This document shows, one piece after another, positions 1 to 64,000 of a stretch of DNA of 64,000 nucleotides. The notes beneath the pieces are model-generated. The model was given only the letters and a program-made list of their open reading frames with translations. It was not told the DNA's origin and ran no database searches. Location of the stretch: positions 1 to 64,000 of IMG/VR virus record IMGVR_UViG_3300027747_003046; one strand, given 5' to 3'. How positions within the stretch are numbered: the first letter of the stretch is position 1; each line of letters opens with the position of its first letter. The DNA comes from a virus. Made by a program: the position numbers and the translations under genes.

Positions 1-17
1 GCCAGCCCGATCCGTGC

Positions 18-23
18 TAAGAT
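18..23 (+). promoter_or_regulatory. -10 element of an early promoter cut by the window edge
   Basis: TAAGAT preceded by CCGTGC gives the same extended -10 (TGCTAAGAT) as the complete early promoters further right. A -35 at the usual 17-bp spacing would end one base outside the window. Predicted start is near position 30, giving a leader of about 24 nt that contains GAGATCAC (35-42) and AGGA before the ATG at 54. Confidence 0.6.
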
Positions 24-53
24 AAAGAACACCCGAGATCACAGGATAACTCT

Positions 54-761
54 ATGTCTTTCTATCAACGTCGTTTTTATAAGCCTGCTCCAACGGCTTC
101 GCAGTATTCGGGTATCAATAATCGCGTCAACGATCCGACGCTGAAAGAACGTCTTGAAAAACTTCTTACGAATACTGATCTTCAACAGTATCCTAAGACT
201 GTTGAGTTTATGCGGTCCCTTCTTGAACAGTTCAACGCAAAAGGATCGCTCTCTCACAACCAAGTCAAGTGTATCGAGGACAATGAAAAACGATACAGTG
301 AAAACAATTCCGCTGAAAAGCGTGCCGCTATCCAAGCATGGCAAGCATCGTATGATGCGGACAAGCGAACAAAGATGCGTCTTGTTGCCAAGTGGTACAA
401 AGATATGGCTGATGCAGGAAGCCAGCCCTATTATTATCGTGAAACCTGCGAAAAGGTATTGTCGGAAGAAAACTACATTCCTTCCCAAGTGACCTACGAA
501 AAGATTGTAAACAATAAGTTTGCTCAACGCTATCTTGAAGCTAATGTAACTCCCGCAAAGTTTAATAATGGTGATGTTGTTGTTTTGACTGCTACGGGCA
601 AGGTAAAGAACTATACTAAAAACAACGATAATTCTTTTATTGTTGTTGAAGTCACCGACAAGGTTCGTGCTGCTGCTGGTTCTCGTTCTTACGGTCTTTT
701 GCCTATTGGTGATGATAATATTGTCTTTATTGAAGAACGATACTTGAAGGCTTCACGATGA
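54..761 (+). CDS. Unrecognised early protein, 235 aa
   Basis: I do not recognise the family. The N-terminal 120 residues are helical and rich in charged residues and Gln. The C-terminal 70 residues are beta-rich, with a stretch beginning FNNGDVVVLTATGKV that resembles an SH3/KOW-like barrel, the same fold suggested for the small proteins that follow. The start has AGGA about 7 nt upstream and lies behind an early promoter. The stop overlaps the next start (ATGA), so it heads a translationally coupled run to 1601. The opposite strand is open here, but only as a codon-bias shadow. Confidence 0.85.
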   Translation: MSFYQRRFYKPAPTASQYSGINNRVNDPTLKERLEKLLTNTDLQQYPKTVEFMRSLLEQFNAKGSLSHNQVKCIEDNEKRYSENNSAEKRAAIQAWQASYDADKRTKMRLVAKWYKDMADAGSQPYYYRETCEKVLSEENYIPSQVTYEKIVNNKFAQRYLEANVTPAKFNNGDVVVLTATGKVKNYTKNNDNSFIVVEVTDKVRAAAGSRSYGLLPIGDDNIVFIEERYLKASR

Positions 762-1006
762 GCTCTTTGCAATATAGTAAAAGGAATCCCCCGCCAGTAA
801 AGGTGGGGGATCTTCTTTATTTGTGTTTCGATTCTCTTGAAGAAGAAATTGGTTTTGGTATTGTATGTCGTGTTTATGAAAAACACGAACGAAAAATGAT
901 GATCGTACACTGGTCAAACTCTAAAAATCGTGTCATTACACCGTTTATGGAACACGATATTGAACATATCTCTTGGGGAGAGGTTATGACTTATCATGGT
1001 CAATAA
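758..1006 (+). CDS. Small SH3/KOW-like protein, tandem family I
   Basis: 82 aa. The motif VKVGDLLYLCFD followed by GFGIVCRVYE is the signature of a set of small proteins in this region: K-[VI]-G-[DTS]-L-[LVI]-[YF], a short acidic loop, then G-I-[IV] and a Val-rich strand. The pattern suggests a small SH3-like beta barrel; that is inferred from the pattern, not from a database match. It is coupled to the previous gene by ATGA overlap and overlaps the next gene by 11 nt. Confidence 0.8.
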   Translation: MSSLQYSKRNPPPVKVGDLLYLCFDSLEEEIGFGIVCRVYEKHERKMMIVHWSNSKNRVITPFMEHDIEHISWGEVMTYHGQ

Positions 1007-1211
1007 AATCTTTAAGATTGGCACACTCCTTTATGATGACGATGAAAAAGAATGGAATTTGATTGTTTCAGTAGAAAAAAAAGTAAATGGTTTTTTCTAT
1101 ACTATCTACGATTCTAGAACAGAAAAGGATCTTATAATGACAGGCTCTGGTTTAAATCGTATGGTAGAAAAAGAATACTGGAAAGTAGAATATGAGCCAG
1201 AAGAGGTTTAA
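996..1211 (+). CDS. Small SH3/KOW-like protein, tandem family I
   Basis: 71 aa. FKIGTLLYDDDEKEWNLIVSVE matches the family I signature: Gly-Thr-Leu-Leu-Tyr, an acidic turn with Trp, then a hydrophobic strand. It is closest in layout to the proteins at 2679 and 3251. It overlaps both neighbours, which indicates coupled translation. Function unknown. Confidence 0.8.
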   Translation: MVNKIFKIGTLLYDDDEKEWNLIVSVEKKVNGFFYTIYDSRTEKDLIMTGSGLNRMVEKEYWKVEYEPEEV

Positions 1212-1395
1212 GGTTGGTGATCTCGTGGAATACAATTTCCATAAACGAATTGGTGGTATTGGTATTATTATTGCCGTTCACGATGTGACAGATGCTATTT
1301 ATGACACAAAGCAGCGACTCTATTATGAGATTTTTTCTCAAACAGAAGAAAAGATGCCAATTATTGAAGGTTGTCACTTAAAAAAGATTAAGTAG
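1192..1395 (+). CDS. Small SH3/KOW-like protein, tandem family I
   Basis: 67 aa. RFKVGDLVEYNFHKRIGGIGIIIAVHD carries the family I signature. The start overlaps the end of the previous gene by 20 nt, and GAAAG lies upstream inside that gene. No catalytic motif is visible. Confidence 0.8.
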   Translation: MSQKRFKVGDLVEYNFHKRIGGIGIIIAVHDVTDAIYDTKQRLYYEIFSQTEEKMPIIEGCHLKKIK

Positions 1396-1397
1396 TT

Positions 1398-1601
1398 ATG
1401 CCAAAGTTTAAAATCTATTCAGCAGATACAGGAAGAACATTTTACTCGGAAGCATCTTTTGATCAACTGTTGAGGATTCTAGACATTCCAGAAATGGAAC
1501 ATTTAGCATTATATACCTCGGAGGTAGGAACAATCTGTGAGTTTTTGTTGAAACCGGCTCATACTGGTTTTAAGCTATTTGTAGAGAAGGTTTGCGATTA
1601 A
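1398..1601 (+). CDS. Unrecognised small protein, 67 aa
   Basis: Starts 2 nt after the previous stop, so it is in the same operon. The sequence begins MPKFKIYSADTGRTFYSEAS and does not carry the family I signature. A mixed alpha/beta protein is likely; no known domain was recognised. It is the last gene before the next promoter (1639). Confidence 0.75.
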   Translation: MPKFKIYSADTGRTFYSEASFDQLLRILDIPEMEHLALYTSEVGTICEFLLKPAHTGFKLFVEKVCD

Positions 1602-1638
1602 GTTTTACCATACAGGGAAAGAATCCTGTTCTTTGCTC

Positions 1639-1667
1639 TTGACGCGGGATCCGATCGGTGCTAGAAT
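1639..1667 (+). promoter_or_regulatory. Early sigma70-type promoter
   Basis: TTGACG (1639-1644), 17-bp spacer, TAGAAT (1662-1667), with an extended -10 (TGCTAGAAT). Predicted start is near 1674, giving a 26-nt leader for the zinc-knuckle gene. The leader contains GAGATCAC (1691-1698). Confidence 0.85.
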
Positions 1668-1699
1668 CGGACTGTCCCCAAACGCACACGGAGATCACT

Positions 1700-2293
1700 A
1701 TGGTTTATCGTCGCACCGTTCGTTGTCGTTATTGCTATAAGACTGGCCACAATCAACGCGGTTGTCCAGAAATGAAAAGCGAAGCCGCAAAGAATCCTAC
1801 TGGATGGGCAGCACGAAAGGTTGCTTCGTATAATACTAATGCGGCAGAAGGTGGTTCTGCTCGTTCGTGTTCTTATTGTCGTGATTCTGGTCACAATCGT
1901 AAGACTTGTAATAAGCTTATTGTTGACTTTTCTGCTGACATGAAGAAGTGCGCAGAGTTTCGCAAGAGCCTTTTACAGAATATGATGAAGACTGGTTTTG
2001 GTGTTGGTGCTCTTGTTGAGTCTCGTTATTACAGGGAAAATTCTCTACAATTTGTTTCCAAGATTGATTGGATGAATATTACCCATCTTGGAAGCCATTC
2101 TGTTTACTTGGAAGATGATTATTCTTCCTATGATATCAAGATGGAAAAGTTTAATATCATCACCAATACTTACGAAGATTACTATTACAAGATTGCTTCT
2201 GGTATCTCGCCTGAACTTGTCCAAAGTCAGGTTCCGGATGAATGGTTTTCTGGTCGCTCTCCATATCTTAATGAAAAGTATGGTATCAAGTAA
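1700..2293 (+). CDS. Double zinc-knuckle protein, probable RNA/ssDNA binding
   Basis: 197 aa starting MVYRRTVRC. It contains two CX2CX4HX4C knuckles, CRYCYKTGHNQRGC (residues 9-22) and CSYCRDSGHNRKTC (about 56-69), the type used by retroviral nucleocapsid and cellular CNBP-like proteins to bind single-stranded nucleic acid. The rest (about 90-197) is unrecognised and rich in Tyr and Asp. I chose ATG 1700 because the upstream in-frame ATG at 1658 precedes the predicted transcription start, and GGAG sits just before 1700. It is expressed from its own early promoter and ended by the terminator at 2309. Confidence 0.85.
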   Translation: MVYRRTVRCRYCYKTGHNQRGCPEMKSEAAKNPTGWAARKVASYNTNAAEGGSARSCSYCRDSGHNRKTCNKLIVDFSADMKKCAEFRKSLLQNMMKTGFGVGALVESRYYRENSLQFVSKIDWMNITHLGSHSVYLEDDYSSYDIKMEKFNIITNTYEDYYYKIASGISPELVQSQVPDEWFSGRSPYLNEKYGIK

Positions 2294-2308
2294 ATAAAAT
2301 ATCACCTG

Positions 2309-2328
2309 CCCACCTTATGGTGGGTTTT
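2309..2328 (+). terminator. Rho-independent terminator
   Basis: CCCACC-TTAT-GGTGGG followed by TTTT. It closes the zinc-knuckle transcript. Confidence 0.7.
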
Positions 2329-2346
2329 GGTATTAGAGAATTAAAT

Positions 2347-2529
2347 ATGAACTTGAAGATTGGCGATATTGTTATTCATAATAAAGATATTGGTATTATT
2401 CTATCTTTTAGTAAAAATACTGTTCATATTTATTGGAATGATGGTGTGACTCGTAGTCTCTATACAGATGTTCTGCGAAATATCCTTTCTAACAAGAAGT
2501 GGGAACACCATGACATTTCAAGCAGGTAA
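2347..2529 (+). CDS. Small SH3/KOW-like protein, tandem family I
   Basis: 60 aa, MNLKIGDIVIHNKDIGIILSF: the family I signature in its shortest form. An in-frame ATG at 2317 lies inside the terminator hairpin, so 2347 is preferred. The next gene starts inside its last seven codons. No promoter was found between the terminator and this start, so it may depend on read-through. Confidence 0.7.
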   Translation: MNLKIGDIVIHNKDIGIILSFSKNTVHIYWNDGVTRSLYTDVLRNILSNKKWEHHDISSR

Positions 2530-2692
2530 TTTTATTGTCCAGAATAATGGTAGTAGATTTGCTCTTATTGTGGATGTAAAAGAAGATTCACTAACACTAC
2601 TTTGGATGGATATTCAAAACGAACTTTTGTTTCCCAAATATCGCGCTACAAGTTTGATTAACACCAACAAGTGGAAGTATGTCACGACTTAA
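2510..2692 (+). CDS. Small beta-rich protein, probable tandem family I
   Basis: 60 aa, MTFQAGNFIVQNNGSRFALIVDVKEDSLTLLW. It is a divergent family member (AGNFIV in place of VGDLVY, then ALIVDV). It overlaps the previous gene by 20 nt and the next by 14 nt. The start was chosen by this coupling pattern, because the reading frame extends further upstream. Confidence 0.65.
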   Translation: MTFQAGNFIVQNNGSRFALIVDVKEDSLTLLWMDIQNELLFPKYRATSLINTNKWKYVTT

Positions 2693-2852
2693 AATTGGCA
2701 CACTTATTTTCGATGACGAAGATCAAGAATGGGGTATTATTATTGATATTGTAGATGAAAAGCATTATAATACTTCATGGGCTAAATCGACTGATCAAGT
2801 ATTGAATGATTTTGATTTCGAGTTAGACAGGTTTCATCTTTATGAAGTATAA
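2679..2852 (+). CDS. Small SH3/KOW-like protein, tandem family I (57 aa)
   Basis: 57 aa. It reads MSRLKIGTLIFDDEDQEWG and continues IIIDIVDEKHY; it ends at TAA 2850-2852, overlapping the next start. The signature IGTLIFDDED.EWGIII is nearly the same as in the proteins at 996 and 3251. It fills what would otherwise be a gap between coupled genes. Confidence 0.8.
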   Translation: MSRLKIGTLIFDDEDQEWGIIIDIVDEKHYNTSWAKSTDQVLNDFDFELDRFHLYEV

Positions 2853-3054
2853 AGTCGGTGATTTACTTTATCTTAAATTCAATACAACAATCTGGGATTT
2901 GAGTAAAAATTCACAAGATTGTCAAGAGGGACAAATCTTTATTGTTTCCTCTCAACATAAAGATATTAACGTATTTGTTATTTATAATCAACAAGATTGT
3001 TCATTCTCCGAATGGCATCCAGATCAAGTTGAAAAGCTATTTATGAAACTTTAA
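2842..3054 (+). CDS. Small SH3/KOW-like protein, tandem family I
   Basis: 70 aa, MKYKVGDLLYLKFNTTIWD. The second strand (GQIFIVSSQHK) follows a longer loop than in its paralogues. Coupled to both neighbours. Confidence 0.8.
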   Translation: MKYKVGDLLYLKFNTTIWDLSKNSQDCQEGQIFIVSSQHKDINVFVIYNQQDCSFSEWHPDQVEKLFMKL

Positions 3055-3258
3055 ATGAAAAAGGAATCTAAATACAAAGCTGGTTCTCTGTTATTCGATG
3101 AAATAGCCAATGAATTTGGTATAATCCTTAAAATTAAATGGAATTATTACAGCAAGACAAATAATATTTATTGCCATTTCCCTAATGGAGAGTGTATCAT
3201 ACCAGAATATCAGCTAGATGATTGGATTGAAGAAGAAAGGTTTGAGGTTTGTGACTAG
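3055..3258 (+). CDS. Small SH3/KOW-like protein, tandem family I
   Basis: 67 aa. The ATG directly follows the previous TAA. KYKAGSLLFDEIANEFGIILKIK carries the family signature. The C-terminal half has PNGECIIPEYQLDDW, a probable final beta strand and helix. Confidence 0.8.
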   Translation: MKKESKYKAGSLLFDEIANEFGIILKIKWNYYSKTNNIYCHFPNGECIIPEYQLDDWIEEERFEVCD

Positions 3259-3451
3259 AAAGAATAAGAAAACAAAGAACCCAAAGGTAGGTTCACTTGT
3301 ATATGATAAGGATCATAAAGATTGGGGAATTATTGTTAAAGTAGAAAAAGACAGTGATGTAATACAGTATACAATTCAGTTTGTTGGTGATCGTGAAGCT
3401 ATTGTCTTATCGGACATTCACGATAGCAAATATCAAGAGTGTTACGAATAA
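3251..3451 (+). CDS. Small SH3/KOW-like protein, tandem family I
   Basis: 66 aa from a GTG that overlaps the previous stop (GTGACTAG), with GAGG just upstream. PKVGSLVYDKDHKDWGIIVKVEKD is the family signature. An ATG at 3218 is in frame but would overlap the previous gene by 41 nt. The gene ends the first tandem block. Confidence 0.7.
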   Translation: MTRKNKKTKNPKVGSLVYDKDHKDWGIIVKVEKDSDVIQYTIQFVGDREAIVLSDIHDSKYQECYE

Positions 3452-3476
3452 GTTATAGTGTATGATGATCTGCGTA

Positions 3477-3494
3477 GTGATCTGTCTAGATCAC
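3477..3494. promoter_or_regulatory. Inverted repeat GTGATCT-N4-AGATCAC
   Basis: A perfect 7-bp inverted repeat with a GTCT centre lies about 60 bp upstream of the next -35. The same half site recurs in other early spacers (12668-12688; GAGATCAC copies elsewhere). It could be an operator or a weak hairpin; the role is inferred only. Confidence 0.45.
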
Positions 3495-3525
3495 ACTACA
3501 ACAAAAGAATCCTGCGTAGTTTCGT

Positions 3526-3581
3526 GGGGTTAGCGCTGCAGATCGAAAGGCCTTGACGGTTCGTCGGGTCCGTGTTAAGAT
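3526..3581 (+). promoter_or_regulatory. Early promoter with upstream GGGGTTAGCG element
   Basis: TTGACG (3553-3558), 17 bp, TAAGAT (3576-3581) with TG extension. GGGGTTAGCG at 3526-3535 ends 17 bp before the -35. The transcript would start near 3588, almost at the foot of an 8-bp GC hairpin (CCGCGAGC / GCTCGCGG, 3591-3612). Confidence 0.85.
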
Positions 3582-3644
3582 TGTTAGGCGCCGCGAGCAA
3601 TCCCGCTCGCGGGCCTCGGTGTCCGTTTTGTCCGGAGTGTTCCT

Positions 3645-4724
3645 ATGTCGTTCGGTATGTCTATTGACTTCGCTACTTTCAACCGTATTGTTTCGGCCGT
3701 TGTTGCTGAATCGAAACCTATTCTTATCCGTGGTCGTCACGGTATTGGTAAGTCCGAGCTTGTGTATCAGATCGCTCGTGATCTCGGGCTTCCCGTTGTT
3801 GAACGTCGTGCCTCGCAGATGACGGAAGGTGATCTTGTTGGTCTGCCTTCGATCAATGGCAATCGCACGTCTTTCAATCCTCCGGATTGGTTTAAGGAAG
3901 CTTGCGAACGTCCCGTTGCTCTGTTTCTCGACGAGGTTGATCGTGCGACCGTCGAGGTTCGTCAGGGTATCTTTGAACTTACCGATTCGCGTAAGTTGAA
4001 TGGTCACGTGCTTCATCCGGGCACTCGTATCTTTGCCGCTGTTAATGGTGGCAAGCATGGCCAGCAGTATCAGGTTGGTGAGATGGATCCTGCCGAGTTG
4101 GATCGTTGGTCTGTCTTTGACGTTGAACCCACGGTTGAAGATTGGCTTTCGTGGGCAAAGGACAATGTCCATGGTATGATCTGGGACTTTATCAATAATC
4201 ACCGCAATCATCTGGAACATACTGGCGAGTTTGAACCGAATAAGAAGTATCCTTCGCGTCGTTCGTGGAAGCGTTGTAATGATGTTCTCGTTCGTGCGGA
4301 TGCTCTGCGCGAAGATTTCAATAAGGATTCGATTCCGCTTGCTGCTGCTTTTGTCGGTTATGAAGCCGCAATCGAACTGGGTTCTTTCGTCCAGAACTAC
4401 AAGCGCGTCGTGACCCCCGATCAGATTATTGTTGAGGGCAAGGTTAACCTGACGGAGAAGTTTACTCTTAATGAGCATGTCCAGTTGATTGAAAAGATGG
4501 AAGCCAATAAGTGTTTCCATAATCTTCTGTCTCCGGAGCATATGAACAACGTTGCTACTTACTTCCTTACGCTTCCCAGCGAAGCCGCGATGAAGTTGTG
4601 GAAGATCATCGGTAAGCCACCCGCTCCCAAGGATAACACGATTGTCCTTCACAAGACGGTTATCAATGGTGTGAAGGTTGGTGATCACGTTACGAAGCTG
4701 CTGTCCGGTGAAAAGAAGAAGTGA
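3645..4724 (+). CDS. MoxR-type AAA+ ATPase
   Basis: 359 aa. Walker A GRHGIGKS (residues 30-37), Walker B LFLDE (93-97), sensor-1 Asn in AAVN (131-134) and an Arg in the ELDRW segment (about 154) are all present in the order of MoxR/CoxD-like AAA+ proteins. These ATPases usually act as chaperones for partner proteins with VWA domains, and such a partner is encoded at 5456 with a peptidase between them. The C-terminal 150 residues are not recognised. The leader is long (about 55 nt) and structured. Terminated at 4751. Confident as AAA+; the client is inferred. Confidence 0.9.
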   Translation: MSFGMSIDFATFNRIVSAVVAESKPILIRGRHGIGKSELVYQIARDLGLPVVERRASQMTEGDLVGLPSINGNRTSFNPPDWFKEACERPVALFLDEVDRATVEVRQGIFELTDSRKLNGHVLHPGTRIFAAVNGGKHGQQYQVGEMDPAELDRWSVFDVEPTVEDWLSWAKDNVHGMIWDFINNHRNHLEHTGEFEPNKKYPSRRSWKRCNDVLVRADALREDFNKDSIPLAAAFVGYEAAIELGSFVQNYKRVVTPDQIIVEGKVNLTEKFTLNEHVQLIEKMEANKCFHNLLSPEHMNNVATYFLTLPSEAAMKLWKIIGKPPAPKDNTIVLHKTVINGVKVGDHVTKLLSGEKKK

Positions 4725-4750
4725 GCAGCTTCCACAAATGAATAATGTAT

Positions 4751-4780
4751 AGCCCCCGCAAGGGGGCTTCTCCCTTTCTT
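4751..4780 (+). terminator. Rho-independent terminator
   Basis: AGCCCCC-GCAA-GGGGGCT, then a pyrimidine tail (tctccctttctt). It separates the MoxR gene from the next promoter. Confidence 0.75.
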
Positions 4781-4785
4781 CTAAC

Positions 4786-4814
4786 TTGACAACAACGAGA
4801 TCAGATGGTATAGT
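4786..4814 (+). promoter_or_regulatory. Early sigma70-type promoter
   Basis: TTGACA (4786-4791), 17 bp, TATAGT (4809-4814). Predicted start is near 4821, only 1-2 nt before the first ATG of the next gene. Confidence 0.8.
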
Positions 4815-4822
4815 TGTGAAAT

Positions 4823-5353
4823 ATGTCTAAAAAGAAACTACTTAACATTATGGCCCGTAAAACTTCCAATAAGCCAAAGGCTAAAAATGTTTGGCAATCA
4901 AACATTAATAAGATTGAGGAATGGCTTACTGGAAAAGGTTATCGTTTAATCAAGGGCAAAGAAAAGCACGTCGTGGATAGTGTAGACTTTGAGACTAAAA
5001 TTGTTTTCCTTGGCACCAGATCCACAGAGGAAAATCAGTTTTACAGTATCCTGCACGAGTGCGGACATATTGTTAACAGAACAAAAGATAGTTTCGCTAA
5101 AAAGTATAAAGTCCTAAAAGAATCCGAAACAGATCCAAAGAAGCAAAAGTCTATTCGATATCTTGTTGAAGAAATCGAAGAAGAAACAGAAGCTTGGAGA
5201 AACGGAGAAGTATTAGCAAATAAATTAAATATTCAGCTTGATACTGAAAAATATTACACATACGCTTCTAAATTTCTAATGGGATATATTGTAATGGCTG
5301 GTGAGGGCAAACAGTATGTTCTTGGAAGGCCAAGGGGCGAAAAGAATAAATAA
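4823..5353 (+). CDS. HExxH zinc metallopeptidase-like protein
   Basis: 176 aa. ILHECGHIV (HECGH at residues 78-82) is an HExxH zinc site, and the downstream helix EEIEEETEAWRNGEVLA offers the third Glu ligand, the arrangement of small gluzincins of the ImmA/IrrE type. The N-terminal 50 residues are basic. If ATG 4823 is used, the mRNA would be nearly leaderless; ATG 4850 (MARKTSN) is the alternative, without a clear Shine-Dalgarno sequence. It sits between the MoxR ATPase and the VWA peptidase and may belong to the same system. Confidence 0.8.
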   Translation: MSKKKLLNIMARKTSNKPKAKNVWQSNINKIEEWLTGKGYRLIKGKEKHVVDSVDFETKIVFLGTRSTEENQFYSILHECGHIVNRTKDSFAKKYKVLKESETDPKKQKSIRYLVEEIEEETEAWRNGEVLANKLNIQLDTEKYYTYASKFLMGYIVMAGEGKQYVLGRPRGEKNK

Positions 5354-5373
5354 GCTAGTAATTCGTTTCTCTC

Positions 5374-5402
5374 TTGACGCCTCGCCCGATCCGTGTTAGG
5401 AT
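5374..5402 (+). promoter_or_regulatory. Early sigma70-type promoter
   Basis: TTGACG (5374-5379), 17 bp, TAGGAT (5397-5402) with the TGTTAGGAT extension. Predicted start is near 5409. The 47-nt leader contains AGATCACC (5428-5435). Confidence 0.85.
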
Positions 5403-5455
5403 CGGGGTGTCCCGTTGTGTCCGCTGTCAGATCACCCTATAAAAAGGTCACGTCT

Positions 5456-6757
5456 ATGTCGTTCGATCTCAATATGGCTATGTTTCGTCTCTTGAAGAAG
5501 GAACCTTTCTTTGCAGCTATCTCGCGTTGCATTAGCAAGGTTGCAAGCAACGCCGTTCCCACGGCTGGTGTTCGTGTTAATCCTGACACGGGCTACTTTG
5601 AGATGATGTATAATCCAGACTTCTTTGACACTCTTGGAAATGGTGACGCTAATCGCCAAGAAGTCGAGATTCTTGGTGTATTGAAGCACGAGTTTTATCA
5701 TCTTCTTTTCGAGCATGTCACCGGACGTTTGCCCGAAGAAGGTATGAATCGAAACTGGAATATCGCCACCGATCTGGCTATCAATAGCCATATCGCTGAT
5801 GAACTTCCTGCTTTTGCGCTTGTTCCCGGCAAGTCGTATACTGACCCAAAGACGGGTCAGGTTCATGATATGTTCAAGGATATGGAATCCGGCTTGTCTG
5901 CCGAAGAATACTATATCCTCGTGAAGCAGAAGCAAGAGGAAAACAAGCAAAAGAATAAGGATAAGGGAGAAGGTCAAGGAGAAGGTGAAGGTGAAGGCGG
6001 TGGTGGTTCACCGTCTAATGGCGATGGTATGCCTGATTCCATGGATGATCATAGTGGATGGGCAACGGAAGGAACCGAAAACGTTGATAGTGTTACTCGG
6101 CAGATTGCGGCAGAACGTTTGAAAGAAGCGATGCAGGATGCCGTTGAAGAAGTTGTAAAGGAGGGTCGTGGTTGGGGTTCTGTTTCTCACCAGATGCAGA
6201 AGCAGATCATGGATTCTTTGAAGTCGCAGGTTGATTGGAAGTCTGTTCTGCGTTATTTCGTAAAGACTTCGCAAGCGGCGAACCGTTCTAACTCCATGAA
6301 GAAGATCAATCGCCGTTATCCGTATATCCATCCCGGTCGCAAGACTTCCCGCACGGCTCGTATTGCAATCTCGATTGATCAATCTGGCTCTGTTCACGAT
6401 GGTATGCTTGCTGCGTTCTTTGCTGAACTGAATAAGCTGGCAGAGATTGCTAGCTTTACTGTTGTTCCGTTCGATGATGCGGTGTTTGAAGATAAGGTCT
6501 ATGAATGGAAGAAGGGAACGAAGCACAAGCGTGAACGTGTTTTGTGTGGTGGCACTAACTTTGACGCCCCTACCAACTACGTGAACGACAATAACTTCGA
6601 TGGCCATATTATTTTGACTGATTTGTATGCTCCCAAGCCAAAGAACAGCAAGTGCCAACGTATGTGGATGACGACTGAATCTTGTGCTCGTTCACCATAC
6701 TTCCAAACGAATGAACGAATCATCGCGATTCCCGATAAGGATTGTGCCGATGAATGA
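5456..6757 (+). CDS. VWA-domain metallopeptidase-like protein (MoxR partner)
   Basis: 433 aa. The N-terminal domain has LKHEFYHLLFEHV (HEFYH at residues 78-82), as in the putative metallopeptidase domain of COG3864-type proteins. A Lys/Glu/Gly-rich linker spans about 155-185. The C-terminal VWA domain has the MIDAS motif DQSGS (308-312), a CGGTNF Thr loop and ILTD. The pairing of such a protein with a MoxR ATPase (3645) is well known in bacteria. ATG 5456 was chosen for AAGG upstream; the frame is open back to 5393, but that precedes the transcript start. Confidence 0.9.
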   Translation: MSFDLNMAMFRLLKKEPFFAAISRCISKVASNAVPTAGVRVNPDTGYFEMMYNPDFFDTLGNGDANRQEVEILGVLKHEFYHLLFEHVTGRLPEEGMNRNWNIATDLAINSHIADELPAFALVPGKSYTDPKTGQVHDMFKDMESGLSAEEYYILVKQKQEENKQKNKDKGEGQGEGEGEGGGGSPSNGDGMPDSMDDHSGWATEGTENVDSVTRQIAAERLKEAMQDAVEEVVKEGRGWGSVSHQMQKQIMDSLKSQVDWKSVLRYFVKTSQAANRSNSMKKINRRYPYIHPGRKTSRTARIAISIDQSGSVHDGMLAAFFAELNKLAEIASFTVVPFDDAVFEDKVYEWKKGTKHKRERVLCGGTNFDAPTNYVNDNNFDGHIILTDLYAPKPKNSKCQRMWMTTESCARSPYFQTNERIIAIPDKDCADE

Positions 6758-6770
6758 ATGAATAAATAAT

Positions 6771-6812
6771 AAGGTAGGGTGGTCGATTGACTACCCTGCC
6801 TTATACTTATTT
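6771..6812 (+). terminator. Hairpin terminator abutting the next start codon
   Basis: AAGGTAGGGTGGTC pairs imperfectly with GACTACCCTGCCTT (6771-6802), followed by a T-rich tail ending directly at the next ATG (6813). No Shine-Dalgarno sequence fits in between. Confidence 0.6.
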
Positions 6813-7106
6813 ATGATGCCAAAAACTCATTCAAGACATATGAAAACCTCATTCCAAAGAGGCGATCTTGTTGAGTATATTGGTATTGATAAGTTGAATC
6901 GTGGTGTTGGAGTTGTTCTAGAAGAAGTGCCTTATGATGGATTCTATGACGAAGACTCGGAAGACAATATTCTTTCTTGTGTAAGAATTTATTGGCAGGG
7001 TCTTGGTAGAGAAGAAACTTTACACAAAGCAAGAGTTCGTCGTATTGCGGAAGTTACAAAATTAAGAACAAAGAAAATCAACAAAGATGGCGCGGGAACA
7101 GAATAG
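6813..7106 (+). CDS. Small SH3/KOW-like protein, tandem family I
   Basis: Up to 97 aa. FQRGDLVEYIGIDKLNRGVGVVLEEV shows the family I signature, with a longer middle loop and a basic C-terminus. ATG 6813, 6816 or 6840 (MKTSFQRGD) are all possible starts and none has a clear ribosome binding site. It overlaps the next gene by 20 nt. Confidence 0.7.
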   Translation: MMPKTHSRHMKTSFQRGDLVEYIGIDKLNRGVGVVLEEVPYDGFYDEDSEDNILSCVRIYWQGLGREETLHKARVRRIAEVTKLRTKKINKDGAGTE

Positions 7107-7353
7107 AAAGAATACTAAAAAGCCGCTTCGTCGTGGTAATGTTTTTTCTAAAAAAACTCAACCATTCTTTATTGGCGATCTTGTTGATCTAAACCATACA
7201 CACCACCACCATTCTTTGCGAGATAAGATGGGCGTTGTTCTCGACGTAGAAAACAAAGAAGGTGAATGGTTTTTAAAGATTCAGTTTCAAGACGGAACAG
7301 AAGTAATCACCTATTTTGCGTATGTTCGACTTTTGGTCGGCATCGACGATTAA
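7087..7353 (+). CDS. Small SH3/KOW-like protein, tandem family I
   Basis: 88 aa. A basic N-terminus precedes FFIGDLVDLNHTHHHHSLRD and GVVLDVEN, the family I pattern with a His-rich loop (HTHHHH). It is the last of the contiguous family I genes. A GGGGTTAGAG element (7355-7364) directly follows its stop. Confidence 0.75.
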   Translation: MAREQNRKNTKKPLRRGNVFSKKTQPFFIGDLVDLNHTHHHHSLRDKMGVVLDVENKEGEWFLKIQFQDGTEVITYFAYVRLLVGIDD

Positions 7354-7398
7354 AGGGGTTAGAGATTTCGCGCCAAAATTTTTCCATTTCAGCTTTAT

Positions 7399-7671
7399 AT
7401 GACAACAAAAACATTCCTTATTTGTTATGAATTAGACCAGTTACCAACCGGTTTAAAAAAGTGGCACTATGTTCGCGAGAAACAGCGAATCATTTTACAT
7501 GTTTCAGCCAGAATTTATAAACAGATGAAGGCTATAAAAGAAGAAAGAAAAGGTGATTTAAAATATCGTGACCGTCTTGTTACAGATATTTTAAATGATG
7601 GTGCCCCAAGATGGTGGCCGGCAGAACTTGTATGGGAAATCGTTAATCGTGGTACAACTATGAACGATTAG
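7399..7671 (+). CDS. Tandem family II protein, 90 aa
   Basis: First of nine consecutive small genes. KQRIILHVSARIYK..., then YRDRLVTDILNDG and a C-terminal ELVWEIVNRG fit the family pattern: R-[VI]-[IL]-L, a variable helix, D-[IL]-L-x-[DG]-G, then a helix ending in [RN]-G. Family II is not known to me. Initiation signal unclear: no good Shine-Dalgarno sequence. Confidence 0.75.
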   Translation: MTTKTFLICYELDQLPTGLKKWHYVREKQRIILHVSARIYKQMKAIKEERKGDLKYRDRLVTDILNDGAPRWWPAELVWEIVNRGTTMND

Positions 7672-7683
7672 GTAGGAACAGGT

Positions 7684-7947
7684 ATGGATAAAACTTATAT
7701 TACAGGTCAGTATAAAGTGTTTATGACAGATGTTGTAGACAAATATGGTATGGCACGTCGTAGGGTATTGAAAATCCCAACTAATCTTTATGCTTACTTT
7801 GATAGTGTAAAGGCTTTTCCAGAAGGTAACGATGGCACCTTGACGGTTCATAAGATCGAGGATCTAGCTATCGAGGAATACATCGATCTAACATCGGCAG
7901 AACTCCTAAAACTAATCACGATCGGAACACCCGTTCAATATGAATGA
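7684..7947 (+). CDS. Tandem family II-like protein, 87 aa
   Basis: A divergent member: RRRVLKIPTNLYAYFDSV, then HKIEDLAIEEYIDLTSAELLKLITIG, keeping the beta strand, the Asp-Leu and the terminal helix ending in Gly. AGGAACAGGT lies upstream. It overlaps the next start by 8 nt. Confidence 0.75.
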   Translation: MDKTYITGQYKVFMTDVVDKYGMARRRVLKIPTNLYAYFDSVKAFPEGNDGTLTVHKIEDLAIEEYIDLTSAELLKLITIGTPVQYE

Positions 7948-8152
7948 TGAACCAAAAAACTATAAGATCATTTTGTATGATCACCTTGATACAAGATACC
8001 TTATTCGTATAAGTGATGTAGAGATCAATAGAACCGTTATGGGATCTTTTGATCGTATCCTTGTTTATGATATGTTGGACGGTAAAGAAAAGGCTTTGGC
8101 TCACGTTCTTGCCTATACAATCATCAGCAGAGGCGAAGTATTGGATGGCTAA
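7940..8152 (+). CDS. Tandem family II protein, 70 aa
   Basis: TRYLIRISDVEINRTV, VYDMLDGKEK, then HVLAYTIISRG fit the family layout. Coupled on both sides by 8-nt overlaps. Confidence 0.75.
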   Translation: MNDEPKNYKIILYDHLDTRYLIRISDVEINRTVMGSFDRILVYDMLDGKEKALAHVLAYTIISRGEVLDG

Positions 8153-8354
8153 AAAGCAATCGTTCCATGTTTATTTGTGGGATAATGAAGAAGGTGCTCG
8201 CTTTATTGTCCAGATGAGCGAAGAAGTAAGAAAGTCCATCCTTGATGGTATGGTAGGACGTTACTTGTGTGCTAATCTGTTGGATGGTGTTGAGCATTAC
8301 TACGATCATCGCTTTATCCACAAAATAATCAAGCGAGGGTTTAAGATTATATGA
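8145..8354 (+). CDS. Tandem family II protein, 69 aa
   Basis: Starts MAKKQSFHVYLWDNEEGARFIVQMS; the centre has CANLLDGVEHYY and the end RFIHKIIKRG, matching family II. ATG 8145 is preferred over an upstream in-frame ATG at 8049 because it gives the same 8-nt coupling as its neighbours. Confidence 0.75.
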   Translation: MAKKQSFHVYLWDNEEGARFIVQMSEEVRKSILDGMVGRYLCANLLDGVEHYYDHRFIHKIIKRGFKII

Positions 8355-8578
8355 TTCTTTTGGTTGACGGCACCGATGAACGCATTATGATCCTTATCAC
8401 GGATGAAGATAGGGAAAGAGTAGGTCGCGCAAAGGCAGGCGATAAGCCTTGGATTTATCTACCAAACATGATTCAAGGCAAGTCTCGTTTGTGTGCTTTG
8501 GATATGGTTTATCCAGGAATTTTTGAAGGTAAGAAAGAATACAGTTGGAATGAACTTACTGTAAACGTATTGGACTAA
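8351..8578 (+). CDS. Tandem family II-like protein, 75 aa
   Basis: Begins MILLVDGTDERIMILITDEDRE, the opening strand of family II. The second half (LPNMIQGKSRLCALDM) is divergent. ATGA overlap with the previous gene. Confidence 0.7.
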   Translation: MILLVDGTDERIMILITDEDRERVGRAKAGDKPWIYLPNMIQGKSRLCALDMVYPGIFEGKKEYSWNELTVNVLD

Positions 8579-8603
8579 CACGATCTGCGGTAGAATAAAC
8601 TTT

Positions 8604-8849
8604 ATGTTAATCCTGTATGAGTTTCCAATTTTAAATAAAAATCGTGGTAGAGTCATTTTCCATATAACGAGTTCTCTCATTAACGAGCTCAACTATGAAA
8701 TATCTAGCATGTATACAAAGAGTGTTTTTTATGTTGAAGATTTGCTAACAGGTGAACTGCGAGGATTATATACTGCGGATTTATATGAATTGATGACAAC
8801 AGAAGAACAATACATCCAGCTTGATAAGCACCACTTCTATATACTATAA
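8604..8849 (+). CDS. Tandem family II protein, 81 aa
   Basis: MLILYEFPILNKNRGRVIFHI, then YVEDLLTGELRGLY and a terminal helix: a clear family II member. A TAGAAT box lies at 8591-8596 with only a weak -35, so a separate promoter is possible but unproved. Confidence 0.75.
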   Translation: MLILYEFPILNKNRGRVIFHITSSLINELNYEISSMYTKSVFYVEDLLTGELRGLYTADLYELMTTEEQYIQLDKHHFYIL

Positions 8850-8906
8850 GACAAACTCTAATACTAGCTTCGCTATATAATCCTGCCGAGATATAAAGAA
8901 AACAAT

Positions 8907-9113
8907 ATGTATCTACTTTTGGAAGGCTATACTGCCACAGCAGGTGTGTTGCTAATGAGCAAAGGCAATAGGGTAATCCTATATAATCCAAACAAGAGGG
9001 AAAGACTCTTAAAGGATGTTGTAAGCCAATATACCGATCTGCTATCCGGTAAGATGGTTCATATTCGAAACATGGAACTGTTGGCTTTTATTCAAGATGG
9101 CTACGAGTTCTAA
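8907..9113 (+). CDS. Tandem family II protein, 68 aa
   Basis: MYLLLEGYTATAGVLLMSKG, GNRVILYNPN, YTDLLSGKMVHI, LLAFIQDGYEF: the clearest form of the family consensus. The 57-nt gap upstream has TATAAT at 8876-8881 without a good -35. Confidence 0.8.
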   Translation: MYLLLEGYTATAGVLLMSKGNRVILYNPNKRERLLKDVVSQYTDLLSGKMVHIRNMELLAFIQDGYEF

Positions 9114-9145
9114 ACCGTATTCTATCGAGGACAAGAGAAAAGACT

Positions 9146-9361
9146 ATGCTATTGTTGGTAGAAGGATGCCGCATCACAATAGATGCCAGGTTAAGATATA
9201 CAAAAGACAGCAGAATGATTCTACATCTTCCAGAGACTCTTGAAGAGATCAAAAAGTATAAAAGTATCACCTACTTTGTTGTTGATCTATTGACAGATAG
9301 AGGTATATATATTAACAGGAATGATCTAAAAGACTTCCTTGCCAAAGGCATCCAACTATAA
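9146..9361 (+). CDS. Tandem family II protein, 71 aa
   Basis: MLLLVEGCRITIDARLRYTK, SRMILHLPE, FVVDLLTDRGIYINRNDL, FLAKGIQL. Strand and helix order match the proteins at 8907 and 9393, with low side-chain identity, which suggests old duplications. Confidence 0.8.
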   Translation: MLLLVEGCRITIDARLRYTKDSRMILHLPETLEEIKKYKSITYFVVDLLTDRGIYINRNDLKDFLAKGIQL

Positions 9362-9392
9362 GCCTTTCTCCCCGAGGTTATAAGAATATAAT

Positions 9393-9608
9393 ATGTATAT
9401 TATACTAGATGACTATGAAGTAACAGTCTGTCGCCTATGTCATACATACACACCAAACAAAAGAGTTATCCTATACAGTCCAGAGAAAGAGATAGACCCA
9501 GTAAATAGAAAACCCTATATCCAAATGATTGATCTACTATCAGGTAAGAACGTTATTATATCACAACCCGAAATAGATAATTTATTGGTGAATGGTGTCC
9601 TATTATAG
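9393..9608 (+). CDS. Tandem family II protein, 71 aa
   Basis: MYIILDDYEVTVCRLCHTYT, KRVILYSPEKE, MIDLLSGKNVII, NLLVNGVLL. Last gene of the array. It is followed by the hairpin at 9616-9640, which can terminate in both directions. Confidence 0.8.
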   Translation: MYIILDDYEVTVCRLCHTYTPNKRVILYSPEKEIDPVNRKPYIQMIDLLSGKNVIISQPEIDNLLVNGVLL

Positions 9609-9613
9609 GTCTA

Positions 9614-9779
9614 TAAAAAGAACCAGCAAAGAGTTCTTTTGTCCCAGTAAACTTGTGTATAGATTGAAGTAATTTAATTACCCTATACTAAACGTAGCAA
9701 GTGGTAAGTAACTAATAAGCTGTAGGGGAGCGACCATCGGGAGCGATTTAATACGCTACCACAAGATAGATCAAGTAAA
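9614..9779 (-). ncRNA. Candidate structured small RNA, about 166 nt
   Basis: A minus-strand promoter (TTGACA, 17 bp, TATACT) predicts a start near 9779. A hairpin AAAAGAAC / GTTCTTTT followed by T residues ends it near 9614. In between, the transcript can form nested helices ACTTG/CAAGT, GTATAG/CTATAC and GTAAT/ATTAC, plus GTGGTA/TACCAC, and it holds two copies of TCGCTCCC. The longest ATG frame I saw is 19 codons without a ribosome site. The boundaries are predicted from signals only. Confidence 0.5.
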
Positions 9780-9785
9780 ATAATT

Positions 9786-9814
9786 AGTATACCACTTTGA
9801 AAAAAGCTTGTCAA
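9786..9814 (-). promoter_or_regulatory. Near-consensus minus-strand promoter
   Basis: Read on the minus strand: TTGACA (9814-9809), 17 bp, TATACT (9791-9786). This is the closest match to consensus in the window and the only strong minus-strand promoter I found. Confidence 0.75.
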
Positions 9815-9907
9815 GTCTTAAAAAAAGTGAAAAAAAGTGATATAGGGCCTGGCAGATCAGTTACAGTTGGTGAACGGCTGTATACAAGCCCTATACCTTA
9901 CACGGAA

Positions 9908-9938
9908 TCATGCTGACATATGGCAAGATCGGTATAAA
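9908..9938. repeat. 31-bp direct repeat, copy 1
   Basis: Begins TCATGCTGACATATGG and ends AGATCGGTATAAA. It matches copy 2 (10011-10041) at 29 of 31 positions; the two differences are adjacent (CA versus TG). Confidence 0.85.
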
Positions 9939-9939
9939 C

Positions 9940-9997
9940 TGGCTGTTTAAAATGCGTTTCGCATTGTGAAGCCATTTTAACCGTTACAGCCATTTTT
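9940..9997 (+). terminator. Long interrupted hairpin with T tail
   Basis: TGGCTGT (9940-9946) pairs with ACAGCCA (9986-9992), with a second helix TTAAAATG / CATTTTAA inside and a small apical stem. TTTTTCTC follows. It may be a terminator or a structured RNA between the two direct repeats. Confidence 0.5.
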
Positions 9998-10010
9998 CTC
10001 TTTATAGAGT

Positions 10011-10041
10011 TCATGCTGACATATGGTGAGATCGGTATAAA
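10011..10041. repeat. 31-bp direct repeat, copy 2
   Basis: Second copy of the repeat at 9908-9938, 103 bp downstream in the same orientation. No third copy was found, so it is not a CRISPR array. Confidence 0.85.
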
Positions 10042-10098
10042 TGATCTCTCCGGATCATAGCAGATCATATACAGAATAAGAAAACCGGCACAAGATCA

Positions 10099-10154
10099 AG
10101 GGGTTAGGGCCGCAGAAGAGAAGGGCTTGACGTTTGGCCGGACGTGTGGCATAA
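10099..10154 (+). promoter_or_regulatory. Early promoter with upstream GGGGTTAGGG element
   Basis: TTGACG (10126-10131), 17 bp, CATAAT (10149-10154). GGGGTTAGGG (10099-10108) ends 17 bp before the -35. The predicted start (about 10161) falls in a 7-bp hairpin GTGTGCC / GGCACAC (10159-10178). Confidence 0.8.
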
Positions 10155-10225
10155 TGGGGGTGTGCCCGGTTCGGCACACGGTGCCTGTCCGCTGCGGGCT
10201 TGCTAGATAGTGAAAAGGTGATTCT

Positions 10226-10612
10226 ATGTCGCTTTCGATTGATACTGCGTCTACTTCGTCCCCCGTTGCTCCTGCGCTCCTTCGTACGGTTGGTGAGGGT
10301 GAGACGATCACGGTAAAGGATATTCTGGATCTTGCTGGTGTCAGCAAGGTTACACTGTTGAAGATGATTGAATCTGCGGGTATTGTGCCTGTTGGTAAGG
10401 TTGTCTCCGGTGGTCGTGGTCGTCCTGCTTTTCTCTTTGATCGTGCGGATGTTCAGCGTATGCTTGATGCACGTCAGGCTTCGAAGCTGGCAAAGGATAA
10501 CAAGCCTGTTGCGGTGGCACCGGTGAATGATACTGCGGATGCGGTCGCAGAGCCGGATGATGATAATGTTGATCCGGATCTGGCTGCTGCTCTTGCTGCA
10601 CAGCAGGAATGA
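10226..10612 (+). CDS. Small HTH DNA-binding protein
   Basis: 128 aa. TVKDILDLAGVSKVTLLKMIESAGIVPVGKV (from about residue 30) reads as a helix-turn-helix, and GGRGRPAFLFDRADVQRML follows as a wing with a GRGRP AT-hook-like core, similar to MerR/excisionase-type helix-turn-helix proteins. The C-terminal 30 residues are acidic (DDDNVDPDLAAAL). AAAGGTG lies upstream. Its place beside the repeat-rich spacer and its own promoter make it a candidate regulator or origin-binding protein; that role is inferred. Confidence 0.7.
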   Translation: MSLSIDTASTSSPVAPALLRTVGEGETITVKDILDLAGVSKVTLLKMIESAGIVPVGKVVSGGRGRPAFLFDRADVQRMLDARQASKLAKDNKPVAVAPVNDTADAVAEPDDDNVDPDLAAALAAQQE

Positions 10613-10675
10613 ACTTGGCACACAAAACCGAATACTAAACAAAGGCTTATGGTTGTGCTATAAACAACCAAGTAT

Positions 10676-10749
10676 TGGGGAATCGTCTAACGGCAGGACT
10701 GTGGATTTTGATTCCACCTATTGGGGTTCGAATCCCTATTCCCCAACCA
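10676..10749 (+). tRNA. tRNA-Gln (TTG)
   Basis: Acceptor TGGGGAA / TTCCCCA, anticodon arm GTGGA-TTTTGAT-TCCAC, T-loop TTCGAAT, encoded CCA. First of a Gln-Glu-Asn cluster. Confidence 0.93.
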
Positions 10750-10751
10750 TT

Positions 10752-10787
10752 AACAAGAATTGTATATTGTGATATACAATTCTTGTT
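10752..10787 (+). other. Perfect 16-bp hairpin between tRNA genes
   Basis: A 16-bp uninterrupted AT-rich stem with a TGTG loop, starting 2 nt after the CCA of tRNA-Gln and ending 4 nt before tRNA-Glu. There is no T tract after it, so a processing signal is as likely as a terminator. Confidence 0.7.
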
Positions 10788-10791
10788 CTCT

Positions 10792-10866
10792 GGCACTATC
10801 GTCTAGCGGTTAGGACAGAAGCCTTTCAAGTTTCTTGCAAGAGTTCGAATCTCTTTAGTGTCACCA
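10792..10866 (+). tRNA. tRNA-Glu (TTC)
   Basis: Acceptor GGCACTA / TAGTGTC (one G-T pair), anticodon loop CTTTCAA, T-loop TTCGAAT, encoded CCA. Confidence 0.92.
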
Positions 10867-10904
10867 AAAGCACAGTTTCCGGAGCTGTTTAAAACCGGAT
10901 TTAT

Positions 10905-10981
10905 TGGCCAATAGCTCAGTTGGTAGTAGCGCATGACTGTTAATCATGAAGTCGTAGGTTCGACCCCTACTTGGCCAGCCA
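10905..10981 (+). tRNA. tRNA-Asn (GTT)
   Basis: Acceptor TGGCCAA / TTGGCCA, anticodon arm CATGA-CTGTTAA-TCATG, T-loop TTCGACC, discriminator G, encoded CCA. Confidence 0.93.
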
Positions 10982-10986
10982 ATAAA

Positions 10987-11018
10987 AGCCGGACACCTTG
11001 TGTGTCCGGTTCTTTTTT
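10987..11018 (+). terminator. Rho-independent terminator
   Basis: AGCCGGACAC-CTTGT-GTGTCCGGTT, then CTTTTTT. It ends the tRNA cluster. Confidence 0.9.
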
Positions 11019-11035
11019 AAAGGAAAGGGAATCTA

Positions 11036-11224
11036 TTGTTTAATACAAAGACCGACACTTTCAAGACTGCCCTTCACTATATTGAAATGTATGCGAATCC
11101 AATTCGCATGGCAATGATGGATCTTGAGAGTGGAGAAATTAAAGATGTAAATGTTGTTTCTCTTATCTCTCAGCTAATGGTTGATGAAGCCAGCCACAAA
11201 CTTGATCATGAGGTATCTTTCTGA
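11036..11224 (+). CDS. Unrecognised small protein, 62 aa
   Basis: Starts at TTG with a good AGGAAAGG upstream (11021-11028); no ATG gives a comparable context. Residues 10-40 are likely helical. The next gene starts inside its stop (TGATG). Family unknown. Confidence 0.7.
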   Translation: MFNTKTDTFKTALHYIEMYANPIRMAMMDLESGEIKDVNVVSLISQLMVDEASHKLDHEVSF

Positions 11225-11511
11225 TGCGTATTATCACTCGTGATTGTATTCAGGCATTGATGGATGGTCGTGATATCACCGTTGACAATACAAGGGTTCG
11301 TGGTGATACCCTTTTCCTGCACGGTAATCCGATCATTCAAGTTCGTGATGATGGTGTATACATTCAAACTGGTGGATGGAATACACCTACCACAAAGGAA
11401 CGTTTGAATGGCTTGCCAAATGTAAGGGTTTATACCCACAAAAGGCAGCTTCATTTGAATAATACACCGTGGGATGGAAACTGGATTCGTGTTGATACGG
11501 ATCTTCGATGA
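11224..11511 (+). CDS. Unrecognised small protein, 95 aa
   Basis: Beta-rich: DITVDNTRVRGDTLFLHGNPII, then GVYIQTGGWNT and WDGNWIRVD, suggesting a small beta barrel or sandwich. Coupled to both neighbours by overlap. Confidence 0.75.
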   Translation: MRIITRDCIQALMDGRDITVDNTRVRGDTLFLHGNPIIQVRDDGVYIQTGGWNTPTTKERLNGLPNVRVYTHKRQLHLNNTPWDGNWIRVDTDLR

Positions 11512-11591
11512 TTGTTTTCTTAATTATCACTTTTTGTCTCTCGGCTATGTTTCCACTGTTTCTTCAAAATGTGTTCCAAAATTGGGAGTGA
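11508..11591 (+). CDS. Candidate 27-aa membrane peptide
   Basis: ATG overlaps the previous stop (ATGA). It reads MIVFLIITFCLSAMFPLFLQ and continues NVFQNWE: one hydrophobic segment, ending just before the next gene's ribosome site. The coupling and hydrophobic pattern support it, but it is very short. Confidence 0.45.
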   Translation: MIVFLIITFCLSAMFPLFLQNVFQNWE

Positions 11592-11596
11592 GCTAT

Positions 11597-11800
11597 ATGG
11601 AAATGACTCTTGAACAGTTGACGATTCTTACACCTGCTCTTCGTTTGATCAGTGGGTTTGAAATGGCTGCATATCGTGAGGCATTGCTCCAATCTTTGGA
11701 AGGTGTTAATATGCTTACAGAAGAAAGCAAGATTATTGCCCATGAATACGACAAGACCCTTGAATTCTATTCTATGAGTTTCAAGCCAGAGATCCAGTAG
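11597..11800 (+). CDS. Unrecognised small protein, 67 aa
   Basis: Starts MEMTLEQLTILTPALRLISG after GGGAGTGAG. An all-helical protein is likely. The frame is open upstream to 11474, but that part overlaps the previous gene and lacks a ribosome site. GAGATCAC follows at its stop. Confidence 0.7.
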   Translation: MEMTLEQLTILTPALRLISGFEMAAYREALLQSLEGVNMLTEESKIIAHEYDKTLEFYSMSFKPEIQ

Positions 11801-11835
11801 AGATCACGTATAATTTAAAAAACCGATGACATTCT

Positions 11836-11860
11836 GCGGGGTTACGTGCCCCGCTCTTTG
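11836..11860 (+). terminator. Hairpin terminator
   Basis: GCGGGG-TTACGTG-CCCCGC followed by TCTTTG. Its loop overlaps the GGGGTTACG element of the next promoter, so the sequence may do both jobs. Confidence 0.55.
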
Positions 11861-11892
11861 CCCTTGACGTTCCCGCAGATCGGTGCTACAAT
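11838..11892 (+). promoter_or_regulatory. Early promoter with GGGGTTACG element
   Basis: TTGACG (11864-11869), 17 bp, TACAAT (11887-11892) with the TGC extension. GGGGTTACGT (11838-11847) ends 16 bp before the -35. The predicted start coincides with ATG 11899. Confidence 0.8.
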
Positions 11893-11898
11893 AGGCGC

Positions 11899-12120
11899 AT
11901 GCAAACCCGATCCGCTTCCGCTCGTGCCTTTTCGATCATTATGATGCGCGGTGTTAAAAAGGATAATGTTATTCGTTTTGCCCTTTCGTTGAATGATAAA
12001 GAAACCGAAGAAGCAACGGACACTTTTCACCGTCAAGGGCCGCGTTTGTGGGGTTTCTGGTGTAAAGCAATGGATGAACGAAAGAAGAACAATATGATTG
12101 TTCCTGCCGTTTTCCGCTGA
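11899..12120 (+). CDS. Unrecognised small basic protein, 73 aa
   Basis: ATG 11899 lies 7 nt after the -10, so the mRNA would be leaderless; the alternative start is ATG 11941 (MMRGVKK), which also lacks a Shine-Dalgarno sequence. KKDNVIRFALSLNDKETEEATD and RLWGFWCKAMDERKKNN suggest a short alpha/beta protein. Family unknown. Confidence 0.65.
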   Translation: MQTRSASARAFSIIMMRGVKKDNVIRFALSLNDKETEEATDTFHRQGPRLWGFWCKAMDERKKNNMIVPAVFR

Positions 12121-12152
12121 ACTGCTATCATATAACAGAAAGGATTGTGAAT

Positions 12153-12464
12153 ATGGCTAAGGTTATCATTTCTCCCGGTTTTGGTGGTGGTTTCCGTGGT
12201 AACGTAAAGCACCGTTTTGATCCCGAGCTCATTCGTATCATTGAAGAAAAGGAAAACCTCGTTCCAGGAGAACGTGGAAACCCTGAAAAGCGCAAGGCAC
12301 TCGATGCACAGTTAAAGCTGCGCCTGCACGTGCTGGATATTCAATGTGATCCGTCAAAGCTTGCGGTTATTGAATTGGCTTCTGGTAAGCGTTTCAAGAT
12401 CGAAGAATATGATGGCTCAGAATATATCATCACGGAAGATGATCTGAATATGGTTGCACCCTGA
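12153..12464 (+). CDS. Unrecognised protein, 103 aa
   Basis: ATG 12153 with AAAGGA upstream (a GTG 6 nt earlier is also in frame). A Gly-rich N-terminus (SPGFGGGFRGNVKHRF) precedes a charged helix and a beta-rich end (LASGKRFKIEEYDGSEYIITEDD). No known domain. Confidence 0.75.
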   Translation: MAKVIISPGFGGGFRGNVKHRFDPELIRIIEEKENLVPGERGNPEKRKALDAQLKLRLHVLDIQCDPSKLAVIELASGKRFKIEEYDGSEYIITEDDLNMVAP

Positions 12465-12484
12465 ACTCTGCGAGGATTAAACAT

Positions 12485-12649
12485 ATGGAATATCTCTATC
12501 TGCAAGATGGTTTCTATGATGGTAAAGATCCAAAGGAGATTCAGCGTTTCCTGGATACAGTTGAAAACGGTGGATACAAGCCAACAAAGGGTGATAGTGT
12601 GACAGTGGTTGCCTTGTCACCTTTGAATGACGACGAGCTCCCTTGTTAG
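12485..12649 (+). CDS. Small protein, 54 aa, stop inside a terminator
   Basis: Begins MEYLYLQDGFYDGKDPKEIQ and ends NDDELPC. ATG follows the previous gene by 20 nt with GAGGA upstream. Its last codons and TAG form the left arm and loop of the terminator at 12636-12663, so gene end and transcript end coincide. Confidence 0.7.
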   Translation: MEYLYLQDGFYDGKDPKEIQRFLDTVENGGYKPTKGDSVTVVALSPLNDDELPC

Positions 12650-12663
12650 GGAGCTTTCTTTTT
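12636..12663 (+). terminator. Rho-independent terminator overlapping a stop codon
   Basis: AGCTCCC-TTGTTA-GGGAGCT, then TTCTTTTT. The TAG stop lies at the loop/stem border. Confidence 0.85.
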
Positions 12664-12667
12664 ATCT

Positions 12668-12698
12668 GTGATCTGTCCTAGAGATCACGAGAGATCAC
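12668..12698. promoter_or_regulatory. GTGATCT-N7-AGATCAC inverted repeat plus second GAGATCAC
   Basis: GTGATCT (12668-12674) faces AGATCAC (12682-12688); another GAGATCAC follows at 12691-12698. The site is about 60-85 bp upstream of the next -35, like the one at 3477. A possible operator. Confidence 0.45.
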
Positions 12699-12728
12699 AT
12701 ACACCGAAAGAAAGCACCGTGTTTTCAA

Positions 12729-12782
12729 GGGGTTAGCGGCGCACGTTTCTCCTCTTGACATTCCCGCCCGATCCGGTATAAT
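12729..12782 (+). promoter_or_regulatory. Early promoter with upstream GGGGTTAGCG element
   Basis: TTGACA (12755-12760), 16 bp, TATAAT (12777-12782). GGGGTTAGCG (12729-12738) ends 16 bp before the -35. The best -35/-10 pair among the + strand promoters. Confidence 0.88.
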
Positions 12783-12826
12783 GGGCGGGGATTCGCTTCC
12801 TGCTAACCCGTTCCACGGATCACTGT

Positions 12827-13234
12827 ATGATGAATGTCAATGATGCGATGACTGTCCTTGCTACCCTCACGCACGGTGAGATCGGCGCTCTTTCTGATAA
12901 CGATCTGCGCGCTTTGCAGGATGCTGCCAAGTATATCACGCAATCGACCGTGACGCACCTTGCCAAGCGTAAAGCGGAAGCGGAAGATCGCGAGCGTCAT
13001 AACCGTAACCTTGCAAAGCGTGCGGAACAAACCGCAAACAATACAAAGTGTGCGAGTGTGCAAGACATTCCAGAGTATAAACAGCTCGTCATGCTTGCCA
13101 ACCTTCTTGCATACAGCCGCAAGAAGAATGACGGCAATAGTGTCAAGCTGGAAAGCAAGATCGAAGCGATCTTGGAAGTGTACGGTATGAACGACAAGCG
13201 TGTTATGGCTCACCTTGTCAACCTTGCTAGCTGA
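12827..13234 (+). CDS. Unrecognised helical protein, 135 aa
   Basis: Starts MMNVNDAMTV (ATG 12827 or 12830). Predominantly helical and basic: a Lys/Arg/Glu-rich centre (AKRKAEAEDRERHNRNLAKR) may form a coiled coil, followed by two more helices. It stands behind a strong early promoter with a leader of about 40 nt. Family unknown. Confidence 0.75.
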   Translation: MMNVNDAMTVLATLTHGEIGALSDNDLRALQDAAKYITQSTVTHLAKRKAEAEDRERHNRNLAKRAEQTANNTKCASVQDIPEYKQLVMLANLLAYSRKKNDGNSVKLESKIEAILEVYGMNDKRVMAHLVNLAS

Positions 13235-13289
13235 TAACCTTTTCACCCTATACTGTAAACCTTCCCGAGAACAAGAGAGAAAAGATATA

Positions 13290-13532
13290 ATGAATACCGT
13301 GAACAAGCCCAAGCTTCCTAACTATTTCCTCAAGTCGCGCCCCCATCACCTTGACAATAAAGTTGTCACTTGGTTCAACCTTGATCGTGTAAAGGTTGGT
13401 CGTTCGGTTGACTTCAACCGTACACAACACCATGGCACCGTTGCCCTTGTTTCACCGTGTGGTGAGATTGCCTTGGTTCGTCAAGCTGATCGTATGGTTG
13501 AAGTGGAAGTGTGCGAGCTTACCACGCTTTGA
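13290..13532 (+). CDS. Unrecognised small protein, 80 aa, possible SH3-like fold
   Basis: MNTVNKPKLPNYFLKSRPHH, then DRVKVGRSVDFNRTQHHGTVALVSPCGEIALVRQ. The VKVGRSVDFN...GTVALV part recalls family I. ATG 13290 with GAGAGAAAAG upstream; an upstream ATG at 13200 would overlap the previous gene. Terminated at 13566. Confidence 0.7.
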   Translation: MNTVNKPKLPNYFLKSRPHHLDNKVVTWFNLDRVKVGRSVDFNRTQHHGTVALVSPCGEIALVRQADRMVEVEVCELTTL

Positions 13533-13565
13533 AACGTTTCAGTTAGAACGTTCGAATCCTACACT

Positions 13566-13592
13566 AACCCACCTTCATGGTGGGTTTTTTGT
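13566..13592 (+). terminator. Rho-independent terminator
   Basis: AACCCACC-TTCAT-GGTGGGTT, then TTTTG. The 330-bp spacer to 13862 holds this terminator, three AGATCA-type half sites (13657-13698) and one promoter; I saw nothing else in it. Confidence 0.9.
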
Positions 13593-13656
13593 TTTCTTTT
13601 TAAACCGTTCACCACGAGTTCATTTGGTGTATGGTAGAACATCGAAGAGTTCCAGG

Positions 13657-13698
13657 GAGATCACGTATATGATCTGGTAGAGATCAGGGGGAGATCAC
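13657..13698. promoter_or_regulatory. Cluster of GAGATCAC half sites
   Basis: GAGATCAC at 13657-13664 and 13691-13698, with AGATCA-CGTATA-TGATCT as an inverted pair at 13658-13675 and AGATCAGG between. It lies about 60-100 bp upstream of the next -35. Confidence 0.45.
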
Positions 13699-13756
13699 AG
13701 ATAAGAATAAAAAACCCTCACAGTTTCGCGGACTTGGCACGACACGCACAAAGGGC

Positions 13757-13785
13757 TTGCGCTTTTCTTAGGACCGTGCTACAAT
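13757..13785 (+). promoter_or_regulatory. Early sigma70-type promoter
   Basis: TTGCGC (13757-13762), 17 bp, TACAAT (13780-13785) with the TGC extension. The -35 is weaker than in its sister promoters and GGGGTTAG is missing upstream. Confidence 0.7.
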
Positions 13786-13862
13786 GTGCAGGCGCCGGAC
13801 GGGTTGCGGTTCCCACGGTGCGATTCACTAGCTAACCGCTTGTCTGCTGAGGGGTCAACAAT

Positions 13863-14261
13863 ATGTCGAACGTCAACAACACCGCCCGCAAGTCGATTGT
13901 CCGCGCTCAGGACGTTGCGCTTTCTTTCCTTATGGGTGGCATCGGTGCCGTGCAAAAGCTGCACACTGATAAGGGCTTCACGGCATCGACGCTTGATAGC
14001 GCAATCGACACGATGAACGAGGGTGGGCAGGACACTGCGTCGCTTGTTACGCTGCGCGATCAGCTGTTTGTTAAGTCGACGGGTTCGCGTGGTCGTAAGG
14101 CTGCGTCGATTGGCGATGCCCGTCATTACAGTGTGCAGGAAGTCGGCGAAACGGGTGCGTTTGTTCGTCTGCCCGTTGGCCTGCTCGGGCTTGTTAAGGG
14201 TGACGAAGTTCGCGTCACGTTCCTCGACGGTCGTATTGTTGTTGAGTCTGCTGCTAGCTGA
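13863..14261 (+). CDS. Unrecognised protein, 132 aa, SpoVT/AbrB-like end
   Basis: Residues 1-75 are helical. The C-terminal 50 residues (GAFVRLPVGLLGLVKGDEVRVTFLDGRIVVE) resemble a swapped-hairpin AbrB/MazE-type DNA-binding fold: a hydrophobic strand, 'KGDEV', then strand-turn-strand 'DGRIVVE'. That similarity is from pattern only. GAGGGG is about 12 nt upstream; the leader is about 70 nt. GC content is the highest of any gene here. Confidence 0.7.
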   Translation: MSNVNNTARKSIVRAQDVALSFLMGGIGAVQKLHTDKGFTASTLDSAIDTMNEGGQDTASLVTLRDQLFVKSTGSRGRKAASIGDARHYSVQEVGETGAFVRLPVGLLGLVKGDEVRVTFLDGRIVVESAAS

Positions 14262-14310
14262 ACCAGCAGACAACCAACATAGCCGGTACCGGCCAGCAAT
14301 AGCAAACCAG

Positions 14311-14334
14311 CCCCGCGACAAGCGGGGTTTTTTT
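14311..14334 (+). terminator. Rho-independent terminator
   Basis: CCCCGC-GACAA-GCGGGG followed by seven T. It closes the GC-richer early block. A perfect palindrome GCCGGTACCGGC lies 18 bp upstream (14282-14293). Confidence 0.92.
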
Positions 14335-14599
14335 ATATGCGAGAACATAAGAAGACATAAAGAATAAACATATAAAAAACACATACCCCTCCCCCCTCCC
14401 CCTGTATACCGGAATCTAACTACCATAGCCATATAGTGTATAGTTGGCGCCATAATACACGCTTGAAATACCGGCCAAATTTTTGGAATTTTTTTTAACA
14501 AGGTGCGTTAAGGGGGGTGGCAGAAAAATTCCCGGCCAAAATTTTCCCCAATTGGCTTTTAAACAGGCAAAAGGCTAATTATAACATTAAAACATTAAT
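14335..14599. other. 265-bp spacer at a composition boundary
   Basis: No gene seen. It contains a C-run tract of about 17 bp (14388-14404; G-rich on the minus strand and able to form a quadruplex there), poly-T, and two similar blocks CCGGCCAAATTTTTGG and CCGGCCAAAATTTTCC. GC content drops sharply after it. Confidence 0.6.
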
Positions 14600-15988
14600 A
14601 TGAAAATAAAATTAAAAAAGAACCGCATAAAAGAAACACTAAACCGTTTGGCTGAAATAAGCGCAAAATCAGTTGGCTTAGATCCCAAACGTGACACAAC
14701 GTTAAGTGATGATGACCTATTGTCCATGATAAGCGATAAGGATATCAATGCCAATCCAGGTTACGGTTTTATGTTGCGTAATGGTTATATCCCGGTTGGT
14801 AGAGATACAGTAGATGAAGAAGGTGATAGAGTATTTTCAGCTAAATTAGGTGAAGGCGCATTTGGTGTTGTATACGAAGCAACAAAAGCCGGAACAGATA
14901 AGCGTTATGCGGTTAAAATCACCGGAGATACGAATGAGGTGCGAATCCGCAAGATGTTAGAGGATGCTCGCGAAAAGCTGCCAGAATCGATTATGGCTCA
15001 TTTCGTGAGGGTTGATGATATCATTGAGGTTGAGAGCACACCGGTAAGCACCTATGGAACAAAAAAGAAGTTCCTTATTGCCATGCAATTGGTAAGACCA
15101 ATGAATAAATTTGAAAGCACAGCACTATTCAAGGGTGTTAGCGAACTTACAAGAATGACAGCAGATTTTAATTCAAAATATATTATTAAAGATCCAAAGA
15201 TATTCAAAGAATTGTTTAATAATCGTATTATGAAGTTTTCATTTGCTGATGATTTAATTTTTAATTTTTCTTCCATAAGAGCATCGAAAGGTTCAAAACC
15301 AACAGATAGAGAAAAAGAATCATTTGCTGAAAAGGCACATCAACTTGATCAAAAATTAAGTGATGACCTTATGAAAGGCTTGGATGATTCCCTGTTGGGT
15401 TTCTGGAAAGAAACAATGACAAGATTATTGGCTAGCCAAAATACGGATGATCTTTCAAGTTATGGTTCGCTTTATGGCTATGCTGCCGTTGAAGTTGTTG
15501 TGGAACTTTGTAAAGAAATTGCCAAGAAGGATGGCAAGCGTTACGAACTCTTGTTAAAAGAAATGGGTCTTGGTGAGGCTTTGGAACGTGATGGTCCGTT
15601 AGAAGATTATTTATTTGATAGAATAGTAAATCTTTCTTCACAATTTGAACACGGTATGAGAAACGAATGGAAAGATTTTATTAAAAACCGTTACGGTAAA
15701 GAACAAGGCGAATTCAAAATGAAATATGCCTATGGTGATTTTGTAAATACACTTAAAGCCGGCGAAGACAAAGGGAAAATTAGGGAAAAATTTAACGAAA
15801 TTGCCGAAAAAATGCCCGAAAAAGTGAAAAATTTTATGGGTGCTTTGATGACGCTTGCCCTCGACGAAGGGATTTTGTGGCGCGATTTGCACGAAGGTAA
15901 TGTTATGATTGACCCGCAAACGCGTGAATATGTTGCGGTTGATGTTGGATTGTTTTCAACAGATAGTGTATTAAAACAGCGTTTTTGA
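14600..15988 (+). CDS. Eukaryotic-type Ser/Thr protein kinase-like protein
   Basis: 462 aa. The N-lobe shows a glycine-rich loop LGEGAFGVVYE (residues 83-93) and the VAIK-type Lys in RYAVKIT (K106). The catalytic parts appear only at the C-terminus: WRDLHEGNVMID (D429, N434) in place of HRDLxxxN, and VDVG (D448) in place of DFG. About 250 helical residues separate the two, an unusual insertion, and little of a C-lobe follows. All key residues for ATP binding and phosphotransfer are present, so activity is plausible. No Shine-Dalgarno sequence is evident. Confidence 0.8.
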   Translation: MKIKLKKNRIKETLNRLAEISAKSVGLDPKRDTTLSDDDLLSMISDKDINANPGYGFMLRNGYIPVGRDTVDEEGDRVFSAKLGEGAFGVVYEATKAGTDKRYAVKITGDTNEVRIRKMLEDAREKLPESIMAHFVRVDDIIEVESTPVSTYGTKKKFLIAMQLVRPMNKFESTALFKGVSELTRMTADFNSKYIIKDPKIFKELFNNRIMKFSFADDLIFNFSSIRASKGSKPTDREKESFAEKAHQLDQKLSDDLMKGLDDSLLGFWKETMTRLLASQNTDDLSSYGSLYGYAAVEVVVELCKEIAKKDGKRYELLLKEMGLGEALERDGPLEDYLFDRIVNLSSQFEHGMRNEWKDFIKNRYGKEQGEFKMKYAYGDFVNTLKAGEDKGKIREKFNEIAEKMPEKVKNFMGALMTLALDEGILWRDLHEGNVMIDPQTREYVAVDVGLFSTDSVLKQRF

Positions 15989-16020
15989 TAACGAAATACT
16001 ATTTATTTTTTATTATGGCC

Positions 16021-16058
16021 TAAATTTGCAAATTTATGTTGGGCCTGTTAACGTTAAC
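16021..16058. other. Two adjacent perfect palindromes
   Basis: TAAATTTGCAAATTTA (16021-16036, 16 bp) and GTTAACGTTAAC (16047-16058, 12 bp) lie just before the next ribosome site. GGCC/GGCC arms flank the first. Operator or hairpin; not resolved. Confidence 0.6.
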
Positions 16059-16073
16059 AATGGAGATTAAGAA

Positions 16074-16811
16074 ATGAAAGTTAGTAAAGAACAATTAAAG
16101 GCACTAATCAAGGAAGAACTTGATGCCGTTATGAAAGAAGAAGAAAGTGATTTGGAAGAAGCTAAAAAAATAAAAGATACATATGGCAGAGAAGTAACTA
16201 AAGCCTTTAAAGACGATCTTGCCGCCCAAGATAAAAAGAATGCTCTTGCTTCAATTAAGAAGCAAACATTAAAAGGTAGAATAGAAGAAACTGAAGAATT
16301 GGAAGAAGCTGGTAAAAAGGGTCCAAGTATACCACAACTTGCCAATGTATCAAATCCAAGGAATAGACTCAAAGATATTCACTGGTCAAGTGAGGATGAA
16401 AATGTTCCCGGAGAAAAAGATGATTTCTTCGATGAATATTCAACATTAGCTCCAACAACTACAGCTACAGAAGAAATTCATGGTATGTTAAAAGTACTCA
16501 AGATTGATCCAGAAAGTCCAGAAGGTCAAGAGCTTACTGATAAAATAAAAGCAGCTGCTGCAGTAAGTGGTGAAAGATCTGATTCAAGATTGAAGAGCTG
16601 GAAACACGGTAATAATCGTGGAGATCCTTTGGCTTCAAGACAACCAATTGGTATGACAAAATCTGGTACACTTAAGAAAGCAGATATAAGATCTAGAAAA
16701 AATGATATTAAACGCAATTTGGGTTTGGATGAAAGCGAATTAGAAGAAGACAAGCAAATGGAACAAATTGCTGAATCATTCCGCAGATTTACAAAAATTT
16801 TGAAGGACTGA
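16074..16811 (+). CDS. Charged helical protein, possible internal virion protein
   Basis: 245 aa. The N-terminus MKVSKEQLKALIKEELDAVM is a charged amphipathic helix ending LIKEEL, a motif repeated in several otherwise unrelated proteins of this window. The rest is rich in Glu/Lys with low-complexity parts and ends EQIAESFRRFTKILKD. It has the look of a prohead core or packaged internal protein; inferred, with no domain match. Confidence 0.7.
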   Translation: MKVSKEQLKALIKEELDAVMKEEESDLEEAKKIKDTYGREVTKAFKDDLAAQDKKNALASIKKQTLKGRIEETEELEEAGKKGPSIPQLANVSNPRNRLKDIHWSSEDENVPGEKDDFFDEYSTLAPTTTATEEIHGMLKVLKIDPESPEGQELTDKIKAAAAVSGERSDSRLKSWKHGNNRGDPLASRQPIGMTKSGTLKKADIRSRKNDIKRNLGLDESELEEDKQMEQIAESFRRFTKILKD

Positions 16812-16833
16812 TTACAATTTAATTCGTTGATTT

Positions 16834-16860
16834 AAGGCACCCGAAAGGGTGCTTTACTTC
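16834..16860 (+). terminator. Rho-independent terminator
   Basis: AAGGCACCC-GAAA-GGGTGCTTT, then acttc. GNRA-type loop. Confidence 0.8.
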
Positions 16861-16905
16861 TTTTGTGGGTCGTGGTAAGCTAACGAACCTTTCGCGGAGC
16901 CTTCT

Positions 16906-17139
16906 GTGACAAAAATTTATGATGAGATTGATATTGACTTCCCTGCTATGGGAAGTGGTGAAGAAATTTACAAATTTTTAATTGAGAAAAGTTCAACTGG
17001 TAAACAACTTATCGAAGCAATTAAAAATAAAAATATGAAAGAAATGTGCTTTCTTTCTGCTCGCCTTGGAAAAATTGGCTATTCAGATTCGGAATTAGAA
17101 AAATTTTTTCAACACGTATTCCACACAAAAGGAATCTAG
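16906..17139 (+). CDS. Unrecognised small protein, 77 aa
   Basis: GTG start with GCGGAG upstream. Acidic N-terminus (MTKIYDEIDIDFPAMGSGEE), then helices. No known domain. Confidence 0.7.
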   Translation: MTKIYDEIDIDFPAMGSGEEIYKFLIEKSSTGKQLIEAIKNKNMKEMCFLSARLGKIGYSDSELEKFFQHVFHTKGI

Positions 17140-17155
17140 GGTAAGAGATCAGCCC

Positions 17156-17184
17156 TTGACAAACTTAACGCCTCGTGTTAAGAT
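17156..17184 (+). promoter_or_regulatory. Early-type promoter of the lipoprotein gene
   Basis: TTGACA (17156-17161), 17 bp, TAAGAT (17179-17184) with the TGT extension. The start (about 17191) is followed by an AGCCGC-TGC-GCGGCT hairpin (17194-17208). Confidence 0.85.
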
Positions 17185-17231
17185 GACTCACCAAGCCGCT
17201 GCGCGGCTCTTTTCAGAAAAGGATTTAAATT

Positions 17232-17462
17232 ATGCGTTCACTACTAGTACTAACCGTTCTACTTGCTCTTTCAGCTTGCTCAAAGAAGGAAGAAGCTGCT
17301 GCTACTTCAACTGTTGAAACAGCTCCAGCTGTTGCTTCACAGTCAGCCGAAGTTACAGCCGGAACTCCAACTGTAACAGAAACTTCAGCTGTTACCGTTG
17401 CTCCAACTGCTGCCACACCAGCAACAGCTACCGAAACACCTGCTCCAGCCGTTTCAAAATGA
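17232..17462 (+). CDS. Small secreted lipoprotein
   Basis: 76 aa. MRSLLVLTVLLALSAC is a signal peptide with lipobox LSAC; Cys16 would be lipidated and kept in the cell envelope. The mature part is KKEEAAA followed by about 50 residues of Ala/Thr/Val/Pro repeats, probably an extended, disordered stalk. AAAAGGA lies upstream. It has its own promoter and terminator, as expected for a phage gene acting on its own, for example in surface exclusion; that role is inferred. Confidence 0.85.
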   Translation: MRSLLVLTVLLALSACSKKEEAAATSTVETAPAVASQSAEVTAGTPTVTETSAVTVAPTAATPATATETPAPAVSK

Positions 17463-17469
17463 TTGATAC

Positions 17470-17519
17470 TATTTAAACTATGCGAGGCATTCGAGCCTTG
17501 TAACAAAGTAGTTTAAATA
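17470..17519 (+). other. Two-stem inverted-repeat element
   Basis: An outer perfect 11-bp pair TATTTAAACTA / TAGTTTAAATA encloses a 6-bp stem CGAGGC / GCCTTG (one G-T) with loop ATTCGA. It lies in the 3' UTR of the lipoprotein gene. Confidence 0.7.
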
Positions 17520-17569
17520 TATTAAAACATAAACGTATTTGAGCAAAACTAAATATAGGAAGCCACCGA

Positions 17570-17600
17570 GAGGTGGCTTTCTTCTTTTCTGCCGTCGTTG
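17570..17600 (+). terminator. Rho-independent terminator
   Basis: AAGCCACC-GAGA-GGTGGCTT, then TCTTCTTTTCT. Confidence 0.9.
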
Positions 17601-17626
17601 ACAAACTTTTTTGCTTGTGCTAGACT
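17598..17626 (+). promoter_or_regulatory. Early-type promoter of the UV endonuclease gene
   Basis: TTGACA (17598-17603), 17 bp, TAGACT (17621-17626) with the TGC extension. Start near 17633. Confidence 0.8.
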
Positions 17627-17644
17627 AACCACAGGAGCGTGCAT

Positions 17645-18583
17645 ATGCTAGGCTTATGTTGCCAATTCCTTCAACCTTTTAAGAAAAGGAATGGCCTTGT
17701 AGAAAATAAAAATATTATTACGGAAAAGAGTCTGCAACTTGGTGCTTACAAGAGCAACAAGTATACAGTCAATCGTATTTCTGCAACATACCACAACAAT
17801 GTTGATGAACACTTAAAAATTGTTCCAAAGCTTGTTGAAAATAAAATTAAGTCATTCCGACTTTCAAGCAGTTTGTTTCCACTTTACGAATTCACCAAGG
17901 AAACAATTTGGAATGACGATATTCTACGTCGTAAACTAAAAAAACTTGGCGACGAATTTAAGAAGGCCGGTATTCGTGTAACAACACATCCGGGTCAATT
18001 CACTATTATCAATAGTGATGCAAGTCACGTAATCACCAATTCAATTGCTGAATTGGAATATCATGCTTGGATTTTTGATCAGATGGGTCTTGATCAAACG
18101 CCATTCAATGCCATCAACATTCACGGTGGCAAGCGTGGTAATTCTAAACAGTTGGTTGAGTCAATTGGTAAATTGCCAGATAATGTTCGCAACCGTCTTA
18201 CACTCGAAAACGATGAACGTTGTTTTTCTGTTAAGCAGTTGATGCATATCAATAAAGAAACTGGTATTCCAATTGTTTTTGATTCTCATCATCACCAGTT
18301 CAATCAGGATGGCTTCAATACAGAAGATGCCTCCACTCACTCGATTCTAACTTGGAAACGCAATGGCGAGTATTTTAAGCCGTTACAGCACCTATCCAAT
18401 ACAGAGCCGGGAATGGAGAATGGTTCATTTCCAGACCGAAGGAAACATAGCCAATATATTCACTATGTTCCAGACTGTCAATTAGAACTAGCAAAACAAA
18501 ATCTAATTGATCTAGATGTTGAAGCCAAGATGAAAAACTTGGCTATTATGAAAATGCGTAAAGACTTCAATATTGAACTATGA
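17645..18583 (+). CDS. uvsE: UV damage endonuclease, UvdE/UvsE family
   Basis: 312 aa. The conserved features of the TIM-barrel UVDE family are visible: a start like GLCCQF, RISATYHNN with SFRLSSSLFP, THPGQFTIINS, INIHGGKRGNS, LTLENDE and IVFDSHHHQFN. The His, Glu and Asp side chains in these motifs bind the metal ions. The enzyme nicks DNA 5' of UV photoproducts. ATG 17645 has AGGAG 7 nt upstream. It lies directly behind its own early-type promoter, so repair of phage DNA early in infection is likely. Confidence 0.92.
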   Translation: MLGLCCQFLQPFKKRNGLVENKNIITEKSLQLGAYKSNKYTVNRISATYHNNVDEHLKIVPKLVENKIKSFRLSSSLFPLYEFTKETIWNDDILRRKLKKLGDEFKKAGIRVTTHPGQFTIINSDASHVITNSIAELEYHAWIFDQMGLDQTPFNAINIHGGKRGNSKQLVESIGKLPDNVRNRLTLENDERCFSVKQLMHINKETGIPIVFDSHHHQFNQDGFNTEDASTHSILTWKRNGEYFKPLQHLSNTEPGMENGSFPDRRKHSQYIHYVPDCQLELAKQNLIDLDVEAKMKNLAIMKMRKDFNIEL

Positions 18584-18858
18584 TTAGACAATTCAAAGAA
18601 TTAATTATTAGATATAAAAATGCTTATATCAAAAATAAAATTGATTCTCTGAATTATTCTACCTCGTTAGTTACCAGTTGTGCCATTCCGGTCCTTCGAA
18701 TGAAAAGGAAGATTTGGATGGTTGAATCAATTTGTTTTGATACGTTCCATATTGAACATAATTGGTTTGAAGATGAGACACATTTGGCAGAATATTTAAT
18801 AATTTTAAAAAGTTTAAATTGTTTGTATGATATTAAAGAATATGATATTGAACTGTGA
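18580..18858 (+). CDS. Unrecognised protein, 92 aa
   Basis: ATGA overlap with the UV endonuclease gene. Basic N-terminus (MIRQFKELIIRYKNAYIKNK), then an acidic end. No known domain. Confidence 0.75.
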   Translation: MIRQFKELIIRYKNAYIKNKIDSLNYSTSLVTSCAIPVLRMKRKIWMVESICFDTFHIEHNWFEDETHLAEYLIILKSLNCLYDIKEYDIEL

Positions 18859-18868
18859 TAATTAAATT

Positions 18869-18910
18869 ATGTGACAACTGTTCAGATTGTTACATTATAT
18901 CTTCTTTTTA
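18869..18910 (+). terminator. Hairpin terminator
   Basis: ATGTGACAA-N9-TTGTTACAT (one G-T pair), then tatatcttcttttta. Confidence 0.6.
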
Positions 18911-18977
18911 TATTCTTTGGAATATATAATTTAACTCTTATTGTATTTTTATTTTTTATAATCTCGGATTTTGAAAT

Positions 18978-19559
18978 ATGGCAAACTTTAAAGAAGGCGA
19001 TTGGGTTCAAATAACAGGAACTCCTGATCTCAAATGGAGCAGATGGTCAAACAATCCAGCTTATTATAACAATTTTTTAAATAAAATTGGACAAATCAAA
19101 GAAATTGAAGAGGATTATGACGATCCATTACAATTTCAATACAGAGTTGGTGTCGAATTTGAATATGAAATTAACGATGGATATTCAAAACTATCTCCTG
19201 GCAAATATTATGAGTGGTTCAAAGGCGATCACTTAATAAAATCTTCAAAATATGAAGCAGATCGCAAAATGGCACAAGCAAAAGCTGCCAACGATTTACA
19301 AGAATGGGAAAAGTTTAAGAAAAAATCCACAGACGATGCCCTAAGAAAGGTTTTTTGTCCTGAACCTAAGACCGAAGAGGGCAAAGAAGGTACAACAAAA
19401 GAAGAGCCATACGATCCTTGTGAACCATATGACCCTTGGCACGTAAAAACTAATCCAGGAGATATACCAGATTACAATTCGATGCAAAAAGACGATGAGT
19501 ATGATGTGAATATGTTAGATTTTTTAAATCCAAATGATCCATATTTTAATCCGGATTGA
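18978..19559 (+). CDS. SH3/KOW-like protein with acidic tail, 193 aa
   Basis: MANFKEGDWVQITGTPD opens a KOW/SH3-like barrel of about 90 residues (IGQIKEIEEDYDD, RVGVEFEYE, WFKGDHLIKS). A charged helix follows, then a repeat-like PYDPCEPYDPWHV segment. It resembles family I but is larger. No ribosome site is evident. Confidence 0.7.
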   Translation: MANFKEGDWVQITGTPDLKWSRWSNNPAYYNNFLNKIGQIKEIEEDYDDPLQFQYRVGVEFEYEINDGYSKLSPGKYYEWFKGDHLIKSSKYEADRKMAQAKAANDLQEWEKFKKKSTDDALRKVFCPEPKTEEGKEGTTKEEPYDPCEPYDPWHVKTNPGDIPDYNSMQKDDEYDVNMLDFLNPNDPYFNPD

Positions 19560-19822
19560 TTTTTTACCACATATTTATTTATGTGGAGATTATTGAGCAT
19601 TTATTAGTCGGTGATTTAGTATATTATAAAGGACCACCAATCTTAAATCCACAAGATTGGTTAAGAATTGCTAGTCATAACAACGGATTAATAAATCTCG
19701 ATGATTTGGCAATTGTTTTAGAATGTGATAATTTCTTAAAAATCGCAAATGTCTATTTTCAAGAGAGTGATATAGAAATTCCACGAATTTCTTATAAATA
19801 TCTAATTAAAGTCTCTTATTAA
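19556..19822 (+). CDS. SH3/KOW-like protein, distant family I member
   Basis: LLVGDLVYYKGPPILN, then LAIVLECDNFLKIANVYF shows the family I order. The start is uncertain: TTG 19556 overlaps the previous stop and GTG 19583 is the next option; neither has a good Shine-Dalgarno sequence. Confidence 0.6.
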   Translation: MIFYHIFIYVEIIEHLLVGDLVYYKGPPILNPQDWLRIASHNNGLINLDDLAIVLECDNFLKIANVYFQESDIEIPRISYKYLIKVSY

Positions 19823-19824
19823 AG

Positions 19825-19857
19825 AACTCCGCCTATTTATAAGGTGGGGTTTTTTAT
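19825..19857 (+). terminator. Rho-independent terminator abutting the next start
   Basis: AACTCCGCC / GGTGGGGTT with a 9-nt loop, then a T run (19850-19855) and atttATG. The Nudix gene starts at 19860. Confidence 0.75.
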
Positions 19858-19859
19858 TT

Positions 19860-20573
19860 ATGACTATGAAACTTTTGCTTGAAAATTGGAAAAAATTTAT
19901 GAAAGAGAACGATGAACCAAATCCTGCCAATTTGGATCAACAGTATGATTCTGCTCACGTCGTGATCAAGAACAAAATAGGACAAGTTTTGCTCCTGAAA
20001 CGTTCCGAGGTGGATGAATGGATGCCGGGTAAATGGAGTCTTCCCGGTGGTGGCAAAAGAGAAGAAGAAGATCTCATTCAAGCTGCTGTTCGCGAGGTCA
20101 AAGAAGAAACTGGCCTAGAAGTTATGCCAGAAGATCTTCATTTTCTAGAAGATATCAGTAAAAAACAAAACCACGCATTCTTTATTGCTACAAAAGCAAT
20201 CGGCTCTGTTAGATTAGACAGTGAAAACAGTGAATATATCTGGGCAGATACAAGTAAATTGATTCCAAAAGACTGTGTTCCAGATTTAATACAAGTTTTA
20301 GGCTCAGTTTCATCTTTGGAAGAGAAAAGGGTTCCAAAAGGCTTTGAAAAAACACCTTTTACAAATAAATTGAAGGGTGGACAAGCAGATAAAGCAAAAC
20401 CAAGTCAATTTGAACCAAAAGAATTAAGAAAAGGCATAAAACATGAATTAGAACATTCATCTGATATGGATCAGGCAAAAGAAACCGCTGCTGACCATTT
20501 AGTTCAATATAAACACTACTATGATGAACTAGAAAAAATGGAAAAGAAGCTAGAAAAAGACGAAGATGAATAA
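19860..20573 (+). CDS. Nudix hydrolase fused to a DUF5661-like domain
   Basis: 237 aa. The Nudix box G-x5-E-x7-REVKEETGL starts in GGGKREEEDL after SLPG (residues about 60-85). Nudix enzymes cleave nucleoside diphosphate derivatives. The C-terminus (ELRKGIKHELEHSSD...AKETAADHLVQYKHYYDEL) looks like DUF5661, from memory of that motif. The N-terminus (LLLENWKKFMKEND) resembles T4 capsid-targeting peptides (xxFxxE), so the enzyme may be packaged. No Shine-Dalgarno sequence between the hairpin and ATG; ATG 19866 is an alternative. Confidence 0.88.
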   Translation: MTMKLLLENWKKFMKENDEPNPANLDQQYDSAHVVIKNKIGQVLLLKRSEVDEWMPGKWSLPGGGKREEEDLIQAAVREVKEETGLEVMPEDLHFLEDISKKQNHAFFIATKAIGSVRLDSENSEYIWADTSKLIPKDCVPDLIQVLGSVSSLEEKRVPKGFEKTPFTNKLKGGQADKAKPSQFEPKELRKGIKHELEHSSDMDQAKETAADHLVQYKHYYDELEKMEKKLEKDEDE

Positions 20574-20606
20574 AAAACGGCACCAATTAAGGTGCCGTTC
20601 TTATTT
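20574..20606. terminator. Bidirectional terminator between convergent genes
   Basis: AACGGCACC-AATTAA-GGTGCCGTT with A residues on the left and CTTATTT on the right, serving both the Nudix gene and the minus-strand gene. Confidence 0.88.
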
Positions 20607-20622
20607 AGACTAGTTAAACAGT

Positions 20623-21600
20623 TCAGGATTGAAGTAATACTTCGTTCCAGCTACCAGTTCCATTTACAGCATGGAAACCAACAGCTTCTGTGACTATTAT
20701 TTGCTTATTCAAATTTGCGCCGGCAGCTCCCGGAGAAGTTGCAACTGATATTGAATAAATTTTTTCATTAGGTGTAGCTGAAGATGTTATTGTTACTAAT
20801 GGATTTGTCATTAATCCCATCTTCATTCTTGGTAATGTTGGATAAACGCCTGGATCGTTACCGAAATACATTAGGTATTTTGTATTTGCAGAAACTGAAC
20901 CCGTATAAATTGAGTAACTTATACGACTATCAAACCAGAATGTGCCTGCTGCCATTTCAGCTGGTGTGGTGGCTCTTGTGCGCATTGTATAAACTGTCAA
21001 GAATGGACGCCAACTTGATGAAACAGCGGTATTGGCATTCATAGTTACAACAGCATATGCACCATCTAATTGTGAAACGGAAGCACTGTTTGTTTGAGAA
21101 GCATCATAGAAGTAATAACCCATCGATGAACTGACACCAGTTGCCGATGCGTTTTTATACATCCAGCCACTACTTCCGGTTGGGAAGGCGCCAACACCGG
21201 TTGGTGGTTTTAAGCCCGGTTCGGCGTTTGAGTATACAGCAGGAGCGAGGGCTGAATTATAGGCCATGGGAATATAATTTGTTGCTGAACCACTTACTAC
21301 TACTGTTTTTATACTGCCGCCAGCAGCACTAATTGTTACTGTGCCAGTTTTTAAAGCTGAAGCTGTTGGTCTAAAATTTGCTGTAACAACTTGGCTACCG
21401 CCACCTGTCAAACTAAATGTTGCTGGTGAGAAATCAAATTGATCTGAATTATCAGTTAATGTGATTGTTTCTGTTGCTTCACCAGTTGAATTGACTGTAA
21501 AAGTCAATGAACTGCTTGAATTAACAGCGATATTGCTGAATGATAATGATGACACACTTGTTGATAATACAACTGGTGTCTTTTCTACGTAGAAAAACAT
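20623..21600 (-). CDS. Ig-like repeat virion/adhesion protein
   Basis: 325 aa. Residues 15-105 form an ASH/HYDIN-type Ig-like domain: LSFSNIAVNSSSSLTFTVNS, then TLTDNSDQFDFSP, then VVTANFRPTASALKTGTVTI. The remaining 220 residues are Ser/Thr/Gly-rich beta structure without a recognised domain. Such proteins decorate capsids or form fibres. AGGAG lies 8 nt before the ATG. It is one of three minus-strand genes, set between a bidirectional terminator and a divergent spacer. Confidence 0.75.
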   Translation of the reverse strand: MFFYVEKTPVVLSTSVSSLSFSNIAVNSSSSLTFTVNSTGEATETITLTDNSDQFDFSPATFSLTGGGSQVVTANFRPTASALKTGTVTISAAGGSIKTVVVSGSATNYIPMAYNSALAPAVYSNAEPGLKPPTGVGAFPTGSSGWMYKNASATGVSSSMGYYFYDASQTNSASVSQLDGAYAVVTMNANTAVSSSWRPFLTVYTMRTRATTPAEMAAGTFWFDSRISYSIYTGSVSANTKYLMYFGNDPGVYPTLPRMKMGLMTNPLVTITSSATPNEKIYSISVATSPGAAGANLNKQIIVTEAVGFHAVNGTGSWNEVLLQS

Positions 21601-21735
21601 TTTTTAAATCTCCTAAATAAGTTAATTGGTAATTGCCACGACGACAACCACCAAATACTATAATTAGTTTGTAAACTTTTTAAGTTTTTAATTAGCTTGC
21701 AGTATATTTATTTGTTATACAGTGCAGGTAAAAAT

Positions 21736-22164
21736 ATGAAAATCATTATTAAAAAAAGTAAAAATGAAGCAATTCTTCCAAAAGGTTCCGAAGGTGTTCA
21801 AACAATTCACTTTGAAGAAAGTGATTGTGGCATGTATGAAGGCATGTGTGATGAAGGTGAATCGCACCAAATCGAATTATATTATGAAGATTATGATTGT
21901 GGATGCCAACAACCACTAGAAGAAGCTGAATATCAAGGACGTTCAGTTCCATTAAATAAGCCAATGAAGGGCGATGTTAAAAAATTTAAAGTTTATGTTC
22001 GCGATCCAAGTACCGGAAACGTAAAAAAGGTTAACTTTGGTGATCCGAATATGAGAATTAAGAAGAGTAATCCAGCAAGAAGAAAATCTTTTAGAGCTCG
22101 TCATCACTGTTCAAGTCCCGGTCCAAAAACAAAAGCCAGGTACTGGAGTTGCCGTAAGTGGTGA
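21736..22164 (+). CDS. Phage-conserved virion-type protein, 142 aa
   Basis: The C-terminal half (KKFKVYVRDPSTGNVKKVNF, then PARRKSFRARHHC and ARYWSCRKW) is a module I recall from many large phages, where its function is unknown. The N-terminal half is acidic with a Cys-containing CGMYEGMCDEGE stretch. ATG 21736 preferred (MKIIIKKSKN) over a start 39 nt upstream. Confidence 0.7.
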   Translation: MKIIIKKSKNEAILPKGSEGVQTIHFEESDCGMYEGMCDEGESHQIELYYEDYDCGCQQPLEEAEYQGRSVPLNKPMKGDVKKFKVYVRDPSTGNVKKVNFGDPNMRIKKSNPARRKSFRARHHCSSPGPKTKARYWSCRKW

Positions 22165-22177
22165 AAGGGACGATACA

Positions 22178-22468
22178 ATGATTAAAATTAAAATACTTGA
22201 TAATATAGATGCGAAACAAAGCAGCAAAGAAAACAAAAGCGCCGCTGATAAAAACGACAAAGAAACATTAGAACGAATCGCAGATGAGCACGTAGGCTAT
22301 ATGGAAATTAGCGAAAAAGCAAATGGTTTTTGTTGTAGAGACTGTAAAGGTCTAAACTCAAAAGGTTTTTGTGAAAATCCAGATGTTCAAGCTTATGTTT
22401 CAGCTGATTACGGATGTTGTAATTATTTTAATCCAAAAGAAGCTTTGATTGTTTTTCCAAAAAAATAA
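22178..22468 (+). CDS. Cys-rich small protein, 96 aa
   Basis: FCCRDCKGLNSKGFCENPD, then YGCCNYFNP gives six Cys in 32 residues, suggesting a metal or Fe-S site. The layout resembles small high-potential iron-sulfur-like phage proteins, which I cannot confirm. AAGGGACG upstream. Confidence 0.7.
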   Translation: MIKIKILDNIDAKQSSKENKSAADKNDKETLERIADEHVGYMEISEKANGFCCRDCKGLNSKGFCENPDVQAYVSADYGCCNYFNPKEALIVFPKK

Positions 22469-22494
22469 TTTTTTAATTTAAATTGGTAAATAAA

Positions 22495-23391
22495 ATGAAC
22501 GATATTAAATGGCAACAATTCTTAACAGAGGCTGTTAAAGTTAAAGGCAAAAGTTATATTGGCAAAAAACCAGAAGAGGTTCTGGATATGCTCGATAATC
22601 TTGGTGACAAGATTTGGATTTTCTTTGATACCGAAACAACTGGTCTTAAAGCAAAAGATGAACAATTGTTAGAAATTGCTGCCATTGCTGTTGATCCTGC
22701 CAAATGGTTGGAAGACGCAGAAGTGATGGATACATTTCACGTCAAAATCAAATTAACCGACGATTTAAAAGCCCGTTTAAGCGACTTGGATTCGGATCAG
22801 CGTAAGGAATGGGAGAAGCGTAATACGAAGTCCAGCAAGCCTTTAAAGCAGCCACAGGATGTATTGGCTATGACCAAGTACGGTGAGAAAGGAATGAAGA
22901 CAATTGACCAAAATGAAGCATTGGAACAATTCCACGAATTCGTATCTGGTTTCAAGGATGCTGTTCTTGTAGCACAAAATGCTACCTTCGATATGGGTTT
23001 TATTAACACACTAAGTCCAAAGCCGCTACCAAAATTCAAAGTTGTCGATACATTACAGCTTTTAGATCATCAAGTTGTGCCTGTTTTACGGACCTTGGCT
23101 ACCGGCGATTTCGAGCCAGCAGATCCCAAAGTACAAAAGCGTGCAAATGAGATACTCAATGTTTTGAAGGGTTCTTCTTCTCTCGGTAAGGTAACCGTGG
23201 CTTACGGAATCAGTGCGGATAATTGGCATAGTGCTTTAGCTGATACAAAGATGCTTATGAAAGTGTATAAAAAAATAGTAGATACACTTAAATATGTTGA
23301 AAACTTACAAAACATCAATGTTAGACCTGCGCAACAAAAGGCAGTTAAAAAAGCCATTGATAGAGAAAAGTGGTTCGCAAGAAATAGATAA
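22495..23391 (+). CDS. DnaQ-like 3'-5' exonuclease (DEDDh)
   Basis: 298 aa. Exo I FFDTETTGL (about residues 42-50), Exo II AQNATFDMGFIN (Asp) and Exo III WHSALADTKML (His and Asp) give the DEDDh set of proofreading-type exonucleases; two Mg ions are expected. About 60 residues are inserted between Exo I and II. The N-terminus MNDIKWQQFLTEAVK resembles a T4 capsid-targeting peptide. ATG 22495 chosen; a TTG 12 nt upstream is also in frame. Confidence 0.9.
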   Translation: MNDIKWQQFLTEAVKVKGKSYIGKKPEEVLDMLDNLGDKIWIFFDTETTGLKAKDEQLLEIAAIAVDPAKWLEDAEVMDTFHVKIKLTDDLKARLSDLDSDQRKEWEKRNTKSSKPLKQPQDVLAMTKYGEKGMKTIDQNEALEQFHEFVSGFKDAVLVAQNATFDMGFINTLSPKPLPKFKVVDTLQLLDHQVVPVLRTLATGDFEPADPKVQKRANEILNVLKGSSSLGKVTVAYGISADNWHSALADTKMLMKVYKKIVDTLKYVENLQNINVRPAQQKAVKKAIDREKWFARNR

Positions 23392-23532
23392 ACTTTTACT
23401 ATTTTGACACTAATTATCTTAAAATGGTTCTAATTTTCTTCCTAGTGAAGTGGTTAAAACAGATAAGAGGACTTTATTATATAATTTGTTCTCACGGATT
23501 AAAAAACTGAATATGTTGAGGATTTTAAATTG

Positions 23533-24132
23533 ATGGAAGACAGAGTGGCTCTTGTTAAGGAATTGATAAGAGCCTTTTATCCTTTTGCCAAGAAGCACTT
23601 GGGCTTTAATAAGCCTGTTCGTTTATTTTTGCGCCATGATTCGCAAAATGCTGCCCAACCATTAGGTAAAACCGCATATTATGATCCAGAGCATATGTCT
23701 ATAACCCTATACGTATCGGATAGGCATCCAAAAGATGTTGTTCGCTCTATGGCGCATGAATTAGTTCACCATAAACAAAATTGTGATGGAAGATTAACTA
23801 ATATCAATACAGATAATATAACAGAAGATACAAATCTAGAAGAATTAGAAAAAGAAGCCTACGAAAAAGGCAATATTTGTTTTCGTTCTTGGGAAGATAT
23901 GTATAAAGTACATAAAGCAGATACAGAAAAAGTATTGGAGAATAAAATAATGAATGAAAAGAAAGAAGGCGAATATTCAGGCGATATCACCGAAAATGAT
24001 ACCGTAAAAGAATATTATGTTAAAAGAGCCGAAAAGGTTGCTGAACAAGTGGCCAATCGTATGGGAAACAAATTTGGTTTCAAGTTTGATTTAACTGAAA
24101 AAACAGAACAGAAAGGTGGTGATTCAAAATGA
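23533..24132 (+). CDS. HExxH zinc metallopeptidase-like protein
   Basis: 199 aa. MAHELVHHKQN gives HELVH at residues 75-79; EELEKEAYEKGNICFRSW downstream can supply the third ligand Glu. The last 60 residues are charged and helical. It opens a coupled run with the next genes. A structural or maturation protease role is possible from its neighbours, but not shown. Confidence 0.8.
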   Translation: MEDRVALVKELIRAFYPFAKKHLGFNKPVRLFLRHDSQNAAQPLGKTAYYDPEHMSITLYVSDRHPKDVVRSMAHELVHHKQNCDGRLTNINTDNITEDTNLEELEKEAYEKGNICFRSWEDMYKVHKADTEKVLENKIMNEKKEGEYSGDITENDTVKEYYVKRAEKVAEQVANRMGNKFGFKFDLTEKTEQKGGDSK

Positions 24133-24389
24133 GAAAATCAAAGAAGCTAGCTCTATTAAGACTACGTAAACAAAAACAAGAAGCTGCAGCGGCCGAAGAC
24201 GCCGCCAAATTGGCTGCTGAACAAGCTGCCAAAGAAGCAGAAGAACGTGCCGCAAAGGAAGCCGCAGAAAAGGTAGCAAAAGAAGCTGCTGCTAAAGCCG
24301 CGAAAGCCAAAGCAGAAAAAGAAGCCGCAGAAAAGGCTGCCAAAGAAGCTGCTGAAGCCGCAAAATCTGCTGCCGCAAAAGAGGAATGA
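24129..24389 (+). CDS. Ala/Lys/Glu-rich helical protein, 86 aa
   Basis: ATGA overlap with the previous gene. After a basic start (MRKSKKLALLRLRKQKQ), nearly all residues are A, K or E in KEAAEKAAK-like repeats, predicted as one long helix like TolA domain II. Low complexity makes homology calls unsafe. Confidence 0.75.
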   Translation: MRKSKKLALLRLRKQKQEAAAAEDAAKLAAEQAAKEAEERAAKEAAEKVAKEAAAKAAKAKAEKEAAEKAAKEAAEAAKSAAAKEE

Positions 24390-24392
24390 TAA

Positions 24393-24686
24393 ATGTCAAA
24401 AACTTTAAATGATTTAACAAGAGACTTCCTTTTAAATGAAGGAACAATGAAAGAAGCTTCATTAAAAGCCTATATTCAGGCTCTTGAAGAAAATATTTTA
24501 AAGTTTGAGGCTCGTTCAAATACAGAAGCAAGAAGACTTGAAGTTATGAAAGAACAGCTACGTGGTATCAAAAGAAACACACGTAGATTAGAGGAACAAC
24601 TTCATCTTCTTGAAAGCAAGAATCTAGAATTACAAGAACAGTTAAGTTTGCTACAAGAGAAAAAGGATACAGCAGAAAATGTTTGA
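24393..24686 (+). CDS. Coiled-coil protein, 97 aa
   Basis: MSKTLNDLTRDFLLNEGTMK resembles the xxFLxE targeting-type N-terminus. Residues 25-95 have heptad Leu/Ile spacing (EQLHLLESKNLELQEQLSLL). It overlaps the next start by 8 nt. Confidence 0.75.
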   Translation: MSKTLNDLTRDFLLNEGTMKEASLKAYIQALEENILKFEARSNTEARRLEVMKEQLRGIKRNTRRLEEQLHLLESKNLELQEQLSLLQEKKDTAENV

Positions 24687-27435
24687 TCTACTGTTAGAAG
24701 GTCGCCTTGGTGGTCACATGAGCCATATATATGAAAATGGCGATTTAACTTTTGGTGAATTAAAAGATGTTTTTAAGCAAGCATCAAAAGGCAAATTACA
24801 AGGCACCGAAAAAACAGACGGTCAAAATATTAAATTATCGTTCTCTGTCAAGAGACAGGTAGCTCTTGGAGCAAGAAATGCGACACAGATTAAGCAAGGC
24901 GGTCTTTCAACAGACGAAATGGTTGCTTTCTTCGCAGATCATCCAAATCCAAATTTGAAGTTGGCATTTGGTGACGCAGTTAAGATTTTCGAAAAAGCTG
25001 TCAAACTATTGGATGTTGAAACCCAAATTGAACTGTTTGGTTCAAATGCTGACATTTGGTATAATGCCGAAGTAATGGATGATAGAACTCGTAACGTAGT
25101 TAATTACGATACAAGAAATCTTCTTATTCATCGCACAGGTCACGCATTATATGATAAATCAACTGGTAAAATAGTAGAAGATACAACTGGCGAAACAGAT
25201 AAAAAATCAACCAAATTTATGAACTTTCTAGAAAAAGTTCAAAATAAGGTTTCCAACAAAAGACACGCCATTCTTATAAATCCAATCCAGAATCTACAAG
25301 CTTTAAGTAACAAGGAAGCATTACGTATAGCTATTTCCGGAGTCGAAAAAGTAATGTCAAAATATGGTTTGAGTGATAACAATACCATAAATGATTTACT
25401 TCGTAAGGATTTGAACGAAAGAATTAAAACAAGACTTCCAGAAGAAATTAAAGCAAAAATTATTTCTAACTTTTTGGATGTTGGACCAAAAGTTGGCAAG
25501 AAAGAATTGAAAAAAGACTTAACATCAGAATTGCGTGCCGAAGTTGATCAAATGATCGATAGTGGCACCACTTTGATGAAAGAAGCAATAAGACCAATTG
25601 AAATAATTGTTACAGACTTTGCGGCTGAAATGTTAAAAACACTTGAAAGTATTTTTATTTTAGATAACAAAACTGAAACAGAAAGATTATCAAAAGAAGT
25701 TCAAGCAGCAATTCAACAAATCCAGTCTTCTGGCAAAAAAGGTGATTTGGATTTCTTGAATCGCCAATTAGAAAAACTAAAAGGCGCTGATTCTATCTCT
25801 TCTGCTGTTGAAGGCTTTGCTTTCAGCTATAAAGGCCATCTTTACAAGTTTACAGGTAAATTTGCTCCTGTAAATCAGATCCTGGGTCTATCAAAGTATG
25901 GTAGAGGCAGTAAGTCAAGTCCAGAAGAACTTACAGAAGTTTCTAGTGGCTCAAAACGTTATGATATTGCTTTGTTGGGCGGTGGTTTCAAGCCACCACA
26001 TAAAGGTCATATTGAACTATTAAAACAACTAGCGGCAAAAGCAGATCATGTCATTGTTTTAACAAGCGATAAGTCATCAAAGGAAAGAGCATTTAGTAGC
26101 GGACAACTAAAAGGCCAAATAATTGATGGTGCCAAATCAAATCAAGTTTTAAAACAGATGATTTCTCAGGTTCCTGAATTGTCAAATGTTGAATTAAAGA
26201 TTACCTCAGCTCCACTTCGTTTTATATTTGAATATGTTGAAAAAGAAGCAGCATATGGCGAAACAATACTTCTTGGTGTTGGCGATAAAGAAGATGATGC
26301 CAAAAGATTTGCTAATATTGGTAAATACATTCCAAAAGATAGCAATATTAAAGTAGATATCGAAGTGCTCAAACCAACCACTTTTAACGGTGAAGCTTTA
26401 AGTGCCAGCAGAATGCGTGAAGTTATTTCAAATGGCAATTTGAGACAATTAATTAACTTTATTCCAGATGAAATTACTGATAAAACAAGATTTGCTCAAT
26501 TTATATTAGATACTTTTTTAGGAAAAACTGAAAAATCTCTTGAACAAGAAATAGAAGAAGAAGTATTAAATCTATTTAATAAAGATAATATAAATGAGAT
26601 GAGTGCGGTCGGTGCTGGTGCCATGGCATTTAGTCCGGCAGCAATTGGAGCGGAACCAGTAAAGAGGAACAAGAAAATGAAAGAAATCAAAAGAGAACAA
26701 TTTATGGAAGAACTACAATTAAGAAAGATGATCCGTAAGGCTCTTGTTCTTCGTGAAGAAAAAAAGAAAGCTGCTTTACAGCAAGAAGAGCTTTTAAGAA
26801 AAGAACTTCGTAAAATTATACGAGAAGCAAAACAAGATTTTAACTACGGTAACACCGGTTTAAATAAGCTTGGTGCTTTCTTACAGGTTAAGAAACCACT
26901 TATTTCCTCTGAATACAAACAGCTTCAAACTGATAAGAGTCAACGTGACGCTTTCAAGGCTCGCTTGCTTGACCGTTCCAAGGAATTGTTTGATGAATTA
27001 GAAGCAAAATTACAAGCTGGCAAGGGAGGTTCCGAAGATGAATCTGAACTTGAAGAAGAAATTAATGTTTCTATTGATGAGCCAGTCGATAACAAACTTT
27101 TGCCAGGTATTCTTGATCCAAAGAAAGAACCCAAAGCTAAAAAAGATAAAGAAAAAGAATTTAAAGTTGAACCAACTGGCGAAAGAGAAGCTTCTAACTT
27201 TTTTGAAAGTTATGAAGGTGAACTTACAGAAATTTATACTGGACTTGACAATCCAACCGATCGACAGATGTTCCGGGATTACTACATGAGTAATGTAGCC
27301 GCTATCATGGATCAGGCTGAAGCTGAAGCTGGTAATGTTGCTAAACCAGTTGACACAACACCACCAGAAGGTGCTCAAGCTCAACAAACAACTAGCGAAC
27401 CAGCACCAGATCAGCAAAATCAACCAACTGTTTGA
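24679..27435 (+). CDS. Multidomain nucleotidyltransferase (KxDG plus HxGH)
   Basis: 918 aa. Near the N-terminus TEKTDGQNI (about residues 42-50) looks like the KxDG motif I of covalent nucleotidyltransferases (DNA/RNA ligase type), with WYNAEVMDD as a possible motif III/IV. Residues about 435-610 form a cytidylyltransferase-like domain: GGGFKPPHKGHIE (HxGH) and ALSASRMRE (ISSTxxR-like), as in NMN adenylyltransferases. The C-terminus has LRKELRKIIREAK and low-complexity acidic and PTTP-type stretches. The two catalytic motifs suggest RNA/nucleotide repair or NAD metabolism; the pairing is my reading. Confidence 0.75.
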   Translation: MFDLLLEGRLGGHMSHIYENGDLTFGELKDVFKQASKGKLQGTEKTDGQNIKLSFSVKRQVALGARNATQIKQGGLSTDEMVAFFADHPNPNLKLAFGDAVKIFEKAVKLLDVETQIELFGSNADIWYNAEVMDDRTRNVVNYDTRNLLIHRTGHALYDKSTGKIVEDTTGETDKKSTKFMNFLEKVQNKVSNKRHAILINPIQNLQALSNKEALRIAISGVEKVMSKYGLSDNNTINDLLRKDLNERIKTRLPEEIKAKIISNFLDVGPKVGKKELKKDLTSELRAEVDQMIDSGTTLMKEAIRPIEIIVTDFAAEMLKTLESIFILDNKTETERLSKEVQAAIQQIQSSGKKGDLDFLNRQLEKLKGADSISSAVEGFAFSYKGHLYKFTGKFAPVNQILGLSKYGRGSKSSPEELTEVSSGSKRYDIALLGGGFKPPHKGHIELLKQLAAKADHVIVLTSDKSSKERAFSSGQLKGQIIDGAKSNQVLKQMISQVPELSNVELKITSAPLRFIFEYVEKEAAYGETILLGVGDKEDDAKRFANIGKYIPKDSNIKVDIEVLKPTTFNGEALSASRMREVISNGNLRQLINFIPDEITDKTRFAQFILDTFLGKTEKSLEQEIEEEVLNLFNKDNINEMSAVGAGAMAFSPAAIGAEPVKRNKKMKEIKREQFMEELQLRKMIRKALVLREEKKKAALQQEELLRKELRKIIREAKQDFNYGNTGLNKLGAFLQVKKPLISSEYKQLQTDKSQRDAFKARLLDRSKELFDELEAKLQAGKGGSEDESELEEEINVSIDEPVDNKLLPGILDPKKEPKAKKDKEKEFKVEPTGEREASNFFESYEGELTEIYTGLDNPTDRQMFRDYYMSNVAAIMDQAEAEAGNVAKPVDTTPPEGAQAQQTTSEPAPDQQNQPTV

Positions 27436-27654
27436 ACTGAGCACGTTTTGTATGTAGCATAAGATCGGATCTTTGTTCAGAAGATCCGATCAGATCACAC
27501 ACTTGTCGTCACAGCCTCTTAACAGATCAAACTGGATCTGATTATAATCGATCTACCAGATCAGATCTTAATAAAAATAAATAAAATCAAATACAAATAA
27601 ATAAAGATCCTATAAAATACTAATATAAGATCTTATAAGAAAGAACTGAATACT
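27436..27654. other. 219-bp GATC-rich spacer
   Basis: About a dozen GATC sites in 200 bp. A perfect 11-bp hairpin GATCGGATCTT / AAGATCCGATC with a 7-nt loop lies at 27463-27491. No T tract follows. AATAAA-type AT-rich sequence fills the right half. Confidence 0.7.
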
Positions 27655-27930
27655 ATGAGTAGATCTTTTAAAGATATCGGAACAGATATTGGATCTTTGG
27701 TAGAACAGAAAAACAAAGCTTATGGATCTTCTTTTGAAAAAAGTGCTGAGATCATAAAAATTCTTTATCCAGATGGTGTAAAACCAGAACAATATACAGA
27801 TCTTTTAGCTATTACTAGAGTTCTTGATAAATTATTCAGAATTGCTACCAAAAAAGATGCCTTTGGAGAAAGTCCTTGGCAAGACATAGCAGGTTATGCT
27901 ATTTTGGGTATCAGTAAGGATGAAAAATGA
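27655..27930 (+). CDS. DUF1599-like (nucleotide-modification-associated) protein
   Basis: 91 aa. KNKAYGSSFEKSAEII, then AITRVLDKLFRIAT and SPWQDIAGYAILG match my recollection of DUF1599 (Nmad1), an all-alpha MazG-like family seen in phages and linked to nucleotide modification or hydrolysis. Overlaps the next gene by 4 nt. Confidence 0.75.
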   Translation: MSRSFKDIGTDIGSLVEQKNKAYGSSFEKSAEIIKILYPDGVKPEQYTDLLAITRVLDKLFRIATKKDAFGESPWQDIAGYAILGISKDEK

Positions 27931-28304
27931 TTTCAGTTCCATATGAAAAGAAAAAGAAAATCTACGGAACAAGGAAACATTATTCAGTCATCTCTAAATT
28001 AGAGAATGACGGAAAAATAAATGAACAGTTCCAGCTTATGATGAATAAGTTATCATTTGAAGAAGTAATTGCTGCCAAGTTAGAATTAGCAGCAAAAGCT
28101 TCTGGTGGTTTTATTTATGGCATACCTATTTGGAACTCGTTATTACATATAGTTCGTGATGCTACATTAAAATTTGCTTTATCAGCGACACGCACAAAAG
28201 CAGAAGCAGCCAGATTTCTTGGTGTAAATATTGATAATTTTAACACCTATTTAGATCAATACGAAACAGAAAATTATTTTGAAGATTCAGAAAATAAAAA
28301 CTAG
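27927..28304 (+). CDS. HTH-containing phage protein, 125 aa
   Basis: The C-terminal TRTKAEAARFLGVNIDNFNTYL reads as a Fis-type helix-turn-helix. The N-terminus is basic (KKKKIYGTRKHYS). A DNA-binding role is likely. It ends just before tRNA-Ala. Confidence 0.7.
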   Translation: MISVPYEKKKKIYGTRKHYSVISKLENDGKINEQFQLMMNKLSFEEVIAAKLELAAKASGGFIYGIPIWNSLLHIVRDATLKFALSATRTKAEAARFLGVNIDNFNTYLDQYETENYFEDSENKN

Positions 28305-28314
28305 TTAAGATTAC

Positions 28315-28387
28315 GGGCTTGTAGCTCAATTGGGAGAGCGCCAGATTTGCATTCTGGAGGTTGTGGGATCGTCCCCCATCAGGTCCA
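28315..28387 (+). tRNA. tRNA-Ala (TGC)
   Basis: Acceptor GGGCTTG / CAGGTCC with G-T pairs, anticodon arm CCAGA-TTTGCAT-TCTGG. T-loop ATCGTCC lacks the usual T54 and A58 (A54, T58). CCA not encoded. Confidence 0.85.
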
Positions 28388-28397
28388 TAAATTTCTT

Positions 28398-28439
28398 TGT
28401 GGTGTGTGGAGAATTTGAACTTCACACACTATTTATTTT
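28398..28439 (+). terminator. Hairpin abutting the HNH gene start
   Basis: GGTGTGTGGAG / CTTCACACACT (11 bp, two G-T) with an AATTTGAA loop, then ATTTATTTT and the next ATG at 28440. Confidence 0.65.
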
Positions 28440-28958
28440 ATGACTAAAAAAATACAAAAACAATGTTTGGCATGTAATAAAATATTTTTGGCACCTTCTT
28501 CAGAAGTCAATAGAGGTAATGGTAGATATTGTTCTATAGATTGTGGAAGAAAATCAAGAAGTCTGTTTAAAAAACAGAAACAGCATAATTGTCATTGTGC
28601 TTTTTGTAATAAAACATTTTATAGAAATAATACAAAACAAAAAGCATCAAGAAGTGGATTACAATTCTGCAATCGATTATGTAAAGAAAAAGCTCAAAAA
28701 TTAGGTGGTATAAAAGAAATACAACCAGAACACTATGGAAAGGGCGTTTTCGATTATCGTAAATTTGCTTTAGAACAAAAACCACACGTTTGTGAAAAAT
28801 GTGGTTATAATAAAATTCCACAAATTTTAGAAGTTCATCACAAAGATAGAAATAGAAAAAATAACGATATTTTAAATTTACAAATTTTATGTTCTAGATG
28901 CCACGATGAAGAACACTATTTAACAAATACTGGAAAATGGCTTAAAAAGTTTGAATAA
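28440..28958 (+). CDS. HNH homing endonuclease-like protein
   Basis: 172 aa. Two N-terminal zinc fingers (CLACNK...CSIDC; CAFCNK...CNRLC) precede an HNH nuclease core: CEKCGY, ILEVHHKDRNRKNND, LQILCSRCHDEEH. This is the layout of free-standing phage HNH endonucleases that nick DNA and spread themselves. It begins 52 nt after tRNA-Ala. ATG follows a hairpin with no ribosome site. Confidence 0.9.
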   Translation: MTKKIQKQCLACNKIFLAPSSEVNRGNGRYCSIDCGRKSRSLFKKQKQHNCHCAFCNKTFYRNNTKQKASRSGLQFCNRLCKEKAQKLGGIKEIQPEHYGKGVFDYRKFALEQKPHVCEKCGYNKIPQILEVHHKDRNRKNNDILNLQILCSRCHDEEHYLTNTGKWLKKFE

Positions 28959-28975
28959 ACTAATTAATAAAAGTT

Positions 28976-29359
28976 ATGATCAAAAAATTAATTTCAGCAA
29001 TCAGAAAAAAGAAAGAAGACCCATCGGTTCGTCCGTGGGGCAATTATCAGATTCTTCACGAAGAAGATTCTCATAAAGTAAAAGTAATAACTGTTCTTCC
29101 TGGAAAAAGATTAAGTCTCCAGTCACACGAGAAGCGTGAAGAATTTTGGGTTGTTGTTGAAGGTGAAGGTTTAATGACATTAGGAATAATGAAGTTTACT
29201 ATGAAAGTAGGAGACAAAGTTAAAATACCACTCAGAACAAAGCACAGAATAGAAAATATAGGTTCAGTTCCACTTAAATTTATTGAAGTTCAGACTGGTA
29301 CCTATTTTGGTGAAGATGATATAATCAGATATGAAGATGATTTTGGGAGAGCACAATGA
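28976..29359 (+). CDS. Cupin, mannose-6-phosphate isomerase type II-like
   Basis: 127 aa. RPWGNYQIL, VKVITVLPGKRLSLQSHEKREEFWVVVEGEG, and KIPLRTKHRIEN are the motifs of the ManC/type II PMI cupin, with metal-binding His/Glu. The nucleotidyltransferase half of ManC is absent. It could supply mannose-6-phosphate for GDP-mannose, the precursor used by the Gmd/fucose synthase genes at 48416-50320, although it is 20 kb away. Confidence 0.85.
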   Translation: MIKKLISAIRKKKEDPSVRPWGNYQILHEEDSHKVKVITVLPGKRLSLQSHEKREEFWVVVEGEGLMTLGIMKFTMKVGDKVKIPLRTKHRIENIGSVPLKFIEVQTGTYFGEDDIIRYEDDFGRAQ

Positions 29360-29562
29360 AACTAAGAGTTGATAATGTAAAAGAAAACGGTGATGGTTCA
29401 GTTACTGTTGACTTTGAAATAGACGATGAAATGGAAGAGTTTATAGCTAAACGATACGGTGTCACTGTTGAAGAACTAACTCCGGAACAAACCCAAGAAT
29501 TCGTCTTAGAGGCAATAAACGGTTTAGTAAAAGAAAAAGAAAAAGAATTACAACAACCTTGA
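29356..29562 (+). CDS. Unrecognised acidic protein, 68 aa
   Basis: ATGA overlap with the cupin gene. A beta strand (GDGSVTVDFEID) then helices (FIAKRYGVTVEELTPEQ). No known domain. Confidence 0.75.
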   Translation: MKLRVDNVKENGDGSVTVDFEIDDEMEEFIAKRYGVTVEELTPEQTQEFVLEAINGLVKEKEKELQQP

Positions 29563-29570
29563 TTTCTTGA

Positions 29571-29618
29571 TAGTGCGTAATGTGTGGTTAATACCCGTAT
29601 TACGCACTATTTATTTTT
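29571..29618 (+). terminator. Hairpin abutting the next start
   Basis: TAGTGCGTAAT / ATTACGCACTA, an 11-bp perfect stem with an inner GGT-TAAT-ACC, followed by TTTATTTTT and ATG 29619. Confidence 0.75.
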
Positions 29619-30503
29619 ATGAAAATTATATTTGAAAAAGAAAAGAAAGGTGATCGTTGTACACGTATTGCGAAGCGCAAATATGATGTATGGCCATCAG
29701 CATATGCTTCTGGAGCTGTTGTTAAATGCCGCCAAGGAAAGATTTGGAAAGGTATTAGTGAAGAAATAACAGAAGAAGAATTACAAGAAATGATAGCCGA
29801 AGAGCTAGCCGAAGAATTAAATAATTTAGAAGAAGAAAAAAAGAAGCCCGATTTCAAAAAAGAGAAAGAACAAGGACTACATGGTTGGTTTTCCAGAAAA
29901 GGCGGAAAAGATGGAAAAGGTTGGGTAGACTGTAATACTTGCCGCACAGACAAAGAAACTGGAAAAAAGACTTGTAAATCTTGTGGTAGACAAGAAGGCG
30001 AAAAAAGAGCTAAATATCCGGCTTGTAGACCAAAGCCAGGTGATTGTGGATCTACCGGTAAAGGAAGCGAGTGGGGCAAGAAATCAGAATCTGTTGAAAT
30101 AGAAAATTCTAATCTATTAGAACAGGAAGAAGATCCCAAGAAGCAAGCAGATGCTGCTATAAAGGATGCCGCCGCCGTTGCCAAAGCTGCCGAACAAGAG
30201 AAAAGAGCGCAGGTGATGGTCAACAAAGCAAGACCATCAGAGCAACAAGCATCAAAACAGGCTGATTTAAAAAGTAAGTTAGAACAAGAAAAGATAGCCA
30301 AAGATAATTTAAAGAAAGCCAAAGAAAGTGCTGAACAGATTTCGGAAGAAAAAAGCAATTTTCAAAAAGAAATGGAAAGAAAAGGTAAAGGCTGGAAAAT
30401 TCGTTTGTTAACAAAGGGCAAGCAATCAGCCGGTTCAGCTTATCCAAATAAGGCACCAGTAGAGAGAGCAAAAAGCGCACCTCCCGGTGCAGGTGGAGTT
30501 TGA
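29619..30503 (+). CDS. DUF5872/DUF6321-like Cys-containing protein, 294 aa
   Basis: Residues 11-45 carry RCTRIAKRKYDVWPSAYASG, the SAYASGA..KCR motif I associate with DUF5872. Residues about 87-150 (GLHGWFSRKGGKDGKGWVDC, CGRQEGEKRAKYPACRP) recall DUF6321. Both are common in large DNA viruses with unknown function. Between them, EEELQEMIAEELAEEL is a charged helix; the C-terminal 130 residues are low-complexity Lys/Glu/Ala. A virion protein is possible. Confidence 0.75.
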   Translation: MKIIFEKEKKGDRCTRIAKRKYDVWPSAYASGAVVKCRQGKIWKGISEEITEEELQEMIAEELAEELNNLEEEKKKPDFKKEKEQGLHGWFSRKGGKDGKGWVDCNTCRTDKETGKKTCKSCGRQEGEKRAKYPACRPKPGDCGSTGKGSEWGKKSESVEIENSNLLEQEEDPKKQADAAIKDAAAVAKAAEQEKRAQVMVNKARPSEQQASKQADLKSKLEQEKIAKDNLKKAKESAEQISEEKSNFQKEMERKGKGWKIRLLTKGKQSAGSAYPNKAPVERAKSAPPGAGGV

Positions 30504-30504
30504 T

Positions 30505-31101
30505 ATGACACAAGAAATGAAAAAATTATTAAGAGAGTTTAAGACTTATCTTACAGAAGAATCAAAGATTACTGATGCTTATTCAGTTTTAAAATTATTT
30601 GTTAGTTTGGGTGCTGAGCCGGGAACACCAGAAGCACAAGTCATTTCAAATATCCAAAATATTGTTAATTTTTCTGATCGTTATAAAGAAGCACCAGAAT
30701 TATTAACCTCTTCACCAAGAGACGTTGTGGTAGCACAAGAAAAAATATCAGACAAATATGTTCAGAAATTTATTATTGACTTGCTGAATAAAAATGGTTT
30801 GCCACAAGAAAAAATTTCTCAATTCATGAATTATGTCTCTCAAACAACAAAGAGTCCAGAAGAAATTCAGCAAGCAGCAGCTGAATACAGCAAAGAAAAA
30901 GAAGAAAAAGAGAAAGATGCTTATGAATTGGGTGATGAAGATGTTACTCCACCCCCACCACAACAAAATAAAACTGTATCTCCTCCAACTCGCAGAAAGG
31001 CTGCTCCAAAGCCCGTTAGTGGAGTAAAGCCTGTCACACCAGAAGATAGCGCCTTGGCAGCTTACCGTAAAAAAGCAACAGGCAATACAACAAAGCCATA
31101 A
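30505..31101 (+). CDS. Charged protein, possible packaged protein, 198 aa
   Basis: MTQEMKKLLREFKTYLTEES resembles targeting-type N-termini. The centre is helical; residues 145-198 are rich in Pro, Lys and Thr (PPPPQQNKT), likely disordered. Starts 1 nt after the previous stop. Confidence 0.75.
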   Translation: MTQEMKKLLREFKTYLTEESKITDAYSVLKLFVSLGAEPGTPEAQVISNIQNIVNFSDRYKEAPELLTSSPRDVVVAQEKISDKYVQKFIIDLLNKNGLPQEKISQFMNYVSQTTKSPEEIQQAAAEYSKEKEEKEKDAYELGDEDVTPPPPQQNKTVSPPTRRKAAPKPVSGVKPVTPEDSALAAYRKKATGNTTKP

Positions 31102-31143
31102 TACCCTTTACAAACTTTAAGAGTTCGTTTAGACTGTTCGTAT

Positions 31144-31233
31144 GGATCGATAGCCAAGTGGCTTACGGCACCGGATTACTAACCCGGCATAGCAGAAATG
31201 CTATCGAAAGTTCGAATCTTTCTCGATCCGCCA
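31144..31233 (+). tRNA. tRNA-Ser (anticodon ACT)
   Basis: Class II: acceptor GGATCGA / TCGATCC, long variable arm TAGCA-GAAA-TGCTA, T-arm GAAAG-TTCGAAT-CTTTC, discriminator G, encoded CCA. Anticodon arm CCGGA-TTACTAA-CCCGG puts ACT at 31178-31180, where GCT is normal. Confidence 0.88.
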
Positions 31234-31249
31234 TTCTCAAGGAGAGAAT

Positions 31250-31501
31250 ATGAACGATATTAAAGAAGTGGTTGAGCAAAAACAGGGTCAACCATGGAAA
31301 ATCGAAAAAACCTGTGAAGATTTTGAAACAGCCGATACGGCAAGAAAGAATTTACTTGCTAATAGCAGTGATGGGCTACAAGCAAAAGTAAAATTTTTAC
31401 CATCAATTGGTAAGTTTGTGGTAAAAAGCCGAAGCCCACTAGAAGCCGTAGTTGAACAAAAAACTAATAAGAAAAACAAGAAGCAAACTCCCGCCGCTTG
31501 A
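31250..31501 (+). CDS. Unrecognised small protein, 83 aa
   Basis: MNDIKEVVEQKQGQPWKIEK; AAGGAGAG upstream. The C-terminus is Lys/Asn/Gln-rich. The TGA stop is part of the next promoter's TTGACA. Confidence 0.75.
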   Translation: MNDIKEVVEQKQGQPWKIEKTCEDFETADTARKNLLANSSDGLQAKVKFLPSIGKFVVKSRSPLEAVVEQKTNKKNKKQTPAA

Positions 31502-31526
31502 CACCAGCCCCAGATCGTGTTAAGAT
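31498..31526 (+). promoter_or_regulatory. tRNA-Ile promoter overlapping a stop codon
   Basis: TTGACA (31498-31503), 17 bp, TAAGAT (31521-31526) with the TGT extension. Predicted start near 31533, about 32 nt before tRNA-Ile. Confidence 0.85.
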
Positions 31527-31564
31527 GGTTTCACCAGATCGGCCCCAGACGGTTTGGTGGTTCT

Positions 31565-31641
31565 GCTCCCGTAGCTCAGGTAGTTAGAGCGTTCGTCTTA
31601 TAAGCGAAATGTCGTTGGTGCAACTCCAACCGGGAGTACCA
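31565..31641 (+). tRNA. tRNA-Ile (TAT)
   Basis: Acceptor GCTCCCG / CGGGAGT (first pair G-T), anticodon arm TTCGT-CTTATAA-GCGAA, T-arm GTTGG-TGCAACT-CCAAC (G55 in place of T), encoded CCA. It would read AUA. Confidence 0.85.
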
Positions 31642-31647
31642 AATATT

Positions 31648-31971
31648 ATGAATTACGATTCTGATACACACCATTTTGATTGCGATTGTTCAAGTGCTCA
31701 ACACATTTTTAGATTAACTTCCGAAAATGGATGGGATTCTGATTATCCACCAGAACTTCATATATCAATTCAACTAAATAAATATAAAAATTTATATAGA
31801 CGTTTTGTAATAGCAGTTAGATACTTTTTTGGATATGAGTGTAAATTTGGACATTGGGATATAGTAACTCTTAAAGAAGACGATTTAAATCGTTTGATTG
31901 TTTTGCTACACCAGCACAGAATTAAGATCGAGAAACATAAGTTAGAGAAGGAAAAGAAAAATGCAACCTGA
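31648..31971 (+). CDS. Unrecognised protein, 107 aa
   Basis: MNYDSDTHHFDCDCSSAQHI, then FGYECKFGHWDIVTLKEDD. Starts 6 nt after the tRNA; an in-frame ATG at 31609 lies inside the tRNA and is rejected. His/Cys-rich start may bind metal. Overlaps the next gene by 11 nt. Confidence 0.7.
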   Translation: MNYDSDTHHFDCDCSSAQHIFRLTSENGWDSDYPPELHISIQLNKYKNLYRRFVIAVRYFFGYECKFGHWDIVTLKEDDLNRLIVLLHQHRIKIEKHKLEKEKKNAT

Positions 31972-32098
31972 TACTTGGGCTGGTGCCTTTAAAGAGTTTT
32001 TTAAACAAGCAGGTGCTGTTGGTGCTTTGTTGATTATGTGTTTGACTGTTGGTCAGTGTAGTGGATTTGTAGATATTTATCGATTATTGGGCAAATGA
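31961..32098 (+). CDS. Small membrane protein, 45 aa
   Basis: Begins MQPDTWAGAFKEFFKQAGAV, then a single hydrophobic segment GALLIMCLTVGQC and a short tail. Good AAGGAAAAG upstream. Stops directly against the stop of the minus-strand endonuclease gene. Confidence 0.7.
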   Translation: MQPDTWAGAFKEFFKQAGAVGALLIMCLTVGQCSGFVDIYRLLGK

Positions 32099-32803
32099 TT
32101 ACATACGTTTTAAAATATTTTTTAAGTGTTCTTCAATTAAATTAAGATAAAAATTAGCTTTTGAAATTTTAAAATATTTATCTTTTGATACATCAATAAT
32201 AAGAAGTTCTATTCCGGCCTCGTAACAACGAATAATTTTCTGCTTATCATTATTTTGAATTTTTTCTAGTTTATTGTTTCCATAAATTGGTTCATAATGA
32301 AAAATTCCATTAAGTTCGATAGCAAATTTTAATGTTGGAAAATAAAAATCTAATTCTGAACCTATTACCTGTTTGTTATTACACAATATTTCTAAATCAG
32401 AAAAATTGGTTTTAATTTTATTTTCTAAATATATTTCAAGTTTTGAGCGTCTTATACCTTTTGCTTTATTTTTATTATTATATATAGCAGCGCAACTTGA
32501 AGAACAAAAAACGTGTTTCGAGTCCGATAACTGACTTATTCTTCTTTTTACTTGTTTTCCACACTGATTGTCGCATAACTTAGTTATATTGTGTTGTTGT
32601 CCTATATTCTCTTTAGAACATTTGTCGCTACAGTAGAAACCACTCCAGCCTCTTTTCAAAGATTGAAATATTAATCTTTTAACTCTTAAGAAAGGTTCTT
32701 TACAAAACGAGCATACAATGCTAACTTTCTCACGCGACTTATAGGAATTCAGAATATTGTTATTTTGTATTATTTCTTCTATTGTATAAGTTATTTTATT
32801 CAT
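32099..32803 (-). CDS. EDxHD/Vsr-like homing endonuclease with zinc fingers
   Basis: 234 aa. Zinc-finger-like Cys pairs (CSFCKEP...CSDKC; CDNQC...CSSSC) precede a nuclease core SELDFYFPTLKFAIELNGIFHYEP, then NNDKQKIIRCYEAGIELLIID, matching the EDxHD group related to Vsr and I-Bth0305I. It is on the minus strand, head-on to the neighbouring genes, with its start 10 nt from the 5' end of the tRNA-Arg-like gene. Probably a mobile gene. Confidence 0.85.
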   Translation of the reverse strand: MNKITYTIEEIIQNNNILNSYKSREKVSIVCSFCKEPFLRVKRLIFQSLKRGWSGFYCSDKCSKENIGQQHNITKLCDNQCGKQVKRRISQLSDSKHVFCSSSCAAIYNNKNKAKGIRRSKLEIYLENKIKTNFSDLEILCNNKQVIGSELDFYFPTLKFAIELNGIFHYEPIYGNNKLEKIQNNDKQKIIRCYEAGIELLIIDVSKDKYFKISKANFYLNLIEEHLKNILKRM

Positions 32804-32813
32804 AAATTTATTT

Positions 32814-32885
32814 GCCCTGTCTGCCGGATGCAGCCACCGGTCTTCTAAACCAGTACGGAACGTTCGACTCGTTCACGGGGTGCCA
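32814..32885 (+). tRNA. tRNA-Arg-like gene (TCT), short D-arm
   Basis: Acceptor GCCCTGT / ACGGGGT, T-arm GAACG-TTCGACT-CGTTC, anticodon arm CCGGT-CTTCTAA-ACCAG (one C-A mismatch), discriminator G, CCA. Only 16 nt lie between acceptor and anticodon stem, where about 19 are usual, so the D-arm is reduced. It may be functional or decaying. Confidence 0.6.
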
Positions 32886-32950
32886 TATAATAAATAGTAG
32901 TTACAATTCGAATTTATAATTTTAAAACACGAATAAAGCGCCAAATTAAT

Positions 32951-33103
32951 ATGCCACATTTTATTTCTAAATTACTACGTAAACTGATTAAACTACCACA
33001 CCATATGTGTGATACCTGTTTAAACACTTTTGAACACACAACACTGAAAGGTGAATGTTTGTGTCATTTGTGTTATAAAAATAAGTATTTAAAAAACAAA
33101 TAG
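32951..33103 (+). CDS. Small zinc-ribbon-like protein, 50 aa
   Basis: Begins MPHFISKLLRKLIKLPHHMC. CDTC (with C20, C23) and CLCHLC later give two Cys pairs for one zinc. Start supported only by the ORF and motif; no strong ribosome site. Confidence 0.6.
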   Translation: MPHFISKLLRKLIKLPHHMCDTCLNTFEHTTLKGECLCHLCYKNKYLKNK

Positions 33104-33127
33104 ATACTTAGTATTAGAGGGTTATTC

Positions 33128-33424
33128 TTGAAAGACGATGAAATTGATTATGACAAAGCTGTAAGACTCGCTGAAATGATTCAACGAGCTATTAGCGATA
33201 TTACAGATGCGGTTTCATACAACATCGACGAAGAAGACAACTATTCTAAACTAGCTACATACTCAGCATTGTTAACTGTCGCAGGTTATTTTGAATTTAA
33301 ATTAACACAAGACGGGTTTAAAACATCAGAATTAGATGTAACAAAAACAGGTGCTGAGAAATATGTGTTATCGATGATAACAGAAGAATTAGAAACAATA
33401 CCACAGAAAAAAGGCGATGCGTAA
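33128..33424 (+). CDS. Unrecognised acidic protein, 98 aa
   Basis: TTG start after GAGGG at the usual distance. MKDDEIDYDKAVRLAEMIQR and the rest are helical. Overlaps the dCMP deaminase start. Confidence 0.75.
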   Translation: MKDDEIDYDKAVRLAEMIQRAISDITDAVSYNIDEEDNYSKLATYSALLTVAGYFEFKLTQDGFKTSELDVTKTGAEKYVLSMITEELETIPQKKGDA

Positions 33425-33842
33425 TTACAAGTTATATTGGGATGATATCTGGATGGGCTTGGCAAATGATATCTCCACTAAATCAAGTGATCCACGATTA
33501 AAAGTTGGCGCTGTTATTGTCACCGAAGATAATGAAAGCGTTCTGGCTATTGGTTATAATGGTGATGAAAAAGGTGGAGATAACAAGCCAGATAGTTTAG
33601 AGCCAGGTTGTTCTAATTTCATTCACGCAGAAGTTAATGCTATTGCGAAAATGAATTATAATGATCCAAGACCAAGAAAAATGTATGTTACACATGCACC
33701 GTGTGCTGTTTGTGCTAGATTAATCATTAATTCAAATATCAAGAAAGTAATTTACTGCTATCCATATAGAAGTGAACAAGGCATCGATATTTTAAAGAAA
33801 AGAAACATCGAAGTCTTATCTTGCCATTCAGATTTTGAATGA
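33417..33842 (+). CDS. dCMP deaminase
   Basis: 141 aa. Zinc site HAEVNAI (His, catalytic Glu) and PCAVCARL (two Cys) of the cytidine/deoxycytidylate deaminase family; length and PRLKVGAVIV, IGYNG fit dCMP deaminase. It makes dUMP for dTTP synthesis. GGCGATG start overlaps the previous TAA. Confidence 0.93.
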   Translation: MRNYKLYWDDIWMGLANDISTKSSDPRLKVGAVIVTEDNESVLAIGYNGDEKGGDNKPDSLEPGCSNFIHAEVNAIAKMNYNDPRPRKMYVTHAPCAVCARLIINSNIKKVIYCYPYRSEQGIDILKKRNIEVLSCHSDFE

Positions 33843-34108
33843 TTACATTTTCTCTAACTTCCAACCAAGAACAAAAATTAAATCTTTGGTTGGAAGAACA
33901 AGAAAAAATTCTGATTCAAAAACAAAAGATTTCTATGTCAGAATCTGATTGGAAAGACTTAACATCTGATGGTGAATACCCTTATTATGGTGCCATCGGT
34001 GGCGGTATTCAATATATTTTTAATCCAACATCAATCGGAGTTGGCGTAAGGGTAAAATATTTACCAACCGGAGAAGAAATCGATTTAACGGATTACGATG
34101 AATGGTGA
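33839..34108 (+). CDS. Unrecognised protein, 89 aa
   Basis: ATGA overlap with the deaminase gene. N-terminal helix (TSNQEQKLNLWLEEQEKIL), then a Gly-rich beta part (YYGAIGGGIQYIFNPTSIGV) that looks like a small conserved phage/bacterial module. Confidence 0.7.
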   Translation: MITFSLTSNQEQKLNLWLEEQEKILIQKQKISMSESDWKDLTSDGEYPYYGAIGGGIQYIFNPTSIGVGVRVKYLPTGEEIDLTDYDEW

Positions 34109-34428
34109 TAGAAATGTCAAACAAAACTCAACTAGAACTCAATTTAGAAATTCGTGTTGATGGACACGACAATAAAACAACAGTTAAAATGCGTAAATAC
34201 GTGGAAACTGGATTCATTCCACAACACGGTATGGAAATTATTGACAGTGGGATTGTTTTCCGAGTAAAATCCATAGCAATGGCTGGTCTTTTAGAATTAA
34301 AACACGTTGCAAATCCAGATTTTCGAAATCCGCAAGGTTTAGCACGTATGTCCAGAACAGCCGATGAAAAATGGTTGAATGACAAAGTGAATAGTTTTAA
34401 AAATCAAGGATGGTCAGTAGTTAAATGA
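34102..34428 (+). CDS. Unrecognised protein, 108 aa
   Basis: Starts at ATG 34102 overlapping the previous TGA, or at ATG 34114 (MSNKTQLE). Beta-rich (LELNLEIRVDGHDNKTTVKM; GIVFRVKSIAM). No known domain. Confidence 0.7.
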   Translation: MVIEMSNKTQLELNLEIRVDGHDNKTTVKMRKYVETGFIPQHGMEIIDSGIVFRVKSIAMAGLLELKHVANPDFRNPQGLARMSRTADEKWLNDKVNSFKNQGWSVVK

Positions 34429-34628
34429 AAAAAATTGATGTAGAAACATTTATCGAAACGTTACAGGAAGACTTGGTAGAATTTGAAGAAAACGTACACT
34501 CAGGAACCTTTCAGAATCGTAATGCCCATGAATGGTTTAAGCTTTTAAATGATTGGGTTGAATATGGTTTTTCCCGAAGGGCAACAGAAGAGTGGGAAGA
34601 ATTTGGTGTAGACGAAGACGACAACTGA
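34425..34628 (+). CDS. Unrecognised acidic protein, 67 aa
   Basis: ATGA overlap. MKKIDVETFIETLQEDLVEF, many Glu/Asp and Trp. It ends 7 nt before the tRNA-Leu promoter. Confidence 0.75.
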   Translation: MKKIDVETFIETLQEDLVEFEENVHSGTFQNRNAHEWFKLLNDWVEYGFSRRATEEWEEFGVDEDDN

Positions 34629-34635
34629 TCTCCCC

Positions 34636-34664
34636 TTGACAGATCAACCGCTCCATGCTAAGAT
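34636..34664 (+). promoter_or_regulatory. Promoter of tRNA-Leu (CAA)
   Basis: TTGACA (34636-34641), 17 bp, TAAGAT (34659-34664) with the TGC extension. Predicted start near 34671, 3 nt before the tRNA. Confidence 0.85.
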
Positions 34665-34673
34665 GGAGCACAC

Positions 34674-34760
34674 GCCGGGATGGTGGAACTGGCAGACACG
34701 GCAGACTCAAAATCTGCTGCTGGCAACAGCGTGAGGGTTCGACCCCCTCTTCCGGCACCA
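34674..34760 (+). tRNA. tRNA-Leu (CAA)
   Basis: Class II with acceptor GCCGGGA / TTCCGGC, anticodon arm GCAGA-CTCAAAA-TCTGC, variable arm TGCTG-GCAA-CAGCG, T-loop TTCGACC, CCA encoded. Confidence 0.94.
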
Positions 34761-34766
34761 TAAATT

Positions 34767-35009
34767 ATGATTACAAAAGAGAAAATTCATCAAATTGGTA
34801 GTTTCATCGGTTCACTACCTGATATTGAAGTTACGTTAAAGTATCTTGTGGTTAATTACTTAAAGCTGTTTACTGAAAACGATAAGTTAAAAAACGAAGT
34901 TCTGAACCTTAAGAAAGAAAACAGCGACCTCTTGACAGAAGCTGCGGATCATGCTAGAATGGTGCAGGAGCTTGAAGCGGAACTAGAAGCATTCAAGACG
35001 ATTCATTAA
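34767..35009 (+). CDS. Coiled-coil protein, 80 aa
   Basis: LKLFTENDKLKNEVLNLKKE and following residues show heptad spacing. A complete early-type promoter lies inside the gene (34932-34960), so its codons double as promoter. Confidence 0.75.
   Translation: MITKEKIHQIGSFIGSLPDIEVTLKYLVVNYLKLFTENDKLKNEVLNLKKENSDLLTEAADHARMVQELEAELEAFKTIH
34932..34960 (+). promoter_or_regulatory. Intragenic promoter for tRNA-Leu (TAA)
   Basis: TTGACA (34932-34937), 17 bp, TAGAAT (34955-34960) with the TGC extension; start near 34967, 49 nt before the tRNA. Confidence 0.75.
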
Positions 35010-35015
35010 ACCTGT

Positions 35016-35102
35016 GCTCTGATGGTGGAATAGGTAGACACAGCAGACTTAAAATCTGCCGACCGAAAGGTCATGCCGGTTCGATTCCGGCTCGGAGCAC
35101 CA
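35016..35102 (+). tRNA. tRNA-Leu (TAA)
   Basis: Acceptor GCTCTGA / TCGGAGC, anticodon arm GCAGA-CTTAAAA-TCTGC, variable arm GACC-GAAA-GGTC, T-loop TTCGATT, CCA encoded. Discriminator A. Confidence 0.94.
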
Positions 35103-35105
35103 AAA

Positions 35106-35489
35106 ATGAAAAGTAAAGAAAAAGGCGATATCGCAGTAGCAAAAGCAATTAGCTATTATATGCAAACCGGTTACGAAGTTTTGCTTCCTATTGGGGATAA
35201 ACGACCATATGATTTAGTCCTTGAAGATACTCAAGGAATCTTAATAAAAGTTCAATGCAAATATACTTCTCATGAGAGTGACTATGGTATTTATCAAGTT
35301 CCATTAAGAGTGATGGGTGGTAATCGAAGCTATAATACTGCCAAATCATATGACAAGAAAGATTTCGATATTCTTTTTGTCTATACTTCCGATAGAAGTA
35401 TGTATGCAATACCATTTAAAGACATTACTGCAAAAAATTCTATAAGTCTTGGCGAATTATATTTAAAATATAAAATAATGGAGAATTAG
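35106..35489 (+). CDS. PD-(D/E)XK homing endonuclease-like (I-Ssp6803I type)
   Basis: 127 aa. MKSKEKGDIAVAKAISYYMQ, YEVLLPIGDKRPYDLVLED, IKVQCKYTS has the order of the PDDEXK_5 family (KGDxAxAK, GD.xxYDLV, VQCKYT) that includes I-Ssp6803I, a tRNA-intron endonuclease; the D-(x)-QxK active site is present. It starts 3 nt after tRNA-Leu and its last four codons overlap the 5' end of tRNA-Tyr. An in-frame ATG at 35073 lies inside the tRNA and is rejected. Confidence 0.8.
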   Translation: MKSKEKGDIAVAKAISYYMQTGYEVLLPIGDKRPYDLVLEDTQGILIKVQCKYTSHESDYGIYQVPLRVMGGNRSYNTAKSYDKKDFDILFVYTSDRSMYAIPFKDITAKNSISLGELYLKYKIMEN

Positions 35490-35568
35490 CCCGTTAAAGT
35501 AGGCGGTTCGGTCTGTAAAACCGAAATCTCTTTGATCCAAGTGGGTGCGATTCCCTCATTCTCCACCA
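35480..35568 (+). tRNA. tRNA-Tyr (GTA)
   Basis: Acceptor GGAGAAT / ATTCTCC, anticodon arm TCGGT-CTGTAAA-ACCGA, long variable arm, CCA encoded. T-loop TGCGATT has G55. The first 10 nt are the end of the endonuclease gene. Confidence 0.87.
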
Positions 35569-35616
35569 GAGTTTAAACTTTCTCTAAAAAAGTCTTCGTT
35601 AATTAAGGAAATAAAT

Positions 35617-35862
35617 ATGTCATCAAATCGCGCACTAACCTACCTCAAGTCAGAAATTCGTTCACGTGTTCTCGAAAACGGAACAGTATCTGCCGCTGAT
35701 GTTGTTAATGTAATGCGCCTTCACCTTGAAGGATCAGAGCGTGGTGGTTTTGTAACCAAAGCCTTCCGTGACCTAGTAACAGAAGGACTCCTACGTCCAA
35801 CACGTCGTACAGAACTTAACCGTAATACACGTCACCAAGTTACTGTCTATCGCGTTCGCTGA
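35617..35862 (+). CDS. Small winged-helix-like protein, 81 aa
   Basis: MSSNRALTYLKSEIRSRVLE, GTVSAADVVNVMRLHLEG, AFRDLVTEGLLRPTRRTELN, HQVTVYRV: three helices and a wing, as in small winged-helix DNA-binding proteins. AAGGAAATAAAT precedes the ATG. Terminator at 35900. Confidence 0.75.
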   Translation: MSSNRALTYLKSEIRSRVLENGTVSAADVVNVMRLHLEGSERGGFVTKAFRDLVTEGLLRPTRRTELNRNTRHQVTVYRVR

Positions 35863-35899
35863 TTTAGGCTGATTTGTTAGAAAAATTTAATATCCTTCG

Positions 35900-35927
35900 A
35901 AACCCACTTAACCGTGGGTTTCTTTTT
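35900..35927 (+). terminator. Rho-independent terminator abutting tRNA-Ile
   Basis: AAACCCAC-TTAACC-GTGGGTTT then CTTTTT. tRNA-Ile starts at the next base, so read-through or processing must supply it; I saw no promoter between. Confidence 0.85.
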
Positions 35928-36004
35928 GGACCGGTAGTTCAGTTGGTTAGAATGTCGCTCTGATAAGGCGAAGGTCGATAGTTCAAATCTATCCCGGTCC
36001 ACCA
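35928..36004 (+). tRNA. tRNA-Ile (GAT)
   Basis: Acceptor GGACCGG / CCGGTCC, anticodon arm TCGCT-CTGATAA-GGCGA, T-loop TTCAAAT, CCA encoded. Confidence 0.94.
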
Positions 36005-36016
36005 TTTAAGGAACAT

Positions 36017-36562
36017 ATGAATTTTCGTAATGAAACTCGTCGTGAACGATACAATAAAAAGAAAATTATTTCTTCCAAACTACCTATTGAAGTATGTACC
36101 GTAAATTTCAAAGAGGAAGTGAATGTAGCGTTCGTACTTCGTAGTGCTGCTTGTTTTGGAGCAAGTGCTGTAAACGTAATTGGTTCAGTACCAAAGCGTA
36201 AAACACTCGCAACACGTTCAGGAACACTACAAGATTACGTGCCGATTAATCAGTTCAGTAATCCACATGAGTTTCTCCAATACTGTAAACAAAATTCTAT
36301 TAAAATTGTTAGCGCAGAGTTGGACTCAGAAGCTGTATCAATTCATCGATATAATTTCTCGTCTGATCTAGAACAGTATAAAAAGATTTGTGTTGTTGTT
36401 GGTCACGAACAAGTTGGTATTCCCCCGGATATCTTGAAGAATAGTTCAAAGGTCTTTATTGATATGCCAGGAATTGGTTTTTGTTTGAATACAAGTCAGG
36501 CAGCAAACATTTTTCTTTATGAAGTGACTAAACAAATTCTTAATTTAGGTCTAAATAAGTAG
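36017..36562 (+). CDS. SpoU/TrmH-family RNA 2'-O-methyltransferase
   Basis: 181 aa. Motif 1 NVAFVLRSAACFG, motif 2 VVVGHEQVGIP and motif 3 IDMPGIGFCLNTSQAANIFLYE define the SPOUT knot and SAM site of the SpoU class. It would methylate ribose of tRNA or rRNA. Set between tRNA-Ile and tRNA-Thr, which favours tRNA as substrate. AAGGAAC before the ATG. Confidence 0.92.
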   Translation: MNFRNETRRERYNKKKIISSKLPIEVCTVNFKEEVNVAFVLRSAACFGASAVNVIGSVPKRKTLATRSGTLQDYVPINQFSNPHEFLQYCKQNSIKIVSAELDSEAVSIHRYNFSSDLEQYKKICVVVGHEQVGIPPDILKNSSKVFIDMPGIGFCLNTSQAANIFLYEVTKQILNLGLNK

Positions 36563-36571
36563 AAGCTATTG

Positions 36572-36647
36572 GCCACCATAGTTAAAATGGATATAACTCC
36601 TGTTTTGTAATCAGGAATTACAGGATCATACCCTGTTGGTGGCTCCA
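36572..36647 (+). tRNA. tRNA-Thr (TGT)
   Basis: Acceptor GCCACCA / TGGTGGC, D-stem GTTA/TAAC, anticodon loop TTTGTAA (stem CCTGT/TCAGG, last pair T-T), T-arm ACAGG-ATCATAC-CCTGT with A54/T58, discriminator T, CCA encoded. Confidence 0.8.
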
Positions 36648-36663
36648 ATTCAAAAATAGCGAC

Positions 36664-37449
36664 TTATTCTACTTCATCTGGTATCTGTTCATTGACTGTC
36701 AACAGGAAGTCAACCAAAGCATAGTATGGAACAGCCATACAAACGTTTTGGAAGTCACTTATACCAGCAAACGTGATACCAACTAACTCACCGTTTTCAT
36801 TTAAAATACCAGAACCAGAACTACCATGCTGTGTTGGTATTGAATATAATGAAGCGTCCGAGTGTACAACACTGGAAAAAGTCTCACCAGCATAATATCC
36901 TTCAAACAATAATACTGCTTTACCATCGGAGATCCCGAATGGAGCAGCAATATTAAAAACTTTTTCCCCTCTTAATGGAGCAACCGGCGAGATCTGAACT
37001 GCCGGTTGCTTTATTTTTGTTACTAGCATCAAACAAATATCGTAAGTGGAGTCCATTGCTATTGTAGAAATTGCGTGTTGAGTATTTTCTACATCTATCG
37101 CTGCTCCGGTGATTGTGATTGGTTTTGCTTCGTCTGGGAACATAGAATCAACTCCACTATCATTACAAACATGCTTGGCAGTTAATACTTTTGTTTCATC
37201 TTTTGTCTGGCCGACTATTATTCCAGAAGCGACAGACTCAGCAACAATATTTCCATCTTTATCATATACTTGTTTTACGATCTTAACAAAAGAATCGTAA
37301 GGAAGTAGTGTCTGATTATGTTTGTGCGTGATATTTATGATCGAGTCTTTAATATCATCTAAACCAACGCAATTAGTGTATGAAACACAGTTTAGTGAGA
37401 AAACAGACAAAGAAAGGATTGCTAGTTTTAGTAAACGATTTATGCTCAT
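36664..37449 (-). CDS. Secreted trypsin-like serine protease
   Basis: 261 aa. The MSINRLLKLAILSLSVFSLN start is a signal peptide. The S1-type catalytic triad is visible: His in TAKHVC, Asp in TYDICLM, Ser in QHGSSGSGILNENGELVG. Export to the periplasm is expected, rare for a phage gene. Minus strand, isolated between a tRNA and the PhoH gene. ATG 37449 was preferred to a TTG 27 nt upstream; its Shine-Dalgarno sequence is weak. Confidence 0.82.
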   Translation of the reverse strand: MSINRLLKLAILSLSVFSLNCVSYTNCVGLDDIKDSIINITHKHNQTLLPYDSFVKIVKQVYDKDGNIVAESVASGIIVGQTKDETKVLTAKHVCNDSGVDSMFPDEAKPITITGAAIDVENTQHAISTIAMDSTYDICLMLVTKIKQPAVQISPVAPLRGEKVFNIAAPFGISDGKAVLLFEGYYAGETFSSVVHSDASLYSIPTQHGSSGSGILNENGELVGITFAGISDFQNVCMAVPYYALVDFLLTVNEQIPDEVE

Positions 37450-37485
37450 AAAAGTAACTAGTGATCTAAAATACAAAGGTATAAT

Positions 37486-38805
37486 ATGAAAAAAATTTAT
37501 GTTCTCGATACAAGTGTTCTCTTAACAAGTGCTAACTCGCTTTTTGGATTTGGTAAGGATGATATTGTCATTCCATTAAAAGTTCTAGAAGAAGTCGACA
37601 AACACAAAAACAGACAAGATTCTGTTGGACAGAATGCCAGAAACGCAATTAAGATTCTCGATACTTTAAGAGAGTCTGGTTCACTACAAGAAGGCGTAAG
37701 AATTCAAAAGGGTAAGGGCATATTACGCTCGGCCGCTCTTGACTCTACACACTTTCCAAAAGATCTAGACCTCTCTGTCCCAGACCATGTTATTATGGCA
37801 ACTGCTTATGCTGTCGCTAAAACGCATCTAGACAAGAAAGTTGTCGTTGTCTCACGCGACGTTAACATGCGTGTTATCTGCGATGCTATTGGATTACAGA
37901 GCGAATCATACGAAGCTAGCCAAGTCATCGCCGATTCAAGCGAACTTTACAGCGGTGTTTGTGAACTAGTTGTTGATGATGAATTTATTGAAAGATTATA
38001 CAGTGGCGAAGGCTTAACGCTGGACGATAAGCAAGCAGATAAGCTATTTCCAAATCAGTTTATCACACTTATATCAAATAAGAACGCAAATAAGTCGGCT
38101 TTAGCCAGATTCCTGGGCAAAGAACTTCCATTAAAGAAAGTACCAGATTTCAAAGGCAGAAGCAAAGCGGTATTTGGTGTTGAATCAAGAAATCGTGAAC
38201 AGAGTTTTGCTTTCGACTTATTGATGGATCCAAATGTGCCAATTGTTACCTTGGTTGGCAAAGCCGGTTCCGGTAAGACCCTCTCCGCAATCGCAGCAGG
38301 AATGGCCCAGCTGCTCGAAAAGGGCACATACACCCGTTTGATCGTCTCCCGCCCCGTTCAGCCATTAGGACGCGATATAGGCTTCCTACCGGGCACATTA
38401 GAAGAGAAGATGATGCCTTGGTTGATTCCAATTCAGGATAATCTTCAATTCCTACTTGGAAACGATAAAGCAACACTTCAAGACTACATGACAAAGGGTA
38501 TGATTGAAATCGAAGCATTAACTTATATTCGTGGTCGTTCAATCGCAAAAGCCTTTATGGTAATCGACGAAGCACAAAACTTGACAGCACACGAACTAAA
38601 AACAATTGTAACTCGTGTTGGTGAAGGAACAAAGATTGTATTAACAGGTGATATTGAACAGATCGATAATATCTATGTTAATGACACCAGCAACGGTCTT
38701 GCTTATGCCGTAGAAAAATTCAAACACGCTACACTAGCTGGACACGTAAGTCTACAAAAGGGTGAACGCAGCTCGGTTGCTACGTTGGCATCAAAGATAT
38801 TGTGA
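37486..38805 (+). CDS. phoH: PIN-PhoH protein (PhoH2)
   Basis: 439 aa. PIN domain at the N-terminus (YVLDTSVLL, D8; VPDHVIMATA, D100; SRDVNM, D125), then PhoH ATPase with Walker A GKAGSGKT (258-265), SRPVQPLG, DEAQN (Walker B) and LTGDIEQID. PhoH2 proteins are RNA helicase/ribonucleases in bacteria; PhoH is a common marker of marine myoviruses. Confidence 0.94.
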   Translation: MKKIYVLDTSVLLTSANSLFGFGKDDIVIPLKVLEEVDKHKNRQDSVGQNARNAIKILDTLRESGSLQEGVRIQKGKGILRSAALDSTHFPKDLDLSVPDHVIMATAYAVAKTHLDKKVVVVSRDVNMRVICDAIGLQSESYEASQVIADSSELYSGVCELVVDDEFIERLYSGEGLTLDDKQADKLFPNQFITLISNKNANKSALARFLGKELPLKKVPDFKGRSKAVFGVESRNREQSFAFDLLMDPNVPIVTLVGKAGSGKTLSAIAAGMAQLLEKGTYTRLIVSRPVQPLGRDIGFLPGTLEEKMMPWLIPIQDNLQFLLGNDKATLQDYMTKGMIEIEALTYIRGRSIAKAFMVIDEAQNLTAHELKTIVTRVGEGTKIVLTGDIEQIDNIYVNDTSNGLAYAVEKFKHATLAGHVSLQKGERSSVATLASKIL

Positions 38806-38952
38806 ATGTTGATAAAATTTGATAATGGTGAATATAAAATGAGTGAAGAATTGAAAAATTTTGTGTTAAAAGAACAAATTATTTCGCTTAATTTTGATAA
38901 TCTAGGAATACCAAATTGTTCCTGTCATGGAATTGCTAGACACAATAAATAA
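38806..38952 (+). CDS. Candidate small protein, 48 aa
   Basis: ATG follows PhoH's stop directly. It begins MLIKFDNGEYKMSEELKNFV and ends CSCHGIARHNK. Could also start at Met12. Context supports it (no gap, next gene 19 nt on), the sequence alone does not. Confidence 0.45.
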   Translation: MLIKFDNGEYKMSEELKNFVLKEQIISLNFDNLGIPNCSCHGIARHNK

Positions 38953-38971
38953 AGTTCTTTGAGGAGTTAAA

Positions 38972-39244
38972 ATGTCAGAAGTGAATCAAGAAGAAAATCC
39001 GCTAGTAAATAAGGTAGTTTTTAAAGAAGGCCCACTTAAAGATATGTTGGTATCTTATGTTGGCGAAAAACTAAAACCAGAAAACGATGAAGTAACAGTT
39101 CATATGATTGTTTCTGTTATTGCCGAAGAGTTTCCTGAATTTGTTTATTTATTGGCAGAAGAGAATTTTCTACGTGGATATCAACAAGCTTTGGACGACG
39201 TAGATAAGTTTAACTCTTCACAAGAAGCTAAACCACAAGGCTAG
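38972..39244 (+). CDS. Unrecognised protein, 90 aa
   Basis: GAGGAG before ATG. LKPENDEVTVHMIVSVIAEE, then FPEFVYLLAEENFLRGYQQA is a conserved-looking helical core, acidic overall. No known domain. Confidence 0.75.
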   Translation: MSEVNQEENPLVNKVVFKEGPLKDMLVSYVGEKLKPENDEVTVHMIVSVIAEEFPEFVYLLAEENFLRGYQQALDDVDKFNSSQEAKPQG

Positions 39245-39248
39245 TTCC

Positions 39249-39923
39249 GTGTTCGACAGAACAAGAAGATACATCCAGAAGAACCGTAATCCAATTCAAG
39301 AATATCGAGTTGGAGATACGATTCTTTTGGTTAAAAACCAATTAACAGGCGATATTGATATTAAAAGAGTTCTAGAAATTCTAAAAGGAATGCCTTATGT
39401 CATCATGCAGACAGTTGATGCCATATGTATTGGTGAATTTTTCTTTCTAAAAAAGCGTCAAGTAGATGCCCTGTTTGATGATAGAACAATATACATCACT
39501 AACGTCCAAGAAAGTGAAAGTGAATTCTTAAAGAATCTTGTTCATGAATTGGCTCACGGTTGTGAAGAAACTTATTACGCAGATATCTATGAAGACAGTG
39601 ATATCAAGCAAGAGTTTCTAAACAAGCGTAACCGTATGTATGAAATATTAAATGCATACGGTTATAAAGAAATGCCAAAAGAATCTTATTTAAATGCTGA
39701 ATATGACGAAAATTTCGACCTTTTTCTTTACAAGACTATCGGGTATGCTAAACTTGACAGTCTCATTAGCGGCCTATTTATTTCACCATATGCCGCCACG
39801 TCGTTACGAGAATACTTCGCTAACGGTTTTGAAAAGTTCTTCCTACAAGACAGTGAAGAAGTAAAAAAAATAAGCCCCGCTCTTTACAGAAAGATCTCCC
39901 TTTTCTCGGAAAAACCTGTTTAA
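39249..39923 (+). CDS. Zinc metallopeptidase, ATLF-like
   Basis: 224 aa, GTG start. FLKNLVHELAHGCEE gives HELAH (residues 99-103). SLREYFANGFEKFFLQD near the C-terminus matches the EYFA..FE pattern that holds the third zinc ligand in anthrax-lethal-factor-like peptidases. Substrate unknown. Confidence 0.85.
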   Translation: MFDRTRRYIQKNRNPIQEYRVGDTILLVKNQLTGDIDIKRVLEILKGMPYVIMQTVDAICIGEFFFLKKRQVDALFDDRTIYITNVQESESEFLKNLVHELAHGCEETYYADIYEDSDIKQEFLNKRNRMYEILNAYGYKEMPKESYLNAEYDENFDLFLYKTIGYAKLDSLISGLFISPYAATSLREYFANGFEKFFLQDSEEVKKISPALYRKISLFSEKPV

Positions 39924-39941
39924 GTTCGCGACACCCTGTGT

Positions 39942-39947
39942 TAAGAT
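39942..39947 (+). promoter_or_regulatory. -10 element without clear -35
   Basis: TGTTAAGAT matches the extended -10 of the early promoters, but no TTGACA is found at 16-18 bp. A TTGC-GAA / TTC-C-GCAA hairpin (39950-39967) lies at the predicted start, as with other early promoters. Confidence 0.45.
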
Positions 39948-39996
39948 GGTTGCGAAGGTTTCCGCAAGGATCAACCCTCGTTCACAAGAGGTTTAA

Positions 39997-40812
39997 ATGA
40001 GTTTAAATTATATTTCCTATTCTGCTTGGAAAGATTGGGTTTTTTGTCCAAATAAGTATAAAATTACCCGCGTCGATAAGGTTCGACTCTTCCAAGGTAA
40101 TGAATTTAGCACGTTCGGCACCGCTGTCCATGATACAGTTGAGCATTCCCTTCTTCTTGAAAAGAAAAGGTCCGAATTTGGTTCACTGAAAGATGACAGC
40201 GAAGAATTAGATAAGAAGAAACATTTCCTTAAAAGGTTTGATGAAGAAATCGTCAAGCTAAAAGAATCAAATGTTAAAGTTGATCAAAATCTCGTAGAAG
40301 AGATGAAGAAACAAGGCGAAGAACTTGTTGAATTGGTCATTCCAGAGATTAAGAATGTAATTGGAGAATATGAAATTGTTTCAGCTGAAGAAGAGATTAG
40401 ACAAAATATTGATGGAAATCCAAATTTTGATTTTTACGGTTTTATTGATTCTATCTTTAAGACCCCCGATGGAAAATATCACATCGTTGATTGGAAAACC
40501 TGTTCATGGGGATGGGACATTGAAAAAAAGACAGAAAAAGAAACAACCTATCAATTGACCTATTATAAGCACTTCTTTTGTCAAAAATACAAAATTGATC
40601 CAAAGAATGTTGAAACATATTTTGGTCTGTTAAAGCGTACAGCCAAAAAAGATAAAGTAGAGATCTTCCGCGTTACAAGTGGACCAAAAAAAGTGGATAA
40701 CGCACTTAAAATTCTTGACACTTGTGTTAAAAATGTTGAAAAAGGGAAATTCATTAAGAACAAACTCTCTTGTTCAAAGTGCGAATTTCATAAAACAATT
40801 TATTGTCCATAA
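39997..40812 (+). CDS. Cas4/RecB-like PD-(D/E)XK exonuclease
   Basis: 271 aa. FCPNKYK near the N-terminus, FGTAVHDTVEH (GxxxH), YGFIDSIF (Asp), HIVDWKTCSWG (DxK) and QLTYYKHF give the RecB-type nuclease. Cys in FCPNK plus C-x2-C...C at the end (SCSKCEFHKTIYCP) could hold a 4Fe-4S cluster, as in Cas4/AddB. GAGG precedes the ATG. Confidence 0.88.
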   Translation: MSLNYISYSAWKDWVFCPNKYKITRVDKVRLFQGNEFSTFGTAVHDTVEHSLLLEKKRSEFGSLKDDSEELDKKKHFLKRFDEEIVKLKESNVKVDQNLVEEMKKQGEELVELVIPEIKNVIGEYEIVSAEEEIRQNIDGNPNFDFYGFIDSIFKTPDGKYHIVDWKTCSWGWDIEKKTEKETTYQLTYYKHFFCQKYKIDPKNVETYFGLLKRTAKKDKVEIFRVTSGPKKVDNALKILDTCVKNVEKGKFIKNKLSCSKCEFHKTIYCP

Positions 40813-40864
40813 TGTGTTTATGATCCCACCCTACTATTTATAGGTGTTGGAGATCAAACAAGCA

Positions 40865-41731
40865 ATGAAATGTATAATTTGTAGTAGCGAATTCGAAATA
40901 TCAAGAGGACAGGGAAGAAAGATTACTTGTTCTGATAAGTGTAGAAAAATACACAATAATTCTAGAAGAAAAATAACAAACCAAGATCATTTAGAAACAT
41001 TTAATTGTGTCTATTGTGATAAGTTAGTAGTTCGTTACAGAAAGAGAAATGGGTTTTGCTCACGCTCTTGTGCTTCGAAGAAACATATTGAAGATGGAAC
41101 ATATGATAGATGGAAATTAAGAATCCAAGAAAAAATTGGTATCAATAAAAATTGTATAAAATGTGGAACACAGTTTTATTGTGAACCGGCAGATTCAGAA
41201 AGAAAAAAACTTTGTGGTTCAAGAGAATGTCGTAAATCATATATGTCAGAATATATGACATATAACAATCCTTCTTATGGCAAAAAAGAAAAAGAAGGCG
41301 TTAGAGAAAAAGTTAAAAAAACTTTATTAGAAAAATATGGTGTTAAAAATGCTTTTGCCCTTGCTAAACACACATCTCTTTCAAAGCCTCAAAAAGAACT
41401 AATAGAATATTTAAAAAACAATACAAAATACACAATATTTTATGATTTTCCAATTTATACCAAAGAAGATAAGTTATATAAAGCCGATATATACATCAAA
41501 GAACTTAATCAAATAATTGAATTCAATGGAACATATTGGCACGCAGATCCAAGATTTTATAAAGAAGATTTTCTTGTAAAAAAGAAACAAAAATTTTCTA
41601 AACAAATATGGGAAGATGATGAAAAAAGACTTAAAGATCTTGTAGAAATGGGCTATAAAGTGAAAATTATATGGGAATATGATTATAAAATAAATAAAGA
41701 GAATATTCTCACGGAGTTAATTAATGAGTAA
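40865..41731 (+). CDS. EDxHD homing endonuclease, adjacent to the intron
   Basis: 288 aa. Three zinc-finger-like segments (CIICSSE...CSDKC; CVYCDK...CSRSC; CIKCGT...CGSREC), a linker EKYGVKNAF, and the nuclease core ADIYIKELNQIIEFNGTYWH, DP, then DDEKRLKDLVEMGYKVKIIWE, typical of EDxHD enzymes such as I-Bth0305I. A GTG at 40844 is an alternative start; GGAG lies 12 nt before ATG 40865. The gene overlaps exon 1 of the glycosyltransferase by 8 nt and is not inside the intron. Confidence 0.88.
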   Translation: MKCIICSSEFEISRGQGRKITCSDKCRKIHNNSRRKITNQDHLETFNCVYCDKLVVRYRKRNGFCSRSCASKKHIEDGTYDRWKLRIQEKIGINKNCIKCGTQFYCEPADSERKKLCGSRECRKSYMSEYMTYNNPSYGKKEKEGVREKVKKTLLEKYGVKNAFALAKHTSLSKPQKELIEYLKNNTKYTIFYDFPIYTKEDKLYKADIYIKELNQIIEFNGTYWHADPRFYKEDFLVKKKQKFSKQIWEDDEKRLKDLVEMGYKVKIIWEYDYKINKENILTELINE

Positions 41732-43244
41732 GAAAACCAAGCTATTAGTAATAAGTGATCATCCGTTGACCTGAAGGTTATTTAGCGGATGTAAAATCGG
41801 GTGAATTGCTGGAAACTCTTGAAGATTTATATACTACAGCATAGTTGGAAACGACAAGTGCGAAAGTCAAAAAATACAAATCATAAGACAATCAGCAGCC
41901 AAGCATCTGTCCGGAAACGGTGATGAAGGTTCAGAGACTACGGTTAGCCTAACATATCTTTTTGATATTATGGTGATGATCCGACAGCGCCCGACTCGTT
42001 TAAACGATGATGATATAGTCCAAAATACTACTATGTGGTATAATGTAAGTCCTTCTGGTGTCGGCACTCAGACGAAATATATGATTGATCATCTCCATAA
42101 GACAGGTAAATACCAATTTGTTTGTTTGGGTGGTGCTGTAAAGCATCATGATTACCGTCCACAGAAATTTGATGTATACGGTGACGATTTGCTCGTTATT
42201 CCAGTCGATGGATATGGAACACCCGATATAATTCGTGCTGTATTGCGAGATCATAAACCAGACGCACTTTGGTTTATGACAGATCCACGCTTCTATGATT
42301 GGCTTTGGGATATGGAAGATGAAATACGTAATAAGATTCCATTAATCTATTATCACGTATGGGACAACTATCCATATCCAAAATTTAATAAACCATTCTA
42401 TGATTCAAATGACGTAATTGCTACAATTTCTAAACTAACTGACGACATTGTTAAAACAGTAGCTCCTACTGTTAAGTCAGTTTATCTTCCACACAGTGTG
42501 GACATGAAAGCGTTTAGCAAATTACCACAGCTAGATATTGATCGTATTCGTAAACAGCACTTTGGCGATAAGTTCCTTGTATTCTGGAATTCAAGAAACG
42601 CTAGACGTAAAATGTCCGGTTCAGTTGTTTGGTGGTTCAAAGACTTTCTGGATATTGTTGGTAAAGACAAAGCTTGCCTCCTAATGCACACTGATCCAAA
42701 AGATGGTCACGGACAAGATCTGGAAGCAATTATCGTAGAGCTTGGATTGACAAATGGTGAAGTTAAATTCTCAAAGAATCGTTCACCAATCCAAGAAATG
42801 GTTGCGATGTATAATGCTGCTGATGTTACAGTTTGTATCTCAGACGCAGAAGGTTTCGGTCTAAGTTGTCTTGAATCACTTGCCTGCGAAACACCTGTAA
42901 TTGCTAATATGACAGGCGGCTTACAAGAGCAAGTATTCAACGGGCAGGAGTATTTCGGGGTTGGCATCAAACCAGCGTCAAAAGCCGTTATAGGCTCTCA
43001 GCAGGTGCCTTATATCTATGAAGATCGCGTCTCAAAAGAAGACTTCGTTGGTGCTCTTGTAAAGATGTATCAAATGAGTAAAGAAGAACGCGCAGAACTT
43101 GGTAGAAAAGGCCGTCAACACCTTGTAGAAAATTATAATCCAGATATACTATTGCCAAAGTGGGATGAGCTAATTCAAGAAGCCGTTCAGCCCGGTGTTT
43201 GGGAAAATAGAAAATATAATCGTTGGGCTTTGAAAACACTTTGA
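41724..43244 (+). CDS. GT4-type glycosyltransferase, split by a group I intron
   Basis: Exon 1 is 41724-41766 (14 codons plus 1 base), exon 2 is 42046-43244. Joined length 1242 nt, 413 aa, one frame. The joined N-terminus MSKKTKLLVISDHPLSPSGV has the strand and Gly loop expected of a GT-B enzyme; without splicing, translation stops at TGA after MSKKTKLLVISDHPLT. ISDAEGFGLSCLESLACETPV near the C-terminus is the GT4 nucleotide-sugar-binding segment. First gene of the glycan locus. Confidence 0.9.
41767..42045 (+). other. Group I self-splicing intron, 279 nt, no ORF
   Basis: P1: exon CATCCGT pairs with intron GCGGATG, with the required U-G pair at the splice site, extended by TGACCT/AGGTTA. P10: ATTTA pairs with exon 2 TAAGT. 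Core strands: AATTGCTGGAAAC (P), ATCAGCAGCCAAG (Q, 41890-41902), GTTCAGAGACTA (R, 41929-41940), GATATAGTCC (S, 42012-42021); P7 is GACTA/TAGTC. P9 is ATACTA/TGGTAT. The last base is G in TATAATG, as in T4 td (ACATAATG). Closest in plan to the T4 group IA introns. Confidence 0.93.
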
Positions 43245-43255
43245 TTGGAGATAAG

Positions 43256-45265
43256 ATGAAAAAGAAAGTTATCGTAAGAGGACCAGCTTTAAGTCGTAGT
43301 GGTTATGGAGAAATGGCTCGTTTAGCCCTCCAATCATTAAGAAAGTATCCAGAACATTTTGATGTTGTCTTGCTCTGTACAAATTGGGGCAGAACAGGAA
43401 ATCTTTTGGATAATTCGGAGGAAGTCCAATCAATCAACAAATTGATTGTTGATTCACAACAAAGAATTCAAGCAAAAGAGCAGTTTGACATTTCTATTCA
43501 AATCAGTATTCCAAATGAGTTTGAAAGAATGGCGCCAATAAATATTGGCTATACAGCTGGTATTGAAACAACGAAAGTATCTCCTCAATGGATCGACAAA
43601 GCTCAATTGATGGACAAGATTATTGTTATTTCAGAACACTCAAAGCAAGTATTTAATGATACTGTTTATCAGGCTGTTAATCAGGCAACAAAACAGCAGT
43701 TTGAGTTTAAGAACACAAAACCAATCGATGTAGTCGGTTTCCCTGTAAAGAAATTGATTCCAGCGGTATTGGATTTGGATTTGCCTTGTGACTTTAACTT
43801 CTTGACCGTAGCACAATGGGGACCACGTAAGAATCTAGAAGCAACAGTTGCTGCATTCGTTGAAGAATTCAAGAACGAAGAAATTGGTCTTGTTATAAAA
43901 ACAAATACAGTAAAAAACTGTGTTATGGATAGAACACTAACAGAAATGAGATTAACAAATTTGTTGAATACTCTACCAAAAGATAGAAAGTGTAAGGTTC
44001 ATCTACTTCACGGTAATATGACCGATGAAGAAATGGCAGCTCTTTATGTTCATCCTAAAATCAAAGCCTTCGTAAGCACAACACACGGTGAAGGCTTTGG
44101 CATTCCGCTGTTTGAGGCAGCCTCTGCTGGATTGCCGGTTGCCGCTCCATTCTGGAGTGGCCAGACGGACTTCTTGAAGGCCCCAAAGAAAGATAAGGAT
44201 AGCGGAAAGATTCGTCTGCGCTCACACTGTGTTAAGATTGATTTTGAATTAAAACAGGTTCAAAAAGAAGCAGTATGGAATGGTGTTATTCAGGAAGATT
44301 CAAAATGGGCTTTTGTGAAGCCACATTCTGTTCGTATTGCTATGCGAGAAATGGTTAAGAATCTTCCACCACAAGTATCCGTCGCAAGGAAGTTACAAGA
44401 ACATGTTCTTAAAACATTCACAGAAGAAGCTGTATTAAAACAATTTGCTGAAAGTGTTTGGGGTGGTCAAATACAGACTTTAAAAAAGATCGAGATTAGT
44501 GATCTACCTAAGATAAGCATTATAACATCGGTATTCAAAGGAGACGAATTCATTCGTCCATTTTTGGAAGACATTACACGTCAAACCATCTTTAAGAATA
44601 AGTGCGAATTAATTCTTATTAATCCAAACTCTCCAGGAAACGAAGAAGAAGTTATCAAGGAATACTTAGAAAAGTTCCCACAAAACATTGTCTATAAGAA
44701 GCTAGAAAATGACCCTGGAATTTATGCTTGCTGGAATATTGCTGCCAAATTAGCAACTGGCGAGTTATTGACTAATGCCAATTTAGATGATCGAAAAGCA
44801 CCTGATGCGCTGGAAATCTTAGCAAAAGAGTTAACAGGCAGAGAAGATATAGATGTAGCATATGCTGATAACTTGATAACAAATCAGCCAAATGAAACGT
44901 TTGAAAACAATACTGCTAACTCGCTGTATCCAAGTGAAAATTTCAGTGCCGAAGCAATGTTAAGAGGAAATCCACCACATTGTATGCCAATGTGGCGTAA
45001 ATCACTTCATGATAAATTGGGATATTTTGAAGAGAAGTATCGTAGCGCCAGTGATTGGGAGTTTTGGCTACGTTGCACTGTAGCAAATATTAAAATGAGC
45101 AAAATCAACAAAACACTTGGTCTGTATTACTTTAATCCAAAAGGAATGAGCACAAACGAAGAGCATAATTCTTGGAAACACGAAGAAGAGAGAGAAATCT
45201 TTAAAAATTACGTAAAAAATATTAAAAACAAAAATTTAAACTCTGATATGGGCATTATTCTATGA
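43256..45265 (+). CDS. Two-domain glycosyltransferase (GT4 plus GT2)
   Basis: 669 aa. The N-terminal half is GT-B: VIVRGPALSRSGYGEMARLA, TVAQWGPRKN, and THGEGFGIPLFEAASAGLPV (EX7E type). From residue about 420, a GT-A GT2 domain starts LPKISIITSVFKGDEFIRPF and has ANLDDRK as a DxD-like metal site. Such fusions often add two sugars in sequence. TTGGAG before ATG 43256. Overlaps the next gene by 4 nt. Confidence 0.9.
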   Translation: MKKKVIVRGPALSRSGYGEMARLALQSLRKYPEHFDVVLLCTNWGRTGNLLDNSEEVQSINKLIVDSQQRIQAKEQFDISIQISIPNEFERMAPINIGYTAGIETTKVSPQWIDKAQLMDKIIVISEHSKQVFNDTVYQAVNQATKQQFEFKNTKPIDVVGFPVKKLIPAVLDLDLPCDFNFLTVAQWGPRKNLEATVAAFVEEFKNEEIGLVIKTNTVKNCVMDRTLTEMRLTNLLNTLPKDRKCKVHLLHGNMTDEEMAALYVHPKIKAFVSTTHGEGFGIPLFEAASAGLPVAAPFWSGQTDFLKAPKKDKDSGKIRLRSHCVKIDFELKQVQKEAVWNGVIQEDSKWAFVKPHSVRIAMREMVKNLPPQVSVARKLQEHVLKTFTEEAVLKQFAESVWGGQIQTLKKIEISDLPKISIITSVFKGDEFIRPFLEDITRQTIFKNKCELILINPNSPGNEEEVIKEYLEKFPQNIVYKKLENDPGIYACWNIAAKLATGELLTNANLDDRKAPDALEILAKELTGREDIDVAYADNLITNQPNETFENNTANSLYPSENFSAEAMLRGNPPHCMPMWRKSLHDKLGYFEEKYRSASDWEFWLRCTVANIKMSKINKTLGLYYFNPKGMSTNEEHNSWKHEEEREIFKNYVKNIKNKNLNSDMGIIL

Positions 45266-46077
45266 AAAATTTACCAGTTTGTTCTGTTGTCACAGAAAAA
45301 ACGATTGATGAATTTGAATTATTAAAAACTAGTATTGAGCAGTATCATGATTGCATCTGGTTTTTATCTTGTGATGATGTAACATATAAAAAGTATAATA
45401 ATACTAAAAACATAGTATTATTGAAACTTATTGAAACAGATGATTGCGACCATAACACTGGATCACCACAACAAAAAGATGTTTGGATGCGAGTAATGAT
45501 GACAAAATTTGATGCAGTAAATGAAGCAATAAAGAATTTTGGTCATGCACTTTTCTTGGATTCTGATATGATATTTGTTAATGAGATAGAAAAAAGTGTT
45601 TTAAATTTATTTGAAAATAAGGATGTTGATGCCCTTATTTGCCAACATATGACCAATAATTGGCCAGTAGAAGCACAACATGGGCTTTACAATGCTGGCA
45701 TGTTTCATATAAAAAATGTTGAATTTTTGAATCAATGGGCCGCTCTTTCAAGAGACTATAAAAAGCATAACTTTTATTTTGAACAGCAACCACTTGAGTA
45801 TGTTCAAAGAAATTTTCTATCTCTGAATTTGCCGATTAATTACAATATTGGTTGGTGGAGATTTAATAATCCATCAACACGCTCAAGATTGGACTTGCTT
45901 GATGTTTTGGAAGATAAAATAACTTTTGGAAAATTACCAGCAATTAATTTTCACGTCCATACGTTTAAAAAAAATAATTATGAAAATTTTGGAAAGTTTC
46001 TAGTAGATAAAATGATTGAGCTGTTTAAGCAGACAAATAATGATAACTATAAAAAACTTGTAAATTTAATGACTTGA
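45262..46077 (+). CDS. GT-A glycosyltransferase, DxD type
   Basis: 271 aa. ALFLDSDMIFV holds the DxD; QHGLYNAGMFHIKN and NFHVHTFK fit a nucleotide-sugar transferase of the GT8/GT77-like kind. Coupled to the previous gene by ATGA. Confidence 0.78.
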   Translation: MKNLPVCSVVTEKTIDEFELLKTSIEQYHDCIWFLSCDDVTYKKYNNTKNIVLLKLIETDDCDHNTGSPQQKDVWMRVMMTKFDAVNEAIKNFGHALFLDSDMIFVNEIEKSVLNLFENKDVDALICQHMTNNWPVEAQHGLYNAGMFHIKNVEFLNQWAALSRDYKKHNFYFEQQPLEYVQRNFLSLNLPINYNIGWWRFNNPSTRSRLDLLDVLEDKITFGKLPAINFHVHTFKKNNYENFGKFLVDKMIELFKQTNNDNYKKLVNLMT

Positions 46078-46104
46078 TGAATTAGAAAAATTCCGGAGCG
46101 TATA

Positions 46105-46983
46105 ATGATAAAGAGTTTTTTTGAAGAAATATTTCCATATGAAAAGTTTCCCGTGGAATATCTCAGTTATAGGCAGCTAGTTGAATCACAGCCTCAAATT
46201 AATTATTTGGCTATACCATGGGCTCAGATACTTAACAGTACATGGTTAGATTTTCCAAACAAGAAAAATATTAATTTTTATTTTTCTGAATTATTAAAAA
46301 TCAACATAGAACAACAAAATAATACAACAGTTTGTCAACATGATGATTATATGAAACTGCTTCCTTTTTTTAGGCATCTAAAAATAAATACAGTTTTTTC
46401 TCCACTGCATGATATCAATAATAAAATAGATGATATTAGAATTATTCCCATATCATTGACAAATAATTTTCATTTCAACAAAAACACCAATAAAGATATT
46501 TTATTTTCTTTTGTAGGTACACATATAACACACGATGTTAGACTTAAGATGTTTAATATGGTAAAAGGACCATATATGATTTATAGAAATACTTATCATG
46601 TCGATAGTGGTGTTTTAAAAGACAAAAATCATAAATTAAAAGAAGAAACAGAGTATAAAGACATATTAGAAAGAAGCAGATTTTCTCTATGTCCAAGAGG
46701 AAGTTCGCCATCATCTGTTAGATTTTGGGAATGTCTTGCTGCTGGCTCTATTCCAATAGTAATATCAGATAACTGGGTATTGCCAGATTGGGATTGGAAA
46801 AAAACTATTATTCAAATACCAGAGCAAGAATTTCAAAAAATGGATTATAACGATATTAAGTCTTTTCTACTAGATATTGATTATGACAAGCAAATAGAAA
46901 TGAGAACGAATTGTCTCAAGGCTAATGAGAAATTTAAAAAAGAAAATTACGGCTCATACATAGTAGAAAGCCTTAATATATGA
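46105..46983 (+). CDS. Exostosin-like glycosyltransferase (GT47)
   Basis: 292 aa. SRFSLCPRGSSPSSVRFWEC, LAAGSIPIVISDNWVLPDWDW is the exostosin-family signature. Such enzymes are known mainly from eukaryotes and from bacterial/phage glycan loci. GGAGCG before the ATG. Overlaps the fucosyltransferase start. Confidence 0.88.
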   Translation: MIKSFFEEIFPYEKFPVEYLSYRQLVESQPQINYLAIPWAQILNSTWLDFPNKKNINFYFSELLKINIEQQNNTTVCQHDDYMKLLPFFRHLKINTVFSPLHDINNKIDDIRIIPISLTNNFHFNKNTNKDILFSFVGTHITHDVRLKMFNMVKGPYMIYRNTYHVDSGVLKDKNHKLKEETEYKDILERSRFSLCPRGSSPSSVRFWECLAAGSIPIVISDNWVLPDWDWKKTIIQIPEQEFQKMDYNDIKSFLLDIDYDKQIEMRTNCLKANEKFKKENYGSYIVESLNI

Positions 46984-47780
46984 AAAATTATTGCACAATT
47001 CAAAGTTGGTACGGCCGATTTGGTAACAATATTCAGCAAATATCAAATGGTATTTTTTTTGCATTGCAAAATAGAATTGGTTTTGTTTCACCACAGCATC
47101 CACTAATAAACGGCTTTCAATTAAATGTCACAGAGCCAGAAAATTGCGTATTTAGATCAAATTTTTTTAATTTTATTTCATGTTCCAATAACGATTGGAC
47201 TCTAGACTTTAAGTGTGATGTTAAAACATTAAATGAAATAAGACACAAAATAGTAAAAAATATTATACAGCCAAATTTAAAAATAAATGTTGCTGATATA
47301 AAAAGTCTTGATGATGATGTTTTAGTTATACATATAAGAACTGGTGATATATTTTCCCCAAATCCACACAGATTGTATGTGCAAAACCCAGTAGATTTTT
47401 ACAAAAAATTAATTAACAAATTTTCACAAACTGTTATAGTTTGTGAAAATACGAATTTCATAATAGAAGAACTTTGTAAGAACGATACAGTAACAGTATC
47501 TAGTGGAAATTTGGAGCAAGACTTAGTTACACTTTTATCAGCAAAAAACTTAGCTAGTAGTGGTGTTGGTACATTTGTTATTGCTGCTGGTATGTTGTCA
47601 AATAATTTAAAAAATTTTTATTGTACAAACATTTATTTGGAAGACCACTTAAACCCGAATATGTTAGATCCACAAATAAACATCAATATATCGCAAATTA
47701 CAGATTATATTAATATTGGAGATTGGCGTAATACACAAGAACAGCAATCATTGATGCTAAATTATAAATTGGAGAATTAA
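46980..47780 (+). CDS. GT11-like alpha-1,2-fucosyltransferase
   Basis: 266 aa. GRFGNNIQQISNG (compare GRLGNQ) and VLVIHIRTGDIF (HxRxxD) are the two GT11 motifs; GDP-fucose is the donor. GDP-fucose synthesis is encoded downstream (48416-50320), which supports the call. AT-rich coding. Confidence 0.82.
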   Translation: MKNYCTIQSWYGRFGNNIQQISNGIFFALQNRIGFVSPQHPLINGFQLNVTEPENCVFRSNFFNFISCSNNDWTLDFKCDVKTLNEIRHKIVKNIIQPNLKINVADIKSLDDDVLVIHIRTGDIFSPNPHRLYVQNPVDFYKKLINKFSQTVIVCENTNFIIEELCKNDTVTVSSGNLEQDLVTLLSAKNLASSGVGTFVIAAGMLSNNLKNFYCTNIYLEDHLNPNMLDPQININISQITDYINIGDWRNTQEQQSLMLNYKLEN

Positions 47781-48412
47781 TGTTAATTAACTATAGCGAT
47801 ATTATTGAAAAATATAATTTAAACATTAAAACAGTATTACACGTCGGCGCCCACATGGCAGAAGAGCATGATATATATTTTAGTAATTCTTGCCAAAAAG
47901 TTATTTGGGTTGAAGGAAATCCAGAACTATATGAATCTTTAAAACAAAATCTAGACAATAGAAACAATATTGTTTTACATGCTGTTATTTCTAATCTAGA
48001 TGATGAAGAAGCTGATTTTATAATAACAAACAACAAGCAATCATCTTCTATTTTAAATTTAGGTGTACATAGGAAACTGTTTCCCGATATTGTACTAGAA
48101 TCATTTACAACAGTAAAAACTAAAACATTAAAAACCTTATTTTTAGAAAATAATCTAAGTTTTAAAGAAGTTGATTTTCTAAATTTAGATATTCAAGGTG
48201 CCGAGCTTTTAGCACTAAAGGGAATTGGCGAAGAACTCAGTAATTTAAAAGCTATTTTTACAGAAGTAAATACTGATTACGTATATGAAGATTGTGCTTT
48301 AATCACGGAAATCGATGAGTATTTATCAAATTTTGGTTTCAAAAGAACTGAAACGGTAATGTGGCAAGATCATCCATGGGGCGATGCTTTGTATATAAAA
48401 GAGGAAACTTAA
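47780..48412 (+). CDS. FkbM-family methyltransferase
   Basis: 210 aa. VLHVGAHMAEEHDIYF, VIWVEGNPELYESL, FLNLDIQGAELLALKG are FkbM motifs (SAM site and DxxGxE). It probably O-methylates a sugar of the same glycan. Overlaps the previous stop by 1 nt. Confidence 0.88.
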   Translation: MLINYSDIIEKYNLNIKTVLHVGAHMAEEHDIYFSNSCQKVIWVEGNPELYESLKQNLDNRNNIVLHAVISNLDDEEADFIITNNKQSSSILNLGVHRKLFPDIVLESFTTVKTKTLKTLFLENNLSFKEVDFLNLDIQGAELLALKGIGEELSNLKAIFTEVNTDYVYEDCALITEIDEYLSNFGFKRTETVMWQDHPWGDALYIKEET

Positions 48413-48415
48413 TCT

Positions 48416-49342
48416 ATGATTATAGTCACTGGTGGTTCTGGCCTTTTAGGAAACGCTTTCAGAAAGATTCGGTCTGACGCATTATATCCTTCAAGTAAAG
48501 AACTTGATTTAAAAAATGAAAAAGATGTTGCGGAGTATCTGGGAACTTCAAATATAGAAACCGTTGTTCATTTGGCTGGTAAAGTCGGCGGCGTGAAAGC
48601 AAACACAGAATTCGTCTCTGATTTTTATCAAGTTAATTCACAGATTAATAATAACGTTATTTCTTCTTGTGTTTCTAGCGGTGTACCAAAACTGGTTTGC
48701 TGTTTATCAACTTGCATATATCCAGATGAAAAATACATTGAGTATCCATTAACAGAAGATCAGTTGCATAATGGTCCTCCACACAGTTCTAACTTTGGAT
48801 ACGCATATGCCAAACGAATGGTTGATGTGCAGCTAAAAGCTGCTAGACAGCAATACGGACGTGAATATATCTCTGTTATTCCAAATAATATGTATGGAGA
48901 ACACGATAATTTTGATTTAGAAAATGGGCATGTAATTCCTGCACTCATTCGAAAGATTTGGGAAGCAAAAATAAATAATAAGCCAAATTTTACTGTTTGG
49001 GGAGACGGAGAGATTTTTAGAGAATTTACATATGCCGAAGATATTGCAAAAGCAATATTATTTTGCTTAGAAAATTACAATGATCCAGAGCCAATTAATA
49101 TTGGAAATACACAAGAATATAGTTTAAAAGAAGCGATAGAAATAATCAAAAAAGAACTTGACTACAAAGGAGACATAATATGTGATACTTCAAAGCCAAA
49201 AGGTCAAGTGCGAAAACCATCATCAAATCAGAAATTGCTGAATTTGGGATGGAAAAATGAGTGGTATACGCCATTAGAAATTGGCTTAAAAAAGACCTGT
49301 GAATGGTTTATAAACAACTATCCAAATGTACGAGGAATGTGA
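48416..49342 (+). CDS. fcl: GDP-L-fucose synthase
   Basis: 308 aa. TGGSGLLG (NAD(P) site), AGKVGGV, LSTCIYPD, and YAYAKRM (YxxxK) fit the extended SDR epimerase/reductase WcaG/Fcl. It converts GDP-4-keto-6-deoxymannose to GDP-fucose, the product of the next gene's enzyme being its substrate. Confidence 0.9.
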   Translation: MIIVTGGSGLLGNAFRKIRSDALYPSSKELDLKNEKDVAEYLGTSNIETVVHLAGKVGGVKANTEFVSDFYQVNSQINNNVISSCVSSGVPKLVCCLSTCIYPDEKYIEYPLTEDQLHNGPPHSSNFGYAYAKRMVDVQLKAARQQYGREYISVIPNNMYGEHDNFDLENGHVIPALIRKIWEAKINNKPNFTVWGDGEIFREFTYAEDIAKAILFCLENYNDPEPINIGNTQEYSLKEAIEIIKKELDYKGDIICDTSKPKGQVRKPSSNQKLLNLGWKNEWYTPLEIGLKKTCEWFINNYPNVRGM

Positions 49343-50320
49343 ATGAAAACTGCTTTAATTACTGGAGTTAATGGACAGGACGGCTCCTATCTTGCGGATC
49401 TTCTTTTATCAAAGAAGTATAAAGTTATTGGACTTTTAAGATATACTGCATCGAATGATGATGGTAAATTGGCCAATATACGTCATAACTTAGATAATCC
49501 TAATTTTATATTAGAAACTGGCGATGTAACAGATATGTCTGCAATTTGGAGGCTTATTGAAAAATATCATCCAAATGAAATCTATAATCTAGCAGCACAA
49601 TCACATGTAGGCGAATCTTACCGTTCACCTATTAGTACAGCACAGATTGATGCATTTGGTCCACTGAACATCTTAGAAGCAATTCGTTGCACCGATAAAA
49701 GTATTCGTTTTTATCAGGCATCAACATCAGAAATGTATGGAGATACACCAGGACCACAGAATGAAGAAACACTATTTTCTCCTATTTCTCCATATGCTTG
49801 TGCAAAAGTATTTGCACACAATCTAACAGCAACATACCGTAAATCATATGATATGTTTGCTTGTTCTGGTATTCTTTTCAATCATGAATCACCACGCCGT
49901 GGTGAACATTTCGTAACTCGCAAGATTACCAAAGCAGCAGCAAATATTCTAGCCGGTAAACAAGATAGGCTTGAATTGGGACGTATTGATACCAAACGTG
50001 ATTGGGGTTTTGCCGGTGATTATGTAGAAGCAATGTGGTTAATGCTTCAGAATAACGAACCAAGAGATTATGTAATTGGTACAGGACAGACAAACACTGT
50101 TAAAGATTTTGTTAATGAAGTATTTTCATTGGCCGGATTAGATCCAGAGAAACAAATGCTTTCAACTGAGGCACTATATCGTCCACACGATGTTGCTTTT
50201 CTGTTGGCAGATCCAACCAAAGCCGAAAGCGAGCTAGGCTGGAAAAGAAAAGTTGATTTTAAACAATTAGCTAAAATGATGTTTGAGCACGATTTAAAAG
50301 TATTTGGTGATAAAAAATGA
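49343..50320 (+). CDS. gmd: GDP-mannose 4,6-dehydratase
   Basis: 325 aa. TGVNGQDGSYLADLLL, AAQSHVGESY, STSEMYGD and PYACAKVFAHN, and FNHESPRRGEHFVTRKI are Gmd motifs. It makes GDP-4-keto-6-deoxymannose from GDP-mannose. Starts right after the fucose synthase gene, 4-nt overlap with the next gene. Confidence 0.94.
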   Translation: MKTALITGVNGQDGSYLADLLLSKKYKVIGLLRYTASNDDGKLANIRHNLDNPNFILETGDVTDMSAIWRLIEKYHPNEIYNLAAQSHVGESYRSPISTAQIDAFGPLNILEAIRCTDKSIRFYQASTSEMYGDTPGPQNEETLFSPISPYACAKVFAHNLTATYRKSYDMFACSGILFNHESPRRGEHFVTRKITKAAANILAGKQDRLELGRIDTKRDWGFAGDYVEAMWLMLQNNEPRDYVIGTGQTNTVKDFVNEVFSLAGLDPEKQMLSTEALYRPHDVAFLLADPTKAESELGWKRKVDFKQLAKMMFEHDLKVFGDKK

Positions 50321-50904
50321 AATATTTTATTGATTGTGGAACACATCTATTTCAAGGTTTAAAACAATTTAATCAAAAATATCAATTTGATGACAGTTGG
50401 AAGATATACACTTTTGAGGCAAATCCAAGAACTTTTGAAAAATCTAAAAACTTTTTAAATGATGGGCTTGAAAAATTAGATATTACTCACCAAAATTTGG
50501 CTGTTTCAGATCATGACGGAGAAATTGTTGTCAACTGTGATTCGAACAACGACGGCGGTACTGGTCAAGGATCTAATATTCTTTTAACACCACCAGAAAA
50601 AGATATTGTCCATATTCACACTTTTACTTGGGAAAAAGAAAAGACAAATTGTTTCGATCTATCTGCTTTTATAAAACAGTTACCAGATATTGAAAAACTG
50701 GTTATTAAAATGGACATTGAAGGCTCAGAATTCGATGTTTTAAAAAAAATTATAGCAGATAACACATACGAAGAGATCGATGAGATGTATGTAGAATTTC
50801 ATGAAAGATTCTTTTTAAATAATCTAAAAGAATATGCAGATTTAAAGCAAGAATTGATTAACTTTTTTCTTAATAATGAAGTAAGAATGGTTGAATGGTT
50901 TTAA
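50317..50904 (+). CDS. FkbM-family methyltransferase
   Basis: 195 aa. FIDCGTHLFQGL, YTFEANPRTFEKS, VIKMDIEGSEFDVLKK are FkbM motifs. Second methyltransferase of the glycan locus, ending it. Confidence 0.88.
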   Translation: MKYFIDCGTHLFQGLKQFNQKYQFDDSWKIYTFEANPRTFEKSKNFLNDGLEKLDITHQNLAVSDHDGEIVVNCDSNNDGGTGQGSNILLTPPEKDIVHIHTFTWEKEKTNCFDLSAFIKQLPDIEKLVIKMDIEGSEFDVLKKIIADNTYEEIDEMYVEFHERFFLNNLKEYADLKQELINFFLNNEVRMVEWF

Positions 50905-50919
50905 GATTGAGGAGATAAA

Positions 50920-51102
50920 ATGAAACTATCAAAACAAGCACTTGGTTCACTTATGATGGCTCTACAAAAGAGTCTATTAGAACAGACAGATATTGTTCCA
51001 GTATTGGAAGAAATGGATTGGGAAAGCTTTAACGATGAACTGTTTGTTAAAAACCCACCATCATTCGAAATGTCACAACAAAGTGAACACGAAGTAGACT
51101 GA
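50920..51102 (+). CDS. Unrecognised small protein, 60 aa
   Basis: GAGGAG before ATG. LSKQALGSLMMALQKSLLEQ is helical, the rest acidic; resembles the small late-region proteins of T4-like phages near gp55, without a sure match. Confidence 0.75.
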   Translation: MKLSKQALGSLMMALQKSLLEQTDIVPVLEEMDWESFNDELFVKNPPSFEMSQQSEHEVD

Positions 51103-51350
51103 TGCCAATATACACGTACAAATGTGGAGAGTGTGGAAACACTTTTGATACATTTCACGATATGAGCACACGCTTAACAGATTGCCAGAAATGTGAGAAA
51201 ATGGCAACACTTAAGCGTGTTCTCCATTCTTCAATTTCTGTATCAGAAAAAGACAATTCTGGTCAGCTAGTTAAAAAACATATTGAAGAAACAAAAGAAG
51301 CTCTTAAGGAAGAAGCTAGAAGCATAAAAAGGCAGGACTATAAAGGATGA
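51102..51350 (+). CDS. FmdB-type zinc-ribbon protein
   Basis: 82 aa. MPIYTYKCGECGNTFDTFHD and CQKCEKMATLKRV give the two CxxC pairs of the FmdB family, then a charged helix. Function in phages unknown; often near late sigma genes. Confidence 0.88.
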   Translation: MPIYTYKCGECGNTFDTFHDMSTRLTDCQKCEKMATLKRVLHSSISVSEKDNSGQLVKKHIEETKEALKEEARSIKRQDYKG

Positions 51351-51700
51351 TTATTTTATTATCGATTTTGCTAGTTGTATCTGTTGCTTTGACTGTAATA
51401 ACAACTTGGTACTGTTACAAGCTAGTAAAACGTTTTGCCGAAGTTGAAGACACATTTGAAATATATGATATGCAAATGGAAGAATTTACAGAGCACTTAA
51501 AACAAGTCTATGAACTAGAAATGTTTTATGGTGATACAACGCTTGAAGCTTTGATCAAACACACAAAATTTATTACCGAAGCATATTCAGATTTGAAACA
51601 GGATTATATGCTTTTAAGCGGAGAAGAAACTGATGCCACGTCCGAAGAAGAACAGCGGGAACCCAAACGATTCCAATTCGTCCCCACTCCACGTAATTAG
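51347..51700 (+). CDS. Single-pass membrane protein, 117 aa
   Basis: An N-terminal transmembrane helix (IILLSILLVVSVALTVITTW) with a cytoplasmic coiled-coil region. Its last 68 nt overlap the start of the late sigma factor gene in another frame. Confidence 0.8.
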   Translation: MIILLSILLVVSVALTVITTWYCYKLVKRFAEVEDTFEIYDMQMEEFTEHLKQVYELEMFYGDTTLEALIKHTKFITEAYSDLKQDYMLLSGEETDATSEEEQREPKRFQFVPTPRN

Positions 51701-52394
51701 AAGACAAACACAGGTCAGGACAACACAGGGAAAAATATACTTTTCCAAGGTTCACGAAGATGCTATTGTTCAATATGCGCAAACTCGTGACCCAAAAGTA
51801 AGACAAGACCTGTATGTCAAATTAATTGGACCAGTATTTAATGAAATGGTTGATAAAATCGTATTTACATACAAGTTTACAACTTTGCCAAATATAGACG
51901 ATTTAAAGAACGATTGTAAGATTTGGCTAACAACTATTCTAGATAAATTCGACCCAAGCAAGGGCTCAAAGGCATTTAGCTACTTCTCAGTTATCACTAA
52001 AAATTGGTTTATTCACAAGGTTAAGCGTAATTCTAACCAAACAAAACGTGAAGTTTATTTCGAAGATATCAAAAAAGAAAGCTCCGACGATCATCTTCTA
52101 ATACACAACTCATATGACGCAGATAGAAATAGCGAAGAGTTTTGGGATGCTCTTTGGGTTGAAATAAACGATTGGGAAGATGAAGATCTAAAACAAAATG
52201 ATGACAGAGTTCTACAAGCTGTCAAGATTTTACTAGAAAACCCTGATCGTATTGAGATATTCAATAAAAAAGCTATTTATCTTTATATACGCGAGATTAC
52301 AAACTTAAATACAAAACAGATCGCATCTAGTTTAAACCGTTTAAGAGATAGATACAAGGATTTCAAGCTCGGTTGGGAGAATGATATTGTATGA
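51633..52394 (+). CDS. Late sigma factor, T4 gp55-like
   Basis: 253 aa. FDPSKGSKAFSYFSVITKNW is region 2 of a sigma70-like factor as in T4 gp55 (core binding and -10 recognition); ENPDRIEIFNKKAIYLYIRE is helical. It directs host RNA polymerase to late genes. Start lies inside the previous gene with GGAG upstream. Confidence 0.88.
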   Translation: MPRPKKNSGNPNDSNSSPLHVIRRQTQVRTTQGKIYFSKVHEDAIVQYAQTRDPKVRQDLYVKLIGPVFNEMVDKIVFTYKFTTLPNIDDLKNDCKIWLTTILDKFDPSKGSKAFSYFSVITKNWFIHKVKRNSNQTKREVYFEDIKKESSDDHLLIHNSYDADRNSEEFWDALWVEINDWEDEDLKQNDDRVLQAVKILLENPDRIEIFNKKAIYLYIREITNLNTKQIASSLNRLRDRYKDFKLGWENDIV

Positions 52395-52687
52395 GCGATA
52401 AGAAGATTCAAAAATATCTAGAAGAAGCTATCGATAATATTCGTGAAGACAGAAAAAAGGCCGACAGCTTATTGAAAGATATAGCTTCATATATTGGTGG
52501 TAGCCAAGAGCGTCATAGAGAAGTTGGCCTAACAGCGGCCAAATATCTAGAAACACTTCAAAGATCAAATGAGCAACTTGTCAAAATAACCGATATTCTC
52601 AAGAAATCGCTCAAGAGCGAATACGGTGATTTAGATGACAAAGAAAAAGATTCTATTTACGACGAAATAGAAAAGCCAAAAGATTGA
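52391..52687 (+). CDS. Helical protein, 98 aa
   Basis: ATGA overlap with the sigma gene. Begins MSDKKIQKYLEEAIDNIRED; acidic, all helical. By position it could be a transcription co-factor partner of gp55, which the sequence itself does not show. Confidence 0.75.
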   Translation: MSDKKIQKYLEEAIDNIREDRKKADSLLKDIASYIGGSQERHREVGLTAAKYLETLQRSNEQLVKITDILKKSLKSEYGDLDDKEKDSIYDEIEKPKD

Positions 52688-52736
52688 GTAAAAAATCCTT
52701 TATTGAATTAATTACTGTAAGTCGATAGAGGATTTT

Positions 52737-53987
52737 ATGTCACAAAATAAAACAGATTTACCTCCCCAAGATATTCCTTTTGGTCAAAACAATGCTTGGA
52801 TCAGAACAAAAAGACCGACTGTAACAGATTCTGAATTAGAAAGAAAAAGAAGAGAAGAACATACTAATCCTGACGTCTCTAAAGAAGTTCCAGGTCCACT
52901 ATTAGGAATAGCTTTAGAAAATAGCTTTGATATAAAAAAGGGAGAATTTCCAATAGAGTTTGCGGGCTCGAATTACGAAAATGCCGATAAACTGATCGCT
53001 GTAAAGGCCCAGATAATAGAACAAGATAGAGTACCACATCCAGCAGACAAAGATCTTAAATATGAAGATGGAACGCCAATTTCAGAAGAGGCGATGCTCT
53101 TCTTTTTTGATACTTTTATAGCTGTCAGCACAGATGTAAAAGAGCACGTAAATAAAGGCGATTATATTCTAGTAGATTATGAAAACCGTTTAACAAGAAG
53201 TGGTCCCAAATATTATGGTTTGAAATATAAAGGTTCAAAAGACGCAGGCAAGAAAGAAGATAAAAGCTTCACTCAACAAAAAAAAGAGCAAGCGAATTTA
53301 CAAAACACAACTTCGCCGCCAAATGTGGCATCACCAGTTCCTGCTGCTACTCAGACTCCACCTGCTAACACTACAGCTGCTAAGCCCGGTGATCAATTTC
53401 AGTGTGGTAAGTTGGCAGCCCTCGAAAAAACTCCTGGTAATTATCCGGTTGTACCAGCACCGTATGAAATGGTTGAGATGGCAGTTATACCAAATACCGC
53501 TTTTCTTATTTTTCCAAAAAAATACATAAATGCTCTACAAACAATGCGCGCAGCATATGAAAAAGAAACAGGTCAAAAGATGGGTTTAACTAGTGCGTAT
53601 AGAAGTGTCACATTACAACAATGTATGTATGATAGATATATTGCCACGGGTCGTCCTTGGCCACCGGTCGGAGATCCAAGTAAGATCAAGAGCAAATTCG
53701 TCAGTGCTCATGTCACCGGCCGTGCAGTAGACTTAGCAACTCTTAAGCCGTATAATGGACAATTCAAAACTCTCTCTGAAACAAAAGAATATAATAGTCT
53801 TAAGAAGCCAGATAAAAGAGATTTGGCTCTAGAAAAAACAAAAAATGGAGATTTTGGTCCCATTGCTCAATGGCTAGTTAAAAACTCAGAAAGATTCGGA
53901 TTTGTATGGAGTGGTTGGAATTTTCAAGAATTGTGGCACTATGACTTTGTTGAAGAAATAGCTAGAAAAGCAGGATTAATAGAGTAA
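52737..53987 (+). CDS. Baseplate hub/lysin protein with M15 peptidase domain
   Basis: 416 aa. An OB-like beta part (residues about 45-150; LIAVKAQIIEQDRVPHP, GDYILVDYEN), a Pro/Ala/Thr linker (185-215), then an M15/VanY D-Ala-D-Ala peptidase: SAYRS, AHVTGRAVDLAT (HxxxxxxD) and WNFQELWHYDF (His). It would cut cell-wall peptide bridges during entry, like T4 gp5 lysozyme. AGAGG before ATG. Confidence 0.86.
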   Translation: MSQNKTDLPPQDIPFGQNNAWIRTKRPTVTDSELERKRREEHTNPDVSKEVPGPLLGIALENSFDIKKGEFPIEFAGSNYENADKLIAVKAQIIEQDRVPHPADKDLKYEDGTPISEEAMLFFFDTFIAVSTDVKEHVNKGDYILVDYENRLTRSGPKYYGLKYKGSKDAGKKEDKSFTQQKKEQANLQNTTSPPNVASPVPAATQTPPANTTAAKPGDQFQCGKLAALEKTPGNYPVVPAPYEMVEMAVIPNTAFLIFPKKYINALQTMRAAYEKETGQKMGLTSAYRSVTLQQCMYDRYIATGRPWPPVGDPSKIKSKFVSAHVTGRAVDLATLKPYNGQFKTLSETKEYNSLKKPDKRDLALEKTKNGDFGPIAQWLVKNSERFGFVWSGWNFQELWHYDFVEEIARKAGLIE

Positions 53988-53989
53988 AT

Positions 53990-54991
53990 ATGTCAAATAC
54001 ACCAATTGGTAATTCAAAGCCAAAATTAGATTTACAGAAACTTACTACCGATCTCGCACAGGGTTTTGATAATCCTTCGAATGTTGTCGGATCATCAGGA
54101 GTCAGTGGTGACGACATTGCCGAATTATCTCCCCGATTTGCGCAAACTCGATATGAAACAATTTATCATGGTAAACATGATTCTTCTATCGTTTTAGGAA
54201 GAGATAGAATTGGAGTGTTTGACGGATATGGTATTAATGGAAACACATCCTGCGCAGCAGTTGATATTGTGGTCGGAAGAAAAAGTTCCGATGATAAATT
54301 TGATATAAAACAACAAATAGCATATCCAGATTTCACAACAGACGCAGCAAGAATTTATGTAAGTCAAAAGTCAGATATTGATAAGGCTTTTGGTTTACCG
54401 GCTGGCAAGGGAGGTTTATCCGTAGCACGTTCGGCTATTGCTCTAAAAGCTGACGGACTAAGATTGATTGGCCGTGAAAATCTTAAACTAGTTGTTGGTA
54501 CAGATCAAAAAAATTCACAAGGCGGCAATATCAACACAAGAGTTGGTGTTGAATTACTGGCCGGCAAGATAGAAGATGGCGACCGTCTAATGATAATAGA
54601 AGACGATGCCGAGTCACAGATATCCGAAATAGAATCAGGTGGTATGCAGCCAATTCCATTAGGAATAAATACTGCTTTTGCGATAGACCAGCTAACAGAA
54701 AAGGTTGATAAATTGAGTGGTGTTGTTAGTACTGCTGCCATGATTATAATAGATTATATGAATGAAATGGCATACCATAGCCACAGAAACTTACTTAATG
54801 AATATTTTGGGATACCCGTGCTTCCTTCTGAACAAGCTATCTATGCTAGCACGTCAGCAGCCGCACAATTATTACAATATACAATTGCTGATATAAAATT
54901 ATTCCGTATGGAACTAATTTCTTATAAGAACAATCACTTAAAACCAGCCGGCGCATATTATATAAACAGTAAATATCACAGTTTAAATTAG
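53990..54991 (+). CDS. Baseplate/spike-region virion protein, 333 aa
   Basis: Beta-rich centre (YETIYHGKHDSSIVLGRDRI, AVDIVVGRKSS) and a helical end (LLQYTIADIKLFRMELISYK). It lies between the hub peptidase and the giant baseplate protein. No sure family. Confidence 0.75.
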   Translation: MSNTPIGNSKPKLDLQKLTTDLAQGFDNPSNVVGSSGVSGDDIAELSPRFAQTRYETIYHGKHDSSIVLGRDRIGVFDGYGINGNTSCAAVDIVVGRKSSDDKFDIKQQIAYPDFTTDAARIYVSQKSDIDKAFGLPAGKGGLSVARSAIALKADGLRLIGRENLKLVVGTDQKNSQGGNINTRVGVELLAGKIEDGDRLMIIEDDAESQISEIESGGMQPIPLGINTAFAIDQLTEKVDKLSGVVSTAAMIIIDYMNEMAYHSHRNLLNEYFGIPVLPSEQAIYASTSAAAQLLQYTIADIKLFRMELISYKNNHLKPAGAYYINSKYHSLN

Positions 54992-54999
54992 GATCTATA

Positions 55000-57900
55000 A
55001 TGGCAGAAGAAGTAACAAAGTCAATGTTAAATCCGAGCTCAGTTGAGCTGGTTTTTCCATTACAAACAGAAGTAACAATTGAAATTTCAAAAATACAAGA
55101 ATATATTGCTCAATTGAGCAAATTATTTGCTTTTTATAAAAAGCAACTTCAATTGAATGGCAATGAAATTAAGAACTATGATCTTAGTTCAGAGATTGGC
55201 CCATTAATGACGTTTTTGGTTCAATTAGATATTGCTATAAAAAGCTCAAATATCGCTAAGCCAATAATCACATCAGATCCAAATAAAACTTCCGTATTTG
55301 ATTACGAATTCTTAACTTTAAGAATAATTCCAACACCAGTTGACAATTCTGCTTCTTCGACGGGAATTCAGTTAAATGGTCCTCGAATGTTTGAGGAAAG
55401 AGAATATTCCGATGGTTCCAAAAGACAGACTCTTATATATAATAAAATTGATTATCTGTTTCTCGAAAACAAAACTACCCCCAGAACAATGGCGGTGTTA
55501 TCGACACTACAATTTCCAGCTTTAACTGTTTCCCCATCAACTCTTGCCTTGGTTTTTAATAGTAAGGAAATATTAAAACAAATAAATGCTCCAATTCCAA
55601 GCAGCTTGCTATTGTGTCAAGGAAGACAAACTACTCTTTCTAAGTTGGAAGATGGTTTTTCGTTTTTAGGTTTTGATGTTGGAGGAGTTACTAGCAAAGT
55701 ACTATTAAAAGATTTCTTAAATGCTTATATTCAGCCAATTCAGGAAGTAGTAGCTGCTCCGAAGCCACCAATTCCAAAAGCCTGCACACCAGAAGTAAGA
55801 GACAGACTATCTGTTGTTAGAGCTAGCCTAAATATGGCAGAAATACAGATAGCTTTTGCTGGTGGTATAAATTCTATAGAATTGGATACCAAAAAGAAAT
55901 ATGAAGAAGATAAACAAGAGTTTATTGAATTAACAAAACTTTGTCCTGATTTGATCAGCGAAATAAGTCTCTTTGAAAGCATAAAAGATATTGATAAATT
56001 GGGTAAATTATTTACCGATTTCTTAGAAAAATATAATCTTGCCTGTATTGTTGACGAGGCCATTAAATGTGTAATGCCTCAGATTCCGTGTGATCAAATT
56101 TTAAGAGATTTGACTGTAGATAATTTTGAACAAAGATTACAAACAGCCTTTCCCCATCAGAAAAATATTATTCACGCAATAACCCTCAACATAAACGAGG
56201 CTTTGGAAAAAGAAAATAGAAGACGTGCCGACGCTGGTGAACAGCCATTAGAGCCTGCCGCCCAAACACAGATTGTTCTAGATAATATCAATAAAGTTAT
56301 CGATCTAGAAGCATTGTGTAAAATCGATATTGAGGCCATCGTTGAACTAATAAAGAATCTTTTTAATATCAAATTGCCCTCTTTTAATTTGTTTGATTGG
56401 CAATTTAATTTTAAAATAGATCTTAATCTAGCAATCATAGAAGCACTTCTGAAAATGCTTTTATCGATGATTGAACAAGTCTTGAATGAATTGGTTGGCT
56501 GCGATGCTTTGGATGGTCTTATAGCAGGAATCATAAATTCAAATGTAGACGCTCCAACAGGTTTGTATGGAGATGTAGCAGCAATGTTCGGCGGAGATTT
56601 TGATTTTTCTAATTTTCAAGGAACTGCTGCTAATGGTATTCAAAATTTCTTGACACAGAGCGGCGACCAACTATCTAAAATTCTTGTATTTGAATCAAAA
56701 TTAGGTAACAATCTTTTGGGCAGTTTTGGCGTTTCTGGAACTCTTGGATTTGGCAAAAACGCCGATAATATTTTAGCCGGTAATGTTGGTACCGAATTGA
56801 ATACATTCGGTGGCCTCGTTAGAGCGTCGACTCATACAACCGGTGGAGTCGGTATCGCTGGTTTTCAGATATCACCAACTTCTTTTACCGGCATAATTGA
56901 TGTTAATACTCTAGCATCAACAGAAAAACAGGCAGACTTTTTAAAAGAAATTGGACAATTCCAGTTAACTACTGACGGTACAACCACGAATGCCGTTAGA
57001 ATATCTGATGACTCTTTAGTTCAATTGTTGAGTTCTTCTAATAATATAGAAATAGCCAGAACTGTTCCGGCTACAAGGGAGCAACAACTTGAGCAAGATG
57101 TTTATACTCCTCTTAAGACTAGAAATAAGAATCGTCATATTTTAAAGGCTTTAGTCAATATAAATCAAACGGAAAATGTTGCGCAATTAGTGGTTCCTCA
57201 AGCATCACTAGCAGATCAACTAAAAGAATATGTTAAAACATGTTTTGCGTTATTGTCACCATCTGAGGTTATTGATTTAATAACAGCCAATCCAAGCTTG
57301 GAAGTCAAATTAACAATTACAGAAATAGCAAGAATACGATTTCCATTACTTAACGCAATTCTGAAATATCCAGAACGTCATGCCTTGTTGTTTGCTTCAT
57401 TTGGCAAACTAACCAAACTTGATAGTATTGGTCCGAGATTACAAATTCTTTCATCAGATCCAACCGTAAAAGAAAAAATGGTTGATCCAAATATTTGTGC
57501 TCCTTTCTCAAATCTTCGTGATTTTAGAGAAAACTTAATGACACAAGTGTTATCGCAAGAACTAGCCAATAGATTAATGGACGATCTTGTGGAAGATGAT
57601 CGTAATCGTGCCAATAAATTATTAAATAATCTAGCAAAGAAGCCGCCAATTGTGGACTTGATGACAAACCCATCAGCACTGGCTCCAAACAAGACTCCCG
57701 ATGGAAAGCAGATTGAAGAAATTGATAGAGCGATAGCAAATACTTTGTCTAATCTTTTCGATCAAATCAAGCTATCATTCGACAAAGAGATAGAGGCATA
57801 TCCAAACGCTTCTGCCGCAACAATAGAAGTAGAAGAAAAAATTACCAAATATACCGATGTTAAGCCAAAAGAGGTAACAGGATTTACAAAACCTGATGAT

Positions 57901-60900
57901 GTGACTGGTAATGATAGACCAATAAATCAAGAATATACAAATATTAAAAATATTACAAATACAGAGGGAGTTAAGGATTCAAACGGCAACTACAGAACAA
58001 TTAACGGAGAACGGGGAAATTATTATTTTACAAGGAAGATACACAAAAGAAAACATGGTCAATTAATACACAGTGTTTTTGGTGGTATAAAAAATAAATT
58101 TAATATTAATAATATTATTTTTGATATTAATTCTTCTGGAATTCTTCCATTAGAGATCGATCAAACTCTTTCGAGCATTAAACAAGAAGGAAGTCTTTCT
58201 TCTGGAAGTTATGAATTTGTACCAAGATGGAATCTTAAATACGTCGAAACAACAGGCTCTTATTTATTTGATATTAGGACAGCAGGACAGATACCAGTAA
58301 CATCTGGTAATACTATAAAATATGCCGAAAAACTAAAGTTTACAGGAAGCATATCCGATGAAAATCCATTAATAATAGAGGAGATAAGACTAACTGGTCT
58401 ATCTAATGAATTACAAAATATATCGCGAAATAATATATTTTATAAATTATTAAATCCGGCATTTAAGAATATGGCACCGGTTCTAAAAAAAGCAAATGGA
58501 AGTCGATTGGATACGATTTCTTATGATGAAGGATTATCCGAGTATATATTGGAAATATACCAGAGCTTTTTAAATAGAAATTTGTTAGATGCGCCTTATG
58601 ATGCTCCGCTACTACAAAATTCAAAAGCATCGCAGATGTTGGATGATATCAAGAATATCTTGTTGAGTCTTGTTGATTTTACTCCGTTGCCAACAGAACA
58701 GGAGAAAGCTTGCGGAATAGATACTCACTTGCTACAGCTGGAAGCTGTTAAAAAGCGCGTAATAAAAGAATTTAATTCATCGGTTCCAGATAACCTTGTG
58801 AGTAAAAATTCACAAATAAACACAAGATATTCCGACTCAAAACCTGGACATTTATCAGAAAAGATAATGACCGGTCTTGCCGAGACTCTAATAAGAACAT
58901 CTGTAATACACAATATTTTCAAAGGTTTGTTTTTGTTTGATAAGTACAATTACAGGTTTGATGTATTCTCTGTGCCAGAAATTATTTATATATTCTTTGA
59001 GCACACTGTAAAAAATGACATTAAGAACGCAAAACTTGAAAATGATTTCCAAAAAGAAATAGAAAAAATTTATAATTTATACAAAAAAGACGAAAAACAT
59101 CTAATACCGGAAGATGATACTGGCTCTAATAAGTTGAGAAGTATTGTAAAATATCATATTGATTCTGTTCTTAAGATTTTAAAAACAATTGTTCAATCTT
59201 ATAAAAATCCGCAATCTATAAATGCGCCAAATACAACACCGGATTCATCCACTCAGATACAACTAGCACCTGCACAATTACAACAAAAATTCGATCTTTT
59301 TACACAAGGATTTGGACTTGGTTCAAGTTTTTTAAATAATAATGCTAATTCTGATTTACAGATGCAAACAATGATATCATTAGTGGCAACTAGTACTAGT
59401 CCCGGTATTGCTGATGCGATTACTAGAATGTATAACGAGACTTTAGGTATACCAATAAATAATGATATTATTGCTACAAAAAATAGAAATATTTTCCTAC
59501 AATCTTTGGCAAGAGCAGAACCATATTCAAATTTTTATGAAAAATATAACTATTTTACACCACCTGAAGATATGCCACCACCAAGTGATAGCGAAAATGA
59601 CGAAGTATCAGAACCACTACATTCTACTGTTCCCACGACGGGCGATATATATAATTTATATAAGCCGGAATCGACGTTTGCTAAATTTACTAGCAACTTA
59701 AGTCACCATATCTATAATAGTAATAATCCTACTGGATACCAATTCATTCTAGAAAGATATGTAAAATTTGACTTCAAAAGTCCCTCTACAATAGACGAGC
59801 CACAGATATTTAAAGATACAAAAAAATTCTTTTCTGAACATCTACAACTAAATGGAGTTGTTAATTTAAAGAATTTTGAAGAAATAATGTTTGTAATTCT
59901 TTATATAATAACAAATTCTACACACAGAACAACACTTTATAAGAAAAACGCCACCAACTATGAAACTAATGGTTTCTGGTTCAATAGTCCGCCAAAATTT
60001 GGTTACAGAATTTGTTTAGTAAAAGATTATGCTGGTGTTGGTAATTTATCGAAAATCGACAATGGTTTTTACAATGGAATGGTAATTGGTATGCAAAATC
60101 CGGCTACATTCTATTTTGCTGACGATTCAACATCAACGAATACTGGCGAAGATTATACAACGCTAGATAATCATAAGAGATTTAAAACAGGCTTAATTCA
60201 AACATATACAAGTCAAAATATTGATGATTCTGTTAGCAGAGATATGGCAGCTGCCCACAGACAGCAGCCAGATGCTTTAATATTAAAAAATCTTAGAAAG
60301 AATTTAGTTGTACCAGTTATAGAAAAAGAAATAGAATTCCCAGAAGAATTATATAATTTTGATAACACCAACCTTCCACCAAATTTTTATAATAATTATA
60401 TTGCCGCTTTCCTTCCACATTTACAAGAGGCAGTAGAAAGAAAAATGTTAGCAGATCCAACATACGATATTTTAGTAAATTTGTGTTTAATAGAGGGAAT
60501 GTCAAAAACTTTTTCTCTAATCAATAGCATGGTCGGTATGGCTAGTGAGCCAATGTTCAAGCTGCTCGATGGTACAAAAGAATTAATTCGTAAAAATTAC
60601 GAAATTCAAAAAAATAGCGGTAATTTTAAGAGCAGAGACAATAGAGGAGCTTACGAAAAACAGAAGAAAGCTAGTCAAGAAGCGCCACCTGCCGTTGATT
60701 TTCTAAAAGCTTCCGCTACGATTCCGATTAATATGTTAAAAGGTTTGGCTACTGCTGTAGATCCAAACATATTCTTGGCCGATAAGATTGTTTTGGCAGG
60801 TAAAACAGGATTTGTACAGCCAAAATTCAGGAGAGTTGAAGCCGGTGAAGTAGTGAAGATAGAAGGCTCAAATCAGACAAAAACAATAACATCAGATGAA

Positions 60901-61431
60901 GCCGGCGTAGCATATGATGGTTATTACAATTATCTAGAAACCGGAGAGATGGAAATTAAAATAAATCCAGCCGGTCAAGGTAATCCATACACCGAGTTTA
61001 CCGTAATGGCACAAGTCGATCCACAAACCAACAAAGTCAAGAAAGTAAGTGGAAAAGTTGTAACAAAACAGGGAACTAATGTGAGTGGGGTGCCTTATGA
61101 TCTTAGAACCAAGGCTTATGTTGATTCTAGCTTTAATGACGAACAAGAAGTCGATTCTTTCGATATAAGAAACAGTACGCCAATTTTCCCCGGCGAAAAA
61201 ATAAATATTCCTTATTCTGTTGCTTCATTGTTGTTAGCACCGTTCCCAATATTTGGTCCTTCATCGTTAACAACTTACAATGTTGCTATGCCATTTGGAC
61301 CATTATTCTTGGCGCTAGAACCATTGATATTTGAAACACCAGAATTTAAGGCATCGATTCCCAAGAAAGAGAAGCAGATAGCAAAAGATGAAAATGGGAA
61401 TACAATTTGTGACGATAAAAAAGAAGGATGA
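55000..61431 (+). CDS. Giant virion protein, 2143 aa, probable baseplate/tail
   Basis: Helical, acidic N-terminal third with repeats of long helices (LNLAIIEALLKMLLSMIEQV is hydrophobic, about residue 480), beta-rich parts later (1000-1200), and a C-terminal 150 residues with FRRVEAGEVVKIEG and TKTITSDEAGVAYDGYY. No enzymatic motif. Set between the spike-region gene and gp25, it is probably a structural part of the baseplate. No frameshift or repeats of DNA seen. Confidence 0.85.
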   Translation: MAEEVTKSMLNPSSVELVFPLQTEVTIEISKIQEYIAQLSKLFAFYKKQLQLNGNEIKNYDLSSEIGPLMTFLVQLDIAIKSSNIAKPIITSDPNKTSVFDYEFLTLRIIPTPVDNSASSTGIQLNGPRMFEEREYSDGSKRQTLIYNKIDYLFLENKTTPRTMAVLSTLQFPALTVSPSTLALVFNSKEILKQINAPIPSSLLLCQGRQTTLSKLEDGFSFLGFDVGGVTSKVLLKDFLNAYIQPIQEVVAAPKPPIPKACTPEVRDRLSVVRASLNMAEIQIAFAGGINSIELDTKKKYEEDKQEFIELTKLCPDLISEISLFESIKDIDKLGKLFTDFLEKYNLACIVDEAIKCVMPQIPCDQILRDLTVDNFEQRLQTAFPHQKNIIHAITLNINEALEKENRRRADAGEQPLEPAAQTQIVLDNINKVIDLEALCKIDIEAIVELIKNLFNIKLPSFNLFDWQFNFKIDLNLAIIEALLKMLLSMIEQVLNELVGCDALDGLIAGIINSNVDAPTGLYGDVAAMFGGDFDFSNFQGTAANGIQNFLTQSGDQLSKILVFESKLGNNLLGSFGVSGTLGFGKNADNILAGNVGTELNTFGGLVRASTHTTGGVGIAGFQISPTSFTGIIDVNTLASTEKQADFLKEIGQFQLTTDGTTTNAVRISDDSLVQLLSSSNNIEIARTVPATREQQLEQDVYTPLKTRNKNRHILKALVNINQTENVAQLVVPQASLADQLKEYVKTCFALLSPSEVIDLITANPSLEVKLTITEIARIRFPLLNAILKYPERHALLFASFGKLTKLDSIGPRLQILSSDPTVKEKMVDPNICAPFSNLRDFRENLMTQVLSQELANRLMDDLVEDDRNRANKLLNNLAKKPPIVDLMTNPSALAPNKTPDGKQIEEIDRAIANTLSNLFDQIKLSFDKEIEAYPNASAATIEVEEKITKYTDVKPKEVTGFTKPDDVTGNDRPINQEYTNIKNITNTEGVKDSNGNYRTINGERGNYYFTRKIHKRKHGQLIHSVFGGIKNKFNINNIIFDINSSGILPLEIDQTLSSIKQEGSLSSGSYEFVPRWNLKYVETTGSYLFDIRTAGQIPVTSGNTIKYAEKLKFTGSISDENPLIIEEIRLTGLSNELQNISRNNIFYKLLNPAFKNMAPVLKKANGSRLDTISYDEGLSEYILEIYQSFLNRNLLDAPYDAPLLQNSKASQMLDDIKNILLSLVDFTPLPTEQEKACGIDTHLLQLEAVKKRVIKEFNSSVPDNLVSKNSQINTRYSDSKPGHLSEKIMTGLAETLIRTSVIHNIFKGLFLFDKYNYRFDVFSVPEIIYIFFEHTVKNDIKNAKLENDFQKEIEKIYNLYKKDEKHLIPEDDTGSNKLRSIVKYHIDSVLKILKTIVQSYKNPQSINAPNTTPDSSTQIQLAPAQLQQKFDLFTQGFGLGSSFLNNNANSDLQMQTMISLVATSTSPGIADAITRMYNETLGIPINNDIIATKNRNIFLQSLARAEPYSNFYEKYNYFTPPEDMPPPSDSENDEVSEPLHSTVPTTGDIYNLYKPESTFAKFTSNLSHHIYNSNNPTGYQFILERYVKFDFKSPSTIDEPQIFKDTKKFFSEHLQLNGVVNLKNFEEIMFVILYIITNSTHRTTLYKKNATNYETNGFWFNSPPKFGYRICLVKDYAGVGNLSKIDNGFYNGMVIGMQNPATFYFADDSTSTNTGEDYTTLDNHKRFKTGLIQTYTSQNIDDSVSRDMAAAHRQQPDALILKNLRKNLVVPVIEKEIEFPEELYNFDNTNLPPNFYNNYIAAFLPHLQEAVERKMLADPTYDILVNLCLIEGMSKTFSLINSMVGMASEPMFKLLDGTKELIRKNYEIQKNSGNFKSRDNRGAYEKQKKASQEAPPAVDFLKASATIPINMLKGLATAVDPNIFLADKIVLAGKTGFVQPKFRRVEAGEVVKIEGSNQTKTITSDEAGVAYDGYYNYLETGEMEIKINPAGQGNPYTEFTVMAQVDPQTNKVKKVSGKVVTKQGTNVSGVPYDLRTKAYVDSSFNDEQEVDSFDIRNSTPIFPGEKINIPYSVASLLLAPFPIFGPSSLTTYNVAMPFGPLFLALEPLIFETPEFKASIPKKEKQIAKDENGNTICDDKKEG

Positions 61432-61464
61432 TTAAAAACCTTTTATTAATATAATTATTGTATT

Positions 61465-61866
61465 ATGCGTAACGGCCTTACACCATCCTTCCCATTTCAA
61501 ATAGATACTCAAGATAGCGATTATATTCTTATTAATAAAACTAATGATCTAGTTAGACAGAATTTAACAAATCTGATTTTAACAAATCCTGGCGAAAGAA
61601 TAATGAATCCACAATTTGGTGTTGGAATAAAAAAATATTTGTTTGAAAATAAAACTTATTCATTAACAAATACAATAAAAAATTCAATAAATAACCAAAC
61701 AAAAAAATATATGCCATTTGTTTCTATTGATGGTATAGATTTTTACTCAGACGAGCAAAATCCAAATTTTTTGGGAATTACAATATCATATACAGTAATT
61801 CCAACATCAACAAGCGATATTCTTCGTTTAAATTTTGACTTGTTAACGCAAACTTTATTAAGATAG
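61465..61866 (+). CDS. Baseplate wedge protein, T4 gp25-like
   Basis: 133 aa. LILTNPGERIMNPQFGVGIK, YLFE is the gp25/W family signature; the length matches. The protein sits at the wedge-sheath junction in T4. Preceded by a 33-nt spacer. Confidence 0.92.
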   Translation: MRNGLTPSFPFQIDTQDSDYILINKTNDLVRQNLTNLILTNPGERIMNPQFGVGIKKYLFENKTYSLTNTIKNSINNQTKKYMPFVSIDGIDFYSDEQNPNFLGITISYTVIPTSTSDILRLNFDLLTQTLLR

Positions 61867-61899
61867 CAGAAAATAAACTAGTTATAACGAGGTTAAAAA

Positions 61900-63702
61900 A
61901 TGCCAAAAAAGAATGTACCAATAAATTATTCTGCTAGAGATTTCGCGTCAATAAAAGAGTCACTAGTTCAGCACGCTAAGAGATATTATCCAGAGTCTTT
62001 TAGAGACTTTAATGAGGCCGGCTTCGGTTCATTGATGTTGGATACTGTTTCTTATGTTGGTGATATTCTTTCTTTTTATCTCGACTATCAGGCCAATGAA
62101 AGCTTTTTAGATACAGCTATTGAGTTCAATAATGTTGAAAAAATGGCAAGGCAGATGGGTTTCAAAGATACTGAAACTCCAACATCTCATGGTATAGCGA
62201 CATTCTTTATTTTAATACCAGCATCTCAAACCGGTTTGGGACCAGATTATACATATATCCCTATTCTTAAGAAAAATTCTACACTGGCAACCTCAAACGG
62301 TAATCAATTCATATTAAACGAAGATGTTTTCTTTAATTCAGTTGATAATGAGACAGTAGTAGCTAGAGTCAATTCTACAACTGGCTTGCCAACTTCTTAT
62401 GCTATAAAAGCCTATGGCAGAGTAATTTCAGGGGTATATGAGCAAGTTGTAATCGAAACTGGCGATTTTGAAAGATTTAAAAAATTAAGATTACCGATTG
62501 GTAATTTGGCAGAAATCATAAAAGTAGAAGACGAAGAAGGTAATGAATACTTTCAGGTAGACTATCTAACTCAGGATGTAATATATCGTCCGATAGTCAA
62601 CAGGGCCGGTTCAAACAGCACAAGTAACACTAGTGCCTTTTTAAGACCAATTACTGTTCCAAGAAGATTCGTTTTAGAAAAACTAAATGGTAGTTACTAC
62701 CTTCAATTCGGTCAGGGTCAGGATAAAACAAATAAAAACCAAGAAAGCGTTGCCGATCCTTCTACTGTGGCATTAAAAGTTTATGGAAAAAATTATATTT
62801 CTGGAGATTCTTTTGATCCAACTAATCTCATAGAAACAGATAAGTTTGGAATTGTGCCTGTTAACACAAAATTGACAATCACGGTTCGAACAAATAGTGC
62901 TTCAAATGTCAATGCGAGCGCCGGCAGTCTCAAAAAAGTAACAAGAGCTATTTTTGAATTTCCCGATCCGATGGCAATCAGTGCTGATGTAAAAAGTCAA
63001 ATTAAAAAATCTCTTGAAGCAACAAACGAAGAACCAATAGTTGGTGATACAAGACTAGTTACTTCAAAAGAGTTGAAAGTAATAGCTGGTTCTGCTTATG
63101 CTACCCAGAGCAGAGCAGTAACAAAAGAAGACTACAAGGCTTTGTTGTATAAAATGCCAGCCGAATTTGGTAGAGTTAAGAGAGTCAATATAGTAAGAGA
63201 TCAGGATTCTTTTAAAAGAAATCTAAATCTTTACGTTGTCTCAGCCGATGAAAGTGGCTATCTGGTTCCAACAAATATTGTTGTAAAACAAAATCTTAAA
63301 ATCTGGCTGAATAAAAATAGAATGATTAATGATACTATTGATATTTTAGATGCCAAAATAATTAATTTTGGTATCGATTTTAGTGTTATAGCAGATTTGG
63401 AAGCCAATAAATTTGATGTAATGACCGACTGTAAAAATGCTATAATGACAGAATTTTTGAGAGTTCGCGAATTAGGAGAACCTCTGTTTTATTCAGATGT
63501 TATTAAAATTTTAAAAGATATAAAAGGCGTATTAGACGTCGTTAGAGTAAAGATTTATAATAAAACCGGAGATCTGTATTCTAACGTCTTTTATGACATG
63601 GATAAATATTTATCATCAGATGGTAGATATATAAATTGTCCAGATAACGTTGTTTTTGAACTTAAATTTCCAAACACAGATATTAAGGGAGTTGTGCTCT
63701 AA
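61900..63702 (+). CDS. Baseplate wedge protein, T4 gp6-like (baseplate J)
   Basis: 600 aa. INYSARDFASIKESLVQHAK, FNEAGFGSLMLDTVSYVGDI, SFYLDYQANESFLDTA, and KEDYKALLYKMPAEFGRVKR are conserved in gp6/baseplate J proteins, which form the ring around the tail tube base. GAGG before ATG; the stop overlaps the next ATG. Confidence 0.92.
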   Translation: MPKKNVPINYSARDFASIKESLVQHAKRYYPESFRDFNEAGFGSLMLDTVSYVGDILSFYLDYQANESFLDTAIEFNNVEKMARQMGFKDTETPTSHGIATFFILIPASQTGLGPDYTYIPILKKNSTLATSNGNQFILNEDVFFNSVDNETVVARVNSTTGLPTSYAIKAYGRVISGVYEQVVIETGDFERFKKLRLPIGNLAEIIKVEDEEGNEYFQVDYLTQDVIYRPIVNRAGSNSTSNTSAFLRPITVPRRFVLEKLNGSYYLQFGQGQDKTNKNQESVADPSTVALKVYGKNYISGDSFDPTNLIETDKFGIVPVNTKLTITVRTNSASNVNASAGSLKKVTRAIFEFPDPMAISADVKSQIKKSLEATNEEPIVGDTRLVTSKELKVIAGSAYATQSRAVTKEDYKALLYKMPAEFGRVKRVNIVRDQDSFKRNLNLYVVSADESGYLVPTNIVVKQNLKIWLNKNRMINDTIDILDAKIINFGIDFSVIADLEANKFDVMTDCKNAIMTEFLRVRELGEPLFYSDVIKILKDIKGVLDVVRVKIYNKTGDLYSNVFYDMDKYLSSDGRYINCPDNVVFELKFPNTDIKGVVL

Positions 63703-64000
63703 TGAGTATTAAAAGATACGTTGCGAACAAAGATACAACAATAACAAATGCTTACATGGCAAATCTCAAAACAAGAGCCGAACATTCAAATATGGGCGAA
63801 TCTGATATATTAGAGATTTTCTCACTATATGGACAAGCAAATACCTCTTCATCAGAACTTAGCAGAGTTTTATTAGATTTCCCAGTTTCTAAAATTCTTG
63901 AAGATAGAAATAATTTATTGTTACCAGTCAGCGGTAATGTTCAGTTTATGCTGAAGTTGAGCAATGCCGAGCATGGCAATACAACACCAAGAAAATTTAA
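63702..64000 (+). CDS. Virion protein, N-terminal part only
   Basis: Starts MSIKRYVANKDTTITNAYMA, continues ISSSELSRVLLDFPVS-like beta-rich sequence and runs off the window (99 codons seen). Coupled to gp6 by TAATG. Probably a baseplate or tail-fibre attachment protein by position. Confidence 0.75.
   Translation, partial: MSIKRYVANKDTTITNAYMANLKTRAEHSNMGESDILEIFSLYGQANTSSSELSRVLLDFPVSKILEDRNNLLLPVSGNVQFMLKLSNAEHGNTTPRKF

Follow-up and report, generated by a model that had tools for sequence, protein, structure and literature searches.

A tandem array of nine strongly diverged small proteins in a T4-type phage: evidence for one family with a predicted common fold

Phage accessory genes mostly remain unexplained when they are considered one by one, and a run of nine small genes on the contig of a T4-type myovirus raises the question of whether these genes are unrelated or are copies of one protein, and of what use nine versions of such a protein could be to a phage. 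The stretch of DNA analysed here (the window) comprises 64,000 bases out of a 78,417-base virus record and carries T4-type genes and twelve tRNAs. Its gp6-like baseplate gene finds its best isolate matches in Microcystis and Flavobacterium phages, at an identity of approximately 30%.

The nine genes are intact and follow one another head to tail on the plus strand from 7399 to 9608. The first is p1 (7399..7671, 90 aa), followed by p2 (7684..7947, 87 aa), by p3 (7940..8152, 70 aa), whose start overlaps the end of p2, and by p4 (8145..8354, 69 aa), whose start overlaps the end of p3 and which is concealed within a longer TTG-started ORF (8049-8354). The gene p5 (8351..8578, 75 aa) shares an ATGA overlap with p4, and p6 (8604..8849, 81 aa) encodes a protein with a C-terminal extension. 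The array is completed by p7 (8907..9113, 68 aa), p8 (9146..9361, 71 aa), and p9 (9393..9608, 71 aa). Codon usage is positive in the reading frame for all nine genes and negative in all the other frames, so that the tandem array of nine genes of 68-90 codons described by the initial annotation stands, each of them being a coding ORF.

Comparison was made with a relative which is 84% identical to the window in the metallopeptidase/VWA gene. This relative, L002, is taken from a 187,750-base contig, and it holds seven further copies (Q1-Q7), three of which are located 3' of two small genes of the KVGDLV type (see below), while the other four lie past an HTH gene and two tRNAs. The HTH-like gene of the window (10226-10612), which gives a sub-threshold match to HTH_17, has been found only here and in the contig of L002; the array precedes it in the window, and the family flanks it on both sides in L002.

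The relationship among the copies was examined by leave-one-out profile tests, in which each of the 16 copies had to be retrieved from among 6,983 background ORFs by a profile made from the remaining ones. Twelve of the 16 ranked first; p4 did so with an E value of 0.35, and the other eleven had values from 1.6e-8 to 0.007. From the array, these included p6-p9 (2.4e-7 to 2.7e-6), p3 (0.007), and p4. Individually, p1, p2, p5, and Q2 did not reach significance in these tests among the ~7,000 ORFs, and their inclusion is the weakest part of the proposed family. An all-against-all comparison of the nine proteins reveals two clear clusters, p3-p4-p5 and p7-p8-p9. The protein p5 is tied to the family via p3 (phmmer 1e-4), and p2 via its likely ortholog in L002, Q1 (9847-10101), with 30-36% identity and a tree support of 98/98. 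The weakest link by sequence is that of p1, through p3 and p4 (BLASTP against a tiny database, E 0.002-0.008). When the two halves of the family (p1-p5/Q1-Q3 and p6-p9/Q4-Q7) were aligned separately, their profiles matched in register (hhalign P = 5.3e-6). The tree of the 16 copies is largely unresolved, and the only cross-phage pairs that it resolves are p2-Q1 and p7-Q5 (90/88), p7 being likewise a likely ortholog of its partner. Identity between copies within the array is only 9-34%, but the leave-one-out ranks and the profile-profile match exceed chance, in agreement with the shared layout that had been proposed despite this low identity. Taken together, these data support the assignment of the nine array genes and the seven L002 genes to one protein family, with the four copies mentioned above as its least secure members.

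The two motifs by which this layout had been defined need to be relaxed. R-[VI]-[IL]-L-[YH] fits literally in three of the nine array proteins and D-[LIM]-L-x-[GD] in six, and both are consequently too strict as written. Nevertheless, the Arg of the former, located in strand 2, is invariant in 16/16 copies, and the Asp position of the latter, with which strand 3 ends, is occupied by Asp or Asn in all 16.

AlphaFold2 models were made for p7 and p4. The p7 model, built with all 16 alignment rows, shows the order strand-strand-helix-strand-strand-helix with a pLDDT of 91.4. The p4 model, built with the rows of p1-p5 and Q1-Q3 only, exhibits the same order with a pLDDT of 95.6. Diverging structure predictions would speak against a single fold, and the agreement between these two models in element order, obtained for p4 in the absence of any p6-p9 row, favors it. 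From these two modelled proteins, a common fold and element order are predicted for the whole family. Thus, although the sequences within the array have drifted very far apart, profile and fold evidence still links them, a warning that genes as diverged as these should not be dismissed as unrelated orphans.

A search of both models against the PDB with Foldseek yielded no significant match, and nothing significant was found in a viral library. The listed matches of p7 are SH3 domains, and they are weak (best E 0.043, probability 0.87, TM 0.38-0.50), while SH3, PWWP, and Tudor domains recur, also weakly, with p4 (E > 1; E 1.5). Barrels of this kind, such as the SH3 domains of Yes/Fyn and p85beta, the PWWP domain of WHSC1L1, and the capped Tudor domain of Sds3, dominate or recur among the structure matches of both models. 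They differ from the phage proteins in that the E values are 0.04 or worse, the TM scores do not exceed 0.5, the phage models contain two helices, and there is no sequence match. As SH3 domains are abundant in the PDB, this resemblance is a lead rather than an assignment. The scaffold would probably be an SH3/Tudor-like small barrel with a C-terminal helix as a cap.

The 16 aligned copies do not contain a conserved catalytic set. In addition to the Arg and the Asp/Asn, Gly is frequent or near-invariant at two places, the turn between strands 3 and 4 and the position following the last helix. Hydrophobic residues occupy the core positions in an alternating pattern, and many of the positions between them vary at an entropy of at least 3 bits. 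This distribution suggests that the Arg-Asp pair is structural and that the family would lack enzyme activity. The net charge ranges from -10 to +5, with 11 of the 16 copies being acidic; this lack of a conserved charge led to the rejection of a reading of the proteins as DNA mimics. Similarly, a capsid-protease-like L-x-E-G sequence near the N-terminus appears in three copies only (p7, p8, and Q6) and does not represent a shared processing site.

The fast divergence noticed in the initial annotation is supported by the comparison of the two phages. The AAA and VWA neighbors are 79% and 84% identical between the window and L002, whereas the best cross-phage pairs of array proteins reach just 30-37%. 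Other small neighboring genes also diverge (they are mostly 31-60% identical), so that the array stands at the extreme of a region in which rapid change is common, and is not an isolated case.

Some of the copies may have retained a trace of the way in which they multiplied. A leader of the form CGAG...AAGA precedes p8 (9126..9145, plus strand) and p9 (9373..9392, plus strand). The leader of p7 (8875..8906, plus strand) is a near form of the CGAG...A-x-AAGA motif and contains a stretch, TATAATCCTGCCGAG, that recurs without change in the Q7 leader of L002. The strict form CGAG...A-x-AAGA is found within 30 bases before p8, p9, Q4, Q6, and Q7 (5/16 family genes) and before only one of the 1,665 other ATGs of the window and L002, counts that are descriptive, as the data had been inspected before the motif was defined. 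These leaders fit the duplication of a gene together with its leader. Even when two mismatches are tolerated, CCGAGNTATAA as a leader motif is no commoner than chance across the window, and it was therefore rejected as a general promoter. A scan of viral contigs with a 15-base leader matched 22 contigs, among which only that of L002 carries the family.

Among the sequences searched, the family is restricted to these two related phages. Its profile finds matches in the window record and in the contig of L002 and none at E <= 0.1 in ~50 other related contigs. When 2.9 million viral contigs were scanned for patterns taken from p7, from p9, and from p7 and Q5 as a pair, a search whose reach is limited to close relatives, the contig of L002 was the only one recovered apart from L090, where the match proved to be a chance occurrence inside an unrelated protein. 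No credible match emerged from a tblastn search of 50,697 phage records, and none above chance was obtained in PHROGs and NCBIfam (16 members) or in Pfam (nine array members), the best single E value in these libraries being 0.005, for one of the 16 members. Neither was there any significant match among PDB sequences. The description of the family as unrecognised accordingly holds across all of these collections.

The array is embedded in a block of small genes. Directly 5' of it lie two small proteins of the KVGDLV type (6813..7106 and 7087..7353, both on the plus strand), which are not members of the family. They belong to a set of tandem proteins of ~50-100 aa with the consensus KVGDLV...GIVV...V.W, KOW/SH3-like by eye, whose loci include 758-3451 and 6813-7353 in the window, 137-6026 and 9310-9838 in L002, and others in L035, L050, and further contigs. 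Of the 81 sequences searched with an iterated profile, 78 contain members of this set, 540 in total, invariably on the plus strand and with up to 20 per locus. The set, which has almost no Pfam or PHROGs match, is thus far more widespread than the array family. Kinship between both families was suspected because their C-terminal halves are alike and one of the KVGDLV-type ORFs of L002 (3321-3584) is the top background hit for three members, but it was rejected at the level of sequence: hhalign gave P values of 0.4-0.6 for the full family, including against the deep 540-sequence profile, and of 0.47 and 0.06 for its sub-profiles, and the GDL motif is absent from the array family.

Upstream of this block, after the metallopeptidase/VWA gene, a strong hairpin of 16 pairs is found (6769..6804, plus strand; -30.9 kcal/mol, z -9.6), and L002 exhibits another of different sequence in the matching place (9240-9312; -29.7 kcal/mol, z -6.8). 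The hairpin may end the transcription of the upstream module. In a promoter scan, promoter-like sites were no commoner than in shuffled sequence, and the early expression attributed to the array by the initial annotation is therefore unsupported. Several other features of the window deserve mention. The region 3645-6757 encodes an AAA ATPase (AAA_5) adjoining the DUF2201 metallopeptidase/VWA gene, and at least 161 relatives of this second gene are present in viral contigs. A 462-aa ORF (14600-15988) shows by eye a kinase-like glycine loop (GEGAFGVVYEA) and an RDLHEGNV sequence, and it could be a phage protein kinase. Also by eye, an ORF at 17639-18583 resembles UV damage endonuclease (UvdE), and a cluster of glycosyltransferase-like and nucleotide-sugar genes (GDP-mannose dehydratase/fucose synthase-like) occupies 41970-50904. 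Finally, a 2,143-aa ORF 5' of the baseplate genes (55000-61431) has no tblastn match in the 50,697 phage records.

What, then, could the array be for? The explanation that we favor, although we grant it only about an even chance, is that the genes are tandem paralogs of a small non-enzymatic scaffold, diversified to bind macromolecules of the host or of its defences. Binding is what we infer from the lack of catalytic conservation, and the nature of the targets and the timing of action would likewise be matters of interpretation. A role against host proteins or host defences, as had been put forward from the sequence, is plausible, and an anti-defence role in particular would be compatible with the data since a conserved core with a hypervariable surface suits such a role. 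According to this model, a scaffold of ~70 aa would have arisen in, or been taken up by, one narrow phage lineage, and it would have multiplied through local duplication, at least partly along with a short leader. The copies would then have diversified by keeping the folding core and changing the surface in each, so that, during takeover, the macromolecule bound would most likely differ from copy to copy and belong to the host or to its defences; copies could be gained, lost, and re-targeted quickly. More tentatively, and with the chances rather against it, this lineage-specific binding scaffold may serve as a repertoire in which the fold is kept and the surface is re-targeted copy by copy, allowing one locus to block many host proteins or defence alleles. 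The nine natural variants, together with the seven of the related phage, would make it possible to examine whether the members of a tandem array come to be aimed at different host proteins.

Other readings of the same data are less probable. The proteins could be nucleic-acid-binding small barrels which alter host transcription, the nucleoid, or translation, as proposed for T4 MotB, an early DNA-binding protein with a predicted KOW domain (PMC7827196). Structure matches that are mostly SH3, Tudor, and PWWP domains point in this direction, as does a block that opens with two proteins of KOW/SH3-like appearance; however, the predominantly acidic and non-conserved charge and the lack of profile similarity to the KVGDLV family make this reading rather doubtful. 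A copy-number expansion drifting under weak selection, which would leave a relic array with no specific function for each copy, might account for the very high divergence and for a copy number and position that vary (in L002 the family is split around the HTH/tRNA block). Drift would break reading frames first, but none of the 16 copies is interrupted, in-frame coding is seen for the nine of the window, and core positions are kept in all, which renders such a relic unlikely.

It is still less likely that the proteins are packaged in the capsid and injected, as in the case of the T4 internal proteins Ip1-3. They are small, multiple, and non-conserved in a T4-type phage, and the T4 proteins are themselves diverse, each being specific to one restriction enzyme (PMC12373910). 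Nevertheless, no common leader peptide is visible in the alignment, by which this was judged, and the N-terminus corresponds to predicted strand 1. Lastly, the nine genes could be unrelated small ORFs of like size whose similarity comes from generic strand and helix patterns. The lack of significance of p1, p2, and p5 on their own is consistent with this, and it could hold for p1, but it is disfavored for p3, p4, and p6-p9 by the leave-one-out ranks, the profile-profile match, the two concordant fold predictions, and the shared leaders, and as an account of the whole array we consider it very improbable. The diversified binding scaffold hence remains the preferred explanation.

Several systems of phage T4 can be compared with this locus. 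The internal proteins Ip1-3 carry a characteristic N-terminal packaging signal and are encoded in two loci, while the array genes form one, and such a signal was not seen in the array proteins, as judged from the alignment. Like the array, they are several small diverse proteins of one phage, in their case each with its own host target, as each blocks a different GmrSD subtype (PMC12373910), and in the libraries searched they show no sequence link to the array family. MotB is an early host-takeover protein that binds DNA and combines a predicted SH3-like KOW domain with a predicted OB-fold (PMC7827196); it differs from the array proteins in having two domains and in being highly conserved in Tevenvirinae, and no sequence relation between them was found. 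In T4, selection also leads to the tandem multiplication of the counter-defence gene tifA through recombination at short repeats (PMC9391042). The dmd-tifA region, with its small counter-defence proteins in tandem copies, offers an analogy to the array, but what is amplified there is a single gene whose copies are recent, unlike the array copies with their 9-34% identity. A parallel in organization is offered by the hyperplastic regions of T4-type phages, in which blocks of non-conserved genes lie between conserved modules and are thought to permit host adaptation (PMC2984593). The array is also a block of non-conserved genes, but unlike typical hyperplastic regions it consists of a single identifiable family, present nine times and predicted to share one fold. 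The type of locus is already known, and it is the family and its arrangement as a single-scaffold array that are new here.
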